Origin: Candidatus Gastranaerophilales bacterium
GTDB lineage: Bacteria; Cyanobacteriota; Vampirovibrionia; Gastranaerophilales; Gastranaerophilaceae
Reading direction: 5' to 3'
Assembly: GCA_017467305.1 (NCBI GenBank)
Contig: JAFTSM010000031.1
Coordinates: 1-54,669, forward strand
Length of the DNA: 54,669 nt
Every line of letters begins with the position of its first letter. Position 1 is the first letter of the stretch. This document shows positions 1 through 54,669 of the stretch, piece after piece. A program made the translations under genes and the position numbers. A model generated the notes under the pieces. It did no database searches and was not told the DNA's origin. It was given only the letters and a program-made list of their open reading frames with translations.

Positions 1-237
1 GTCGTTCGTAAAGGGCTGAATTTTAGATGTTATATATTCGATGTCCTCATCTTGTATATAAGCGTCGCCCAAATAATGTGTTTTACCGTCAGAATGACGT
101 ACTTCTCCAACTCTACCTAAATCAAGCACCAACTCAATGGCATCATCTAAATTGTACGGCTTTAGTGCATCTACAATTTTCGGCGGAAGAATTTCAATTA
201 ACCTTTTCAGGTCGTTGTGGAATTGAATCTTATCCAT
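1..237 (-). CDS. R3H/AAA ATPase (ycf45 / SpoIIIAA-like), N-terminal part
   Basis: Reading the minus strand from ATG at 237 gives 79 open codons running off the left edge. The peptide has the pattern LIEILPPKIVDAL, then ELVLDLGRVGEVRH, then DIEYITSKIQPF, which I recognise as the N-terminal region of cyanobacterial ycf45-type proteins, related to SpoIIIAA with an R3H domain. Family members are ATPases that bind single-stranded nucleic acid; the cellular role is poorly defined. An AGGGA Shine-Dalgarno precedes the start by about 5 nt, and a strong extended -10 box lies upstream at 334-342. The ATPase and R3H domains would be outside the window, so the call rests on the N-terminus. Confidence 0.72.
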   Translation of the reverse strand, partial: MDKIQFHNDLKRLIEILPPKIVDALKPYNLDDAIELVLDLGRVGEVRHSDGKTHYLGDAYIQDEDIEYITSKIQPFTND

Positions 238-239
238 TA

Positions 240-327
240 TGTCCCTTTCGCTAATGTACGCGCTCAGGTGAATATACTTGTACCCGACTAGGACTAATAC
301 CGACTGCCCTTAATCGGGGCTACCTAC
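240..327 (-). other. GC-rich structured leader, unidentified
   Basis: This block stands out from the AT-rich surroundings. On the minus strand it carries a GCCC-GGGC hairpin (318-304) and two AGTCGG motifs. It matches no riboswitch or leader family I can name. It could be a cis-regulatory leader of the R3H gene or a short RNA. The rest of the gap (343-541) is AT-rich and I see no gene in it. Confidence 0.35.
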
Positions 328-333
328 ATTTAT

Positions 334-342
334 ATTATAACA
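334..342 (-). promoter_or_regulatory. extended -10 promoter for the R3H ATPase gene
   Basis: On the minus strand TGTTATAAT (342-334) is a perfect extended -10 element. Transcription would start near 327 and give a 5' leader of about 90 nt. The same TGTTATAAT element precedes the 6S RNA candidate at 14145-14153. Confidence 0.6.
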
Positions 343-541
343 CTTTTTTTAATGCGTTTCAAAACTCTTTACTATATTTGTAGTAAAAGAGCTGTATTGC
401 TAATAAAACAAGCACTTAATATTTATTAACATTTGCCAAAATATAGTAAATTATCAAATTTGAAATTACTTTTTATAAATACAAATTCGGAATAGTAAGT
501 AATAACAATATTTTAGGAATGTAAGTATAGGAGAAATTATT

Positions 542-976
542 ATGAGCATTACGTTAGGTAGCAATGCGTATTCAAACTTTTTAGTTAAGAGTACTCCAGC
601 TAGTGCACCTGCAAGTACACCGGCAAATACAAGTTTTAAATCAACTGTTTTTGAAGGTTTTCCAGTTGATACATTTGAATTCACTCAACCAGAAAAAGTT
701 CAAATATTTCCTCCAAAAATAAATATGGCTAGAGTTTTATTCCATAGATTAACAAAAGACCAAATCGACGCTGTTAATACATCTGGAATATTACCTAAAA
801 ATGCAAAGTTTGTAGATAATGAAATTACTGGTGAACCTAAATTAACTTGGAACTTATTAGATTGGTCTAAAGGTACACATACACTGCCAGCTGGCTATGA
901 AATGAAAAATGATATTTTAGGTTTTACTCACGTAGTTAGAACCGATACCCAAGCTTGGTGGTTAAAAAAGGATTAA
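542..976 (+). CDS. hypothetical protein, 144 aa
   Basis: ATG at 542 has a good Shine-Dalgarno (AGGAG) 8 nt upstream. The N-terminus is low complexity (serine, threonine, alanine, proline rich, residues 1-40) with a TSFKS segment resembling the short FK motif found near the N-terminus of other proteins here. The rest is a compact domain rich in aromatic residues ending in WWLKKD. There is no signal peptide or membrane segment. I do not recognise the family. The gene ends 50 bp before a clear terminator. It lies just outside the repeat-bounded island and is probably part of the ancestral chromosome. Confidence 0.75.
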   Translation: MSITLGSNAYSNFLVKSTPASAPASTPANTSFKSTVFEGFPVDTFEFTQPEKVQIFPPKINMARVLFHRLTKDQIDAVNTSGILPKNAKFVDNEITGEPKLTWNLLDWSKGTHTLPAGYEMKNDILGFTHVVRTDTQAWWLKKD

Positions 977-991
977 AAATATACAATCTGC

Positions 992-1053
992 TTAAAAGTG
1001 CTATATATGAATCTATTTATCATCATGGGAGTTTTATTACTCCCTTTTTATTT
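992..1053. repeat. 62-bp direct repeat, copy 1
   Basis: Identical over all 62 positions to 3690-3751. It includes a terminator hairpin at its right end. The two copies bracket the 2.6-kb segment with the toxin-like tail, membrane protein, LprI-like protein and GH108 muramidase. Confidence 0.95.
1027..1049 (+). terminator. rho-independent terminator after the 144-aa gene
   Basis: Stem GGGAG/CTCCC with loop TTTTATTA, followed by five T. It forms the end of the 62-bp repeat and recurs identically at 3725-3747. Confidence 0.8.
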
Positions 1054-1058
1054 ATATA

Positions 1059-1397
1059 TTATTGACCAAAATCAGCAGTTGCCAACATATAACTGAAATC
1101 AACCATAAATATTAATAATAAAATATAGATTATCGCCAATATGCGTAATATTATTTTAATTATTCTTCTAATTTTATTATTTTTAATATCTATAAACTTA
1201 AATATAAAATTTACGATTAATAAAATAGTTATATGTATATAAGAAAAACAAAAAACTAATAAATACCATATTATCTTTTCTTTATACGTTATATCTACAG
1301 TTGGAATTAAAATTTCTATCATAGATAAAAACATTGATATAATAAAATAGACAAAAATTTCTTTATTTGAAATGATATTTTGTTTATTCATTATCAT
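1059..1397 (-). CDS. small membrane protein, possible immunity protein
   Basis: A 112-aa protein with three predicted hydrophobic helices (about residues 13-33, 42-69 and 79-101) and lysines between them. Its ATG at 1397 overlaps the stop codon of the upstream truncated frame as ATGA, an arrangement typical of translational coupling. No family is recognised. Small multi-helix proteins coupled behind the C-terminal end of a larger gene are often immunity proteins for membrane-active or transported toxins; that role is inference from context alone. It lies inside the 62-bp-repeat island. Confidence 0.65.
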   Translation of the reverse strand: MIMNKQNIISNKEIFVYFIISMFLSMIEILIPTVDITYKEKIIWYLLVFCFSYIHITILLIVNFIFKFIDIKNNKIRRIIKIILRILAIIYILLLIFMVDFSYMLATADFGQ

Positions 1398-1579
1398 TTA
1401 TCCTTTAAAATCGCCTCTTTTTCATCTTTGGATATTATAACACGATATGCATAGAAATAAGGGGTTATTTCACCTTTATCTTGTCTATCTCTACCAACTC
1501 TCACTGGATTACTTGCTTCACCTTCATTAAAGTCATAAACATCTGTTATATATAATTCGATATCGCCATTTTTACTACT
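1394..1579 (-). pseudogene. C-terminal tail of a lost larger gene (toxin-like)
   Basis: An open frame of 61 codons without an in-frame ATG ends in TGA overlapping the next start. The peptide contains GDIELYITDVYDFNEG and later GEITPYFYAYRVIISKDE, with normal folded-protein composition, so it looks like the real C-terminus of a protein whose upstream part has been deleted. An in-frame TAA lies immediately upstream (1580-1582), next to the divergent promoter of the LprI-like gene. Displaced C-terminal tails kept next to an intact small gene resemble orphan toxin-immunity modules. No domain family is assigned. Confidence 0.5.
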
Positions 1580-1601
1580 TTAAGATTATTTTTAAATTTA
1601 G

Positions 1602-1607
1602 TATAAT
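1602..1607 (+). promoter_or_regulatory. -10 box giving a leaderless transcript
   Basis: TATAAT ends 6 nt before the ATG at 1614, so the predicted transcription start is the A of the start codon. No Shine-Dalgarno can fit. The same spacing is seen for the genes at 15476, 52506 and 54505. Confidence 0.65.
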
Positions 1608-1613
1608 TGACTT

Positions 1614-2156
1614 ATGAAAAAGACTTTTTTAATTATTTTTATTTTGTTTAGTATAATTTGTAGTTACTATTTTGGTTATTATGTAGCTGCTTATAACCTA
1701 AATATAAAAATGACTAAAGAAAACAATATATTAAACGAAAAAATTATTACGTTAAATGATAAAAATTTAAAATTAAAAGAAATAATAAAAAAAAATAATA
1801 AAGAAGAAGAATATAAACATCCAATTGATATAAAACTTGAAAATTGTATAAATTCGACTCATCCATATTTGTATTCTAATTGTGCAGTAGAAAATGCAAA
1901 GGACTGGGATATAGAGATTAATAAACAATTAAAACAAATCAAAAATATAGTAAATAAGGATGATTATAATATTATTGATATAGCCCAAACAGACTGGAAG
2001 AAATCAGTAGATAGCGATGAGAAAGTAATCCACAAATTCGTATCCAGTCATCAAGGGGCTATAAATGAAACTCTTGCTTATTCATATATTGCTGATATAA
2101 AAAAACAGAGAGCTTTATTGTTGAATAATATTTATAATATTCATACAGAAGAATAA
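1614..2156 (+). CDS. membrane-anchored LprI/DUF1311-like protein, candidate muramidase inhibitor
   Basis: A 180-aa protein: one N-terminal membrane helix (residues 4-24), a charged coiled-coil stalk (33-65), then a domain with Cys78 and Cys90, AQTDW at 124-128 and a terminal KKQRALLL helix. This order (first cysteine, second cysteine about 12 residues on, a central AQxxW, a closing charged helix) fits DUF1311, the LprI N-terminal family, which includes lysozyme inhibitors. The divergence is high, so the family call is moderate. The single helix would place the domain outside the inner membrane. The stop lies 4 nt from the stop of the convergent GH108 muramidase, which suggests an inhibitor of that enzyme. 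Confidence 0.6.
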   Translation: MKKTFLIIFILFSIICSYYFGYYVAAYNLNIKMTKENNILNEKIITLNDKNLKLKEIIKKNNKEEEYKHPIDIKLENCINSTHPYLYSNCAVENAKDWDIEINKQLKQIKNIVNKDDYNIIDIAQTDWKKSVDSDEKVIHKFVSSHQGAINETLAYSYIADIKKQRALLLNNIYNIHTEE

Positions 2157-2160
2157 TATA

Positions 2161-3177
2161 CTATTCCAAACCTTCATACCTATTTAGGATTTTCTCCAAT
2201 TTATCAACTCTATTATTCCAACCATTTAAGTACTTTTCTTGTGAGGGTTTTTCAATAACTTTGTCAGTATAATGTTTTCTTCTATATTCCAATATTTTTC
2301 TCAAATCACCATTGGATTTTTTGTAATACTCTTTTGTTCTACCAACTCCGTGTAATACTGCTGTATCAAATAGTATTAATGATTTAATAGGGTCTTTTTC
2401 TTTGTTTAATCCTGATTTTACCCAGTAATCATTGTAATAAACTTTTATAGTTTCATTTTTTGTTAAATTTTTAACATCTTTTTTAGGTAATTTATGTCTT
2501 CTACAATAGTCATCATATGTATTTTGAGTAATTCCCATATTTGTAGGACCACCTTCATCATCTTCATCATTTACATATTTTCCTTCTGAACCAAAGACAA
2601 TATCTAAAACAGAAAAGAAAGTTTTATCATTTTCATTATTTGCTGAATTTTTAATATCAGAGTATTTCATATTTTTAATATCTGCCGCACCACCAGTTAA
2701 TTCACCATTTAACTTATCTGGTTTTTCTTTTTTTGCCTTAGGCAAATCGCTTTCTTGTAATTTTTCTTGTTTATTTTTCGGGTTGGTTTCTTTCTCTTTT
2801 TTGACATCTATTTTATCTAAATTTTCTTCAGTTCTTTCCTCCTTTTCTTCTTTATCCTTCATTGTTGGATATAGTAAATCTGCTCTTTTGCTATAATCTT
2901 TTTCTTCTTTTGGGCGGTTTATTTTTGTTTCTTTTTCCTCTTCTGTTGAGATATCATATTTTTTCTTTGTTTTATCATCTAACAAAGGTGATAATTCACC
3001 CTCTACTTCATCATCATCTTTTGTTTTTCCTAATCCTCTTATCTTTTCTTTTATTTTCTCTTTTTTATCAATTTTATAATCTTTATATTCTTCTTCATCT
3101 TCTTTCATACTTGTGAATAAAGTATTTGCTCTTTCTGTAAATTTGTCTTTTAAATCATATAATTTTCTTTTAATCAT
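2161..3177 (-). CDS. GH108-type muramidase with long charged N-terminal region
   Basis: A 338-aa protein. Residues 1-180 are highly charged and probably disordered, with a duplicated motif: RANTLFTSMKEDEEE at 16-30 and RADLLYPTMKDKEEK at 98-112. Residues 186-335 form a GH108 peptidoglycan muramidase domain: GSEGKYVNDEDDEGGPTNMG with the expected catalytic Glu198, then YYNDYW, FDTAVLHGVGR and a C-terminal LNGWNNRVDKL. There is no signal peptide, so export must use another route (holin, dedicated secretion system or lysis). The start ATG has an AAGGAG Shine-Dalgarno. It faces the LprI-like gene tail to tail. GH108 is mostly known from phages and from secretion-associated lysozymes. Confidence 0.82.
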   Translation of the reverse strand: MIKRKLYDLKDKFTERANTLFTSMKEDEEEYKDYKIDKKEKIKEKIRGLGKTKDDDEVEGELSPLLDDKTKKKYDISTEEEKETKINRPKEEKDYSKRADLLYPTMKDKEEKEERTEENLDKIDVKKEKETNPKNKQEKLQESDLPKAKKEKPDKLNGELTGGAADIKNMKYSDIKNSANNENDKTFFSVLDIVFGSEGKYVNDEDDEGGPTNMGITQNTYDDYCRRHKLPKKDVKNLTKNETIKVYYNDYWVKSGLNKEKDPIKSLILFDTAVLHGVGRTKEYYKKSNGDLRKILEYRRKHYTDKVIEKPSQEKYLNGWNNRVDKLEKILNRYEGLE

Positions 3178-3277
3178 TATTTTCTCCTTTTTGCTTTTTT
3201 GAATAACATTTTTACGTAATTTTGAATTATGGTTTTAACTAAATCATGTTAACCGTTCCTTTCTGTTTTTATGCACG

Positions 3278-3313
3278 ATAAATAAGCAGAACTAATTAGT
3301 TCTGCTTATTTAT
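3278..3313. terminator. perfect palindrome, likely bidirectional terminator
   Basis: ATAAATAAGCAGAACTA followed by its exact complement, flanked by T-rich and A-rich runs. It lies about 100 bp upstream of the muramidase start and would separate it from upstream transcription. Confidence 0.5.
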
Positions 3314-3316
3314 TTC

Positions 3317-3407
3317 TGTCATTCCGAACTTGATTCGGAATCTAATAACTTTAATTTATGACGTAAATTTCAATGCAATAAGATTCTGAAACAAGTTCAG
3401 CAAGACA
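3317..3407. repeat. MITE-like inverted-repeat element
   Basis: The left arm 3317-3343 (TGTCATTCCGAACTTGATTC...) and right arm 3381-3407 are imperfect inverted repeats of 27 nt with about 5 mismatches, separated by 37 AT-rich bases. It resembles the short dispersed intergenic palindromes (GTCATTCCGAA type) found in many bacterial genomes. No coding capacity. Confidence 0.55.
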
Positions 3408-3469
3408 TAACTATACATTTGGATTCAAATTATTTGATATATAGAAATATGACAAATTATTATCCACAC

Positions 3470-3600
3470 GAAGTACCAAAAACAAAAACTAAGCACAGTA
3501 CTTCCCCGATTTAACGAAGCTAGGCACCCTTTCGTATCACCGTCTACCGACTGGCTTGAAATTCTTTTTTTCAAAAAAAGAATTTCACTACTAGAGTCTT
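3470..3600. other. unassigned structured block between muramidase and fusA
   Basis: GC content rises between 3480 and 3560. On the minus strand 7-nt arms GAAGTAC/GTACTTC and a short ACGAA/TTCGT pair can form. A nearly perfect palindrome with 14-nt arms lies at 3558-3586 (GAAATTCTTTTTTT and its complement). I cannot match it to a known RNA. It may be a decayed RNA gene or an insertion remnant. No credible protein is encoded between 3178 and 3810. Confidence 0.3.
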
Positions 3601-3689
3601 GTTTCAAATCTTACATATATTATAAACTATGTACATAAAAACGTAAAGTATTTTTCTAAAAAGGTTAAAATTTTGAATTTCTTTTAAAT

Positions 3690-3751
3690 TTAAAAGTGCT
3701 ATATATGAATCTATTTATCATCATGGGAGTTTTATTACTCCCTTTTTATTT
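3690..3751. repeat. 62-bp direct repeat, copy 2
   Basis: Perfect copy of 992-1053, here between the muramidase island and the 3' end of fusA. The most economical reading is insertion or duplication that placed the island between two copies of one terminator region. Confidence 0.95.
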
Positions 3752-3760
3752 TGAAATAAA

Positions 3761-3789
3761 AAAAGAGGTTCGAATTTCGAACCTCTTTT
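3761..3789 (-). terminator. fusA terminator
   Basis: GAGGTTCGAA/TTCGAACCTC hairpin with A-run and T-run flanks, 20 bp past the fusA stop. It is immediately next to repeat copy 2. Confidence 0.85.
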
Positions 3790-3810
3790 AATTTTATCTT
3801 ATTCTTTAAA

Positions 3811-5895
3811 CTATGCGTTAGCGCCAGCTTTAGAAATGATTTCTTCTTGAACGTTAGAAGGAACTTGTTCATATTTCAAGAATTCCATAGAGAATGTACC
3901 TCTACCTTGAGTATTTGAACGTAAGTCTGTAGCGTAACCGAACATGTTACCTAGAGGAACTGTTGCTCTAACAATAACGTTACCAGTGTTACCTAAAGGT
4001 TCTTGACCTTCGATACGTCCACGACGTCTTGAAATGTCACCGATGATTGTACCAGTGTATTCATCTGGAATTTCGATTTCAACTTTCATCATTGGTTCTA
4101 AGATACAAGCTTTAGCTTTCTTACAACCGTCTTTAATAGCCATAGAACCAGCAATCTTGAACGCCATTTCAGAAGAGTCAACATCGTGGTATGAACCATC
4201 ATAAAGTTCAACCTTAACGTCTATCATTGGGTAACCAGCTAAGATACCGCCTTCAAGAGCTTCTTCCATACCTTTTCTAGCAGGCTCGATGTATTCTTTC
4301 GGAATAGCACCACCAACGATTTTGTTTTCGAATACAAAACCTTCGTTTTCACCAGCTGGAGAAATTCTAATTTTAACGTGACCATATTGACCTTTACCAC
4401 CAGATTGTCTGATGAATTTAGAGTCTTGATCAGCATTACCAAGAATTGTTTCTCTGTATGCTACTTGTGGTTTACCAACGTTAGCGTCTACTTTGAATTC
4501 TCTTAATAGACGGTCTACGATGATATCTAAGTGTAACTCACCCATACCAGAAATGATTGTTTGACCAGTTTCAGCATCAGATTTAACTCTGAATGAAGGA
4601 TCTTCTTCAGCAAGTTTTTGAAGAGCAAGACCCATTTTATCTTGGTCAGCTTTTGTTTTTGGTTCAATAGCAACAGAAATAACCGGATCTGGGAATTCCA
4701 TTTTTTCAAGGATAATTGGTGCGTTTTCATCACATAATGAATCACCTGTTGTAGTATCTTTAAGACCTACAGCTGCACAAATGTCACCAGCATATACTTC
4801 TGTAATTTCGCTTCTTTGATCAGCATACATTTGAACTAATCTTGAGATACGTTCTTTTTTACCGTTTGTAGCGTTTAATACATAAGAACCTGATGTTAAT
4901 TTACCAGAGTAAACTCTTAAGAATGTTAAACGACCTACATATGGGTCTGTCATAATTTTGAATGCTAATGCTGCGAATGGTTCTTTTTCATCAGAATGTC
5001 TAGCAACTTTTGTTCCATCTTCTAATTCACCTTCAATAGCTTTAACATCTAATGGAGATGGCATAAATGCAACAACGTTATCTAATAATAATTGAACACC
5101 TTTGTTCTTGAATGCTGTACCACAGCAAACTGGAACGATTTGGTTGTTACATACTGCTTTTCTTAAAACAGCTTTTAATTCATCTACAGTTGGTTCTTCA
5201 CCTTCCATAAACTTCATCATTAAGTCATCATCAAATTCTGAAATAGCTTCAACTAAAGCAGCTCTATATTCAGCAGCTTTATCTGCCATATCAGCAGGGA
5301 TGTCTTCAACTTTAATATCTGTACCTAAGTCATTAGTGTAGATATGAGCTTTCATATCAAATAAATCGATTAAGCCAGTAAATTTATCTTCTGCACCAAT
5401 TGGTAATTGAATTGGATGTGCATTTGCATTTAATCTATTTCTTAATTGGTCAACAACTCTATAGAAATCAGCACCTGTTCTATCCATTTTGTTAACGAAT
5501 ACCATTCTTGGTACTTCATATCTGTTAGCTTGTCTCCAAACTGTTTCTGATTGAGATTGTACACCACCTACTGCACAGAATACAGCAACTACACCGTCTA
5601 ATACACGTAAAGAACGTTCTACTTCGATTGTGAAGTCAACGTGTCCAGGTGTGTCAATGATGTTGAATTGGTGGTTTTTCCACATAGCTGTTACAGCAGC
5701 TGATTGAATTGTAATACCACGTTCTTTTTCTTGTTCCATAAAGTCAGTTACTGAAGCACCGTCGTGTGTTTCACCAAGTTTATGGGTTTTACCTGTGTAG
5801 AAAAGAATACGTTCTGTGGTAGTTGTTTTACCTGCATCGATGTGAGCAGCAATACCAAAGTTTCTTACTCTTTCTAATGGAACTTGTCTTGCCAT
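3811..5895 (-). CDS. fusA: translation elongation factor G
   Basis: A 694-aa EF-G, full length for the family. It is the GTPase that drives ribosomal translocation and, with RRF, ribosome recycling. The N-terminus has the P-loop [16 protein letters not shown], the switch region with [23 protein letters not shown] and NKMD. The C-terminal part contains the domain IV and V signatures ([13 protein letters not shown]-like region, [20 protein letters not shown] and [18 protein letters not shown]). A Shine-Dalgarno AAGGA precedes ATG. The gene stands alone: its usual str-operon partners rpsL, rpsG and tuf are not beside it. Confidence 0.98.
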
Positions 5896-6019
5896 TTTGT
5901 CTTTTCCTTTTATTACTACATAAATTAAATATACTTAGCTCTCGCTATTATAATCTTTGCATAAACATAATTTTTTTTAAAGAACTTGCTTCATATTATT
6001 AAATATATGATAATCTTTT

Positions 6020-6025
6020 TATAAT
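6020..6025 (+). promoter_or_regulatory. -10 box of the pilin-like gene
   Basis: TATAAT 20 nt before the ATG at 6046, leaving room for the GAGG Shine-Dalgarno at 6037-6040. Confidence 0.5.
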
Positions 6026-6045
6026 TTAATTTGAATGAGGTTGGA

Positions 6046-6714
6046 ATGAAACTAAAGAAGGCATTTACATTATCAGAAGTTCTTATCACAATGACTATTA
6101 TTGGTGTTGTAGCAGCCATATGTGTTCCTGTTCTATTTGCAGATTGGCATAAAGCACAAACCGTTTCACAATTATTAAAAACTCATTCAACATTATCTCA
6201 AACAACATATCGTGCAATTGCAGATAATGGCCCCATTGTTTCTTGGGAAGTAGACGGATTAACAGCTAGAAACTTCTACGATGTATATCTCAAACCTTAT
6301 TTAAATGTTATGAACGATGATTTAAACAATGAATTCAAATATACAGCATTGAACAACACACAAGATTCCGCATCATTTGGCGCTGTGTTCTATTTGAATG
6401 ACGGTCAAAAAATTTCAATTAAAAATCCTTCAAATACAGAATGGGGACTTGAAGTCGGTGTTGTCGTTGACATAAATGGTGATAAGAAACCAAACAAAAT
6501 GGGACGTGATATATTTGTGTTTAACTATTGGATGTACCACCCAATTACACCAGAAGTTAGTGGTAAATTTATTCCTTGGGGTGCAGATTGGACAAGAGAA
6601 GATATAAAAAATTCATCTGTTAGCTATGCTTGCAATAAAAAGAAAACAGGTGATATTTGTGCGGCTTTAATTGCAAAAGATGGTTGGAAAATATCAAGAG
6701 ATTATCCTTGGTAA
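6046..6714 (+). CDS. type IV pilin-like (pseudopilin) protein
   Basis: A 222-aa protein beginning MKLKKAFTLSEVLITMTIIG: a short basic leader, a class III prepilin cleavage region (A/FTLSE, with Glu5 of the mature chain) and one hydrophobic helix. A prepilin peptidase would cut before the phenylalanine and methylate it. The globular part holds DINGDKKPNKMGRDIFVF, a calcium-loop-like segment common in G-type pseudopilins, and a C-terminal cysteine pair (CNKKKTGDIC). The ATG at 6046 with GAGG upstream is preferred over an in-frame TTG at 6031. It lies alone, as such minor pilin-like genes often do in Gastranaerophilales. Confidence 0.8.
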   Translation: MKLKKAFTLSEVLITMTIIGVVAAICVPVLFADWHKAQTVSQLLKTHSTLSQTTYRAIADNGPIVSWEVDGLTARNFYDVYLKPYLNVMNDDLNNEFKYTALNNTQDSASFGAVFYLNDGQKISIKNPSNTEWGLEVGVVVDINGDKKPNKMGRDIFVFNYWMYHPITPEVSGKFIPWGADWTREDIKNSSVSYACNKKKTGDICAALIAKDGWKISRDYPW

Positions 6715-6811
6715 ACTGTTAAGAAAAATAAAAAGTTTTTATGAATACCTAAAGTTTAAAAGTTAATTCTCCGATAGATAATTTATACGAATTGAAAAGG
6801 AGAGTTTTGCT

Positions 6812-7033
6812 ATGGCAGATGAAAAAAAATTAGGTTTATATAAAAATATCTTAGGTGATACAAAAGCAACTATTGATGCTATTCAACGTTTTATTGATGA
6901 GAGTTCATCACGTAATATTGAACACGATATCGAAACAGAAGATACACCTGCAGAATCTATCAATAGAGTATTAAGAGCAGCAGCTTGCGAAGATACTCAA
7001 AAAGATATTGCCGATTTCTTAAAGAAAATTTAG
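6812..7033 (+). CDS. small acidic hypothetical protein, 73 aa
   Basis: A strong Shine-Dalgarno (AAAAGGAGAG) precedes ATG. The sequence is predicted helical and acidic with no membrane segment; I do not recognise the family. A terminator-like hairpin (7064-7100) follows. Codon use is like that of its neighbours, so it is probably a real, conserved small gene rather than chance. Confidence 0.65.
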   Translation: MADEKKLGLYKNILGDTKATIDAIQRFIDESSSRNIEHDIETEDTPAESINRVLRAAACEDTQKDIADFLKKI

Positions 7034-7049
7034 TTTAAATTAGAGTGAG

Positions 7050-7074
7050 AATATGTTAAAATTAACCCGCTAGA
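7050..7074. repeat. 25-bp direct repeat, copy 1
   Basis: The 25 bases at 7050-7074, reading AATATGTTAAAATTAACCCG then CTAGA, match 8178-8202 exactly. The two copies bracket the SGNH protein gene. Confidence 0.9.
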
Positions 7075-7100
7075 AAAAATGTCTGGCGGGTTGATTTTTT
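7064..7100 (+). terminator. rho-independent terminator
   Basis: Stem AACCCGC (7064-7070) with GCGGGTT (7086-7092), followed by six T. The left arm is part of a 25-bp sequence repeated in the asnS leader. Confidence 0.8.
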
Positions 7101-7162
7101 AAAGAGTAATTTTTTGATTTTTTATATTTTATTACAATGTTCATTTTTTGTTGGAGAGTTTT

Positions 7163-8158
7163 ATGTTTAAACTAAATTGGAAACTTATAACTATTAATTT
7201 TATTTTATTATTGTCTTTACTTTTTATTATTGATATATATTCATCATATAAAGCATATGAAGCCATTTGTGATTATAGGTATACAAAGGCGGCTTCTCTA
7301 GGTTTTAATAAAGATGATGTTACTTGTGTTGACTTCGAGTATCGATTTGGATTGATACCATTTAAAAAAATATGGGAAAAAGAATCCCCCAATTTTAATG
7401 ACAATAAACGTAGAGATATAATAAAAGATAACAAGGATAATAAATCAGTTTTACTTTTGGGGTGTTCTTTTGCAGAGGGTGTTAATCCAGATTATAAAAG
7501 TAATCTGAATTATATATTAAGTGACTACACTGGTTATTCAGTATATAACAGAGCCTTTGGTGGATTTGGCCCAGCAAATACATTATGGCAAGTGAGAAAT
7601 CCTAAATTCTATGAAGGAATAAAAATCCCACCAACATATATTTTGTATGTTTATGTTCCTTATCAACCAGAAAGAATTTTTAATGATAAATGGGGGGATT
7701 CTTCTTCAAGACCAATCTATATTGGATATAATGAAAAAGATGGTAAGTTAATAGAAAATAAATCACCGTTCTTGCTTCTATGTAATTTTAATTGGATAAA
7801 AAGAATTTTTTTAGAAAATCTATATGAAAATCCTAATAATAGCCTAAAACAAAAATTCCACCTATTTAAGCTACACATTTTAGAGTCTCAAGTTGAACTA
7901 CAAAAAAAATATCCAAATGCAAAATTTATAATTGTAAAATATCCTATAAAAACTGAACCAGGAAACGAAGACAAAGAATATTATGCAGTGACTGATGAAT
8001 GGAACGAGTTTAAAGAAAAAGGAATTATTATTTACGATTTAGAAAAAGAAATAAATGCTGATTTAACCTCTAAAGAATATTTGCTTCCGGACCTACATCC
8101 AAATAAGAAAGCTTGGGAGACTATAGTTCCAAAATTAGTTAAAGATTTAAGCTTATAA
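7163..8158 (+). CDS. membrane-anchored SGNH/GDSL-like hydrolase
   Basis: About 331 aa from ATG 7163, chosen over an in-frame TTG at 7148 because GGAGAG lies 4 nt before the ATG. One N-terminal membrane helix is followed by an SGNH-like fold: block I VLLLGCSFAEG (serine nucleophile), an NRAFGGFGP block, and a terminal DLHPN block carrying the Asp-His pair. Proteins of this layout act on acyl groups of envelope glycans; no specific substrate can be read. The gene is flanked by a 25-bp direct repeat that also forms part of the asnS leader, so it looks inserted between the 73-aa gene and asnS. Confidence 0.65.
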   Translation: MFKLNWKLITINFILLLSLLFIIDIYSSYKAYEAICDYRYTKAASLGFNKDDVTCVDFEYRFGLIPFKKIWEKESPNFNDNKRRDIIKDNKDNKSVLLLGCSFAEGVNPDYKSNLNYILSDYTGYSVYNRAFGGFGPANTLWQVRNPKFYEGIKIPPTYILYVYVPYQPERIFNDKWGDSSSRPIYIGYNEKDGKLIENKSPFLLLCNFNWIKRIFLENLYENPNNSLKQKFHLFKLHILESQVELQKKYPNAKFIIVKYPIKTEPGNEDKEYYAVTDEWNEFKEKGIIIYDLEKEINADLTSKEYLLPDLHPNKKAWETIVPKLVKDLSL

Positions 8159-8177
8159 TTCTTTTATTTGTATTTTA

Positions 8178-8202
8178 AATATGTTAAAATTAACCCGCTA
8201 GA
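8178..8202. repeat. 25-bp direct repeat, copy 2, in the asnS leader
   Basis: Perfect copy of 7050-7074. It contains TAAAAT (8185-8190), usable as a -10 box, and the left arm of the asnS leader hairpin. Confidence 0.9.
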
Positions 8203-8226
8203 TATTTTTATCGAGGGGTTAATTTT
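8190..8226 (+). promoter_or_regulatory. asnS leader hairpin overlapping the ribosome binding site
   Basis: TTAACCC (8190-8196) pairs with GGGTTAA (8216-8222), and inside it GATA pairs with TATC. The Shine-Dalgarno GAGGGG (8213-8218) lies in the right side of the stem, 8 nt before ATG. If transcription starts upstream of 8190, the stem would hide the ribosome binding site. If the TAAAAT at 8185-8190 is the -10, only the inner stem remains. Confidence 0.4.
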
Positions 8227-9513
8227 ATGAAGAAAATTTGGATTGAAGACATCAAAAATTATGATGGTCAAGAGGTTACTCTTCACGCTTGGTTATACAA
8301 CAAACGTTCAAGTGGTAAACTTCACTTTTTACAACTTCGTGATGGTACGGCAGAAATTCAAGCAGTAGTTTTTAAAGGTAATGTTTCAGAAGAAGTTTTT
8401 GAGCTTGCTGATAAAATTACTCAAGAAAGTTCTGTTATCGTAACTGGTACTGTTAAAAAACATGACCGTTCTAAAATTGGTTATGAATTAGACGCAACTG
8501 ATGTAAAAATTATGAGTGTTGCTAACGATTACCCAATCACACCAAAAGAACACGGTCCGCACTTTTTGATGGAACACCGCCATCTTTGGTTACGTTCTTT
8601 AAAACAAAAAGCTATTTTAAATGTTCGTCATACTATCATTAAATCAGTTCGTGATTTCTTTGATATGAAAGGTTTTACTCTTGTTGATGCACCTATTTTC
8701 ACGCCAAATGCTTGTGAAGGTTCAACAACATTATTTGAAACTGATTATTTTGATCAAAAAGCATATTTAAGCCAATCTGGTCAATTATATATGGAAGCAG
8801 CTGCTATGGCAGTTGGTAAAGCATATTGTTTTGGTCCTACATTTAGAGCTGAAAAATCTAAAACTCGTCGTCACTTAACAGAGTTTTGGATGGTTGAACC
8901 AGAAATGGCATTTGCTGATATTTGGGATGATATGGATTTAGCTGAAGAATTTGTTGAATATATCGTTGCTAAAGTCGTTGAAAATAATAGAGCTGATTTA
9001 GAAACTCTTGAAAGAGATATCTCAAAATTAGAAAATGTTAAACGTCCATTCCCAAGAATTTCTTACGATGAAGCTATTGAAATCTTACACAAAAAAGGTA
9101 ATGATACACCTTATGGCGAAGACTTTGGTGGTGATGAAGAAACTCTTATTTCAGAAGAATTTGATAGACCTGTTATGATTCACCATTATCCAATGAGCGT
9201 TAAAGCTTTCTATTTCAAACAAGCAGAAAACGACAAAGCAGCTTGCGTTGATATGATTGCTCCAGAAGGCTATGGCGAAATTATTGGTGGCGGTCAAAGA
9301 GAAGAAGATATTGATAAGTTAATGGCAAAAATCAATGAGCACGACCTAAACCCAGAAACATTTAACTGGTATTTGGATTTAAGGAAATATGGTTCTGTTC
9401 CTCACGCTGGTTTCGGCTTAGGTATTGAAAGAACTGTTGCGTGGATTTGTGGACTTCACCATGTACGAGAAACAATTCCATTCCCAAGATTAATGGATAG
9501 ATTAAGACCATAG
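8227..9513 (+). CDS. asnS: asparaginyl-tRNA synthetase
   Basis: A 428-aa class IIb synthetase that charges tRNA-Asn with asparagine. An N-terminal OB-fold anticodon-binding domain (about 1-110, with [20 protein letters not shown]) is followed by the catalytic core: motif 2 [20 protein letters not shown] and motif 3 [12 protein letters not shown]. The [10 protein letters not shown] stretch is typical of AsnRS. It is slightly shorter than the 460-residue E. coli form but complete. It is followed by a strong terminator, so it is probably monocistronic. Confidence 0.95.
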
Positions 9514-9522
9514 AAAAGATTA

Positions 9523-9551
9523 AAAGGAGAACTAAAAAGTTCTCCTTTTTT
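9523..9551 (+). terminator. asnS terminator
   Basis: AAAGGAGAAC/GTTCTCCTTT hairpin followed by a run of T. Confidence 0.9.
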
Positions 9552-9555
9552 ACGC

Positions 9556-9645
9556 AAAAAAAAGGTCGCTATCGCGACCACAGTCTTGTTATGGAGAAAA
9601 GGAGTGAAGGAAAATAAGTAATAAAGAAAATTGACTATATTATTA
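9556..9645 (-). ncRNA. candidate small RNA A, ending in a terminator
   Basis: On the minus strand a strong terminator hairpin GGTCGC-TATC-type/GCGACC (9579-9564) is followed by eight T, but no gene lies upstream on that strand. Before it are TTACTTATTT, CACTCC and TCCATAACA motifs. Similar motifs precede the orphan terminator at 12351-12374. TATAAT-like boxes occur around 9650-9665. I infer a short stand-alone RNA. The rest of the gap to 9846 is AT-rich and shows nothing else. Confidence 0.4.
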
Positions 9646-9846
9646 TAATTCCCAAAATATAATATATATAACATATATATTCAATATATATTAACAAAAT
9701 TAACAATTCAAAATTTTATGCAAGTTAGACGCTTAAACTCTAAGCTAATTGCTATTTTTCAAAAAAATCATATTAAATAAAAGTTTTTTTGCAATGACTT
9801 ATATCAACAACATTACTTATATATTCTAAATTTTCTGTAAAAATTT

Positions 9847-11853
9847 TTATTCTTTATTTTTAGAGGATGTTTTATTAGAAAGCATTGTAAATATGTTTAA
9901 TGGGCTTATTGTTGTCATTTTATCAAAATAAGAAACAACTTTTTCTTTATATTGTGGTCTTAAGGCATTTATCTGCTGTGTTAGAATGTCTAGTTCTTGC
10001 TCTTGTTGTTCAACTAATGCTCTTAATGTTGAATTATTAGGATTATGGATTAACCTTGTATAGTTTTTATAATAATCTAATCCTTTTGTTCTTTGTTTAA
10101 GTGATAATACAGCTTTTTGAATTTGATTATTTAAATACAATTCTCTCTCTGGAGATAGTATTCCCGCCTTTTTCCCTAATGTTAGTTCATCTGTTAAATT
10201 TTTAAGCGCAAATTTTAATGCTGTAGTTTGTGCTAAAACTTCCTCATCACTATATTGATATTGATTATATGCTTTTTTATCAACAAACTTTCCAAAACAT
10301 TTAGATACAACGCTATTAGCATCTATTGTGTTAGTGTATTCTTTTACAGACTGTTTTGCTAAATCTATCTGTGATGATGAAATAGGATATCTTATTCCTT
10401 CTCCAACTTTTGCTGATACAAAAGAACTATACCTTGAATTTTGTGAAATTGAATATTTTAAAAGAACATCCAACGCTTCATCATAACTATCATATTGAGC
10501 AACAAAGTCTGGATATTTATTTAAAAGTCCTTTTATTTTTTCAAGAAAAGAAAGAACATCTGCTTCTGCACTATGTAATTTTATTGGATTTGCATATCCG
10601 CTTTTTGTCATAGAAAGAAAATGCTGATGTTGATATTCTAATAAACTTTTATTCATCAAACTATCTTCAACAAATAAGTTTTGTTCTGCTAATTTTAAAA
10701 AGTCAAAACGCATTTTTGTATTCATAACAGGAGATTTAACCGTCTTATTAGCAAAATTATTCTTTGCATAAGGTACTTCTTCCACATCACCATTTAAAAT
10801 TTTGCTTCTTAGAATTGATTTAATAGTATTTTCTAGTTCTGTCTTTGATAGACCACTTCTTAAAAGTGCGCGTTTACAATGCGTGCCTTCATGCATTAAA
10901 ACTTCATCAATATCCCCTAATCCATTTCGATACGAATTTGTGTTGTATAAAAGAGAATGTTGAGAAGAGCTATAAGAACCACCTACAGCGTTATCCATAT
11001 TTATAATGATAAGTTTGGGTCTATATTCTTTTTCAACTCCAAGTTCATCAAAAACTCTATCAAATGTAAGTTTAACTTCTTTTTCAATATCAGCTTCAGA
11101 CATTTTTGCACGACATTTACCTTCTGTGGTGCTTCTATACATTTTTTTATCATAAGTTTTTATTATGTCTGTCTTTTTATTTGCTGGTTTTAAGGATGCA
11201 ACAAAATCTTTCGCCCTTTCTTTAACCATAAAAAGTTTGAATTGATCTACAAAAGTGCGTCTCCCCATTTTTGTGGTGAACATTGAAAATAGAACTTTTA
11301 AAGATTTTAAATAACTTCTATCATTTACTTTATCACTTATTTTAGTACGCTCTCTAAAAGATAATTTTGTTCTTTCTAATCCTTTCATTGCATAGGCTTC
11401 TTCAACAATTCTAGAATTACGTTTTACAGACATAAGCGAAGTTGCTGTGCCTATAGTACCTTGACCTATTTTTTCAAAAGCTTTTTCTGAATTATCATAG
11501 TTCCCTTTTTTGTATTCATTAATAGAATTATAAATACCTTTGCCTAGCTGAAAAACACTCACAGCACCAAACCCTATTGACATTACTGGTGCAATAACTG
11601 GGACTAAAGAACAAGCCACTCCAGTAACAGCAATTGTTCCTAGTGATATTAAAGGATGCTCAACAACAGCTTTCAATGGAGAAAAAATACCTTTTACAAA
11701 GTTTTTACCAGCTTCTTTTTTAGAAAACTTGCCGTCATTTGAAGTATTAATTTCAATTTTATCCTCGATAGCTTCTTTTTGACAAAAAGTTATATTTTTT
11801 ATATCAGATTGTTTATATGTATTATGAATATTATTTATTGAGGCAATTTTCAC
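9847..11853 (-). CDS. large protein with HEGTH zinc-protease motif
   Basis: A 668-aa protein starting at GTG (11853) with AAGGT upstream. The N-terminus, MKIASINNIH followed by NITFCQK, resembles the short FxxK-type leader of Gastranaerophilales-specific proteins. A glycine- and alanine-rich hydrophobic region spans residues 66-102. DEVLMHEGTHCKRA at 316-329 contains HEGTH (321-325), which fits an HExxH zinc-metalloprotease core. The C-terminal 300 residues are predicted helical. No known family is assigned. It may act on the cell's own envelope or be exported. Monocistronic. Confidence 0.6.
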   Translation of the reverse strand: MKIASINNIHNTYKQSDIKNITFCQKEAIEDKIEINTSNDGKFSKKEAGKNFVKGIFSPLKAVVEHPLISLGTIAVTGVACSLVPVIAPVMSIGFGAVSVFQLGKGIYNSINEYKKGNYDNSEKAFEKIGQGTIGTATSLMSVKRNSRIVEEAYAMKGLERTKLSFRERTKISDKVNDRSYLKSLKVLFSMFTTKMGRRTFVDQFKLFMVKERAKDFVASLKPANKKTDIIKTYDKKMYRSTTEGKCRAKMSEADIEKEVKLTFDRVFDELGVEKEYRPKLIIINMDNAVGGSYSSSQHSLLYNTNSYRNGLGDIDEVLMHEGTHCKRALLRSGLSKTELENTIKSILRSKILNGDVEEVPYAKNNFANKTVKSPVMNTKMRFDFLKLAEQNLFVEDSLMNKSLLEYQHQHFLSMTKSGYANPIKLHSAEADVLSFLEKIKGLLNKYPDFVAQYDSYDEALDVLLKYSISQNSRYSSFVSAKVGEGIRYPISSSQIDLAKQSVKEYTNTIDANSVVSKCFGKFVDKKAYNQYQYSDEEVLAQTTALKFALKNLTDELTLGKKAGILSPERELYLNNQIQKAVLSLKQRTKGLDYYKNYTRLIHNPNNSTLRALVEQQEQELDILTQQINALRPQYKEKVVSYFDKMTTISPLNIFTMLSNKTSSKNKE

Positions 11854-11906
11854 AATTTTTACCTTAAACTTAAATATACTGATTTAAAATTCAAACATAT
11901 AAATTT

Positions 11907-11997
11907 TTGCGTTCTCATCGCACAATAAAACCTTCTAAATTTAGACATAAAAAAAGAGGTTTTGTAACCTCTTAAAAATGGTGCGTCTGGCGCGATT
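11907..11997. repeat. partial duplicate of the tRNA-Lys 3' end and terminator
   Basis: 88 of 91 positions match 12103-12193. The copy contains CCA, the acceptor strand and half the T arm of tRNA-Lys (to ATT at 11997) plus the downstream terminator hairpin. It is a broken tRNA end 196 bp from the intact one. The 105-bp spacer (11998-12102) is GC-richer and holds no recognisable gene. Confidence 0.9.
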
Positions 11998-12102
11998 GTC
12001 TTGGTCGTTCGCAATAAACGTGTCTTCAGGTGAAAACTCCTCGTTTCCACCTTACGCACTCTGCTCACTCCCGCTCGAACGTTAAAACAAGGTTACACCT
12101 TG

Positions 12103-12193
12103 TTGCGTTCTCATCGCGCAATAAACCCTTCTAAATTTAGACATAAAAAAAGAGGTTTTATAACCTCTTAAAAATGGTGCGTCTGGCGCGATT
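12103..12193. repeat. tRNA-Lys 3' end and terminator, intact copy of the duplication
   Basis: Covers the terminator hairpin GAGGTT-ATAAAA-type (12146-12169) followed on the minus strand by a T-run, and the 3' part of the functional tRNA. Confidence 0.9.
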
Positions 12194-12250
12194 CGAACGC
12201 GCGACCTATCCCTTAAAAGGGGAGTGCTCTACCTGCTGAGCTACAGACGC
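12175..12250 (-). tRNA. tRNA-Lys (UUU)
   Basis: The minus strand gives a 76-nt cloverleaf. The acceptor is GCGTCTG/CAGACGC with encoded ACCA end, D arm GCTC/GAGC, anticodon loop CTTTTAA with TTT at 34-36, and T arm GCGCG-TTCGAAT-CGCGC. The outer base pair of the anticodon stem (C27-U43) is mismatched. CCA is encoded, unlike in the tRNA-Gly of this window. Confidence 0.95.
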
Positions 12251-12350
12251 ATTTGTCTAACTTCTCTATAAACATAACAAGAACATATTTTAGAGTCAAC
12301 ACATTTTTTTAATATTTTTTTAAAATTTGAATAAATGTTAATTTCACAAT

Positions 12351-12480
12351 AAAAAAGTGACTTCTAAAAGTCACCTCGAGAGTTCTGTTATGGAATAAAT
12401 AAGTAGTATTTGGATATGTTTTCCCAAAAGTTGTTCTGTGTTCTTGTGTTCTTTCAGTGTTTTCTGTTCTCTGAACCCTC
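12351..12480 (-). ncRNA. candidate small RNA B, ending in a terminator
   Basis: A minus-strand hairpin GTGACTT/AAGTCAC (12374-12357) is followed by six T, yet purA upstream already has its own terminator at 12521-12549. TTGAAC and TTTTAT near 12516-12485 could be its promoter. It shares the TACTTATTT and TCCATAACA motifs with candidate A at 9556-9645. The transcript would be about 120-130 nt with no open frame. Function unknown. Confidence 0.4.
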
Positions 12481-12520
12481 TCACTCTATAAAACGAATTA
12501 AAAATAAAAAAGTTCAAAAA

Positions 12521-12549
12521 AAGAGTGCTAATTTTTTAGCACTCTTTTA
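12521..12549 (-). terminator. purA terminator
   Basis: AAGAGTGCTAA/TTAGCACTCTT hairpin followed on the minus strand by seven T. Confidence 0.85.
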
Positions 12550-12567
12550 ATTTTATGTTTAAACAGT

Positions 12568-13863
12568 TTATTTAAATGGATTTTCCAAAATAATTGTTTG
12601 TTCTCTATCTGGACCAACGCTTACAATTTTAATCGGGATACCAACTAATTCTTGTAGTTTGTTTAAATATGCTTTTGCATTTTCTGGGAGTTCATCCATT
12701 GTTTTTGCTTTTGTGATATCAGTTTTCCAACCTTTATAAGTTTCATAAACTGGTTCTAAATATTTATGCATATAAATATTTGTTGGATAATCTTTATAAA
12801 TTTTACCGTCACGAATATCTTTATATGCTACACAAACTTTTAACTCATCAAAAGTATCAAATACATCAAGTTTTGTGATAGCCATTTCTGTTAAGCCACC
12901 AACTAAAACGCAGTATCTTGATAAAACTGCATCAAACCAGCCACAACGTCTTGGTCTACCAGTTGTTGTACCGAATTCGCCACCAATTGTTCTGATTTTT
13001 TCACCAGTTTCATCTAATAATTCAGTAACAAATGGACCTTCACCAACTCTTGTAATATATGCTTTTGTTACGCCAATTACATTTTCAATATGAGTTGGTC
13101 CAATACCACTACCAGTTGCTGCACCACCACCAATTGGGTTAGAGCTTGTAACATATGGATATGTACCATAATCAATATCCAGCATGATACCTTGAGCACC
13201 CTCAAATAGAATTTTCTTATCTTCTTTTAATGCAGATGATAATTTATCAACCCATTCATCACAAACATAAGGTTTGAAAATTTCAGCATATTTTTTACAA
13301 TATTCAAGCATTTCTTCTTTAGAATATGTTTTTGTGCCAAATACTTTCTCAAGCATTTTATTTTTTAAAGGAAGAATAGCGTCTAAACGTGCATTAAGTG
13401 CTTCTTCATCATATAAATCTTGAATTTTTAAACCATATCTACCAATTTTATCCGAATAAGTTGGTCCAATACCTTTTTTTGTTGTACCAATTTTATTTTT
13501 ACCTGAAGTATTTTCGCTAATACCGTCAATATCAATATGATATGGAAGAGTAATTGTCGCTAAAGGGCTAATCTTTAATGAAGAAAGATTTACACCACGC
13601 TCAATTAATTCTTGAGTTTCTTTTAAAAATGTTTCTGGGTGAATAACAGTACCTGCAGAAATAAAGCAAAACTTGTTATCATACAAAACACCAGACGGAA
13701 TCAAATGGAATTTATATGTTTCATTATTTGCAACAACAGTATGACCAGCATTACAACCACCTTGATAGCGAATAATTACATCAGCATATTCAGCCAAAAG
13801 GTCTGTAATTTTAGCCTTTCCTTCATCTCCCCATTGCGCGCCAACAACTACAGTATTTTTCAT
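12568..13863 (-). CDS. purA: adenylosuccinate synthetase
   Basis: A 431-aa enzyme that joins IMP and aspartate using GTP, the first committed step from IMP to AMP. The N-terminus VVGAQWGDEGKAKITDLL is the PurA signature. GCNAGHTVV (catalytic His), GTTKKGIGPTYSDKIGR and GRPRRCGWFDAV follow in the expected order. The start is ATG 13863, with AAGGA 7 nt upstream; an upstream in-frame TTG at 13911 overlaps the promoter and is rejected. It lies downstream of the 6S RNA candidate on the same strand, reminiscent of the cyanobacterial 6S-purK linkage. Confidence 0.97.
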   Translation of the reverse strand: MKNTVVVGAQWGDEGKAKITDLLAEYADVIIRYQGGCNAGHTVVANNETYKFHLIPSGVLYDNKFCFISAGTVIHPETFLKETQELIERGVNLSSLKISPLATITLPYHIDIDGISENTSGKNKIGTTKKGIGPTYSDKIGRYGLKIQDLYDEEALNARLDAILPLKNKMLEKVFGTKTYSKEEMLEYCKKYAEIFKPYVCDEWVDKLSSALKEDKKILFEGAQGIMLDIDYGTYPYVTSSNPIGGGAATGSGIGPTHIENVIGVTKAYITRVGEGPFVTELLDETGEKIRTIGGEFGTTTGRPRRCGWFDAVLSRYCVLVGGLTEMAITKLDVFDTFDELKVCVAYKDIRDGKIYKDYPTNIYMHKYLEPVYETYKGWKTDITKAKTMDELPENAKAYLNKLQELVGIPIKIVSVGPDREQTIILENPFK

Positions 13864-13899
13864 AATATGTCCTTTCTTAGACATGGCTCTTACCAATTT

Positions 13900-13905
13900 A
13901 TTATA
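13900..13905 (-). promoter_or_regulatory. -10 box of purA
   Basis: TATAAT on the minus strand, with TTTACT 17 nt further upstream as a -35-like box. It predicts a leader of about 30 nt. Confidence 0.55.
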
Positions 13906-13972
13906 AAACAAATGCCTAAGTTAGTAAAAATTATGTATATAAAAATGAAGTTAAAATTATTAAAGATAAAAT

Positions 13973-14139
13973 AAAAGCCCTATACAAGTACGATTTTGTT
14001 ACCTGTGAAAGCTCCACAGGTGGGTAAGTGCCTTAACAAATCCGTTTCTTGCTACTGGGCAAGTCTACTTCAATGTTATTAGAGTCATCTTTCCCTATTA
14101 ATCAAGATGTAGGAACAAAATAAATACCCGCATAGAGCT
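13973..14139 (-). ncRNA. ssrS: 6S RNA candidate
   Basis: A 167-nt minus-strand RNA whose ends pair. AGCTCTAT (14139-14132) pairs with ATAGGGCT (13983-13976) over 8 bp including one U-G wobble. ATTTTGTTCC then pairs with GGTAACAAAAT. Inside are a CATCTT/AAGATG hairpin, an apical CTTGC/GCAAG stem and a CCTGTG/CACAGG hairpin. The overall plan (long closing stem, open centre, apical hairpin, T-rich 3' end) fits 6S RNA, which binds housekeeping RNA polymerase. The wobble would be a C-A mismatch on the other strand, supporting this orientation. It lies directly upstream of purA. Confidence 0.65.
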
Positions 14140-14144
14140 TTTTT

Positions 14145-14153
14145 ATTATAACA
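14145..14153 (-). promoter_or_regulatory. extended -10 promoter of the 6S RNA candidate
   Basis: TGTTATAAT on the minus strand. The predicted start, about 7 nt downstream, coincides with the first base of the closing stem. Confidence 0.65.
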
Positions 14154-14155
14154 TC

Positions 14156-15400
14156 TTATTTTTTATTTTTCACTACCTCATTGATTAATTTTTTAGCTTC
14201 TTCTAGTTGTCTGTCTTTTTTACCTTCATTTACAACAAAAATATCGGGTTTTATACCAACTTTATATATATCCTCACCATTTGGGAGAATATATTTATCA
14301 GTTGTGATAACTAAACCAGTTCTATTGTGCATTGGTATTACTTGTTGAATAACATTTTTGCCATAAGTTCTTTCGCCAATTAGAACAGCCCCTAAATTTA
14401 CTTGTAATGTTCCAGCCAAAATTTCGGCAGCACTTGCAGTTTTAGCATTAACAAGTACAACAATAGGCTTTTCTTGAAATATGCTATCTTTTTCTGAAAA
14501 TATTCTCAGTTGACGATTTGCCCTTGACTTAATTTGAACGATTTCTTTTTCATTCATCATAAATCCAGCCATTTGTACAGCATTCATGACAAGTCCGCCA
14601 TAATTGTTTCTTAAATCAATAATTATTCCATTAGTTTTATTGGTTAGATAAAGAATTCTACTAAAATCAAGAACAGCCTTCTGTCCCATAATATTTGATA
14701 AAGTAATTATTCCTATATTGTCATCTGTAATTTCATACTTCATTGTTTGGATAGGAATATCTTTGCTTGTAAGTTTCTTTGTCATCAAAACATTATTGCG
14801 TTTAATAGTTACTGAAACACTATCTTTTTCACCAATAACTAAAGCTTCTATTACTTCATCAAGTTTTTCTGTATTAACCTTTTTACCGTCGATACTTACA
14901 ATAACATCACCAACTTGTATATTTTCCATATCAGCAGAGGAATTATAAACTACTTGGTTTATAACAATTTCCGAACCAACTTCTTCTACAAACACGCCAA
15001 CACCAGTTATTTTAGAATCAATTTTCATTCTCCTTTTAGAGTATGAATTTGACATTAAAAACGAAGAATAGGAATCATTTAGACTTGCCAACATTGAATT
15101 TACAGCGACATTAACATCATCTATTGTTTTTATTTTTTTTACATACCTTATTTTCCAATATGTCCAATTTTGGTTATTCATATCTTTATCAATGTAAGTA
15201 TTTTTTGTTATTCTCCATACATTAATAAAAAGCTGTTTTGGTGCAATGTATTGTGATGCAGTAACCTTTTCAAAAAACTTGCGTAAAAGGTTTAAATTTA
15301 TATAATTTGCTGGTTGCACAAAAATTTCTAATAATAAAACTATTATTAGCAAAATAGAAGAAGAAAATATTATTCTTTTCCAATTTAATTGATTGCTCAT
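14156..15400 (-). CDS. C-terminal processing protease (S41, CtpA-type)
   Basis: About 414 aa from ATG 15400; the longer frame begins at an unlikely TTG. A membrane anchor lies near the N-terminus (SSSILLIIVLLLEIFV). A PDZ domain follows (GVGVFVEEVG to VGDVIVSIDGKKV), then the S41 catalytic domain with DLRNNYGGLV, the nucleophile serine in NAKTASAAEILAG and the lysine in GERTYGKNVIQ. These Ser-Lys proteases trim periplasmic proteins and hydrolases. The gene is divergent from the phosphatase at 15476, with only 75 bp between start codons, so both promoters lie in that gap. Confidence 0.9.
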   Translation of the reverse strand: MSNQLNWKRIIFSSSILLIIVLLLEIFVQPANYINLNLLRKFFEKVTASQYIAPKQLFINVWRITKNTYIDKDMNNQNWTYWKIRYVKKIKTIDDVNVAVNSMLASLNDSYSSFLMSNSYSKRRMKIDSKITGVGVFVEEVGSEIVINQVVYNSSADMENIQVGDVIVSIDGKKVNTEKLDEVIEALVIGEKDSVSVTIKRNNVLMTKKLTSKDIPIQTMKYEITDDNIGIITLSNIMGQKAVLDFSRILYLTNKTNGIIIDLRNNYGGLVMNAVQMAGFMMNEKEIVQIKSRANRQLRIFSEKDSIFQEKPIVVLVNAKTASAAEILAGTLQVNLGAVLIGERTYGKNVIQQVIPMHNRTGLVITTDKYILPNGEDIYKVGIKPDIFVVNEGKKDRQLEEAKKLINEVVKNKK

Positions 15401-15463
15401 AAATTTTATTCTATATGTTTTAAAGTTTAAAAACAAATTTTTTGAGATATTTTCAATATCTGA

Positions 15464-15469
15464 TATAAT
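15464..15469 (+). promoter_or_regulatory. -10 box giving a leaderless transcript
   Basis: TATAAT ends 6 nt before ATG 15476, the same geometry as at 1602, 52494 and 54493. Confidence 0.6.
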
Positions 15470-15475
15470 TTGAGT

Positions 15476-16423
15476 ATGAAAAAGTTATTGAAAGATTGTT
15501 TATTTATACTGTTTGTAGTAACGATTATGTTCTTCCTAAGTGACCAACCGTCATTTTCAAGAACAATAAAATTTATACAACTTTCTGATATTCACTATTC
15601 ATTAGTTAGAAATGATACTAGCTATAAATTGCTTTCACAAACAAGACCTTTGTTAAGAGATGCAATCTCTCAAATAAACAATACAAAAGACGTTAATTTT
15701 GTGATGATTACTGGTGATGGCATCGATAGACCTACAAAAGATTCATTAGAAAATCTTACAGATGAATTAAACACTTTAAAATACAATTGGTATTATGTTC
15801 TAGGTAACCACGACACAACTACAGATGGTTATCTTTCTAAAGATAATTTTTTAAAAATATTAAAGGAAAAAAATCCAAATAATACATTTGATAAACACTA
15901 TTACACATTTAAACCGAAAAAAGGGTTTAGAGTAATTGCACTAGATGCTGCAAAAAATAAAGGTATTTCATCAAATGGTAAATTGCCACAAGAACAATTA
16001 GCTTGGCTTGATGAAACATTAAAACAATCAAAAAATGATACTGTTTTAATATTTATACATTTCCCGCTTCTTCCACCATATGATTCTAAAAATCATGAAA
16101 TTTTAAATGCTGATGAATTTAAAGCAATAATAGATAAGCATGAAATGCCAATTGCCATTTTTTCTGGTCATTATCACGCAGCAAAAATAATTAAGAGGGA
16201 TAACGTACTCCACGTATCTTCACCAGCGTTAGCAGGCTATCCAAACTCTTTCAGAACTGTTAAAGTTACAAATAAATTAAATGAAGTTGTTTTTGATTTT
16301 AGTTTTAACGAAACAAACCTAAAAGATTTACAAGCAAAAACTAAAATATTAACCTTTGGTGGTGCTATCTACTATGGAAAAGAAAGAGATAGGAATACAA
16401 CAATTACAATAGAAAAGAAATAA
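15476..16423 (+). CDS. exported calcineurin-like metallophosphoesterase
   Basis: A 315-aa protein from ATG 15476; no Shine-Dalgarno can fit between the -10 and ATG, so a leaderless mRNA is likely. A signal peptide or anchor (residues 5-25) is followed by the metal-binding motifs LSDIHYS, ITGDGID, VLGNHDTT, FIHFPLL and FSGHYHAA. The family hydrolyses phosphomonoesters, diesters or nucleotides at a two-metal site. It precedes the MBL gene by 9 bp and probably forms an operon with it. Confidence 0.88.
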   Translation: MKKLLKDCLFILFVVTIMFFLSDQPSFSRTIKFIQLSDIHYSLVRNDTSYKLLSQTRPLLRDAISQINNTKDVNFVMITGDGIDRPTKDSLENLTDELNTLKYNWYYVLGNHDTTTDGYLSKDNFLKILKEKNPNNTFDKHYYTFKPKKGFRVIALDAAKNKGISSNGKLPQEQLAWLDETLKQSKNDTVLIFIHFPLLPPYDSKNHEILNADEFKAIIDKHEMPIAIFSGHYHAAKIIKRDNVLHVSSPALAGYPNSFRTVKVTNKLNEVVFDFSFNETNLKDLQAKTKILTFGGAIYYGKERDRNTTITIEKK

Positions 16424-16432
16424 AGAGAAATT

Positions 16433-17368
16433 ATGAAAAAGAATGATTTTAAAGTAAAGTTTTGGGGTGTTAGAGGTTCTTACCCAGTAGTAAATAAAGA
16501 TTTTCTTAAATATGGTGGTAATACAGCCTGCGTTGAAGTAATTGCTGGTTCGCATAGAATTATTTTAGATGGTGGTACGGGCATAATTCCTCTTGGCGAC
16601 AAGATTTTTAAAGAACATATTTCTTCTGCTGATAATGTTTTTGATAGAAAGCCAATGAACGTTACGATGCTATTAAGCCACGTTCATCAAGACCATATTC
16701 AAGGTTTAAACTTCTTTAAACCGATGAATTCTTTAACAACACAATTCTCTTTATTTGGTTATAGTGGTTTTGATTCTACTTTAAATGAGACTTTATCCGA
16801 ATTGATTTTTGGCAAATCATTCCCAATAAACTTATACGATGTAACAGCAGATTACTCAATAACAGATATTTCTGAAACTGAAGTTATTATCTTAAAGAAA
16901 AATGAAAGACCTATTATAAAACGAGTTACAGAATTAGACGATATTACTCCAGAAAAAGATGAGGTTGTAATTTCTATTATGAAATCAAATTCACACCCAA
17001 ATTTTGGTGTAATGTGCTTTAAAATTGCATACAAAGATAAGTCTATAGTTTATGCAACAGATACTGAATGTTATATTGGTGGTTCTAAAAAATTAGAATT
17101 ATTTGCAAAGGATACAGATTTATTAATCCACGATAGCCAATACACAACAGAAGATTATTTATCAACAGTTGTTCCAAAACAAGGTTTTGGACACTCAACA
17201 TTTGATATGGCATATGATATTGCAAACGCTATAAACGCTAAAAAATTAGCTTTTTTCCATTTTGACCCTTCATACAATGATGCGAAGTTGACAATGATAG
17301 AAAATTTCTTTAAAAAGAAAAATGAAAACTGTTTTCTTGCAAAAGAAGGAATGGAAGTTTGTATTTAA
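16433..17368 (+). CDS. MBL-fold metal-dependent hydrolase
   Basis: A 311-aa protein starting MKKNDFKVKFWGVRGSYPV. The metal motif SHVHQDHIQG lies near residue 80, followed by YATDTE, HDSQYT and HFDPSYND. The WGVRGS start and these motifs fit the RNase Z/PhnP-like branch of MBL proteins, often annotated as cyclic-phosphodiesterase-like hydrolases. No signal peptide, so cytoplasmic. It lies in an operon with the phosphatase and overlaps the following TPR gene. Confidence 0.85.
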   Translation: MKKNDFKVKFWGVRGSYPVVNKDFLKYGGNTACVEVIAGSHRIILDGGTGIIPLGDKIFKEHISSADNVFDRKPMNVTMLLSHVHQDHIQGLNFFKPMNSLTTQFSLFGYSGFDSTLNETLSELIFGKSFPINLYDVTADYSITDISETEVIILKKNERPIIKRVTELDDITPEKDEVVISIMKSNSHPNFGVMCFKIAYKDKSIVYATDTECYIGGSKKLELFAKDTDLLIHDSQYTTEDYLSTVVPKQGFGHSTFDMAYDIANAINAKKLAFFHFDPSYNDAKLTMIENFFKKKNENCFLAKEGMEVCI

Positions 17369-17919
17369 AAAAACTTTTAATTATATTTTTAATACTTTTA
17401 ATTGCACCAGTCGGTTATTGCAAGCATAATAACCAATCTTGGAATATTAAAGCGGAGAACAATGCGTACAGACACAATAACAAAGGTTTAATGTACCTTG
17501 AAGATAAGTACTATTTTGGTGCTATAAAAGAATTTCAAATGGCTATTGATTTATTACCAAATAAACAAGCTACCGCAACTTTTTATACTAATCTTGGTAG
17601 AACTTATGAAAAAATAGGTTATCCAAGTTTGGCAAAAGATTGTTATGAAAAAGCAGTTAGTATTAATATCCTATGTTTTGATTATTATTTACAACTTGCA
17701 AAATGTTATAAAACTCTTGGTGTTGTAGATAAAAAACTTGAAGAATTTCAAAATAAAGAATATTCACCACTTAATAATGTTATGATTGGGCTTTTATATA
17801 TCCAAAAAGACCACAAGGCAACTGGAATAACAGTTTTAGACGATTTTTGTGATAAAGAACCAAATTTAATTATTACAGCTGGTGTTAGGAATTATTTAAA
17901 AGAAATTACAAAAGATTAA
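17359..17919 (+). CDS. exported TPR protein
   Basis: A 186-aa protein whose likely start is TTG 17359, overlapping the MBL gene by 10 bp; GGAAG lies just upstream and no ATG is suitably placed. A signal peptide (LLIIFLILLIAPVGYC) is followed by TPR-like helices (GLMYLEDKYYFGAIKEFQMA, NLGRTYEKIGYPSLAKDCYE and YLQLAKCYKTLG). TPRs bind other proteins; the partner is unknown. The C in GYCK could be a lipoprotein cysteine, although the lipobox is weak. Confidence 0.7.
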   Translation: MYLKKLLIIFLILLIAPVGYCKHNNQSWNIKAENNAYRHNNKGLMYLEDKYYFGAIKEFQMAIDLLPNKQATATFYTNLGRTYEKIGYPSLAKDCYEKAVSINILCFDYYLQLAKCYKTLGVVDKKLEEFQNKEYSPLNNVMIGLLYIQKDHKATGITVLDDFCDKEPNLIITAGVRNYLKEITKD

Positions 17920-18557
17920 AGCAAATTTAATCCGTGAGAATCTGTTCCACCTGTTTTGATTAAGTTGTTTTGTTCTGCAACTTTGATAACAGTTTCTCTA
18001 GAATGGAATTTCAACATTCCTCTAAGTCCATTATAAGGATAATATGTTTCTAATCCTTCTAATCCCATTTTAACTAATCCTTTTACAAATGTATCTAGGT
18101 TAAAACACCAACAGCAACAAGGATGTGCTAAAACAGCAACACCACCAGCATTGTTTATTTTTTCAATAACTTCTTTTGGATTTCTTAAATGGAATAATCT
18201 AAAAAAGTTGTGAGTTTTAGCATTGTGAGATGTTGCAAATAATGATTTTATTTCTTTATTATCAATATCTATTCCATAACCTAATATATGAATTAATACC
18301 CCTTTATAGAAACAATCAAATTCAACTGAAGGAATAACTATCTCTTCACGTAAAATATTCGTAGATAAATATGCGTCAATCGTATTATGGTCACAAATCG
18401 CTATATACTTTTTCCCTTGAGCTTTTGCTTGTTCAACAATTTCATAAGGTGACATTTTCCCATCTGATTCATTTGAATGAATATGTAAATCTACATTCTT
18501 AAAAAAATCTTCGGCTGTAAAAGATAATAATAAATTTTTTATTTCTTCTCTTCTCAT
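17916..18557 (-). CDS. PHP-domain phosphoesterase
   Basis: A 213-aa protein with NVDLHIHSNESDGKMSP, AICDHNTIDAY, VEFDC, AVLAHPCC and GGTDSHG, which together form the metal site of PHP domains (YciV/RnaAM-type nucleotidases and relatives). It is shorter than the usual 270-290 residues and ends right after TDSHG. It converges with the TPR gene with a 4-nt stop overlap. Probably a 3'-5' oligonucleotide or nucleotide phosphatase, but the substrate is not visible. Confidence 0.82.
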   Translation of the reverse strand: MRREEIKNLLLSFTAEDFFKNVDLHIHSNESDGKMSPYEIVEQAKAQGKKYIAICDHNTIDAYLSTNILREEIVIPSVEFDCFYKGVLIHILGYGIDIDNKEIKSLFATSHNAKTHNFFRLFHLRNPKEVIEKINNAGGVAVLAHPCCCWCFNLDTFVKGLVKMGLEGLETYYPYNGLRGMLKFHSRETVIKVAEQNNLIKTGGTDSHGLNLL

Positions 18558-18621
18558 GATAAACTTAACTCAATAACGTATATAATAAATATGCTAATAT
18601 AAAATTCAAAAAAGAGGAAGT

Positions 18622-19572
18622 ATGGCAAAGAAAAAATCAAACAAAATAATAAGTGCATTTTCAATATTTTTTTCAAGTGCAAAAACTTATTTTTTATACT
18701 TAGACCAATGTTTTAAATATCTATCTTTTCCAATATTCGGTCAATTAATAGGTTTAGCTTTAATTTTTACTTGTACATATTACTTCAATATAAATAAAGA
18801 AAATATAAGTAATATCTCTCCTTTTTTTGAAAATCATTTATACACTATTTTTTATATAGTTTTATTGCCATTTTTTATAATTTTTGTAAAAGCAATATAT
18901 GATTATGTACTAGCTTTTTGTGGATTAAATTTATTGTTTTACACTGTTTCAAACAAGAAAAAAGTAAAAGATATCAACTTTAAAGCGAATAAAGATGTTA
19001 TTCAAAGAAGATTGTTTCAATATATTCTTTTAATGTTACTTGTTTCTGTGCTATTAGTTGTTCCACCTTTAATTTTTGTAGCACCAATTATATGGGTATT
19101 TTTATGTTTATCCTTCCAAGTTTTTTCTTTCGAAAATGGAACATCTGCATTTAAAGCGATTGGAAGAAGTGTTGAACTAGTAAAAGGTAATTTTATTGCA
19201 ACCTCTATACTTTTGTTATTGTGTGGCTTTACTACATATTGGTTTTTACCAAACGTATTCTTATGGGCATGCGAAAAGATTTCTGTAACATCATTTTTAA
19301 TAAATAAAATTGAGCTTATTGCACAAATGCTCCCACTTAACCATTACAATGATATATTATCAATTGTAAACTATGAGATAGATGCATTAACAATAGCCAA
19401 AGCTTCGGCTGAAAGCGTTATTACATTTATTGTTATAGGTTTTTCTCTGCCTTTTAGATGCTGTTGTTTTACAGAATTATATAAACTTTATGATTCAGAA
19501 AAAATTAAAGAATTCTCAAAATCTACCGATGACATTATAGAAAGGGCAACGGGTAAGAAGAGAAAGAATTAA
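18622..19572 (+). CDS. polytopic membrane protein, unknown
   Basis: A 316-aa protein with about six hydrophobic helices (near 35-55, 70-95, 130-165, 195-215, 225-245 and 265-285). It contains SFENGTSAFKAIGRSVELVKGNF, split by helices, which resembles the linker seen in YciC/DUF975-type membrane proteins. No catalytic motif. It has a Shine-Dalgarno AGAGGAAG and is followed after 9 bp by a small zinc-ribbon gene. Confidence 0.7.
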   Translation: MAKKKSNKIISAFSIFFSSAKTYFLYLDQCFKYLSFPIFGQLIGLALIFTCTYYFNINKENISNISPFFENHLYTIFYIVLLPFFIIFVKAIYDYVLAFCGLNLLFYTVSNKKKVKDINFKANKDVIQRRLFQYILLMLLVSVLLVVPPLIFVAPIIWVFLCLSFQVFSFENGTSAFKAIGRSVELVKGNFIATSILLLLCGFTTYWFLPNVFLWACEKISVTSFLINKIELIAQMLPLNHYNDILSIVNYEIDALTIAKASAESVITFIVIGFSLPFRCCCFTELYKLYDSEKIKEFSKSTDDIIERATGKKRKN

Positions 19573-19581
19573 CTAGGGATT

Positions 19582-19797
19582 ATGTTTAAGTGTAAAAAAT
19601 GTAATTCAATTGATAAATTTGAATTAATGTTTAGTCCAGACTACGTAGGTTCAAAAACTTTTGATGTGAAATATACAAAACACAATGATATTCAAATTAG
19701 TGTTGATGGATATACATTTATTCCAGACAGAGCATTTATGAACGCTCACGCAGTATGCAGACATTGTGGAAATATAAATTGTTGGGACTATAACTAA
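19582..19797 (+). CDS. small zinc-ribbon protein
   Basis: A 71-aa protein with two CxxC pairs: FKCKKCNS at the N-terminus and AVCRHCGN near the C-terminus, spaced to form one zinc ribbon. No other domain. It lies 9 bp behind the membrane protein gene, so they are probably co-transcribed. Function unknown. Confidence 0.7.
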   Translation: MFKCKKCNSIDKFELMFSPDYVGSKTFDVKYTKHNDIQISVDGYTFIPDRAFMNAHAVCRHCGNINCWDYN

Positions 19798-19877
19798 TGT
19801 TGCATTTGCAACAAACCGCTTTTAAGGTGTGTTTTTTCTTAAAAATTGTTATAATTGAATAACATAAAGGAGCGATT

Positions 19878-20951
19878 ATGAAGAAAAAAAAGAAAAAACA
19901 AGAAAGAGATTTTTCTGCTCTAGGCTATATATTCCTTTTTGCTATAATGGCTGGATTTATGGTTTTTTTAATGTATTTTAGTACTAATCAACGAAGTAAA
20001 GATGTTACAGTTCCACAAAAACAAGAAGCAAAAATAAATCTACAAAAACCAGCAACAGAAAAACCCACGCTCGGAAATAATTTGCAAAATTTTGAAACAT
20101 ATAATTATAGGATAGCCTACACCTTTGATATACAAGGCACAATTAATGATGTATTTTTTCGAATTCCTATTCCTACAACAGAAAATGAAAAACAATATAT
20201 ATTAAATTCTAATACATCAATAAAACCGACAAAAATATATTATGACGGTGCTACAACTTTTGCTGAATTTAATTTCCCAGAATTAAAGACACAAAAACTT
20301 ACTATTGAACACAATGGAACTGCGCAAGTAAGGACATATGACTTAAAAACAGCAAAATTAATTAATAAGAACAAAAACCCAGAAAAAGATATTAATAGAT
20401 ATTTAAAAGATGAACAATATATTGAAGTAAATGATGCTTTAGTTAAATCATATGCAGCAAAAATTAAAGGTGATACAAAAGAAGAAATTATTAAAAATAT
20501 ATATGAGTTTACTCAAAATCATTTAACATACAAACATCTAAAAGGTGTTTCTGGTGCAAAGAAAGCATTAAAAGACAGAGTCGGTGAATGTAGTGAATAT
20601 AGTGCAATAATGGTTGCACTATGTAGAGCCAAAGGAATACCTGCGAGAATTGTTATTGGGAATATTGCAAGAGAAGAAAATTCTAAACATAATTGGGTTG
20701 AAGTTTATTTTGATGAGTATGGCTGGGTAACTTTTGACCCAACTAATATGCCGATTGTTGTTAATATTTATAAAAATGGGAAACTGGTAAAACAAGAAAA
20801 GAAACTTGATTCTAATAAATCAATATCAAGATATATTGTATCTGGTAAAAACCTATTTTCTCCTTATATATTTAGATATAAGAGTGATTCTCCTAATACC
20901 GGAAGAGCTGGTATTAAAGAAACGGTAGAGATTAAAAAAGTCAAAAAATAA
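19878..20951 (+). CDS. membrane-anchored transglutaminase-like protein
   Basis: A 357-aa protein. A lysine-rich start and one membrane helix (residues 16-36) anchor it, and the rest would be outside the membrane. The core has the Cys-His-Asp triad: VGECSEYSAIMVAL (Cys), KHNWVEVYF (His) and WVTFDPTN (Asp). Bacterial members are mostly proteases or protein-modifying enzymes. AAGGAG lies before ATG and TATAAT near 19849. A strong terminator follows. Confidence 0.88.
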   Translation: MKKKKKKQERDFSALGYIFLFAIMAGFMVFLMYFSTNQRSKDVTVPQKQEAKINLQKPATEKPTLGNNLQNFETYNYRIAYTFDIQGTINDVFFRIPIPTTENEKQYILNSNTSIKPTKIYYDGATTFAEFNFPELKTQKLTIEHNGTAQVRTYDLKTAKLINKNKNPEKDINRYLKDEQYIEVNDALVKSYAAKIKGDTKEEIIKNIYEFTQNHLTYKHLKGVSGAKKALKDRVGECSEYSAIMVALCRAKGIPARIVIGNIAREENSKHNWVEVYFDEYGWVTFDPTNMPIVVNIYKNGKLVKQEKKLDSNKSISRYIVSGKNLFSPYIFRYKSDSPNTGRAGIKETVEIKKVKK

Positions 20952-20987
20952 AAAGAATGGATTGAATAAAATCAATCCATTCTTTTT
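20951..20987 (+). terminator. terminator after the transglutaminase gene
   Basis: AAAAGAATGGATTGA pairs with TCAATCCATTCTTTTT. The gap from here to 21148 is GC-richer than its surroundings and I can assign nothing to it. Confidence 0.9.
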
Positions 20988-21148
20988 ATTTTTGTAGTTC
21001 TCACCACGTTCAAATAATTTAAAAGTCTCACTCAGCTCTCACACCTACGCACAACGTGCTTCGGATACAAGCTCACAGATTTCGCTATAGCTCAATGGTT
21101 CGTTTTGTATCGCGACGTCGCTCGTTCTTACCTAAAACCACACATAAT

Positions 21149-21180
21149 AAAAAGGACCTACCTATCGGTAAGTCCTTTTT
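21149..21180 (-). terminator. tRNA-Gly terminator, bidirectional
   Basis: Hairpin AAAAAGGAC(C/T)TACC with its complement and T-runs on both strands, 4 bp past the tRNA-Gly 3' end. Confidence 0.8.
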
Positions 21181-21183
21181 ATT

Positions 21184-21255
21184 AGCGGGAGACGAGGCTC
21201 GAACTCGCGACATCTTCCTTGGCAAGGAAGCATTCTACCACTGAATTACTCCCGC
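21184..21255 (-). tRNA. tRNA-Gly (GCC)
   Basis: The minus strand gives a 72-nt cloverleaf with acceptor GCGGGAG/CTCCCGC, anticodon loop TTGCCAA with GCC, T arm with GTTCGAG and discriminator T. CCA is not encoded (AAT follows). Confidence 0.95.
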
Positions 21256-21317
21256 AAATTGCTTCTGTACAATTAATTATACATGCACAATTTTTAATTT
21301 CAAGTCTTTTTTTTAAA

Positions 21318-21515
21318 TTATTTTCCTAATAATAAATCAAATACATTTCTGTATTTTACAACGTCATAACTACCGTCTTCATGGTGAATAACTTTTTCTT
21401 GTCTTGCTTGACGAGCTGACTCAGAAAAATATTCATTTATTCCATTGAACCAACCTGCTTGCCAAGCATAGTATATTCCACCAAAAATCAATAACCAACA
21501 AATTACTTTTGCCAT
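21318..21515 (-). CDS. small membrane protein, 65 aa
   Basis: One N-terminal helix (VICWLLIFGGIYYAWQAGWF) followed by a charged tail with HHEDGSYDVVKYRN. GAGG precedes ATG. No family recognised. Confidence 0.6.
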   Translation of the reverse strand: MAKVICWLLIFGGIYYAWQAGWFNGINEYFSESARQARQEKVIHHEDGSYDVVKYRNVFDLLLGK

Positions 21516-21552
21516 ATAACCAACCTCTTTTTGTATTTAATATAAAAATAAT

Positions 21553-21921
21553 TTATTTTTCTTCTTTAGTCAATTGTTTTTCTGGTATTAAAAATGGTTT
21601 TACAAAATTGAAAGTGCCTAAAATAGAAATTAAGCTACCAGCAATTCCTAATACTTTTGAAGTTTTACCTTTTTTAAGCATGCCACTAATTGCGTTAATT
21701 GCAGTTCCTGCTGTAAAACATAAATACCCTTTAAAAATTGCTCTTGGCATTGTGACTGTATCTGTTATATCTCTTTTATTAATAATTTTTTCGCTACAAA
21801 TATCAAGAATATCTGGTTTGTATTCAAGTTTTGTTTGTTGAACTTTTTTCGGCTCTTCTTTTTTTACTTGATTATTTACTACACTAACACCTTGATTTGT
21901 AATTGCATCGAAAACTGTCAT
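21553..21921 (-). CDS. hypothetical protein with hydrophobic C-terminal half
   Basis: A 122-aa protein with a charged N-terminal half and two hydrophobic stretches (about 68-85 and 92-110), the second glycine-rich and ending in a charged tail. It has the GYLCFTAGTAINAISG look of Gastranaerophilales accessory proteins. It lies 37 bp upstream of the 65-aa gene on the same strand and could be co-transcribed with it. Function unknown. Confidence 0.55.
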   Translation of the reverse strand: MTVFDAITNQGVSVVNNQVKKEEPKKVQQTKLEYKPDILDICSEKIINKRDITDTVTMPRAIFKGYLCFTAGTAINAISGMLKKGKTSKVLGIAGSLISILGTFNFVKPFLIPEKQLTKEEK

Positions 21922-22022
21922 TATTAAACCCTCTTGATAATTTTAAAACTTAAACACAAAATAATTTGTCACTATATGGATAAGTATTTATAATAAAATA
22001 ATATTATACGAGGAATGAAAAA

Positions 22023-22934
22023 GTGAAAATTATTGAAAATGAATTAAAAACCTTTAATGAATATTTAATAAATAGTTTATCAGATGATAAAAACCACATT
22101 GCAAATGATATAACTGAATATTTGAGCGGGAAATCAAAAAGACTAAGACCCTCTTTTGTTTTCCTTTTTGCAAAAGCTCTTGGATTAGAAATAACAAAAA
22201 AAATATATCATTTAGCTTGTAGTGTTGAATTGGTGCATAATTCAACATTGGTTCATGACGATATTTTAGACAACGCCGATACAAGACGAGGCAAAATTTC
22301 ATTAAATTATAAACTAGGTAATAGTTTGAGTGTTTTGGCTGGAGATGTTTTGCTTTCTGTTGCACTAAAAGAGCTTGTAAAATGTGAAAATATTGAAGTT
22401 GTAAACAATTATGCGGAATCTTTATACTTGATGTGTAAAGGTGAAATTAATCAAAACTTCACCATAGATAAACTTCCGACAATGGAAGAATACATAAGAA
22501 AATCAGAATATAAAACAGCAGAGCTATTTAAAGCACCATTGACTTCTCTTGCTACAATGTCAAACATAGAGGAAAAAGAAAAAATTCATTCATTTGCAAA
22601 AAACTTTGGCATTGCGTTCCAAATTAAAGATGATTTACTAAATATTTTAAAAACGGATAAATCAAAGCCAATTATGAGCGACATTCATAATGGAATATAC
22701 ACAGCACCTGTTATTTATTTAAATGAAAATAAAGGTAATGTAGAAAATATGTCAAAAGAAGAAATTATAGAAAATCTTCTTTCTGATAAAAAGTATATAG
22801 AGAAAACAACAGATTTAATAAAAGAATACGCAGATAGAGCTATTGAAGATATAGCGTTTATTAAAGATAATGAGTATAAAAAAGAAATTATAAAACTTAC
22901 AGAAAATCTTTACAAAGTGGGGATAAATGAATAA
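22023..22934 (+). CDS. polyprenyl diphosphate synthase
   Basis: A 303-aa trans-prenyltransferase starting at GTG 22023; GAGGAA lies 8 nt before, and the ATG at 22017 runs straight into a stop. The first aspartate-rich motif is LVHDDILDNADTRRG and the second is FQIKDDLLN. It condenses isopentenyl diphosphate units, giving a quinone side chain or a geranylgeranyl-type product; the chain length cannot be read. It overlaps lepB by 8 nt, so the two are coupled. Confidence 0.9.
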   Translation: MKIIENELKTFNEYLINSLSDDKNHIANDITEYLSGKSKRLRPSFVFLFAKALGLEITKKIYHLACSVELVHNSTLVHDDILDNADTRRGKISLNYKLGNSLSVLAGDVLLSVALKELVKCENIEVVNNYAESLYLMCKGEINQNFTIDKLPTMEEYIRKSEYKTAELFKAPLTSLATMSNIEEKEKIHSFAKNFGIAFQIKDDLLNILKTDKSKPIMSDIHNGIYTAPVIYLNENKGNVENMSKEEIIENLLSDKKYIEKTTDLIKEYADRAIEDIAFIKDNEYKKEIIKLTENLYKVGINE

Positions 22935-23538
22935 AGATGTAATAAAAGAGATTATAGAAACTGCGGTTTTTGTAATTGTTGCAATAATTATCATAAGATT
23001 TTTTCTTGGTGAGATAAGGTGGATTCCGTCTGGTTCAATGAAACCAACTTTAGTAGAAGGTGATAGAGTTTTTGTTGAAAGGGTTTCTCGTTTTTATTCA
23101 ACACCAAAGCGTGGTGATATTATGGTTTTCTATCCGCCACAAGAACACTTAGAAGCAACACCACTTAAAATTTTCTCAAGATTAACTGGATTTTTCTGTA
23201 ATGATATTGCTTATATAAAAAGAGTAATTGGGCTCCCTGGTGAAAAAATTGAAATTTCTCACAATGAAGACGGAACAACAGATATTTTAGTTAATGATAA
23301 AAAACTTGATGAACCATATATTATGGATAAATCTGAATATCCAATTTGTACTCCAGATATGCACTGTGGACCACTTATATTGAAAGAAGGCGAATACTTT
23401 ATGATGGGTGACAATAGAGGTCATTCTGCTGACTCTAGATATTGGGGTGTGCTAAAGCAAGAACGCTTTATTGGACGTGCTAAACTCCTATTTTGGCCAT
23501 TTACTCATTTTGAATATTTTAAAATCAAGAGTTATTAG
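22927..23538 (+). CDS. lepB: signal peptidase I
   Basis: A 203-aa membrane protease that cuts signal peptides from exported proteins. One N-terminal helix, then the catalytic serine motif PSGSMKPTLVEGDRV, the catalytic lysine motif YIKRVIGLPGE, and GDNRGHSADSRYWG. Normal length for the Gram-positive/cyanobacterial type. Confidence 0.95.
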   Translation: MNKDVIKEIIETAVFVIVAIIIIRFFLGEIRWIPSGSMKPTLVEGDRVFVERVSRFYSTPKRGDIMVFYPPQEHLEATPLKIFSRLTGFFCNDIAYIKRVIGLPGEKIEISHNEDGTTDILVNDKKLDEPYIMDKSEYPICTPDMHCGPLILKEGEYFMMGDNRGHSADSRYWGVLKQERFIGRAKLLFWPFTHFEYFKIKSY

Positions 23539-23601
23539 ATTTTTATCTACATAAATAATTTTCTATCAACAATATTTTGTAGAAAATTTTTAATTACAAA
23601 T

Positions 23602-23630
23602 AAAAAGCCTATGGTTTACATAGGCTTTTT
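23602..23630 (+). terminator. lepB terminator, bidirectional
   Basis: AAAAAGCCTATG/CATAGGCTTTTT hairpin between lepB and the convergent LysM gene. Confidence 0.88.
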
Positions 23631-23663
23631 GTATATTAATTTCACTTCTTAAGATTGTTCTCA

Positions 23664-24257
23664 TTAATCCAATGGAATTATCAATTCTTGTCCGATTGAT
23701 AGTTTATGAGCATTAGTTAATTTGTTTGCTTGTCTGATTTTTTCAACTTTTGCTGGGTCATATTTGCCATAGAAACGAATAACAATTGAACCCATTGAAT
23801 CACCACTTTTAACTGTATATGTTTCAACAGTTGGAATTGCAACTTCTTCTGCTACTGCTTCTACACTTGTTGGAACAACCGCAATGTTTGAACTTATTTT
23901 TGGTAATTTGCTTGTTCTTTCAATTTTCTTTTCAAACTTTGGTTGCCCTAATGCTGTTGGATTTGCTTCATTAGAAACATTTGCACCAATGCTTAAAATT
24001 GCGTTCATAACAAACATACATAGAGCACCAGCAATAAAGCCAGTTAAAAGATAAACTCCAGGTGATTTTTCTTCTTTAATAGGATTAATTTTGAAATTTT
24101 GCCATAAAAGATCAAGCTCTTTTTGACGGTTTGGTCTTTTATAAGCTTTAGGTGTGTTATCCTCTTGAGAACTAAATTCTTTTTGGCTTTTTATTTCTGA
24201 TAAAAAAGCAACTTTTTCATCTGATAAGTTTGATCTGTATATTGATGAATTTCTCAT
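23664..24257 (-). CDS. LysM-domain membrane protein
   Basis: About 197 aa from ATG 24257, where AAGGA lies 11 nt upstream; the longer frame to 24311 lacks a ribosome site. A cytoplasmic charged segment is followed by one membrane helix (GVYLLTGFIAGALCMFVMNA) and a C-terminal LysM domain (TYTVKSGDSMGSIVIRFYG ... IGQELIIP). The LysM would bind peptidoglycan in the periplasm. A bitopic LysM protein beside a sigma factor gene may have a role in envelope sensing or anchoring; that is speculation. Confidence 0.82.
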   Translation of the reverse strand: MRNSSIYRSNLSDEKVAFLSEIKSQKEFSSQEDNTPKAYKRPNRQKELDLLWQNFKINPIKEEKSPGVYLLTGFIAGALCMFVMNAILSIGANVSNEANPTALGQPKFEKKIERTSKLPKISSNIAVVPTSVEAVAEEVAIPTVETYTVKSGDSMGSIVIRFYGKYDPAKVEKIRQANKLTNAHKLSIGQELIIPLD

Positions 24258-24369
24258 AAATATTTCAGTCCTTTCCCCAATCCGTTCCCTAACATTGATA
24301 TGATAGCCCACTCAACATGTACAAGTCAAGAATTATAAGCTTTTTTGTTACGATGTGATTACATTTCAT

Positions 24370-25287
24370 TTAGTTTAAATACTCTTTCAAATGTTTTATT
24401 TTTTCTGTTTTTCTTAATTTAGAAAGAGCAATATTTTCTATTTGTCTTATCCTCTCTTTTGAAAATCCCAAATCTCTTCCCAACTCTTCTAATGTTCTTG
24501 GTTTATTTCCGTCAATGCCAAATCTGCCGATTATTATTTTCTTTTCTTTTGTAGTTAATTCATTCAACATACTATCAATATAATTTTTGAGTAATGAATT
24601 ATGCGTTTTATTTTCTGGCGAGGTATATTGTTCATCTGCAATATGGTCTTCTAAGCAAAGATTTTCTGCAATTGGTGAATCAAGGCTAATTGGTTCAAGC
24701 TTTATTGTATCCATAACAATATTCACTTGTTTTAACGGAAGTTTTAATTTTTCGCTAATTTCTTCTATTGTTGGTTCTTTTCCGGTGCTATAAGATAGTT
24801 CAAAAACAGCTTTTTTTACCAACCTAATTTTATCAATCATATGCACTGGAACTCTTATCACTTTTGAATTATTTGCAATTGCTCGAACAATTGTTTGTCT
24901 TATCCACCAAGTTGCATAAGTAGAGAATTTGAAACCTTTAGTATAGTCAAATCTATTGGCAGCTTTTATTAAACCAAGAGAACCCTCTTGAACTAAATCC
25001 ATAAAGAGTACACCTTGCCCAGTGTATTTTTTTGCAATACTAACTACTAAACGCAAATTTGCTTGAACAAGCTTCTTCTTTGCTAAAAGTGCTTTTTTAT
25101 CATCCCCTTCTAAAATATCTTTCCCCAACTTTTGTTCTTCTTCACGTTTAAGTAGTTTTGTTTTACCTATATCCTTTAAATACATCTGTAAAATGTCATC
25201 TTTATAGACAACACTATTAAAAGAAGTTATTTCATCTTCATTTTCAATATCAAGATATTTATATTCATCTAAAAATTGAATACTCAT
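24370..25287 (-). CDS. group 2 sigma-70 factor
   Basis: A 305-aa sigma factor lacking region 1.1. Region 1.2 ([20 protein letters not shown]), region 2 ([17 protein letters not shown] to [13 protein letters not shown]), region 3 and region 4.2 ([20 protein letters not shown]) are intact. The RpoDC-box-like region 2.1-2.4 closely resembles the housekeeping sigma. This makes it a RpoD/RpoS-type group 2 factor, as in cyanobacterial SigB-SigE. Alternatively it could be the primary sigma in a reduced genome, but the short N-terminus argues against that. Confidence 0.88.
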
Positions 25288-25330
25288 TATAAACCCTCAC
25301 CTTCTATTTAGTTAGAATGACGGAGTTATA

Positions 25331-25897
25331 TTATTCAAGTTCCAAAAAATCTATCATTTTTTTACATTCACCAAACTCAATATTAAGTTGTTTAGCTAGA
25401 GGAATATTCATTATAACTTTATTACTTAATCTAAAAATTTTAGGGAATGTCTTAAACCCTTTTTGTTCAACTAAACTTGCTGATAGATGTTGTTTTTCTT
25501 CATCATAAATTTCAGAGTAATTCTTATTCATAGTTGCGCAGAAAGGGAAAGAAGGATTTCCTTTTGCATCTTCTGTTAATACGCCAAAGGTTCTACACAC
25601 AAAAGGTCTATGAGTATAAATTGAACAATTATTTTTAATCAGAAATGGGCATTTGTATGAATCAGTATTACCATTTTTAACTTCTTTTATGTTGTTTTTA
25701 ATTATTTCTTGAATATTTTTATCAAGCTCATCATAGGCTAACATCATATATTTAAATTCAAGTTCAGAAATAGGATAATCGCCACGCTCACAACAAAAAG
25801 AACATCCAGCCTTGCAGTGGATGTATTCTTTTTGATTGTCAAAAATTTTTTCTATATCATCATTGACGCTTGCTAAAAATTTTTCAAAACTTTCCAT
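25331..25897 (-). CDS. YkgJ-type cysteine-cluster protein
   Basis: A 188-aa protein with HCKAGCSFCCERGDYP at the N-terminus and CPFLIKNNCSIYTHRPFVCR in the middle, the CxxxCxxCC plus C...C...RPxxCR pattern of the YkgJ family, thought to bind iron or zinc. The catalytic role is unknown. It lies 2 bp downstream of the 4Fe-4S membrane protein gene and is surely co-transcribed with it. Confidence 0.85.
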   Translation of the reverse strand: MESFEKFLASVNDDIEKIFDNQKEYIHCKAGCSFCCERGDYPISELEFKYMMLAYDELDKNIQEIIKNNIKEVKNGNTDSYKCPFLIKNNCSIYTHRPFVCRTFGVLTEDAKGNPSFPFCATMNKNYSEIYDEEKQHLSASLVEQKGFKTFPKIFRLSNKVIMNIPLAKQLNIEFGECKKMIDFLELE

Positions 25898-25899
25898 AA

Positions 25900-26565
25900 T
25901 TAATCTAAAAATTTAAATCCAATAGCTTCTTTAGGACAATTGCTCATACATTTTAAGCATTTTACACAAGTTTCGTTATCAATATCTTCTTCACAAGCTT
26001 CAACAGAACAAGAAGGACATCCTCTTTCACAAATTCCGCAACACATACATTTTTCCTTGTCTATTCTAAGTTTGAATAAAGAAATATTAGAAATCAAACC
26101 AACAAATGTACCGCAAGGACAAATGTGAGTACAGAATAATCTATCTTTAAATGCTGATAAGATACCAACAATAACAAATAAAACACCGGCTGAAACACCA
26201 AGAATTAATGGTAAATTCAAACTAAGAATAGCTTTATATTTTACTACTGCAGCAGCAAACAATAATACAGATATTGCTAAAATTATATATTTACCAATCC
26301 AATTTGGTCTTTTTTCATTCATTCGGTCAGAGAAAAGAGTAACTATATCTTGTAAAATACCAAACGGGCAAACTAAAGAGCAACCAAGTCTACCAAATAA
26401 AATAAAGAATATCAGCATAGATAATACAACATTAATTGCAATTTTCTTTAATGGTAATCCAACTACAAAGCTTGGGTTTAAAAACAAATAAATAACGCTA
26501 ACTACTGTTAACAAGAATATAATAATTGATGTAGATAATCTTAATTTGTGTGCAATATTTTTCAT
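25900..26565 (-). CDS. membrane 4Fe-4S protein (NapH/CcoG-like)
   Basis: A 221-aa protein with four or five membrane helices. Membrane-border cysteine motifs GCSLVCPFGILQD and CTHICPCGTF are typical of NapH/RdxA-type proteins. The C-terminus carries two ferredoxin clusters, CMCCGICERGCP and CVKCLKCMSNCP. It would move electrons between quinol and a redox partner at the membrane. Its partner may be the YkgJ-type protein directly downstream. Confidence 0.85.
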   Translation of the reverse strand: MKNIAHKLRLSTSIIIFLLTVVSVIYLFLNPSFVVGLPLKKIAINVVLSMLIFFILFGRLGCSLVCPFGILQDIVTLFSDRMNEKRPNWIGKYIILAISVLLFAAAVVKYKAILSLNLPLILGVSAGVLFVIVGILSAFKDRLFCTHICPCGTFVGLISNISLFKLRIDKEKCMCCGICERGCPSCSVEACEEDIDNETCVKCLKCMSNCPKEAIGFKFLD

Positions 26566-26680
26566 AATTCCCTCTTCTTTTCTTACTTAAAGATTATCAT
26601 AATAAAAAAAATAGGTCATTTATTTTAACAATTCATTTTAAATAGTTGTTTTATGATAAAATTATTAAAGAACTGGGGAT

Positions 26681-28012
26681 ATGATGAAATTAAATTTTGG
26701 TGAAATTATAAAAGCTACTGGAGCTGTAGTTATAAAAGGTGACGTTAGTTGTGAAACGCCTTTAAGTTACGCATTTTCAACTGATACTAGAACAATAAAA
26801 AGTGGTGATATCTATATCCCATTAAAAGGTGAAACTTTTGACGGTGAAAATTTTATTGAAAATGCTTTGAATTCTGGTGCGAACGGATATTTTACAACTG
26901 ATAACAATAAGGTTTTTGATAAAGCTGAATTTGTTTTATTGGTTAAAGATACTAAAATTGCGTATCTTCAATTGGCTAATTTTTATAAAAACAAAATCAA
27001 TCCATATACAATTGCAATAACTGGTAGCAGTGGCAAAACTACTGTAAAAGAGATGATGTATAGTGTGTTTAAAAATGCAGGGAATACTGTAAAATCAATT
27101 TTAAACCACAATAACGAAATTGGATTGTGCCAAACGCTTTCTAATTTAGAGCAAGATACTCAATATTTGATTGTTGAAATGGGTATGCGTGGGCTTGGTG
27201 AAATTGAGCTCCTTTCAAAATATGCAGAGCCAGATATTGGAGTTATTGTAAACGCTGGTAGTGCTCATATTGGTAGACTTGGTTCTCTTTTAAATATTGC
27301 AAAAGCAAAATATGAAATTGCTAAATATTTAAAACAAGACGGGCTCTTAGTTGCACACGATAATGAGTTAATTAAGCAAATAAATGACTATAAACACAGA
27401 ACAGTTTATTTTAGTTTAGATGATGAAGATTTAAGAGTAAAAGAAATGACTTCTGATACTTGCCTTTTTGAATATAAAGGTTATGAATACCTATTAAATG
27501 TTAGTGGTGAACACAATATTCAAAATGCACTAAGTGTTATTGAAGCAGGTCTTTATGCTGGTTTAACAGAAGATGTTATTGCAAAAGGTTTAGCTGAATC
27601 TTCTCCTATAGAAAAACGTTGGGATGTTAAAGAAATTGGTTGCTTTAAAGTTATAAATGATAGTTATAATTCAAACCCAGAATCAGTTAAAGCTGCATTA
27701 AAAACATTTTTATCTTTTACCCCAAATCCCAAATCTGTAGTTTTAGGTGATATGGGTGAGCTTGGTTTAAACGAAGAAGAATATCATATTGAAACTGGAA
27801 AATTTTTAGAGCAATTTGAATGTGATTATGTTTTAACAGTCGGTGAGCTTGCAAAATATATTCAGCCAAAAAATTTAAAAACAATTCATTTTGAAAACAA
27901 ACAAGATTTAGTTGCATTTATGAAAGAAAATTTAGAAAAAGGTTCTAATATTCTTTTAAAAGCATCAAGATTTATGAAATTTGAAGAAATTATCGAGGAG
28001 CTAAGTAAGTAG
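26681..28012 (+). CDS. murF: UDP-MurNAc-tripeptide D-alanyl-D-alanine ligase
   Basis: A 443-aa Mur ligase that adds D-Ala-D-Ala to the cytoplasmic muropeptide. ATP loop ITGSSGKTTVKEMMY, then NHNNEIGLC, VEMGMRGLGEIELL and VINDSYNSNPESVKAAL are MurF markers. GGGGAT precedes ATG. It is the first gene of a six-gene wall operon with gaps of 2-12 bp or overlaps. Confidence 0.96.
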   Translation: MMKLNFGEIIKATGAVVIKGDVSCETPLSYAFSTDTRTIKSGDIYIPLKGETFDGENFIENALNSGANGYFTTDNNKVFDKAEFVLLVKDTKIAYLQLANFYKNKINPYTIAITGSSGKTTVKEMMYSVFKNAGNTVKSILNHNNEIGLCQTLSNLEQDTQYLIVEMGMRGLGEIELLSKYAEPDIGVIVNAGSAHIGRLGSLLNIAKAKYEIAKYLKQDGLLVAHDNELIKQINDYKHRTVYFSLDDEDLRVKEMTSDTCLFEYKGYEYLLNVSGEHNIQNALSVIEAGLYAGLTEDVIAKGLAESSPIEKRWDVKEIGCFKVINDSYNSNPESVKAALKTFLSFTPNPKSVVLGDMGELGLNEEEYHIETGKFLEQFECDYVLTVGELAKYIQPKNLKTIHFENKQDLVAFMKENLEKGSNILLKASRFMKFEEIIEELSK

Positions 28013-28014
28013 CT

Positions 28015-28992
28015 ATGGAATTTAATGTATTAGTTATAGTTTCTATGCTTGTTGCATTTGTATTAACACTATTATTTGGTGTTGTTTATATAGACTTTTT
28101 AAAGAAAAAAATGTACACACAATATATTTTAGAAGATGCACCAGAAAATCACGCAAAAAAAGTTGGTACACCAACAACTGGTGGTGTGTTTATTGTTATA
28201 CCAATCATTGTAGCTTCGCTTGTAGCTTTAACAATGAATCAATCATTAACCCCAGCAACTTTGATAGTATTAATGTCATTTTTATTTTTTATGCTTGCTG
28301 GTTTGACTGATGATATTGGCAAAATTAAACACAAAGCAAATAAAGCTGGTTTGACTCCAAGAAATAAACTGTTTTTGCAGATTGCTATTTCTATTTTGCC
28401 AGCTGTATATATGACTTTTACTATGGGACAAACATACGTAAATATCGGTGATTTTAGTATTGATTTGCACTATTTTTATCCGATATTTGTAATATTATTT
28501 ATGACCGGTATTTCAAATGCTGTTAATTTAACAGACGGCTTAGACGGTTTAGCAACCTCAAATACTGCAATAACAATGATTGCTTGTACAATCATTTGTA
28601 TGATTACTGGTCGTATTGATTTAGCGATTATTTCAGCAGCAACTGTTGGTTCTGCTATTGGTTTCTTACATTTTAATAGACACCCAGCAAAAGTATTTAT
28701 GGGTGATACTGGTTCTTTAGCTTTAGGTGGTTTACTAGGTACAATTGCTGTTATGGGTAAATTTGAACTTTGGGTTTTATTAATTGGTATTGTTTTCTGT
28801 TTAGAAACATTATCTGTTATTCTTCAAGTTACAAGCTTTAAATTAACTGGTAAAAGAATATTCAAAATGAGCCCTATTCACCACCATTTTGAATTATGTG
28901 GTTGGAGTGAAAATAAGATTGTGACAGTATTCTCATTGTTTGGTTTACTGTTCTGTACAATTGCAGTTGTGTTGTTTAAAATTCTTTGGTAG
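28015..28992 (+). CDS. mraY: phospho-MurNAc-pentapeptide transferase
   Basis: A 325-aa polytopic enzyme making lipid I from UDP-MurNAc-pentapeptide and undecaprenyl phosphate. Ten hydrophobic helices; markers are KKVGTPTTGGVFI, GLTDDIGK, NLTDGLDGLA, FMGDTGSLALGGLLG and MSPIHHHFE. Two bases separate it from murF. Confidence 0.97.
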   Translation: MEFNVLVIVSMLVAFVLTLLFGVVYIDFLKKKMYTQYILEDAPENHAKKVGTPTTGGVFIVIPIIVASLVALTMNQSLTPATLIVLMSFLFFMLAGLTDDIGKIKHKANKAGLTPRNKLFLQIAISILPAVYMTFTMGQTYVNIGDFSIDLHYFYPIFVILFMTGISNAVNLTDGLDGLATSNTAITMIACTIICMITGRIDLAIISAATVGSAIGFLHFNRHPAKVFMGDTGSLALGGLLGTIAVMGKFELWVLLIGIVFCLETLSVILQVTSFKLTGKRIFKMSPIHHHFELCGWSENKIVTVFSLFGLLFCTIAVVLFKILW

Positions 28993-29004
28993 AAAGTTTT
29001 TTAT

Positions 29005-30357
29005 ATGAAAAGAAAATGGATTGATAAAAAAGTATTAATATTAGGGTTATCTAAAAGTGGTGTGGCTGCTGCAAAATATCTTTCTGAAAAGGGTGCAGAT
29101 TGCTATATAACTGAATACAAACCACTAGAAGATAAAGATAGAGAACTGGTTGAAGAATTGAATAATCTTGGTATTCAAGTAGAAACTGGTGGGCATAGTG
29201 ATGAATTTATTGAAGATTCTTATATTGCTATAACAAGTCCTGGAATACCACCTAAGAGTGAAATTTTCTCTCGTTTGAAAGAAAAAGGTATATCTGTAAT
29301 TGGTGAAGTTGAACTTGCTTATTTAGAAGCTAATTCTCCATTTGTTGCAATTACTGGTACAAATGGCAAAACAACAACTACTTATTTGACATCACATATT
29401 CTAAATAGTGAATATAATGCCCCAGTTTGCGGAAATATTGGTGTTCCACCAACTTCATTATTGAATGAAAACCCAGATTTTTATGTGTGTGAAGTTAGCT
29501 CATTCCAATTAGATACAGCACCTACCTTTAGACCTCAAATTGCGTGCTTTTTAACATTTACCCCAGACCATATTGATTGGCATGGTGGATTACAAAATTA
29601 TTTCGATGCTAAAGCAAGCTTGTTCAAAGACTATAAACAACCAATGTATGCGGTGTTTAGTGGTTCAGATGAAACAATCTACAGATTTGCTAAACAATAT
29701 ACTGGTGAAAAATTTATCTACGCTAAAGAGCTTGATAAAAATTGCTGTTATATAAAAAATGGTGCTATTTTCTTTAAACGTGATAAAGAAGAAGAAATAA
29801 TTAAGCTTGATGAAATTTCTTTAGTTGGTGAACATAATTACCAAAATACTATGTGCGCAATTATAGTTGCAAAATTGATTGGAATTTCTAACGAAAATAT
29901 TAGAGAAAGGATTATGTCTTTCAAAGCTGTTGAACATCGCATTGAATATGTTGCAGACGTTAATGGCAAAGCTTTTTATAATGATTCTAAGGCAACAAAT
30001 CCAGAAGCTAGTTTTGTGGCTATAAAATCATTCGAGGGGAAAAATTTAACTCTTATTGCTGGTGGTCGTGATAAAAATACAGATTTAACCGAGTTCTGTA
30101 AGGACTATATCAATAAATATGTTTCTACAGTTATTTTAATCGGTGAAGCCACACAAAGATTTAAAGAAAATATGGAACAAAATGGATTTAATAATATAAT
30201 ATTATCAAATTCACTAGAAGAAGCTATTGATACATCATTAAACTTAGATACTCAAGTTGTATTACTATCACCAGCTTGCGCAAGCTACGATATGTTTAAT
30301 AGCTATGAACATAGAGGAGAAGTTTTCAAAAACTATGTCCAATCCAAATTACATTAA
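29005..30357 (+). CDS. murD: UDP-MurNAc-L-Ala D-glutamate ligase
   Basis: A 450-aa Mur ligase adding D-Glu to UDP-MurNAc-L-Ala. N-terminal LGLSKSGVAAAKYL, the ATP loop ITGTNGKTTTTYL, EVSSFQLDT and the C-terminal NDSKATNPEA and LSPACASYDMF are all present. It overlaps the start of ftsW by 23 nt. Confidence 0.96.
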   Translation: MKRKWIDKKVLILGLSKSGVAAAKYLSEKGADCYITEYKPLEDKDRELVEELNNLGIQVETGGHSDEFIEDSYIAITSPGIPPKSEIFSRLKEKGISVIGEVELAYLEANSPFVAITGTNGKTTTTYLTSHILNSEYNAPVCGNIGVPPTSLLNENPDFYVCEVSSFQLDTAPTFRPQIACFLTFTPDHIDWHGGLQNYFDAKASLFKDYKQPMYAVFSGSDETIYRFAKQYTGEKFIYAKELDKNCCYIKNGAIFFKRDKEEEIIKLDEISLVGEHNYQNTMCAIIVAKLIGISNENIRERIMSFKAVEHRIEYVADVNGKAFYNDSKATNPEASFVAIKSFEGKNLTLIAGGRDKNTDLTEFCKDYINKYVSTVILIGEATQRFKENMEQNGFNNIILSNSLEEAIDTSLNLDTQVVLLSPACASYDMFNSYEHRGEVFKNYVQSKLH

Positions 30358-31480
30358 TAACATAAAAGAACAAAAACCATCTTATGGTGCACATGATAGC
30401 ACTTTGGTTTTTATTGTCTTTTTTCTTATAATAATTGGGTTTCTAGCTATATTTTCTGCTGGTGCACCAAAGTGTACAATGCAGAATTTGCCTCCAACAT
30501 TTTTTGTATTTAGACAACTTCAGTGGTTTGTACTTGGTTGTGTATTTATGTTTGGCATAAGAAATATACCTTATAAAATAATAGATAAATTCGCAATTCC
30601 AATAGCGTGGGTAATTGTTGGGTTATTAATTTGTGTTGAACTATTTGGAAATACAGTTAATGGTGCTACAAGGTGGCTTTCTTTTGGACCAATTAATTTT
30701 CAACCATCAGAAATTGCCAAATTAGGCGTTGTCGCTCTTCTTGCTAGTGCTTTTTCTAAAAGCATGAACATAAAAGATGGAAGATTATGGAAAAATTATT
30801 TTCTTCCTATAATAATTATGATTTTATTAATCCTTAAACAGCCAAACTTGAGTATGGTAATGATTTTATCTATCTCATCTTTATATATGTATTTTGCTGC
30901 TGGTGGATGTATAAGGTTGATAGCAACAGTTATCGGCTGTGGTATAGCAGCACTTCCATTTGTTATTCAAGGTTATCAAAAAGAACGTGTTGATATGTGG
31001 TTACATCCAGATAAAGACCCATTTGGTGCTGGTTATAACATTATTCAAGCAATGATGGCATTCGTTGCTGGTGGCTTCTTTGGGGTAGGATATGGTAATT
31101 CAATGCAAAAATTAGGCTGGTTGCCAGAAGGTCATACCGACTTTATATTTGCTGTGTTTGCAGAAGAATTTGGATTTTTAGGTTGTCTTTTAATAATAGG
31201 TTTATTTGTTGCATTCTTACAAAGAGGTTTAATTATATCTGCAAGATGTGAGGATGTATTTGGAAAATTACTTGCTGCTGGTATTACTGTTTCAATAACA
31301 ATACAAGCTATGATTAATATGTGTGTTGCAAGCTCATTAATTCCTGCAACTGGTGTTCCACTTCCTTTTATTAGTTATGGTGGTACATCTCTATTTATGA
31401 CAATGTGCATGGTTGGTGTATTATTAAATATTTCAAGAAAACAAATTAAAAGGTTCCCAAATGTCAAACAACAACAATAA
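30335..31480 (+). CDS. ftsW: FtsW-type lipid II polymerase (SEDS protein)
   Basis: A 381-aa SEDS glycosyltransferase from ATG 30335; an alternative in-frame ATG lies at 30305, and neither has an ideal Shine-Dalgarno. Nine to ten helices. NGATRWLSFGPINFQPSEIAK, split by a short gap, KQPNLSMVMI, LPEGHTDFIFAVFAEEFGF and PATGVPLPFISYGG are SEDS markers. Placement between murD and murG supports FtsW rather than RodA. Confidence 0.93.
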   Translation: MSNPNYINNIKEQKPSYGAHDSTLVFIVFFLIIIGFLAIFSAGAPKCTMQNLPPTFFVFRQLQWFVLGCVFMFGIRNIPYKIIDKFAIPIAWVIVGLLICVELFGNTVNGATRWLSFGPINFQPSEIAKLGVVALLASAFSKSMNIKDGRLWKNYFLPIIIMILLILKQPNLSMVMILSISSLYMYFAAGGCIRLIATVIGCGIAALPFVIQGYQKERVDMWLHPDKDPFGAGYNIIQAMMAFVAGGFFGVGYGNSMQKLGWLPEGHTDFIFAVFAEEFGFLGCLLIIGLFVAFLQRGLIISARCEDVFGKLLAAGITVSITIQAMINMCVASSLIPATGVPLPFISYGGTSLFMTMCMVGVLLNISRKQIKRFPNVKQQQ

Positions 31481-32588
31481 AACTTATTTTATATCAGGTG
31501 GTGGTACTGGTGGACATATCTATCCAGCTTTTACAGTTGTAGAAAAATTGTTAAAAGAAGAAGATACAGCTCAAATTTATTATATTGGTAACCCTAAAAA
31601 TTTAGAGTTTGAAATTGTTCAAAAATATCCACAAGTAAAATTTTTACCAGTGAATGTATCTGGTATGCCAAGAAAATTGAGTTTGGCAATGCCAAAATGG
31701 GCAATACAATTCTTTTTTGCTTATTTAAAAGCTTTATCTTATTTAAGAAAATATAAACCAGATGCTATTTTTACAACTGGTGGTTATGTTTCAGCACCAA
31801 TTGTAACTGCTGCAATAACCACTAAAAAACCTTATATGATACACGATTGTGATTCTGTTCCTGGTTTAGTATCTAAAATGGCAGCACCAAAAGCAAAAGT
31901 TGTTTCGGTTGCTTTTGAAAGTTCAAAGAGTATTTTAAAATCAGATAATATTATATTTAATGGTAATCCAGTTCGTGAAGCATTTTTTGCTTTAACAAAA
32001 GAAGAAGCAAAAAAATCTTTAGGAATTCCAACTGATAAAAAAGTTGTATTTGCAATGGGTGGTTCACAAGGTGCTAAAACGATTAATACCGCTATGGCTA
32101 ATTTGCTTAAGAAATTAAGTGAAGACATGAATTGTTTTGTTATTCTTCAAACTGGTAAAAAGAATTATAGTGATGTGGTTTTAGAGTTAGAGAAAAATTA
32201 CCCTAATTTTAAAGAAAATAACAATATAATGGTTCGCCCATATTTTGATGAAATGGTTTATCCCTTAAAAGCTTCTGATATTATTATTGCAAGAGCTGGG
32301 TCATTAAGTTTGACAGAAATTATTCAATGTCATTTGCCTTCAATTTTAGTTCCATATCCTTATGCGGCTCAAGACCACCAACGTAAGAACGCAAAGGAAA
32401 TGTGCGAAAAGGGTGTTTCTTTATATTTAGAAGATGCTGAATGTAATGAAGAAACACTGTTATCTAAAATAAAAGAAGTTTTAGATAATCCAACATTGTT
32501 TAATTCAATGGTTGAAAAGACAAAAGAATTAGCTAAAAACAATCCAACAGAAGAAATAGTTAAACAATTAAAAAGTACAATAAAATGA
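31461..32588 (+). CDS. murG: MurG, lipid II GlcNAc transferase
   Basis: A 375-aa membrane-associated glycosyltransferase. FISGGGTGGHIYPAF is the acceptor-binding glycine loop, followed by TTGGYVSAPIV and MGGSQGAKTIN. The C-terminal RAGSLSLTEI and LVPYPYAAQDHQ are the UDP-GlcNAc site. It overlaps ftsW by 20 nt and folC by 4 nt. Confidence 0.97.
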   Translation: MSNNNNKTYFISGGGTGGHIYPAFTVVEKLLKEEDTAQIYYIGNPKNLEFEIVQKYPQVKFLPVNVSGMPRKLSLAMPKWAIQFFFAYLKALSYLRKYKPDAIFTTGGYVSAPIVTAAITTKKPYMIHDCDSVPGLVSKMAAPKAKVVSVAFESSKSILKSDNIIFNGNPVREAFFALTKEEAKKSLGIPTDKKVVFAMGGSQGAKTINTAMANLLKKLSEDMNCFVILQTGKKNYSDVVLELEKNYPNFKENNNIMVRPYFDEMVYPLKASDIIIARAGSLSLTEIIQCHLPSILVPYPYAAQDHQRKNAKEMCEKGVSLYLEDAECNEETLLSKIKEVLDNPTLFNSMVEKTKELAKNNPTEEIVKQLKSTIK

Positions 32589-33787
32589 ACTATACAGAAG
32601 CAAAAAAACTTTTAACCTCACAAGGTAAATTCCATATCAAGCTTGGGTTAGAAAGAGTTCAAGCTGTTTTAAAGTTGCTTGGTAATCCACAAGATAAGGT
32701 TAAAATAATTCACGTTGCTGGTACAAATGGCAAAGGTTCTGTTTGTTCTATTGTTGCTAATATTTTGAAGTGTGCTGGATATAAAGTTGGCTTGTACACA
32801 AGCCCTCATTTAGTTGAATATACAGAGCGGATTAAAATTAATAATGAGGAAATATCCCAACAAGATTTTGCGAATTACACAGAAAAAATATGTGCTTTAG
32901 CAGATAAATATGAAATCCATTTAACAGAATTTGAGATTTTAACTGTTATGGCATATAAATATTTTGCTGATAATAAGGTTAAAATTGCTGTAATAGAAAC
33001 TGGTTTGGGTGGTAGATTTGATGCTACTAATGTTACTAAAAAGACTTTTATTTCTGTAATAACATCTATATCTTTAGACCATACAGATAGACTTGGTGAC
33101 ACTATCGAAAAAATAGCGTTTGAAAAAGCTGGGATAATTAAACCAAAATCAATTGTTATAACTGAAATTTCTAATAAGGGCTTCAGAATTATTAGGGAAA
33201 CAGCAGAAAAACAAAAAGCCAAATTAATTGTTGCAACAAATTATGTTGATATGAATGTTGATAATGGTAAAAATCATATTGCTGTAAATGGTGGAAAATA
33301 TGAGTTTAATCTTTTAGGTTTGTATCAAAAAGGCAATTTATCGTTAGTAATGAAGGTTTTAGAACAATTTAAACTTAGTGAGGAAGCTCTGCAAGAAGGG
33401 TTTAAAACAGCTCGTTGGGGTGCAAGACTAGAATATTTTGAAAAAAAGAATATTTTAGTTGATGGAGCACACAATCCAGCAGCTGCTATAGAACTAAAAA
33501 AGAGTTTAGAATATTATTTTGCTGGTCAAAAGCGAATATATGTATATGGCACTTTAAATACTAAAGACTATAAGGAAATTGCAAATATTCTTTTTACTCC
33601 AGAGGATGAAATTTATTATTATGAATTTAATAGTAAAAATGTAGTCACTATGGAAGAATATAAACAAAATTTACCAGAATTAAATGTAAAACCTTATACA
33701 GATGATGTTTTAAAACAAGAAGGGCTAAAGGTTGTTACTGGTAGTCTTTATATGATTGGTGAGTTGTATAACATCATCAAATCATAA
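32585..33787 (+). CDS. folC: folylpolyglutamate synthase / dihydrofolate synthase
   Basis: A 400-aa Mur-ligase-fold enzyme that adds glutamate to folates. ATP loop VAGTNGKGSVCSIV, TSPHLVEYTERI, ETGLGGRFDATN and VDGAHNPAAAIEL are FolC markers. The frame overlaps murG as ATGA. Its presence at the end of a wall operon is unusual; it is not a Mur enzyme despite the shared fold. Confidence 0.93.
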   Translation: MNYTEAKKLLTSQGKFHIKLGLERVQAVLKLLGNPQDKVKIIHVAGTNGKGSVCSIVANILKCAGYKVGLYTSPHLVEYTERIKINNEEISQQDFANYTEKICALADKYEIHLTEFEILTVMAYKYFADNKVKIAVIETGLGGRFDATNVTKKTFISVITSISLDHTDRLGDTIEKIAFEKAGIIKPKSIVITEISNKGFRIIRETAEKQKAKLIVATNYVDMNVDNGKNHIAVNGGKYEFNLLGLYQKGNLSLVMKVLEQFKLSEEALQEGFKTARWGARLEYFEKKNILVDGAHNPAAAIELKKSLEYYFAGQKRIYVYGTLNTKDYKEIANILFTPEDEIYYYEFNSKNVVTMEEYKQNLPELNVKPYTDDVLKQEGLKVVTGSLYMIGELYNIIKS

Positions 33788-33789
33788 TA

Positions 33790-34350
33790 TTATTGTTCTA
33801 TTTCTTTGATTGGTTTACAAGGGTTACCAACTGCAAGCATATTTGCTGGAATATCTTTAACAACAACGCTACCTGCACCAATTACAGCATTATCACCAAT
33901 TGTTACACCAGGTAGAACAATTACATTACCTCCAAACCAAACATTATTACCTACTGTAATTGGTTCTGCTCTTTCGATAAATGTATTACGAGTTTTTGCA
34001 TCCATAGGATGAATGGGAGTATAAAAGCTACAATTTGGACCAATGAGCACATTATCACCAAAAGTTACTTTTGCACAATCTAAAATTACACAGTTATGAT
34101 TTATATAAAAATTTTCACCAACTTCAATATTATAGCCATAATCACAAAAGAAGTTAGATTCAACACAAATTTGTTTACCGGTTTTACCAAATATTTGTTT
34201 TATTAATTCTGTTCGCTCTTTCTCCATTGATGAAGATAAAGAGTTATATTTAAAGCATAAATCTTTAACTCTTACTCTATCTTTTGTAAGCTCTTCATCT
34301 TCTAATGGTCTATAAAATTCACCATTAATCATTTTTTCTTTTTCGCTCAT
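33790..34350 (-). CDS. hexapeptide-repeat O-acetyltransferase (Maa/LacA type)
   Basis: A 186-aa protein. An N-terminal MINGEFYRPLEDEEL and DLCFKYN segment is followed by a left-handed beta-helix with hexapeptide repeats from about residue 75 (INHNCVILDCAKVTFGDNVLIGP, split by turns) and the catalytic histidine in YTPIHP. NNVWFGGNVIVLPGVTIGDN and AVIGAGSVV complete it. It acetylates a sugar such as maltose or glucose using acetyl-CoA. Convergent with folC. Confidence 0.9.
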   Translation of the reverse strand: MSEKEKMINGEFYRPLEDEELTKDRVRVKDLCFKYNSLSSSMEKERTELIKQIFGKTGKQICVESNFFCDYGYNIEVGENFYINHNCVILDCAKVTFGDNVLIGPNCSFYTPIHPMDAKTRNTFIERAEPITVGNNVWFGGNVIVLPGVTIGDNAVIGAGSVVVKDIPANMLAVGNPCKPIKEIEQ

Positions 34351-34444
34351 TTATAACCCCCTTTTTTATAATTATAAAATAAAAATTGCATTATATCCTT
34401 TAAGAGTTAAACTATAAGCGTTACAAGGTTAGAGGGAATTAATC

Positions 34445-35110
34445 ATGAAAAAAATATTACTTTCAGCAATGTTAGTTTTCTCACTATTAATCACTGCAAA
34501 TACTTGCCTAGCAAATCATAATAGCGAGAATTTATCAGCTGAAGAAGCTCTTGAAAAATTAATTAAAGGTAATGAAAGATTTGTAAAACTAGAGCAAAAA
34601 CACCCAGATGAGGATAAAAAACGCAGAAAAGAAATGTTAAAAGGACAACATCCATTTGTAATTATTCTTTCTTGTTCCGATTCTCGTGTACCACCAGAAC
34701 TTATTTTTGACCAAGGTTTAGGCGATATTTTTGAAATAAGAAATGCTGGTAATGTACTTGATGATCACGTTATTGGTAGTATTGAATATGCTGTTATGCA
34801 CTGTGGTGTAAAGCTTATTGTAGTTATGGGTCACCAAGATTGTGGTGCCATTGCAGCAACACTTTCTGGTATATCTGAAACAAAGTATATTAAATCTTTA
34901 GAAGATTCTATTCAACCAGCCGTTGATGATTGCAAGAAAAAGGGTGTAGAAGTAAATTCTGATAACGTAGTAAAAGCACACGTTATGCAAGATATCAATG
35001 AACTTTTAGCCCAAGATACGGAGCTTGTTAAATATATGAAGGAACATAATGTTCAAATAGTTCCAGCATATTATCACTTAGATACTGGTAAGGTTGATTT
35101 TTTGAAGTAA
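34445..35110 (+). CDS. exported beta-class carbonic anhydrase
   Basis: A 221-aa protein with a clear signal peptide (residues 1-23, ending NTCLA). Zinc ligands appear in LSCSDSRVPPE (Cys, Asp-Arg dyad) and MGHQDCGA (His, Cys). It interconverts CO2 and bicarbonate, here in the periplasm. Alone between two terminator-flanked units, with AGAGGG before ATG. Confidence 0.92.
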   Translation: MKKILLSAMLVFSLLITANTCLANHNSENLSAEEALEKLIKGNERFVKLEQKHPDEDKKRRKEMLKGQHPFVIILSCSDSRVPPELIFDQGLGDIFEIRNAGNVLDDHVIGSIEYAVMHCGVKLIVVMGHQDCGAIAATLSGISETKYIKSLEDSIQPAVDDCKKKGVEVNSDNVVKAHVMQDINELLAQDTELVKYMKEHNVQIVPAYYHLDTGKVDFLK

Positions 35111-35137
35111 AAGAGGGAATTAATTCCCTCTTTTTTT
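35111..35137 (+). terminator. carbonic anhydrase terminator
   Basis: AAGAGGGAATTAATTCCCTC palindrome followed by seven T. Confidence 0.92.
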
Positions 35138-35195
35138 GTAGCAAATTTTTCTTTTACATTACTTATATGAATAAGTAAAAATTAGGATATCTACA

Positions 35196-36707
35196 ATGCA
35201 AATAACTTTTAACCCAGCAATTAATAATACATTTAAAGCAAATAAATCAAATAACCACATTCAACAGCCACAAGAAACAAAGAACATAAAAGAACTTCCA
35301 AAATATTCAATGTCCGAAGTTTTAGGAAGAACACAAGCCGTATCTTTCAAAGGAATAAATACTGTTGAAGGTGATTATGTAGAACACACTTGTACAGAGA
35401 AATCTTCACCTTATGGAAAAATCACAGAACATATAATTTTTAATAAGAAAAATGGCAATTATACTCACCGTATTACAGATAAAGATGGTGGAGTTATAAG
35501 AAGTGAAGAATATTTTCCTTCGCAAGAAAAAGAAGTGATAACTACTTATGAAAATAATATTGCAACAATAACAACAACTACTCCAAGTATAAAAACAATT
35601 CAAAAATTAGATTCAGAAAACAGAATGATTTATCTTGAAGAAAGTGTTGGAGATACAGTAAAAACACAAGAAGTAGACTATGAACGTGGAAGAAGGGTAA
35701 TTACTCATAAAGTTAATGATGTTCTTTTACGACCAACCACAGTAATTGATTTATCAACTGGAGAAGCTGTAACAGAAGGTAGTCTTGTTATTGACACTTT
35801 TTTTGATGAAGGAAATAGAGAATACACAACAAAAAATATTGTAACAAATAGAATACACAAAAGAGAACAAGTTGATGAACAAGGCAACCCTATATTTTCG
35901 ATAGATTATAATCCAGAAACTGGTCTTATTTTATCAGATAAAAGATATGGTTCAGAATACACGGAAGATACTTATACCGGTGAAAATCCTAATAGATTAG
36001 TGAGTTCATTATTTATATCATCAGACGGAAGAGAAAAAGAAATTGTATTTTGGGCAGAAGATGGAGAAACAGTTGCAAGCCATACAAGATATTTATACAG
36101 AGAAAATGGTACTTTAGCACAAGAGATAAAATTCAACAGTAATCAAACAATAACTGAAAAGATATTATATGGTAAGGGTGAAGCTCGTACTCATTATATT
36201 TATGATGAACAAACAAAACTAAAAAAATCAACTAAAGAATATGATAAAACTGGTAGATTTATTTCCGAAACATTGTATTATGAAGACGGTAAAACACCAA
36301 AAGCAACAAAAGAAATGAATAAAGATGAAAGTTTCACTATTATATCATTTAATACTGACGGTATTGAAACCAAACGAAATCACTATGATAGTAAGAAAAA
36401 TTTATTATCTACAGAAATATATGATATTGGGACAAATACTTTAGAAAAAACAATTGAATATGATTTAAAAACAGGGAATAGAACAATTACAATATTTGAT
36501 GAAGAATACGAAATGCCGATAAATCAAATGGTTACAGATAAAAAGGGTACAATACTAACTCAAACTGTATTTTATGGAGACGGAAAAACGCCACAATACA
36601 AAAGAGAATATAATAAAGACCGTTCTTATACCGATTATGTATTTAATGAAAAAGGTAAACCAGTAACTTCTAAAAAATTTAATGCAGATGGTTCAAAAAA
36701 AATATAA
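35196..36707 (+). CDS. YD/MORN-like repeat protein with FK-motif N-terminus
   Basis: A 503-aa protein. The N-terminal 50 residues carry ITFNPAINNTFKANK and AVSFKG, the lineage-typical FK motifs also hinted at in the 668-aa and 144-aa proteins. The rest is a chain of about 20-residue beta repeats with patterns such as YYEDGKTPKATKEMNKDES and FYGDGKTPQYKREYNKDRS, like toxin YD or MORN-2 repeats. No catalytic domain and no classical signal peptide. It may be a secreted, surface or cell-envelope adhesin-like protein; the role is unknown. Confidence 0.65.
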   Translation: MQITFNPAINNTFKANKSNNHIQQPQETKNIKELPKYSMSEVLGRTQAVSFKGINTVEGDYVEHTCTEKSSPYGKITEHIIFNKKNGNYTHRITDKDGGVIRSEEYFPSQEKEVITTYENNIATITTTTPSIKTIQKLDSENRMIYLEESVGDTVKTQEVDYERGRRVITHKVNDVLLRPTTVIDLSTGEAVTEGSLVIDTFFDEGNREYTTKNIVTNRIHKREQVDEQGNPIFSIDYNPETGLILSDKRYGSEYTEDTYTGENPNRLVSSLFISSDGREKEIVFWAEDGETVASHTRYLYRENGTLAQEIKFNSNQTITEKILYGKGEARTHYIYDEQTKLKKSTKEYDKTGRFISETLYYEDGKTPKATKEMNKDESFTIISFNTDGIETKRNHYDSKKNLLSTEIYDIGTNTLEKTIEYDLKTGNRTITIFDEEYEMPINQMVTDKKGTILTQTVFYGDGKTPQYKREYNKDRSYTDYVFNEKGKPVTSKKFNADGSKKI

Positions 36708-36710
36708 AGA

Positions 36711-36736
36711 AAGGACTAATTAGTCCTTTCTTCCTT
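36711..36736. terminator. bidirectional terminator
   Basis: AAGAAAGGACTAATTAGTCC palindrome (with TTTCTT completing the arm) shared by the convergent repeat-protein and radical SAM genes; it overlaps the last codons of the latter. Confidence 0.75.
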
Positions 36737-37721
36737 TTTTAAGAATTTCTTCTGTTTGTTGACTGTCACATACTTTAATATTGTTTTTAGAAGCTAGTTC
36801 ATTAAATGTTTTTATTAAATCAAAGTAATAATCTGGAACTTGTTTATCGTTATCTAATCCAAATTCCACAAAATCGACATCAAGTTGTACGTGTTTAATT
36901 CCTAAAGATGTTACAACATCAATGAATTTTTGAATTTCTTCAACGTTATCATTAACTTCTCTAATAATTATATATTTGAGAATAATTCGTTCTAGTGCTT
37001 TTGCATCAACGTTTGCATATGCTTTCAAGTTGTCTATAACTGTATCCAAACAATCAACTTGTTTTAATTTAGCATACGTTTCTCTAGTTCCTGCATCTAA
37101 AGAAATTGTTTGCCAACATTTATCCTTTTTAAAAGCATTAGCAACTGCTTCACTATATTTAATACCAGATGTTTCAAGATAAATTGAAGAATCTACATTG
37201 TCAGTTAATAAATCAACTAATTCATCAAAATCTTGTGTTATTGTAATTTCTCCACCACTCAATATAAGTTTGCTATTTTTATCTAGTAATCCTTTTTCTA
37301 TTAAAGATTTAACAACTGGTACAACTTCATATTTGCTACCTTTGTCTTCATTTGCGAAAGTACAATATGTACATTTTGCATTACAAGACATATGATTTTG
37401 GATAAATAAAGTATTAACTTTATTTTCAAAGTTTTCTACTTTTTCGTCTGATATAAATCCATTTGCCATATAACAACCTTGACATTCCACTGGAATAGGG
37501 TCATCACAACTACCAGAGTTTATCAATTTGATATAATTTTTACGTTCTTGGTATACTTTATCCCAATCAATTTCCTTTCCATTATAGTTAGGATAAAACA
37601 CAGGTCCTTTAACATTTGAACAACAAGCTCTTATTTCATCATGAAAAAAGTGCAATGAATGTTTCATATATGGACAATTCAAATATTTTTTCTTTCTAAA
37701 TAATTTTTTTAAAAAATTCAT
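36720..37721 (-). CDS. radical SAM protein
   Basis: A 333-aa protein with HMSCNAKCTYCTFA (CxxxCxxC cluster near residue 115) and ILSGGEITI, the radical SAM core. The N-terminal third has extra cysteines (LNCPYM, RACCSN, GSCDD and VECQGCYM) that could bind auxiliary iron-sulfur clusters, in the way SPASM/twitch proteins do at their C-terminus. No small substrate peptide or partner gene is obvious beside it. The M48 protease gene lies 12 bp upstream on the same strand. Confidence 0.82.
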   Translation of the reverse strand: MNFLKKLFRKKKYLNCPYMKHSLHFFHDEIRACCSNVKGPVFYPNYNGKEIDWDKVYQERKNYIKLINSGSCDDPIPVECQGCYMANGFISDEKVENFENKVNTLFIQNHMSCNAKCTYCTFANEDKGSKYEVVPVVKSLIEKGLLDKNSKLILSGGEITITQDFDELVDLLTDNVDSSIYLETSGIKYSEAVANAFKKDKCWQTISLDAGTRETYAKLKQVDCLDTVIDNLKAYANVDAKALERIILKYIIIREVNDNVEEIQKFIDVVTSLGIKHVQLDVDFVEFGLDNDKQVPDYYFDLIKTFNELASKNNIKVCDSQQTEEILKKGRKD

Positions 37722-37733
37722 GATTTTTCTCCC

Positions 37734-38579
37734 TTACTCTGCTGTAGATAATGCTTTTAAAAAATTATATGATGCAGACCAACCATTGATATTTTCTTGT
37801 TGGTACTTTTGCATTTTTTCAATTCTTTCTTGTTTTAATTCTTCTTGTTCTTGGTTAAACTTTGTTCGTTTCTTTGTATCTGCTGCTCTTGCAACAACAA
37901 TAGGTGTCGCATAAGTCATAAATTGTTTAAAGGAATCTGTTGAATAACCTAAAACAGCTTTAGCTGGATAGTTATATGTTATATAGTTATAAGAGTACAT
38001 TGTTCTTTTATCACCAGAAGGGTGAGTTTGTAGAACATCAATATAATTCCCACTAATTTTGTATAAAAAAGAAATCATTGCTAATGGGTTATAACCAGCG
38101 TTATTCATTAAATCTACGCCAGTAATATCAGCTTCATATTCTTGTGTTCTAGACATTTTTAACATAGAAAGTTGGTTTGCAATATATGCACCAGTTTTTA
38201 CTTTCGAATTAACATTTGAACGATTAATTAAGTGTGATGTAATACTAGAAATAATACTTTGTTTTGCCACATGATTATTAAGGATATGACCCATTTCGTG
38301 AGCAATAACACCAGCTAATTCTGCATCATCATTAACGTATTTTAAAAGCCCTGTATAAACACAAATTTCATTTTCGCCACTTGCAAAGGCATTTACTTCT
38401 TCAGTTTCCATAACAGTAAATTTTACTTGAGTAGGTAAACCATTCTTTGATAATAAGTTTTTTCCAATTTTTTCAACTCTTGCTAGCCCATTTTCCGTAT
38501 TCCAATCAGTTGTGGTTTCAGCATTAACTGGAAGAAAAGAAAATACTAATACAAAAATAATTCCAAATAACTTTTTCAT
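37734..38579 (-). CDS. exported M48-family metalloprotease
   Basis: About 281 aa from ATG 38579, with GGAG before it. A signal peptide (FGIIFVLVFSFLPVNA) is followed by the M48 core AGVIAHEMGHILNNHV with HEMGH zinc ligands and EYEADITGVDLMNNAGY carrying the third ligand. It resembles BepA-type periplasmic proteases that handle outer-membrane quality control. It probably forms an operon with the radical SAM gene, 12 bp downstream. Confidence 0.9.
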   Translation of the reverse strand: MKKLFGIIFVLVFSFLPVNAETTTDWNTENGLARVEKIGKNLLSKNGLPTQVKFTVMETEEVNAFASGENEICVYTGLLKYVNDDAELAGVIAHEMGHILNNHVAKQSIISSITSHLINRSNVNSKVKTGAYIANQLSMLKMSRTQEYEADITGVDLMNNAGYNPLAMISFLYKISGNYIDVLQTHPSGDKRTMYSYNYITYNYPAKAVLGYSTDSFKQFMTYATPIVVARAADTKKRTKFNQEQEELKQERIEKMQKYQQENINGWSASYNFLKALSTAE

Positions 38580-38618
38580 AATATCTCCAAAACAAACAAT
38601 AATATTATTATACACAAT

Positions 38619-38813
38619 TTAATTTTCTTGGATATTATTTAAAGCATATTCTATACATTGAACTATAAATTCATTACGACTAATATCTGTTTTTATAGAT
38701 AAATCGTCAACAGTTTGTAAGGTTGATACATTAAGCCTTACACTAATAACAGCTTTTTCTTGTTTTATTGGTTTAAATTCTCTCATATCAATACCAATAA
38801 CTATTGTATTCAT
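38619..38813 (-). CDS. ribbon-helix-helix-like protein
   Basis: About 64 aa. KAVISVRLNVSTLQTVDDLS then TDISRNEFIVQCIEYAL fits the beta-strand and two helices of a CopG/Arc DNA-binding domain. The start is uncertain (ATG 38813 or an upstream GTG), with no good ribosome site. It may regulate its own promoter or be an antitoxin without a visible toxin. The RHH call rests on pattern only. Confidence 0.55.
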   Translation of the reverse strand: MNTIVIGIDMREFKPIKQEKAVISVRLNVSTLQTVDDLSIKTDISRNEFIVQCIEYALNNIQEN

Positions 38814-38979
38814 AAATGACACATTAAGAAATATTCAAATTTGTATTTGTTATTGTATTCATTTTTTGAATATAGCAAATTGCCCAAGTATCTAGTTAAA
38901 TATAAACGGTTGGCTAATTGTATCGATTTTCTCACTATAGAATAATGAGAAATTGAGCAGGAATTAAAAATTTGAATAG

Positions 38980-40116
38980 ATGAGTACAAATATAACAATA
39001 AAAGAAAAAATTTTTGTGACAAAACCACTTTTGCCATCTCTTTTAAATGTTGAAAATGAGATAAGAGAAATTTGGAACTCAAAATGGCTAACAAATATGG
39101 GACAAAAACATAATCTTTTAGAAAATAAACTAAAAGAAGTTCTTAAAACTCCAAATGTTTCTTTATTTAATAATGGAACTATTGCATTACTTGTTGCAAT
39201 AAAATCACTAGATTTGCCTTATGGTAGCGAGATTATTACAACACCATTCACTTTTGCAGCCACTCCTCATTGTATTTCTTGGAACGGTTTAAAACCTGTA
39301 TTTTGCGACATTGAACCTAATACAATGACAATAGATGCAGATAAAATTGAAAAATTAATAACACCAAATACATCAGCAATTCTTGGTGTGCACGTTTATG
39401 GTTTTCCTTGCAATGTAGAAAAAATCGAACAAATTGCTAAAAAATATAATTTAAAAGTGATTTATGATGCAGCTCACGCATTTTCTACCGAAATAAGTGG
39501 TCGTGGAATTGGTACTTATGGCGATATTACAATGTTTTCATTCCACGCAACAAAATTATTTAATTCGATTGAGGGTGGCTGTTTAACATATAACAATCCA
39601 AATTTAGTTAGAAAAATTTATAACCTAAGAAACTTTGGTATCCGTTCAGAAGAACTTGTTGAAGAAGTTGGTATCAATGGCAAGATGAACGAAGTTCAAG
39701 CTGCTATTGGGTTATTAAATCTTAAACTGTTTGAAAAAGAACAAGAAAAACGTGCAAAAGTAAAAGAATTTTATGATAAACATTTATCTTTAATTAAGGG
39801 AATTAGAATACCTAAAATAGCAAATGGAGTAACAAATTCATATCAATACTATCCAATAATCATTGAAGATGACTATCCACTTACAAGAGATGACGCTTAT
39901 ACAAAATTCAAAGAAGAGAATATTTTTACAAGGAAATACTTCTATCCTGCTTGCCATGATTATGAGTGTTACAAAAATGATTTAGCAGTAAAACTGTCAG
40001 ATTTTTCTGTAGTTGATAATTTAAAACACAAAGTCTTATGCTTACCTTTTTACGGTGATTTAAAAGAAAATACACTTGAATTTATTTGTGAAAAATTACA
40101 AAAAGGGTTTAAGTAA
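38980..40116 (+). CDS. DegT/DnrJ/EryC1/StrS aminotransferase
   Basis: A 378-aa PLP-dependent sugar aminotransferase. NNGTIALLVAIKSL, ITTPFTFAAT, YDAAHAFST and FHATKLFNSIEGG (with the PLP lysine) are the family markers. It makes amino-sugar nucleotides from 4-keto or 3-keto sugar nucleotides, using glutamate, for surface glycans. It opens a four-gene unit (2-7 bp gaps or overlaps) with a glycosyltransferase, an ATP-grasp enzyme and a GNAT-glycosyltransferase fusion. No sugar-nucleotide dehydratase is encoded here. Confidence 0.9.
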   Translation: MSTNITIKEKIFVTKPLLPSLLNVENEIREIWNSKWLTNMGQKHNLLENKLKEVLKTPNVSLFNNGTIALLVAIKSLDLPYGSEIITTPFTFAATPHCISWNGLKPVFCDIEPNTMTIDADKIEKLITPNTSAILGVHVYGFPCNVEKIEQIAKKYNLKVIYDAAHAFSTEISGRGIGTYGDITMFSFHATKLFNSIEGGCLTYNNPNLVRKIYNLRNFGIRSEELVEEVGINGKMNEVQAAIGLLNLKLFEKEQEKRAKVKEFYDKHLSLIKGIRIPKIANGVTNSYQYYPIIIEDDYPLTRDDAYTKFKEENIFTRKYFYPACHDYECYKNDLAVKLSDFSVVDNLKHKVLCLPFYGDLKENTLEFICEKLQKGFK

Positions 40117-40117
40117 T

Positions 40118-40960
40118 ATGAATACTAACCCAATTTTGACAATATTTCTTTTAACTTATAATCACGAAAATTCAATAAGAAAAACTATTGAAAGTATAAT
40201 TTCTCAAAAAACAAATTTTCCATTTATAGTTAAAATTTTAGAAGATTGTTCTACTGATAAAACACTTGAAACATGTAAGGAATACGAGAGAAAATACCCA
40301 CATTTATTTAAGTTAATTGCACAAAAGAAGAATACAAATAGAGAACATATTTATTGGGCAAAAGAAAATGAAATAAATACACAATACTGGTGCATAATAG
40401 AGGGTGATGATTGGTACTTAAATAACTTGTGGTTTGAGAAAGGATTAAGTTTTTTAGAAAAAAATAAAGAATATAATTGTTATTGTGGAGATGTCTTATA
40501 TTCAAACGAAGAAGCAAATACAAAATATTCTTGTATAACCGAAGTTCAAAAAAAATCCTTCCAAAAATTAGGGCACGATTTGTCTTTCGATAATTATGTT
40601 TATGTTCAAACTAGTGCAAGAATATACCGGAATATCATTGATTTTAAAGAAATAAACAATTTCCCGAAGTCAGATATTTATATTTGGTATTTATTCTTGG
40701 ATAAAGGAAAAGTCTATTTAGAACACGAATTAATGTCACAATATAACATTAGTTCAAATGGTATTTGGAATACTTTGAGTGATGATGAGAAACTCAATAG
40801 AACAAATAAAGTAGCTATTACTTGTAATAAATTTTTTAATTATAAATATGCAAAATTTTATGCAAGACAAATAAAAAATAGAAAATTTAAACTTTTTAAA
40901 ATGCTTCTAGGAAGTCATTTTGCAATGTGGTTAGTAACAAACAATTATTTGAAAATTTGA
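40118..40960 (+). CDS. family 2 glycosyltransferase
   Basis: About 280 aa from ATG 40118. GT-A fold with TIFLLTYNHENSIRKTIESI and ILEDCSTDKT, then IEGDDWYL as the DxD site. It has no membrane helix. It adds a sugar to a growing glycan; donor and acceptor are unknown. Homologous in style to the C-terminal half of the gene at 42174. It has one base between its start and the aminotransferase stop. Confidence 0.88.
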   Translation: MNTNPILTIFLLTYNHENSIRKTIESIISQKTNFPFIVKILEDCSTDKTLETCKEYERKYPHLFKLIAQKKNTNREHIYWAKENEINTQYWCIIEGDDWYLNNLWFEKGLSFLEKNKEYNCYCGDVLYSNEEANTKYSCITEVQKKSFQKLGHDLSFDNYVYVQTSARIYRNIIDFKEINNFPKSDIYIWYLFLDKGKVYLEHELMSQYNISSNGIWNTLSDDEKLNRTNKVAITCNKFFNYKYAKFYARQIKNRKFKLFKMLLGSHFAMWLVTNNYLKI

Positions 40961-40966
40961 GGAGAT

Positions 40967-42190
40967 ATGAAAAAGGTATTATTATTAGGTGGTTCATATT
41001 TTCAAGTGCCTTCTGTAAAGAAAGCAAAAGAATTAGGTTATTACACAATAACTTGTGATTATTTGCCTGATAATCCGGCACATAAATTTGCTGATGAATA
41101 CCATAACGTTAGTACGACAGATAAAGAAGCTGTTTTAAAATTGGCACAAGAGTTGAAAATTGATGGTATTGTTTGTTATGCTTCTGACCCAGCAGCTCCA
41201 ACAGCGGCATATGTAGCTGAAAAAATGGGCTTGGCAGGCCATTCTTATAAGTCTGTTGAAATATTATCGAATAAAGATTTATTTAGAAGTTTTCTTTCTG
41301 AAAATGGATTTAATACTCCAAAAGCGAAAGGTTATATAAATGTAGCTAATATAAGAAAAGATTGGGATATATTTAAAAAACCTGTTATGGTTAAACCGGT
41401 TGATTCTTCTGGCTCTAAAGGCATAACCAAAGTTGAAAAGCTTAAAGATTTAGATTTTGCATTTGAATATGCACTAAGTTTTTCTAGAGCAAAAAGAGTT
41501 ATTGTTGAAGAATATATAGATGCATATGGTGGTCAAATTTTAGGAGAAGGATTTAGTGTTAATGGGGAATTAGTTTTTGCCATTTTTGCAAACCATTTTT
41601 TTGATAAAAAAGCAAGTAACCCGTTTACTCCTGCTGGTGGTTGTTTTCCGTTAAATATGCAAAGTGTTATTCAAAAAAGAATAAAAAATGAAATTCAAAA
41701 AGTATTAACATTATTAGATATGAAAACAGGTGCATACAATTTTGAAGTTAGACTTGATGAACAAAAAAATATATATTTAATGGAAATTGGACCAAGAAAT
41801 GGTGGGAATATGATTCCACAATTAGTCAAATATGCAACAGGTTTTGATATGGTGGAATATACAATTAAAGCGGCAATGGGTGAAGATTGTAGTGATTTAG
41901 ATAAATTTGAATGTAAGAATTATTGGGCATATTATGTTTTACATTCAAATAATTCGGGGATTTTTCAAAAACTTACTATTGACGAAGAATTTAAGAAAAA
42001 TAATCTTGTTGAATTAAATTTTATAAAAAATTTTGGAGAAAAAATTGAAACCTTTTCGGGTTCCGGTAATGCTATTGGCATTATGATTTTAAAGTTTAAA
42101 ACACAAGAAGAAATGCAAGAGAAAATAAATGATATTTCAAAATATGTACAGATAAAAATAGAAGAAAAAAACTATGCAATTAATAAATAA
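40967..42190 (+). CDS. ATP-grasp ligase (carbamoyl-phosphate-synthase-like)
   Basis: A 407-aa protein with the start VLLLGGSYFQVPSVKKAKEL (a PurK-type pre-ATP-grasp fold), VKPVDSSGSKGITKVE (ATP-lid glycine loop), EEYIDAYGGQILGEGF and the metal site YLMEIGPRNGGNMIP. Such enzymes form amide or peptide bonds from a carboxylate and an amine using ATP. Between an amino-sugar aminotransferase and a GNAT enzyme it could couple an amino acid or small acid to an amino sugar; that is inference. Confidence 0.85.
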   Translation: MKKVLLLGGSYFQVPSVKKAKELGYYTITCDYLPDNPAHKFADEYHNVSTTDKEAVLKLAQELKIDGIVCYASDPAAPTAAYVAEKMGLAGHSYKSVEILSNKDLFRSFLSENGFNTPKAKGYINVANIRKDWDIFKKPVMVKPVDSSGSKGITKVEKLKDLDFAFEYALSFSRAKRVIVEEYIDAYGGQILGEGFSVNGELVFAIFANHFFDKKASNPFTPAGGCFPLNMQSVIQKRIKNEIQKVLTLLDMKTGAYNFEVRLDEQKNIYLMEIGPRNGGNMIPQLVKYATGFDMVEYTIKAAMGEDCSDLDKFECKNYWAYYVLHSNNSGIFQKLTIDEEFKKNNLVELNFIKNFGEKIETFSGSGNAIGIMILKFKTQEEMQEKINDISKYVQIKIEEKNYAINK

Positions 42191-43604
42191 AAATAATATA
42201 AAATACAATGAACTTTTTGAGTTTTTAAAAGAAATAGATAATTCATTTGCACCAAAACTCTCAGAACAGACAGAACTATCTAACTATACTAAAAAATTGA
42301 TAGAAAATGGATTTATAATAACAACAAAAAAGAATAGTAAAATTATTGGTTTAATTGCTGGTTATATAAATAACAAATTAACAAGAGAAGCCTACATTTC
42401 TTTGGTCTATGTTGATAAAGAATATAGAAGACAAAATATAGCAACTAATTTAATGCAAAAATTTATTGAAAAAGTAAATGAAGAAGGCTATATAAAAATA
42501 TCTTTAGAATGTAATAAAAATAATTTAAATGCTCTTTCTTTCTATAAAAATTTTGATTTTAAAATTATAGAAACTACAAATTCAATAAAATTTAAATTAG
42601 AAAAACAACTTCAACAAAATAAAACATTTGTTTCAATATGTTGTGTTACTTATAATCATGAAAAATATATAAAAGAATGTCTTGATAGTTTTTTAATGCA
42701 AAAGACTAATTTTGATTTTGAAGTTTTAGTTTATGATGATGCTTCATCTGATAAGACACAAGAAATAATAAAAGAATACGAACTAAAATATCCCAATATA
42801 ATCAAACCAATTTATCAAACTGAAAACCAATTTTCAAAAGGAATTAGTATTTCTAAAACTTTTAACTTTCCAAGAATAAACGGAAAATATGTAGCGCTTT
42901 GTGAGGGTGATGATTATTGGATAGACCCATATAAATTACAAAAACAAGTTGAATTTTTAGAAGCAAATTCTGATTATTCAATTTGCTTTCACCCAGTAAA
43001 AATTGTTTATGAAGATAGAAAAAAGAAACCTCAAATTTTTCCTTCTAAAAACAAAGAGTTTTCTTTTGAAAATTTACAAAAAGCTAATTTTATCCAAACA
43101 AATTCTGTAATGTACAGATGGATAAAACCGGAGATTCCAGACAATATAACACCATATGATTGGTATTATAGTCTTCTCCATTCACAAAAGGGCAAAATTG
43201 GCTTTATAAAAGAAGTTATGTCTGTTTATAGAAGACACGCTAACGGAATTTGGCACGATACTTCTATTGGCGCAAGTAATTTACACAGAAAATATGGAAT
43301 TAAAGAAATCAATTTTTATTTTAACGTCTATAAAAAAATATCAAATTCTTCAGAAGAATATTTAAACAATGTATTACTCCCAAACTTCAAACAAATAATA
43401 GATAACTATTATGATTTTGGCGATATTGATAAACTTGTAGAAATCAAATCTATATATCCAGAAATTTTTGAAAAAGCTACACAAATTCAAAATCCAATGG
43501 GGAAAAAATTTAAAAAATACAAAAAACTATTTTCATATTCTTTAGGATTAATTGCTTTTCTAATCATAATAATTATTTTATTAGTGCTTCTTAAACATCT
43601 TTGA
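42174..43604 (+). CDS. fusion: GNAT acetyltransferase and family 2 glycosyltransferase
   Basis: A 476-aa protein. Residues 1-145 form a GNAT domain with VYVDKEYRRQNIATNLMQKF (acetyl-CoA loop) and ALSFYKNFDFK. Residues 150-400 form a GT-A glycosyltransferase with SICCVTYNHEKYIKECLDSF, VYDDASSDKT and CEGDDYWIDP. A C-terminal helix (SLGLIAFLIIIIILLVLL) anchors it. It overlaps the ATP-grasp gene by 17 nt. A protein that could N-acetylate an amino sugar and transfer it would fit the cluster. Confidence 0.85.
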   Translation: MQLINKNNIKYNELFEFLKEIDNSFAPKLSEQTELSNYTKKLIENGFIITTKKNSKIIGLIAGYINNKLTREAYISLVYVDKEYRRQNIATNLMQKFIEKVNEEGYIKISLECNKNNLNALSFYKNFDFKIIETTNSIKFKLEKQLQQNKTFVSICCVTYNHEKYIKECLDSFLMQKTNFDFEVLVYDDASSDKTQEIIKEYELKYPNIIKPIYQTENQFSKGISISKTFNFPRINGKYVALCEGDDYWIDPYKLQKQVEFLEANSDYSICFHPVKIVYEDRKKKPQIFPSKNKEFSFENLQKANFIQTNSVMYRWIKPEIPDNITPYDWYYSLLHSQKGKIGFIKEVMSVYRRHANGIWHDTSIGASNLHRKYGIKEINFYFNVYKKISNSSEEYLNNVLLPNFKQIIDNYYDFGDIDKLVEIKSIYPEIFEKATQIQNPMGKKFKKYKKLFSYSLGLIAFLIIIIILLVLLKHL

Positions 43605-43689
43605 TACGATTAATTTTTTCATTATAGTCACCATTTAATATTTTTTCTAAACATTCTTCTGCCTTTATAATTTTATCAAAGCTATTCAT
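43591..43689 (-). CDS. tiny ORF, 32 aa, possible remnant
   Basis: ATG at 43689 with AAGGA 8 nt upstream, encoding MNSFDKIIKAEECLEKIL and 14 further residues. It overlaps the 3' end of the fusion gene by 14 nt. It could be a short helical protein or a decayed N-terminus. Confidence 0.3.
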   Translation of the reverse strand: MNSFDKIIKAEECLEKILNGDYNEKINRIKDV

Positions 43690-43774
43690 TCTAAAATTCC
43701 TTTACTTGATAAAAATTTGTTGTCAAAAGACACAAGGAAGATTAAGTCTTGTTTATTTTAAAAAATCATACGCC

Positions 43775-44100
43775 CTTATTTATCATAAATATAGAAAGTG
43801 AATGGGACTTTGGTAATAAATACTATGATGAATTCAGATTATCAATGAATGGTCGAAAGCTCGATACAAACGATATTATTGGTGACTTAATTGAGCCATT
43901 TTTAGATTTTTACTAAAACTTGCTTATAAAGATGATAAAAAATTAGCTTCTTCTGTTGAATATGAAGACAAATAACAGCTCTCCGCATCACTCCTCAAGA
44001 ATATAATAATGTACGAGTATCAATATTCCCATACTATGTTAGAAAAATAAATCTAAATATAAAAGAACAACTGTTCAAAAATTTTGAACAGTTATCTTCT
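43775..44100 (+). pseudogene. decayed gene with two frameshifts
   Basis: Coding-like peptide in three successive frames. First FIINIESEWDFGNKYYDEFR and GRKLDTNDIIGDLIEPFLDF, ending at a TAA near 43913. Then KLAYKDDKKLASSVEYEDK in another frame. Then ITALRITPQEYNNVRVSIF and onward. No start codon is in place. The first part loosely resembles small immunity proteins (W...G, F.L..NG, DLI), but this is weak. It fills the 520-bp gap between the sugar cluster and the acylation operon. Confidence 0.45.
44069..44093. terminator. perfect palindrome between convergent units
   Basis: AACTGTTCAAAA/ATTTTGAACAGTT hairpin, 30 bp past the ACP stop on the minus strand, where a TTCTTTTA tract follows. Confidence 0.55.
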
Positions 44101-44124
44101 CATATAAATCTGATTTTAGTTTAT

Positions 44125-44367
44125 TTATTGCATTTTACTTTGTATTAAATCGATAAGACCAGCAATATTATTCAATACAACAATTTCACCGATAGTAAAT
44201 TTTACGTTAAATTTTTTCTCTATTACTTCTATGATATTAACATGTGTTAAAGAATCCCAACCATGTACATCTTTTGCACATAATTCTTCACTAACCACAA
44301 TTTCATCATCTTCTAAAACATCTCTAAGGATATCCTGAATTACATTTAGTATTTCACTTCTTTCCAT
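44125..44367 (-). CDS. acyl carrier protein
   Basis: An 80-aa protein with the 4'-phosphopantetheine attachment motif GWDSLTHV (Ser39) and the four-helix ACP pattern. AGGAG precedes ATG. It is the last gene of the acylation operon and would carry the acyl group activated by the AMP-forming enzyme. Sequence and context point to a dedicated carrier (DltC-like role), not the fatty-acid-synthesis ACP. Confidence 0.92.
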   Translation of the reverse strand: MERSEILNVIQDILRDVLEDDEIVVSEELCAKDVHGWDSLTHVNIIEVIEKKFNVKFTIGEIVVLNNIAGLIDLIQSKMQ

Positions 44368-44389
44368 TTTTATCTCCTGTAACTATTTT

Positions 44390-46243
44390 TTAATATAAAA
44401 TATACATTCTACAATTTTTGCAATCAAACTCTAACTGGTATTTATTATTGAATTTATCTTCTATTGTCCAAGGTAAAGGTGGAGTATCTGTTCTTTTTAA
44501 TTTAGAACAATAGCCTTGTTCAAACCTTATACAATATTTACCAGCATATATTCTTTTACCTTCTATATCTTTGCTAGACTCCAAGCCTAGTTCTGGGTTT
44601 TCAATACCGTGTTGTTTATAAAATGCTACTGATTTTTTATTGCAAACATTATCCAGATATGTAATTTGTTCTGGATATTTTTCTGTAGATTCTCTATCTA
44701 TATGACCAGTTTCTATTGGTCTTTTTTCTATTCTTTTGTCTGTTAATGCTTCACATAATATATCTCTTATTTTATATACATCATTAGTATCTAAACAGAT
44801 ATTTTCTTCAGAATTCAATTTTACTATTTTTATTCCACTGTTTTCTACATCTTCATTAAATAAGTGAATAAATTTGTCTTTTGTTGTTTTAATATTGCTG
44901 TTTAATGGATATTCTACACAAGTATCAATTTCATCTTCATCTTTTATAGTAAGGAGATAATTTTCTTTATTTTTTTCTATTGATATTTCTGCTGAAAGAT
45001 ATCTGTAAACTTTTGCATTTTCAATATCTTCTTCTTCTTTTGCATTAAGAACTCTATATAAATCACAATTTAAAATATCAACATTTGCGATACTATAGAA
45101 ATACATATCATCTTTTATATCGATAATATCAAAGACGCCAGTACGTTTATCTTTCTGTTGATATAGTATTTTATCTCCAATACTTAATTTGATATCATTA
45201 TCAATTTTGAATGAATTATTGTCTTGTTCAATGATTTTTCCGATAAAGTTTCCGAATGTGCTTGTAATATTTAGATTTTCTTTTTTTCTTCCATTAAAGA
45301 AGTAGTCAGTATAACCTCTATTATATATTTTGTCTAAGGCTGGATTGAAATCAATAACAGATATTCCACTTGATAACCTACGTAAATTTGTATTACTGTC
45401 TTTAATATATTTATTTGCTTCTTTATTACATAGTGCTGTTGCATTTTTAACATAGCTTAAACGCCTTTGACGTCCTTCTATTTTAAATGAATGTACGCCA
45501 GTTTCAACATATTTGCCAATATTTTTCATTAAATCCATAAAAGGAAGTCTCAATATATGGTCATTTTCAACTATACAATTACCATTTGCATCATAAAGAT
45601 TATATTTATCGTAACAAAGAGCTGGGCAAGCACCACTATTTGCAGAATTTCTTTGATATTTATTTAATTCTTTATTTTTATTTGAATTTTTAATAGTTTG
45701 TCCGTATTTTAAGAAGCAATATCCAGAAATACCAACACAGAATGTACCGTGTATAAATACTTCTAACTCGATTGATGTCTGTTTAGATATATTTTTTATT
45801 TCTTCAAATGTTAATTCTCTTGGCAAAATAACTCTTGAAATACCAATATTTTCCAAAAATTTAATTTTTTCTGGAGAGAAACAACAAGTATTTACGCTTG
45901 CATATATTGGAATTGGAGGTAAATCAAATGTTAAAATTCCCATATCAGAAATAATTATGGCATCAACACCAACTTCATATAATCTTTTTATTAAGTCTTG
46001 TGCATATTCTAAATCTTCATCTGTATGGATTGTTGAATTGACAGTAACATAAACTTTTGCCCAATATTTATGCGCAAAGTCGCATAATTGTTTAATATCT
46101 TCTATTGAATTAGAGAAACCTTTTCTAAGTCCTAATTTTTCACAAGCTATATAAACAGAATCAGCACCACATTTTATTGCTTCAATGCCACATTGTAAAT
46201 TTTTAGCAGGAGATAAAACCTCTATTACTCTATTTTTATTCAT
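44390..46243 (-). CDS. U32-family protein
   Basis: A 617-aa protein. The N-terminal TIM-barrel-like U32 domain has GADSVYIACEKLGLR, a degenerate U32 signature EVFIHGTFCVGISGYC and NSANSGACPALC, followed by HSFKIEGRQRR. A middle beta domain (about 300-480) and a cysteine-rich end (GYCSKL ... FDCKNCRMY) follow. Known relatives (RlhA, UbiU/UbiV, TrhP) are iron-sulfur RNA or quinone hydroxylases; others are annotated as peptidases. It overlaps the ligase gene by 8 nt, so it is likely part of the acylation pathway. Confidence 0.82.
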   Translation of the reverse strand: MNKNRVIEVLSPAKNLQCGIEAIKCGADSVYIACEKLGLRKGFSNSIEDIKQLCDFAHKYWAKVYVTVNSTIHTDEDLEYAQDLIKRLYEVGVDAIIISDMGILTFDLPPIPIYASVNTCCFSPEKIKFLENIGISRVILPRELTFEEIKNISKQTSIELEVFIHGTFCVGISGYCFLKYGQTIKNSNKNKELNKYQRNSANSGACPALCYDKYNLYDANGNCIVENDHILRLPFMDLMKNIGKYVETGVHSFKIEGRQRRLSYVKNATALCNKEANKYIKDSNTNLRRLSSGISVIDFNPALDKIYNRGYTDYFFNGRKKENLNITSTFGNFIGKIIEQDNNSFKIDNDIKLSIGDKILYQQKDKRTGVFDIIDIKDDMYFYSIANVDILNCDLYRVLNAKEEEDIENAKVYRYLSAEISIEKNKENYLLTIKDEDEIDTCVEYPLNSNIKTTKDKFIHLFNEDVENSGIKIVKLNSEENICLDTNDVYKIRDILCEALTDKRIEKRPIETGHIDRESTEKYPEQITYLDNVCNKKSVAFYKQHGIENPELGLESSKDIEGKRIYAGKYCIRFEQGYCSKLKRTDTPPLPWTIEDKFNNKYQLEFDCKNCRMYILY

Positions 46244-48011
46244 ACATTTCCTCTATTTTATCGAAGTATTTATTGTATATTTCATTTCTATTTAAAGCAA
46301 ATTTTTTTGTTAATAAACCATTTTCTTGTGTAAAGTGTTCATTTATTAAAGTAGCCTTTTTGATTTGATACAGCCATTTAAAATATTGTGAGCTACCTAA
46401 TATATTATTGATATCTATCAATATTTCTTCTTCTAAATTTTTATTTTTGTTTGTTTTTTTCCAATCTTCAATATAATTTTTATCAGGAACAATAAGTGCT
46501 GATAAATATGGTTTATCTTGACCCGCAACTATAATTTGCGAAACAAAATTTGAATTATTACAAAGAGCTTCTAAAGGTTCTGGATTAACATTTTCCCCAT
46601 TATTCAATACAATTACAGCCTTATATCTTCCTTTAAAAAATAGAAAATCATCCTCAGTTACATATCCCATATCTCCAGTAGATAAATAACCATTTTCGTC
46701 ATAAACATTAGCAGTTTCTATTTCATTTTCATAATATTTATCCATAGTCTGAGAACCTTTAACCTTTATTAAGCCTGTTGTATTAAAAGGTAGTTCTTCA
46801 AGAGTTTCTGGATTACATATAATTACTGACAATAAAGGATTAACTTTACCAACAGAACCTAATTTTCTATATTTATCATTAATATATGTAATTGTCGCAG
46901 CTTCTGTTGAACCATATGTTTGCATCAAACAAGCACCAATAACTGAATAGAATATTTCAACACTCATATCAACAAATGCACCAAATGCTACTATTTTGGC
47001 TTTTGGGATAAACTGTATTTCATTTATAATTTCGTTAAATATTAACTTAATACCAATAAAATTAATCAAAGATAATATTGGAATTTTGATAAAATCAAAG
47101 ATTGAGTGTTTGTTATTATCTCTTTTTTCTATATATTTTTTAGATAAATCAAAAAAGATTTTATGTAAGTTTTTAAAATAAAAATTCTTTTTATTTAAGG
47201 CTTTATAGTAATCTTCCATGTGCATTATTAATAGTTTGGGTACACATAATATATGCAATGGTTTATATTTTGCTATATCACGTTTGTAATTTATATAATC
47301 TGAATAAATCATATAGCAACCACTTGTTAAAATCATCCAATCACAAAATTTAGGACAAATATGAGAACTTGATAATAAGGATAAACAACCACCTTCTTTT
47401 GCAAAGAAATTAGAGTTTGTATGACTCAAAAACGCATTAATTAATGTCTTGTGAAAATATACGACTCCTTTGGGTTTGCCCATTGTTCCAGAAGAGAAAA
47501 AGATTGTTGCAATCATATCTTCTGATATTGGTTGTAACGAAATCTCTTGATCACTAATTTGTTTCATATGTTCTGATAAATTATATAGAGTTATATTTTC
47601 ATTATTATAATTTGAAATATCTTCATCGTTACCAATATAGAATATAGTAACATTATGATTTTTACATTGTTTGATTAAACTTAAATTATCCGTAAAAATA
47701 ACTTGTGAATTAGTCTTGTTTTTTATAATTTCAACATCTTGAATATTATATGAATGATCACAACATATAGTTATATTCCCACTCAATAGTGCTGCAATTT
47801 CTATAATATGGCACATTGGTTGAGGTTTTAAATACAATATTATTTTTTCTTGAGGTTGTTGTATTGTTGCTTGTAATATTTTAACTATCTTAAATGTTTG
47901 ATTTTTAAAATCTGAAAAAGTGACTTTTTCTCCTGTTTTATTTTCAATAAAAGCAGTCTTATCTCCATACTTTTCAAAAGCTTCAAGAAATATATCAGTT
48001 ATTAGTTTCAC
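46236..48011 (-). CDS. AMP-forming acyl-ACP/CoA synthetase
   Basis: A 591-aa adenylation enzyme starting at GTG 48011, with GGGAG upstream and a 17-nt overlap with the SGNH gene. P-loop FFSSGTMGKPKG (171-182), CLMQTYGSTEA and YLSTGDMGYV are intact; the terminal catalytic lysine could lie in GLLTKKFALNR. The insert between about 245 and 330 (long LSKKYIEKRDNN region) resembles long-chain fatty acyl synthetases rather than DltA. It would load a carboxylic acid on the operon's ACP. Confidence 0.88.
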   Translation of the reverse strand: MKLITDIFLEAFEKYGDKTAFIENKTGEKVTFSDFKNQTFKIVKILQATIQQPQEKIILYLKPQPMCHIIEIAALLSGNITICCDHSYNIQDVEIIKNKTNSQVIFTDNLSLIKQCKNHNVTIFYIGNDEDISNYNNENITLYNLSEHMKQISDQEISLQPISEDMIATIFFSSGTMGKPKGVVYFHKTLINAFLSHTNSNFFAKEGGCLSLLSSSHICPKFCDWMILTSGCYMIYSDYINYKRDIAKYKPLHILCVPKLLIMHMEDYYKALNKKNFYFKNLHKIFFDLSKKYIEKRDNNKHSIFDFIKIPILSLINFIGIKLIFNEIINEIQFIPKAKIVAFGAFVDMSVEIFYSVIGACLMQTYGSTEAATITYINDKYRKLGSVGKVNPLLSVIICNPETLEELPFNTTGLIKVKGSQTMDKYYENEIETANVYDENGYLSTGDMGYVTEDDFLFFKGRYKAVIVLNNGENVNPEPLEALCNNSNFVSQIIVAGQDKPYLSALIVPDKNYIEDWKKTNKNKNLEEEILIDINNILGSSQYFKWLYQIKKATLINEHFTQENGLLTKKFALNRNEIYNKYFDKIEEMYE

Positions 48012-49155
48012 TATTAATTAATTCTCCCGTTTCTACATCAATATTGTATCTTCTTTTTATTTCATACCTATAATATATATATTCTTCATCCCAAGAATTA
48101 TACTTACTATCATTTCTTTTATCTTTTAGTCCGTATTCTGTTACAAGTAAATTTGATAAGTAATCAGTAGCTTTATATGCTCCAAAGAAATTAAGATGAT
48201 ATTCGTCTAAAAAGTCATTATTTGAATCTATATTTAATCCTTCACAATCTCTCATATAAAAAGAATCTAAGCCGTATTTTTTTGCTGTATGAAATATGTA
48301 TTGTATTCTATCAAAATATTCTTCGTACTTTAAGGAAGGTGTGGCTATTATTATAACTTTAGTGTTTTTAAGTGTTGAAGCATAGAAAAATAAATCTTCG
48401 ATATCATTCACATATTTCAATATTTCAAGTTCTTCTTTTGTGTTTTTTCTTTCCGCTCTAACAAAATCAATTAAGTCTTTAATATATAAGTTTGGATTTC
48501 TTTGTTTTTTATATCCACCAATTTGTGATGCTTCCCATTGTTTATCTTTATATGTATATTTTCTTTTATAGAACTCTTCAAAATCAATTACAGCACCTTT
48601 ATGTGGATTAGAATTAGATAAATAGGAATTTCTTTGTATATTTTTCCATCTGCTATGAAAACGAATAATAGGGAAATAATATTCCAGAATTTCTATATTA
48701 TTAAAACTCATTTCTTTTTTTAGTGCACGTATCATTTTAATTTTATTTATAGATGGTTTTACAATAGAAATAGGTCTTAATGCAACTACATTGTCTTTAG
48801 AAGGAGGACGATTTTGTAGTGGTTTTATACCATCGGCAACAATAAAAAGAACTTTTGGTGTTTGATATTTCATAACTTCTTTAGCCGCATAGATATATTG
48901 TTCTGTCACCATTCCAGAAATCGAATACATAGCGCTAGTTATACCATATTTATTATAGGCAATAGGAGGTAGAAAAACTGTATAAGCTGAAGAAGGTCCG
49001 ATAAAAACAGCATCAATTTGTTGTTGTTCTTTATAAAATGCTCTAATCCCAGCATTTTCAGCAGTTAGTACTACTGTTTTCTCTGATAGTACAGTTGCAA
49101 CTACAATTATTGTAAAAATAAAAAATATATAACTTGCCCAAACTTTTAATTTCAT
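47995..49155 (-). CDS. SGNH-like protein, DltD/AlgX-type, copy 1
   Basis: About 386 aa from ATG 49155, with AGGTG upstream. One N-terminal helix, then DAVFIGPSSAYTVF with the SGNH serine, and a terminal DEYHLNFFGAYKA with the Asp-His pair. It is paralogous to the gene at 50778 (IRAFYKE, GITxAxY, EQYI and HLNFFGAYKATDYLSNL shared). In Dlt and alginate acetylation systems such proteins sit beside an MBOAT and finish acyl transfer outside the membrane. Confidence 0.82.
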   Translation of the reverse strand: MKLKVWASYIFFIFTIIVVATVLSEKTVVLTAENAGIRAFYKEQQQIDAVFIGPSSAYTVFLPPIAYNKYGITSAMYSISGMVTEQYIYAAKEVMKYQTPKVLFIVADGIKPLQNRPPSKDNVVALRPISIVKPSINKIKMIRALKKEMSFNNIEILEYYFPIIRFHSRWKNIQRNSYLSNSNPHKGAVIDFEEFYKRKYTYKDKQWEASQIGGYKKQRNPNLYIKDLIDFVRAERKNTKEELEILKYVNDIEDLFFYASTLKNTKVIIIATPSLKYEEYFDRIQYIFHTAKKYGLDSFYMRDCEGLNIDSNNDFLDEYHLNFFGAYKATDYLSNLLVTEYGLKDKRNDSKYNSWDEEYIYYRYEIKRRYNIDVETGELINSETNN

Positions 49156-49164
49156 ACTATGCAC

Positions 49165-50676
49165 CTAAAACTTAAAGTACATAAAATCTTTTGGATCGTA
49201 CTCTGGGCCATATAACCCCAATAATAAAATTACAATTTGGAAGAATATAATTGCACACCATCTCACAATTAATGGACAACGTATGTATATGCCTCTTAAA
49301 TCCACTTTAAATTCTTTTAATAAATCTACTATGATAATTAATGTAATTCCAATTATTATTACCCCAAAATCATATTTGTCGACTCCAATTGTAGTAATTG
49401 TATTTGCAGAATTAAAATCAAATAAAACTTTTTCAAACATATTAAAACAGTCTGAAACAGTTTCGGCTCTAAAGAAAAACCACATCAAATACATTGCAGT
49501 AAGTACATATATTCGTTGTATTATCTTAGCCCAAAGAGCATTTTTTAATGATTTTATTTTTAATACTTTATCAGTAATAAGTTTAAAAATATCCTCTAAT
49601 ATCATAAAAATACAAGGACTCATTCCCATAGCAATAAAATACTTGAAACTTATGCCGTGCCTAAATGAAGAAATTGACCAAATAACAAAATAAGCAATAA
49701 ATAAAGGTATATGTTTTGCCAACCATTTATGCTTGATTCCTTCTAGGGCAGATTTGATTTTCATCATTATTTTACTTCTTATTACTGGATAAAAAATGTA
49801 ATCTTTTAAAAACGAATAAAAAGTAATATGCCATCTGTTCCAAAAATCGTGAACACTTTTTGAGAAAAAAGGATTATTAAAATTTTCTGGCATTTTAATA
49901 CCAAAACACTCAGAGATACCAAGAACTATATCCATAGCTGCAGAAAATTCTATATAGAACTGTAACCCAAAGAGAATCATTGCAAATAATATATACATTC
50001 CTGAATATTCTTGATAACTTCCTAAAATAGTATTTATAGGAAGTAGAATTCTATCAGCAATAACTATCTTTTTTGTTATCCCCCATAAAATTCTAAAAAC
50101 ACCAAATTTTATACAATCAAAGCTAATTTCTTTTGTAGAAAATAATTGTTCTTTCATTTCTTTATGTCTGACAATTGGTCCCATAAGTATCTGTGGAAAA
50201 TATGTAGAAAATAAAGAATGTTTTAAAAAATTAGTTTCAACAGTTGTTACTTTTCTATACACATCTGTTATATACGCAATTAAAATTAAAGAATAGTATG
50301 AAACCCCCAACGTAACAATCGCATCACCAGCGATAGTTTCAGTTGTAGCAAAAAATTCAGACACATTTGTACTTAATTGGCTCAAGGCACCAGAAAACTT
50401 TAATAATACAAATTCTGCAATGATTAATAAAATAGAGGAACCTAATATTAACTGTTTTACACTATTATTTTCAACTTTATTTATAAAATTAGAACCAAAG
50501 AAAGAAACTAAAATGGCAAAAAACATATACCAAAATGAAATAATTCCAGCAGCAATTAATATAAACCCAATACTAGCAAGTAAAAGAATCATCCACCTAT
50601 ATTTTGCACCTACTGTATGATATACCAAAAAGGCTATTGCAAAAACAATTAAAAGTTTTAACCAAACAATTGACAT
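49165..50676 (-). CDS. MBOAT membrane acyltransferase (DltB/AlgI-like)
   Basis: A 503-aa protein with about ten helices. SAAMDIVLGISECFGIKMP, FFSKSVHDFWNRWHITF and WSISSFRHGISFKYF (active histidine) are MBOAT markers. DltB/AlgI proteins pass an acyl group across the membrane from a carrier to a polysaccharide or teichoic acid. Its partner SGNH gene follows 9 bp downstream. A collapsed second copy is at 51957-52118. Confidence 0.93.
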   Translation of the reverse strand: MSIVWLKLLIVFAIAFLVYHTVGAKYRWMILLLASIGFILIAAGIISFWYMFFAILVSFFGSNFINKVENNSVKQLILGSSILLIIAEFVLLKFSGALSQLSTNVSEFFATTETIAGDAIVTLGVSYYSLILIAYITDVYRKVTTVETNFLKHSLFSTYFPQILMGPIVRHKEMKEQLFSTKEISFDCIKFGVFRILWGITKKIVIADRILLPINTILGSYQEYSGMYILFAMILFGLQFYIEFSAAMDIVLGISECFGIKMPENFNNPFFSKSVHDFWNRWHITFYSFLKDYIFYPVIRSKIMMKIKSALEGIKHKWLAKHIPLFIAYFVIWSISSFRHGISFKYFIAMGMSPCIFMILEDIFKLITDKVLKIKSLKNALWAKIIQRIYVLTAMYLMWFFFRAETVSDCFNMFEKVLFDFNSANTITTIGVDKYDFGVIIIGITLIIIVDLLKEFKVDLRGIYIRCPLIVRWCAIIFFQIVILLLGLYGPEYDPKDFMYFKF

Positions 50677-50777
50677 TTTATATTATTTTCCCAAACTACA
50701 ATTAATCCGAATATATTAATTATATATGGGAATAAGGAAAAAGTAAAAATTATAATATATAATGAGCTAATTTTAAA

Positions 50778-51947
50778 TCATAATTTCTTTAGATAGTCAA
50801 AGTCTATGTCAACATTATATCGACTTCTTATAAAATACCTATAAAATTCGTATTCTTCATCCCAAGATTTATACTTGCTATCATTTCTTTTATCTTTTAG
50901 TCCATATTTATTTATAAGTAAATTCGATAAGTAATCAGTTGCTTTATATGCACCAAAAAAATTAAGATGATGTTCATCAACAAATTCATTATTTAAATCT
51001 ATATTTAATTCTTTACAATTTCCCATATAAAATGACGTTAAGCCATACTTTTTCGCAGTATGAAATATATATTGTATTCTTTCAAAATTTCTATCATATA
51101 TTAATGATGGTGTTTCTATTATTACAACTTTTGTATTTTTAAGTGTTGATACATAGAAAAACAAATCTTCAATAGCTTTTACATATTGTAATATTGCAAT
51201 TTCTTTCTTTCGAATTTCTTTATCTGTTGAATTTTCTTGTCCTCTAACATTGTAAATCAAATCTCTAATGAATAAATTCGGATTTCTCTTTTTTCTATAT
51301 TCATCAATTTGTGGGATTTTTCGTTGCATACTCTCATATGGATTAATATTTGAGTTTTTTTCATAAAATTCTTTAAAATAGATTAACGCACCTTTATGTG
51401 GATTAGAATCAAATAAAACAGAGTTTTCTCTTAGAGTTTTCCATCTGCTATGAAAACGAAAAATAGGGAAATAATATTCAAGAATTTCTCTATTATCAAA
51501 GTTTAATTCTTTTTTGAAAGCTTGCAAGATTTTTATTTTATTTATAGATGGTTTTAGTATAGGAAAAGATTTTAATGCAGATTTCAAGTCAGGATGTTTA
51601 CGTTGTAGTGGAGACATGTTATCAATGGCAATAAGAAGAACTTTAGGTGTTTGATATTCCATAACTTCCTTAACAACATGGATATATTGTTCTGTCACCA
51701 TACCAGGTAGTGCATATACCGCACCAGTTATACCGTATTTATGATATGCGATAAGTGGAAGGAATGTTGTAAAAGTTGATGAAGGACCAATTATAACTAC
51801 ATCAATTTGATTTTGAGGTTCTTTATAAAATGCCCTAATTCCAGCATTTTCACTACTAGGTTCTGTTACTATTACAGATAGTACTGTTGCAACCACGATT
51901 GTTATAAAAAGAAAAAATATAGAACTTATAAAAACTTTCCGCCTCAT
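50778..51947 (-). CDS. SGNH-like protein, copy 2
   Basis: A 389-aa paralogue of the gene at 47995 with the same markers: one membrane helix, DVVIIGPSSTFTTF, and DEHHLNFFGAYKA. AGAGG precedes ATG by 6 nt. It lies directly behind the MBOAT remnant, as copy 1 lies behind the intact MBOAT, so the pair arose by tandem duplication. It might act with the remaining MBOAT or on a different acyl acceptor. Confidence 0.82.
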   Translation of the reverse strand: MRRKVFISSIFFLFITIVVATVLSVIVTEPSSENAGIRAFYKEPQNQIDVVIIGPSSTFTTFLPLIAYHKYGITGAVYALPGMVTEQYIHVVKEVMEYQTPKVLLIAIDNMSPLQRKHPDLKSALKSFPILKPSINKIKILQAFKKELNFDNREILEYYFPIFRFHSRWKTLRENSVLFDSNPHKGALIYFKEFYEKNSNINPYESMQRKIPQIDEYRKKRNPNLFIRDLIYNVRGQENSTDKEIRKKEIAILQYVKAIEDLFFYVSTLKNTKVVIIETPSLIYDRNFERIQYIFHTAKKYGLTSFYMGNCKELNIDLNNEFVDEHHLNFFGAYKATDYLSNLLINKYGLKDKRNDSKYKSWDEEYEFYRYFIRSRYNVDIDFDYLKKL

Positions 51948-51956
51948 AAAAAACCT

Positions 51957-52118
51957 CTAAAATTAAAGTATATTGTATCTTCTTTCTTGTCTTCTACGCC
52001 ATACAACATTAATGCTAGTAGATAAAAGAACCAACCACATGGATTTTACATTTGTTGTGTAACTTAATAAAAAGGCTATTGCAAAGACAATCAAAAGCTT
52101 TAACAAAATAATTGACAT
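51957..52118 (-). pseudogene. collapsed second MBOAT gene
   Basis: From ATG 52118 the frame reads SIILLKLLIVFAIAFLL and onward, matching the first 33 or so residues of the intact MBOAT (SIVWLKLLIVFAIAFLV). After about 100 bp a different frame gives LYGVEDKKEDTIYF, matching the MBOAT C-terminus LYGPEYDPKDFMYF. More than 1.3 kb between has been deleted, and a further base is missing just before the old stop. Confidence 0.88.
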
Positions 52119-52185
52119 CTACACATCACTTCCAAAAACGATAATCAGTTCTAATACATCATCAAATCCATTATATATGGGAATA

Positions 52186-52266
52186 ATGAAAAAGCAAAAA
52201 TATGAACAGGATACTAATGCTCTCTTTTATGAGGCGAGTGATGACTCTGCAGAAGAAAATGATTAA
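52186..52266 (+). CDS. tiny ORF, 26 aa, uncertain
   Basis: ATG 52186, with GGGAA upstream, encodes an acidic peptide with ALFYEASDDSAEEND at the C-terminus. It may be the tail of a deleted gene rather than an independent one. It lies between the MBOAT remnant and cassette 2. Confidence 0.3.
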   Translation: MKKQKYEQDTNALFYEASDDSAEEND

Positions 52267-52339
52267 ATATCATTTTGTAAGAGGGGAGAACCCTTGTTGT
52301 AGCGAAGCGAAAACAACGGCTCGATTCCCATACTAAAAA

Positions 52340-52358
52340 AGACTCCCTAAAGGAGTCT
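52340..52358 (-). terminator. terminator hairpin next to the 139-bp repeat
   Basis: AGACTCC/GGAGTCT with six T on the minus strand. At 54336-54353 a hairpin with a different stem (AGACCTC/GAGGTCT) but the same flanks occupies the same place. Confidence 0.7.
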
Positions 52359-52360
52359 AT

Positions 52361-52499
52361 TTAATGGGGCAGGTGATGGGTCACAGTTAGAACCCGAAAC
52401 CAATATTTATTTGGATATTTTAAAATCATTAAACCACTTGTCAGATATGATACTAAGTATAAAAACTGTTTTGAAATCAAATATGAAATAAAGTATAAT
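52361..52499. repeat. 139-bp repeat, copy 1
   Basis: Matches 54360-54498 without gaps, with 5 differences. It starts TTAATGGGGCAGGTGATGGG and ends with the TATAAT of the downstream gene. The first 40 bases resemble a minus-strand tRNA acceptor and T arm with an oversized loop. The rest keeps an open frame ending at the TAA near 52489. Confidence 0.93.
52494..52499 (+). promoter_or_regulatory. -10 box giving a leaderless transcript
   Basis: TATAAT ends 6 nt before ATG 52506. Confidence 0.65.
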
Positions 52500-52505
52500 C
52501 AGACT

Positions 52506-53024
52506 ATGAAAAAATTACTCATAATACTATTTTTAATATTAATTACTCCTATTTTTTCTATTGCTGAAGAAGAAAATATTTTAGGTTACAAAAAATCAGA
52601 AATAATTTCTTTAGATGATTACTTATATGATAATTCAAAACGAAAAAGACATCTAAAGATAAATTCTAATGGTGATGTTACTTATAAGGGGAAAGTAATA
52701 ATAACTCCAACTGGCAAAACCATTAATGATGAAAGTAGTGGTGATTCTTATTTATGGATGAAAATTTATTTTGTTGCAAATGGTTCAAAACCACGCAAAG
52801 GTTGTGATGAACGAGATACTATAAATAATGGAATATATGGCTTAGGCTGTTATATAGATACCCCAGAAGAAGCATATAAAACACAAATAGAAAGAACTAT
52901 TAAAGAAGAATTTCCAAAAACAAAAAAGCTTATTGATGAAGAATTTGCAAATGCAAAGAAAACATATAAAAAATATCGTAAAAATAAAAACAAAAAAGAA
53001 AATGTTGAGGAATATATTTTTTAA
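52506..53024 (+). CDS. exported protein of a muramidase cassette
   Basis: A 172-aa protein with a signal peptide (LLIILFLILITPIFSIA). The mature part contains KINSNGDVTYKGKVIITPTG, two cysteines (GCDERD and GLGCYI) and a lysine-rich tail. It is not an LprI type and I recognise no family. Promoter geometry and position, facing a muramidase through an 80-aa partner, match the LprI-like gene at 1614, so a muramidase-inhibitor role is inferred from context only. Confidence 0.65.
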   Translation: MKKLLIILFLILITPIFSIAEEENILGYKKSEIISLDDYLYDNSKRKRHLKINSNGDVTYKGKVIITPTGKTINDESSGDSYLWMKIYFVANGSKPRKGCDERDTINNGIYGLGCYIDTPEEAYKTQIERTIKEEFPKTKKLIDEEFANAKKTYKKYRKNKNKKENVEEYIF

Positions 53025-53266
53025 TGCAAGGTTATCAACGAGGTATAGAAGCCTATGAAACAATATTTGTATCAAAACTAATAGATGTTACAGCAAATTT
53101 CAATGACATTGAAAACAAAATTCCTGCTACCGATTTTGCAGGAACTTTGTTTAACTTTTTATATCCATATTTTAAGGGAAATAACATAGATTATAGAAAA
53201 TACGACGAATTAACGAAATATGCTTCAATTAAAATTAAAGAAATTGATTCAATGTTAGAAAGATAA
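53024..53266 (+). CDS. small helical protein coupled to the exported gene
   Basis: An 80-aa protein without a signal peptide; its ATG overlaps the previous stop as TAATG. Predicted helical, with TDFAGTLFNFLYPYF in the middle. Unknown family. Its stop lies 8 nt from the stop of the convergent GH24 gene. It may be a second immunity or chaperone-like component of the cassette. Confidence 0.6.
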   Translation: MQGYQRGIEAYETIFVSKLIDVTANFNDIENKIPATDFAGTLFNFLYPYFKGNNIDYRKYDELTKYASIKIKEIDSMLER

Positions 53267-53274
53267 GATATTAT

Positions 53275-54096
53275 TTAGAATTCATCGGGTGTTAAAAATA
53301 ATTCTTTTTCTTTTTTTCTTCTATTAACCAACCCTCTCAATACTTCAATTTTTCCGGTTTGCCTATTTCTTTGCCCCACATATTTATCAAAACTATCTGC
53401 AGCAGCCTTGTAATCACCTTTTTGTAAATTTTTAAATATACTAGAATTTCTCAAACCATTTGGACCTAAGTTAAATGAAAAACTTGCAAGTGCTATCTTT
53501 TGATTACTTGTTAAAGGCACTTCAATTTCTTTTAGTGGTTTAATGTGAACTTCAAAATCTTTTCTATATAATTCTTCGGCTTTCTCTTTTGTAATTTTCA
53601 TTCCAGAAGTAATTGGCTTGCCATCAACATTTCCCGTATGTCCATAACCAATTGTCCATACATCATTTTGAGTTGGCAAATATGCTTCTGCCACAAATTT
53701 TTCTTCACCTTGAATAAATTTTCTAGCCTTTGCTATTTCATCATCAGAAAAATAATAATTATTGCTTTTAATTAATTCTATTTCTTTTGTTTTTTCTTGT
53801 ATTTTATCATTTAAATTTTCTAGTTCATTATTTTTAAGCCTATTAAGAGTATCTATATTTCTGCTATCTCCATAATATTTCTTCATATATTCTTCATCAC
53901 TGCCATATAATATGTTGACTCTTTGTTTCATTTTTTCTTCATCATCGAGTTTTGGTGTTGATGTTGTAGAAACAGAACTACTACTTGAACTATGTGCAGC
54001 GCCACAAGTTCTAGTATAACCAGAGACTTGTACTCCATTGCCTCGAGTATAACCACTTACACTATAACTCCCTATACAACCATTATCTTTTGTCAT
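53275..54096 (-). CDS. GH24-type (T4/P1-like) lysozyme with repeat-rich N-terminus
   Basis: About 273 aa from ATG 54096 (an in-frame GTG at 54105 is also possible; residue numbers here count from the GTG). Residues 15-33 hold a tandem VSGYTR-type repeat, followed by a serine run and a helix with QRVNILYGSDEE that recalls the RADLLYPTMK repeat of the GH108 protein. The GH24 domain spans 125-270: catalytic Glu135, TIGYGHTG at 151-158, SFSFNLGPNGLRNSSI and GLVNRRKKEKELFL. No signal peptide. It cleaves the MurNAc-GlcNAc bond of peptidoglycan. Confidence 0.88.
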   Translation of the reverse strand: MTKDNGCIGSYSVSGYTRGNGVQVSGYTRTCGAAHSSSSSSVSTTSTPKLDDEEKMKQRVNILYGSDEEYMKKYYGDSRNIDTLNRLKNNELENLNDKIQEKTKEIELIKSNNYYFSDDEIAKARKFIQGEEKFVAEAYLPTQNDVWTIGYGHTGNVDGKPITSGMKITKEKAEELYRKDFEVHIKPLKEIEVPLTSNQKIALASFSFNLGPNGLRNSSIFKNLQKGDYKAAADSFDKYVGQRNRQTGKIEVLRGLVNRRKKEKELFLTPDEF

Positions 54097-54130
54097 TTTC
54101 TCCACACCTTTCCCTAGTTAAATACATTAC

Positions 54131-54168
54131 AAATACCCCTAAATCATTTGCAAATTTAGGTATTTTTT
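54131..54168. terminator. hairpin upstream of the GH24 gene
   Basis: AAATACC...TAAAT pairs with ATTTAGGTATTT, followed by T on the plus strand. A second 12-nt inverted repeat lies at about 54200-54229. Apart from these and the terminator at 54336, the 54106-54359 gap holds no gene. Confidence 0.4.
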
Positions 54169-54359
54169 ATTTAATTAATAGCCTTAAAACACTTATTAAG
54201 ATTTATATTTTCAATATAAATCTTTTTGAAAACTTTTCAACCCTATTTCCTTGTTTATAGTGTTTTTCACAAGTTCAAAACAATGATAAATACATGAATA
54301 CATCCTTTTGTTACATTTCATGAACATACTAAAAAAGACCTCTTTCGAGGTCTAAATTT

Positions 54360-54498
54360 TTAATGGGGCGGGTGATGGGGCACAGTTAGAACCCGAAACC
54401 AATATTTATTTGGATATTTTAAAATCATTAAACCACTTGTCAGATATGATACTAAGTATAAAAACTGTTTTGAAAACAGATATAAAATAAAGTATAAT
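54360..54498. repeat. 139-bp repeat, copy 2
   Basis: Copy of 52361-52499 (134 of 139 positions identical). It delivers the promoter for the gene at 54505. Confidence 0.93.
54493..54498 (+). promoter_or_regulatory. -10 box giving a leaderless transcript
   Basis: TATAAT ends 6 nt before ATG 54505. Confidence 0.65.
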
Positions 54499-54504
54499 TT
54501 AGGT

Positions 54505-54669
54505 ATGAAAAAAAATATTATTGTTATTCTTTTTATAATTACATCTTTGATTTTTTCTTTTCTTTTTGGTTTTTTCACAAAAGATATTCTTTTTAAATCT
54601 AAAACGAATAATCAAAATCGAACAAATAACGTTATAGATAAAAATGAAGCAATTTGTTTGGAACAAGCA
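54505..54669 (+). CDS. membrane-anchored LprI-like protein, N-terminal part
   Basis: Fifty-five codons to the window edge: a membrane helix (IIVILFIITSLIFSFLFGFF), a polar stalk, then DKNEAICLEQA, which resembles the first-cysteine region of DUF1311/LprI proteins and the plan of the 180-aa protein at 1614. The rest is outside the window. By analogy a convergent muramidase gene should follow. Confidence 0.45.
   Translation, partial: MKKNIIVILFIITSLIFSFLFGFFTKDILFKSKTNNQNRTNNVIDKNEAICLEQA

Follow-up and report, generated by a model that had tools for sequence, protein, structure and literature searches.

What do peptidoglycan-cutting enzymes do for a bacterium that encodes them tail to tail with small exported proteins? 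This question is raised by the stretch of Gastranaerophilales DNA analysed here (the window: JAFTSM010000031.1 positions 1-54669, 54,669 nucleotides), whose right end at 54669 is also the contig end and falls inside the third of these partner genes. A sequence-only reading had described cassettes of one repeated architecture, with exchangeable muramidase and small-protein types as in polymorphic effector-immunity islands. The features concerned are these:

1614-2156, plus strand: cassette 1 partner, an exported protein with an LprI domain; TATAAT lies 6 nt upstream of the ATG (leaderless promoter).
2161-3177, minus strand: cassette 1 GH108 effector, with a long leader, two motifs (RANTLFTSM, RADLLYPTM), TGGAAD and the GH108 domain.
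2860-2886, minus strand: scaffold-type motif RADLLYPTM, residues 98-106 of the GH108 effector.
52360-52499, plus strand: repeat copy 1, with an antisense tRNA-His 3'-end relic at 52364-52380 (1 mismatch in 17), TTGAAA at 52471-52476 and TATAAT at 52494-52499.
52506-53266, plus strand: exported partner (putative immunity) gene of cassette 2, interrupted into 172-aa and 80-aa ORFs.
52506-53024, plus strand: the 172-aa ORF, with a hydrophobic N-terminus (ORF list).
53024-53266, plus strand: the 80-aa ORF of the same gene (ORF list).
53275-54105, minus strand: GH24 effector of 276 aa, with an SGYTR-type leader (residues 1 to ~60), the motif and a GH24 domain.
53308-53703, minus strand: GH24 catalytic domain, with E134/E135, D148 and T151.
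53902-53922, minus strand: scaffold-type motif RVNILYG, residues 62-68 of the GH24 effector; compare the ends of viral scaffolds.
54359-54498, plus strand: repeat copy 2, with an exact 17-nt antisense tRNA-His 3'-end relic at 54363-54379, TTGAAA at 54470-54475 and TATAAT at 54493-54498.
54505-54669, plus strand: 5' part (55 codons) of the LprI-type partner gene of cassette 3, cut by the contig end.

The minus-strand protein of cassette 2 is a GH24 enzyme (PF00959, 6.7e-29, residues 135-266, Pfam), in which we take E134/E135, D148 and T151 to be the catalytic triad by assignment from T4 lysozyme. Its N-terminus, MEKMTKDNGC, is hydrophilic and read by eye lacks a signal peptide, and 8 nt separate its stop codon from that of the 80-aa ORF. 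The convergence, the gap and the missing signal peptide were thus correctly described; the distinction between an exported protein and a separate 80-aa partner was not, because in a genome of the same genus (G002) the two correspond to a single 254-aa protein (84% and 75% identity), so that either a T run breaks the gene here or the assembly contains an error at that point. A Pfam scan found no PF07007 match in this interrupted gene; the cassette 1 partner matches that family at 26.9 bits against a gathering score of 22. As had also been claimed, the second repeat copy starts an LprI-like gene at the window edge: 54 of its 55 residues are identical to a 157-aa G002 protein that is itself LprI (PF07007, 3.7e-8, 34.1 bits; gathering score 22). 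Opposite that homologue, G002 has a leader-only relic of 70 residues and no intact muramidase, which counts against the sequence-only reading.

The two repeat copies are 96% identical over 140 nt, and both place TTGAAA-N17-TATAAT 6 nt before an ATG. Calling them a promoter repeat is accurate for both copies but incomplete, because each opens with a 17-nt relic of the tRNA-His 3' end. When a 53-nt piece of the repeat was shuffled, two matches were obtained in 0 of 100 shuffles. A small protein encoded across the repeat (GAGDG...LEPETNIYLDILK) was considered and rejected, since substitutions between the copies show no clear preference for third codon positions. The genome-wide search suggested by the sequence-only reading returned only these two copies in the assembled genome, with the 139-nt repeat absent at cassette 1, and copies in G002 that mostly precede partner genes. 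As far as the refuting condition set by that reading could be applied to a sequence ending at 54669, the outcome favours the reading. Seven matches to the repeat query occur in G002: four reach the promoter and lie directly before the 254-aa gene and three genes of LprI type, one partial match (L052, about 12903-12994) has no immunity gene immediately behind it, and two more span the first 40-42 nt only. At an E value of 0.01, 29 of 59 genomes gave matches, of which, besides the genome itself, only G002 rose far above short weak ones. The relics suggest that cassette arrays may grow as islands at tRNA-His.

Shared leaders joined to exchanged enzyme domains bear out the claim of a repeated, modular architecture. 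Leaders 73-79% identical to that of the GH24 protein (residues 1-67 to 1-72) occur in G002, where a tandem array joins them to M23 peptidase or unknown domains. The cassette 1 GH108 protein has a second copy in its own genome, on contig C26; the leader is common to both (71% over 169 aa, with 90% DNA identity over 401 nt), but the enzyme domain is shared only to about 40%. This common N-terminus followed by exchangeable C-terminal toxin domains is the organisation of polymorphic toxins and, together with the tail-to-tail partners, supports the effector-immunity reading. A Pfam search of nine effectors gave no match up to E 0.5 to the MuF domain (which we take to be PF04233). One warhead, 'DVYDFN', nicknamed ColM-like after a motif, was rejected as colicin M: Pfam returned nothing, and a profile search found 0 hits among solved structures.

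Effectors with GH24, GH108, M23 or Gln_amidase (papain-like) domains converge with the next gene in 29/29 genus rows having a neighbour. The partner genes appear to be leaderless: TATAAT lies 5-9 nt before the ATG in 25 of 33 partners versus 10 of 162 control ORFs, and sites resembling Shine-Dalgarno sequences precede 2 of 33 versus 66 of 162. Papain-like and unknown warheads possess partners of their own; the partners of GH24, GH108 and M23 fall into one family, joined loosely by single linkage. By neighbourhood and family, then, adjacent genes constitute warhead-specific putative immunity genes. The interrupted partner in the window is composite, its residues 30-118 matching a G002 partner of 129 aa that lies opposite GH24, and its residues 124-172 plus the 80-aa ORF matching partners that face M23 in G033 and G016. 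This composite protein lies opposite GH24 in the window and opposite M23 in G002, so that cognate pairing is putative. For two partners AlphaFold gave models of low quality (mean pLDDT 50 and 56).

The effectors share a second element, a motif R-x-x-[IL]-[LF]-[YF]-[PG], that is also the C-terminus of the scaffold-position protein in an epsilon15-type gene cluster. A DNA pattern for it matched 97 times in 42 genus genomes (8 times when reversed), and the 83 matches that could be placed comprise 17 scaffold C-termini, 54 effector-type leaders and 12 very short ORFs; a stricter pattern was found in 16 of 20 sampled genus genomes versus 0 of 268 other genomes of the family. The window's GH24 variant, RVNILYG, escapes both DNA patterns. 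Across related viruses the terminal motif occurs in 70 of 74 scaffold-position proteins versus 43 of 692 other C-termini, and all 14 genus scaffold proteins examined end with it. In the effector catalogue it is present in 32 of 36 entries versus 14 of 320 control ORFs, a count with some circularity, since the motif itself had led to many of the entries; the four effectors missed by the regular expression carry near variants by eye (KVELLYPTM, IADLFYPTM, LLDLFYPTM, REDILYKDT). A fairer test, although its length cut was set after the values had been seen, used ORFs chosen by GH24 similarity: the motif occurs in 13 of 14 with a long N-terminus, the fourteenth reading RADILYD, and in 0 of 7 short ones. 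Because the short ORFs lack it, we trace the motif to the scaffold-position protein rather than to endolysins. It is internal in effectors and terminal in scaffolds, and is retained before unrelated enzyme domains, often twice. In a second genus, whose scaffold motif is PAQILYG, a search with that one exact pattern gave one hit each in 26 of 28 genomes, the 14 examined being the scaffold gene itself, and no effector with the motif; this result lends no support to co-evolution and counts against a general rule.

The cluster that contains the scaffold-position gene resembles a podovirus particle kept by the genus. Its terminase, 84-92% identical to the G033 query, occurs in 39 of the 42 genomes of the genus, and the cluster is nearly always in single copy. 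Flanking genes, presumably rlmH and lysC as named by eye, are constant on one side in 14 of 15 and on the other in 9 of 10 of the stretches that reach far enough. G033, with no rlmH in 20 kb read beyond the cluster, and G022, where a rearranged cluster lacks a portal ahead of the scaffold gene and 15 kb contain no lysC, are the exceptions to an otherwise conserved, vertically inherited set of structural genes at a fixed site. Median dN/dS values of 0.05-0.08 for terminase, portal and capsid indicate purifying selection; when identities of cluster genes and of flanking genes are rank-correlated, the coefficients run from -0.08 to 0.83. PHROGs recognised no integrase among 20 genes of one cluster (L117). 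The capsid protein is about 45% identical to those of phiV10-like phages, and the order portal, scaffold-position gene, capsid is that of epsilon15/BPP-1-type podoviruses. The scaffold-position family is labelled 'protease' in PHROGs, and we regard it as a putative scaffold from gene order and general phage biology. Effectors come after the terminase in 7 of 14 genomes, and the cluster often encodes a short GH108 endolysin. The window's own genome has portal-to-tail genes on C52, a contig that begins where the terminase, not found in the assembly, would lie. The window cassettes and the G002 array sit apart from the particle genes.

On balance we favour the view that the cassettes form a polymorphic effector-immunity system in which tags mimicking the scaffold load toxins into domesticated-podovirus particles for delivery to the periplasm of rivals. 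Shared leaders with exchanged domains, warhead-specific partners, convergent layout and a motif held in common with the scaffold can be read from the sequences themselves; loading, delivery and killing would follow from them by inference. The link to delivery, through the motif and the phage-type cluster, goes beyond the sequence-only reading. Against the favoured view count the internal place of the motif in effectors, the window's RVNILYG variant and the four catalogue misses, the outcome in the second genus, the separation of the window cassettes from the particle genes, the terminase missing from their own assembly, the flank exceptions, the spread of the rank correlations, the composite and interrupted partner, and the 'protease' label. 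Each cassette would comprise an effector (variable N-terminal leader, motif and exchangeable enzyme) facing a gene for an exported inhibitor with a leaderless promoter at its start codon. The motif would be a copy, placed in effectors, of the scaffold tail that binds the capsid; when the host produces particles, effectors and scaffold would assemble together within the procapsid. After release, particles would bind a related cell and inject the effectors into its periplasm, where peptidoglycan would be cut or other envelope targets attacked; siblings would survive because exported inhibitors would sit in their periplasm or inner membrane. Whether, more broadly, an epsilon15-type podovirus has been domesticated by the genus to serve as a weapon that needs no contact, with a scaffold-derived peptide loading exchangeable envelope toxins and antidotes encoded tail to tail, we consider evenly poised.

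The same toxins and antidotes could instead be secreted by another route, or freed like bacteriocins by lysis of particle-producing cells, the motif being left over from phage enzyme donors. Phage lysis enzymes commonly have GH24, GH108 or M23 domains, the cluster itself often encodes a short GH108 endolysin, and the distance of the window cassettes and G002 array from the particle genes fits this account. We nevertheless find it unlikely, given that the motif originates in the scaffold-position protein and not in short GH24 ORFs, that it persists before unrelated enzymes, often in duplicate, and that the type VI sheath gene VipB (PF05943) occurs in 0 of 42 genus genomes, in a search confined to the sheath. 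That the enzymes are simply prophage endolysins, and the LprI-type exported proteins anti-lysozyme morons that delay lysis or block the endolysins of other phages, seems very improbable. Their domains are of endolysin type, and the closest NCBIfam model for the GH24 protein is a BaGTA endolysin, albeit at 91 bits, far below the cut-off of 315; but a phage endolysin is a short enzyme in a lysis cassette with neither leader nor cognate inhibitor, whereas these effectors have long conserved leaders and include papain-like and unknown warheads with partners of their own. Three short GH24 genes from related hosts (L206, L208, L209) have no leader and no partner-like gene.

A further account makes the particle an ordinary temperate phage common in the genus, and the cassettes its own MuF-type weapons instead of the host's. 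The same hosts carry related prophage-like clusters with larger regions before the terminase (L211-L215), IMG/VR holds six contigs with a capsid protein 84-92% identical, and the flanks differ in G033 and G022. Against it stand the nearly invariable single copy, the mostly constant site, the lack of a recognised integrase among the conserved genes scanned, and identities and dN/dS like those of core genes, and we hold this account to be distinctly unlikely.

Elements of the favoured scheme, loading by scaffold mimicry and delivery by particles, have counterparts elsewhere. MuF polymorphic toxins of temperate phages likewise place variable toxin domains behind a phage-head-associated N-terminus, and Jamet et al. 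(2017, PMC5576092) propose that they are delivered out of the viral head; here, by contrast, the tag resembles a scaffold C-terminus, nine effectors have no MuF domain, most partners look exported or membrane-bound, and the cluster is nearly fixed in the host genus. In P22, the scaffold C-terminus is reported to bind coat (PMC9965877) and cargo fused to the scaffold to be packaged (PMC9962691), so that its capsid-binding end brings foreign protein into the procapsid; those fusions are engineered, whereas the putative loading element here is natural, internal and ahead of enzyme domains. Host-kept phage structural, terminase and lysis genes are also described for gene transfer agents, among them FpGTA of Faecalibacterium, which is podovirus-like (PMC12946183). 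Random DNA packaging is a GTA feature; the present cluster, from a different phylum, is a candidate domesticated phage with effector-immunity cassettes in the slot after the terminase. A Salmonella Dublin type VI effector (PMC8867033), a predicted peptidoglycan hydrolase, also adjoins an exported PF07007 protein, but the arrangement there is bicistronic, not convergent, and the present genus has no type VI sheath. Compared with epsilon15/BPP-1-type podoviruses, which it resembles in capsid protein and gene order, the cluster has no recognised early or integration genes among those scanned, and effectors are inserted after its terminase. Among the open-access papers listed in the literature search, some of them on this lineage, no title or abstract opening describes such a system.

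If the favoured reading is true, the uncultured gut lineage Gastranaerophilales has a weapon system, and there is a selective reason for a whole genus to keep a phage-like particle; the benefit of gene transfer agents is discussed as an open question (PMC11841831). It would also supply a short, portable and natural cargo-loading peptide for podovirus capsids, and whether phage-derived particles carry protein cargo could then be tested in E. coli, using two structural genes plus a tagged reporter.

The window, contig C73 (54669 b) of an assembly of 1.85 Mb in 75 contigs that is 89% complete, carries at both ends a candidate effector (leader, scaffold-type motif and enzyme domain) and a facing partner, a putative immunity gene.

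Cassette genes of the window
1614-2156: LprI gene, cassette 1, left end
2161-3177: GH108 gene, cassette 1, left end
52506-53024: exported-protein ORF (172 aa), right end
53024-53266: 80-aa ORF, right end
53275-54105, minus strand: GH24 protein

The LprI and GH108 genes face each other 4 nt apart. An exact 62-nt direct repeat brackets this cassette (992-1053, 3690-3751) and possibly marks its insertion. At the right end, the sequence-only reading had an exported protein and an 80-aa partner converging on the GH24 gene, and the ORFs at 52506-53266 do lie tail to tail with it, 8 nt separating the stops; the second repeat copy that it placed at the window edge precedes a partner gene cut off by the contig end. 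Both of its partner ORFs exist, but not as two separate genes: a single 254-aa protein in the same-genus relative G002 covers the 172-aa ORF (84% identity) and the 80-aa ORF (75%). Residues 30-118 of the 172-aa ORF match a 129-aa protein facing GH24 elsewhere in G002 (66%), and residues 124-172 together with the 80-aa ORF match 159-aa and 161-aa proteins facing M23 effectors in G033 and G016 (43-63% and 44-56%). We read 52506-53266 as a probable fusion of a GH24 partner to an M23 partner whose window copy is interrupted at a T run, possibly by sequencing error; the genomes behind these comparisons are MAG assemblies. The stretch 47995-52118 looks like a duplicated O-acetylation cluster: a 389-aa gene occurs twice on the minus strand (47995-49164 and 50778-51947, ~80% identity), an MBOAT gene (49165-50676) lies between the two copies, and a second MBOAT is left as a 51-aa remnant (51963-52118).

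The repeat query matches contig C5 of G002 at seven places. In the array found there, the window GH24 leader is joined to other domains, in support of the earlier proposal of an effector-immunity island with exchangeable types: four ORFs with this leader comprise two with an unknown domain, one M23 (9.8e-25) and one ending after the leader. A further GH24 copy elsewhere on C5 has an in-frame stop. The array begins at an intact tRNA-His (L052:6837-6912), and 17 nt of the tRNA-His 3' end recur exactly in window repeat copy 2 and two L052 copies, and with one mismatch in window repeat copy 1. This pattern fits an island grown at tRNA-His, for which no recombinase was identified. The same sort of tRNA 3'-end relic occurs in the window at tRNA-Lys (12175-12250), whose 3' end and terminator region are copied in a 94-nt repeat (11904-11997 and 12100-12193, 96% identical).

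A catalogue compiled by hand holds 36 effectors with a readable N-terminus from 19 genomes, including two cut C-terminally by contig ends and one fragment. These are GH24 (10/36), unknown DVYDFN-type (7/36), papain-like (7/36; PF15644, 3.7e-6 in the single one scanned), GH108 (5/36), M23 (5/36) and, under weak names, GNAT-like (1/36) and DUF3990-like (1/36) proteins, with several leader types (SGYTR, HPRD..GKF and others). The second GH108 effector of the window's own genome (contig C26, L160:1-711) has the cassette 1 leader and a diverged enzyme domain, and faces a 137-aa gene.

Neighbours were tabulated for 39 effector rows, 2 of them without a neighbour. For GH24, GH108, M23 and papain-like effectors the next downstream gene is convergent in 29/29 rows, at a last-sense-codon distance of 2-34 nt in 26 and 137-363 nt in 3. 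Among rows of the unknown and DUF3990-like types, 7 have a neighbour: in 5 it is a membrane-type gene in the same direction, in one it is the second fragment of the effector itself, and in one an effector fragment converges with a membrane-type gene. The neighbour in the only GNAT-like row is a doubtful small ORF. Most partners have an N-terminus of MKK or similar with a hydrophobic stretch behind it; in its present gene call the G013 partner is an exception. Partners that appear to be exported or membrane-bound point to effector targets outside the cytoplasm. TATAAT lies 5-9 nt 5' of the start in 25/33 partner genes versus 10/162 control ORFs, and an SD-like site is present in 2/33 versus 66/162; 13/16 effector starts have such a site by regular expression, the window GH24 being without one. 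Since TATAAT lies so near the start and SD-like sites are scarce, partner genes look leaderless, and their expression is probably constitutive. Predicted partner structure models were unreliable.

In G033, effectors adjoin the terminase large subunit gene of an epsilon15-type podovirus gene set. Terminase matches occur in 40 of the 42 genomes of this Gastranaerophilales genus (that of G013 distant, 34%), and the core terminase in 39/42, nearly always single-copy and with 84-92% identity to the G033 query. Twelve genomes share one order as far as each stretch extends: small gene, TerS, TerL, variable slot, small gene, portal (PF12236, 1.8e-116), scaffold-position gene, capsid (NCBIfam MCP_gp7_epsi_15, 3.8e-89), tail tube A and B, internal virion proteins, fibre and lysis genes, with further genes assigned by PHROG families. 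The capsid gene was found in 10/10 genus genomes versus 19/182 others in an order-wide sample. The flanking genes, rlmH and lysC, were named by eye; that on the terminase side is present in 12 of 13 stretches extending past it (exception G033) and in L171 and L174, and that on the other side at 7 loci of the gene-order set, in L159 (own genome) and in L221. Locus L223 of G022 is rearranged, without the other-side gene. Contig C52 of the own genome runs from portal through tail genes; it begins inside the slot, which explains why no terminase was found in that assembly.

Effectors lie 3' of the terminase in 7/14 genomes of the gene-order set (G033, G012, G027, G020, G035, G032 and G016; the G012 and G035 contigs stop short of the portal) and beside it also in G019, G010 and G004. 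G035 and G027 also hold related prophage-like clusters with larger gene regions 5' of the terminase, in which no leader-bearing effector was seen after the terminase. The G016 slot (L128:10037-13100) contains two 321-aa genes along with three small ORFs (65-72 aa) that form one family; the single small ORF read is Cys-rich. In L220, from another genus, a lipase-like protein (by eye; leader CxxC..HPNCKC) faces a membrane-type protein between terminase and portal (17755-19110 and 17125-17739), perhaps the same slot with a different kind of tag. In a second genus a convergent pair lies between portal and scaffold genes (L218:9484-10819), with equivalents in L220, in L224 and in 13/14 loci of another set read, L226 excepted. 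One member is a 306-aa protein weakly like the virion protein F3, the other an exported protein of ~141 aa.

The cluster has been inherited largely vertically. Terminase and capsid proteins have mean identities of 0.89 and 0.90, versus 0.89 for lysC and 0.74 for rlmH. The median dN/dS of terminase is 0.050 (43 usable of 91 pairs), that of capsid 0.066 (78/78) and that of portal 0.077 (67/78); evolution is fast in the internal virion proteins (0.34-0.48). Rank correlations with the flanking genes vary: terminase gives 0.81 with rlmH, 0.51 with lysC and -0.02 with a mostly truncated oxidoreductase.

All 14 scaffold-position proteins read in the genus, own genome included, have the C-terminus [SN]REDIL[FY]P[TN]M, followed by no more than 1 residue. 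Effectors carry the motif internally, as REDIL[YF]PTM or RADLLYPTM-like, often two per protein. The motif's DNA pattern has 97 matches in the 42 genomes versus 8 for a reversed control; the 83 read were 17 scaffold ends, 54 effector-type ORFs and 12 very short ORFs. A stricter DNA pattern occurs in 16/288 family genomes, every one in this genus. In 12 chosen public phages the homologous or position-equivalent protein mostly has a similar end (e.g. AEVLYGK, RAEIMYPDLK). Among 80 viral loci picked by capsid similarity, 74 with a readable upstream ORF, a regular expression composed after genus and phage scaffold ends had been read placed the motif within the last 22 residues of 70/74 scaffold-position ORFs versus 43/692 other ORFs (stricter form, 63/74 versus 14/692). 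Viral ends such as DRVSILYG are similar to RVNILYG, the motif of the window GH24. In a fairer test of the effectors, GH24 matches were collected without the scaffold-type motif (25/43 examined, 4 without an intact catalytic ORF); it was present in 13/14 ORFs with at least 89 residues before the TIG motif, the lone exception reading RADILYD, and in 0/7 with at most 61. Three of these seven are closely related to the window GH24 and lack a readable leader. The second genus gave no support for motif sharing between scaffold and effectors. Within the genus, architecture and motif sharing are established at sequence level.

P22 scaffold attaches through its C-terminus to the inside of the coat, and binding is abolished by loss of 11 residues (PMC9965877); fusing foreign proteins to truncated P22 scaffold leads to their packaging in vivo (PMC9962691). 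We infer that the motif conserved at the end of epsilon15-type scaffolds has the same role and would bind coat as the P22 C-terminus does. Effectors may have borrowed this motif and would thereby be loaded into particles. Podovirus biology and the likely location of the partners suggest that effectors would be ejected into the periplasm; effectors so delivered would kill recipient cells, and the facing partners would protect against them.
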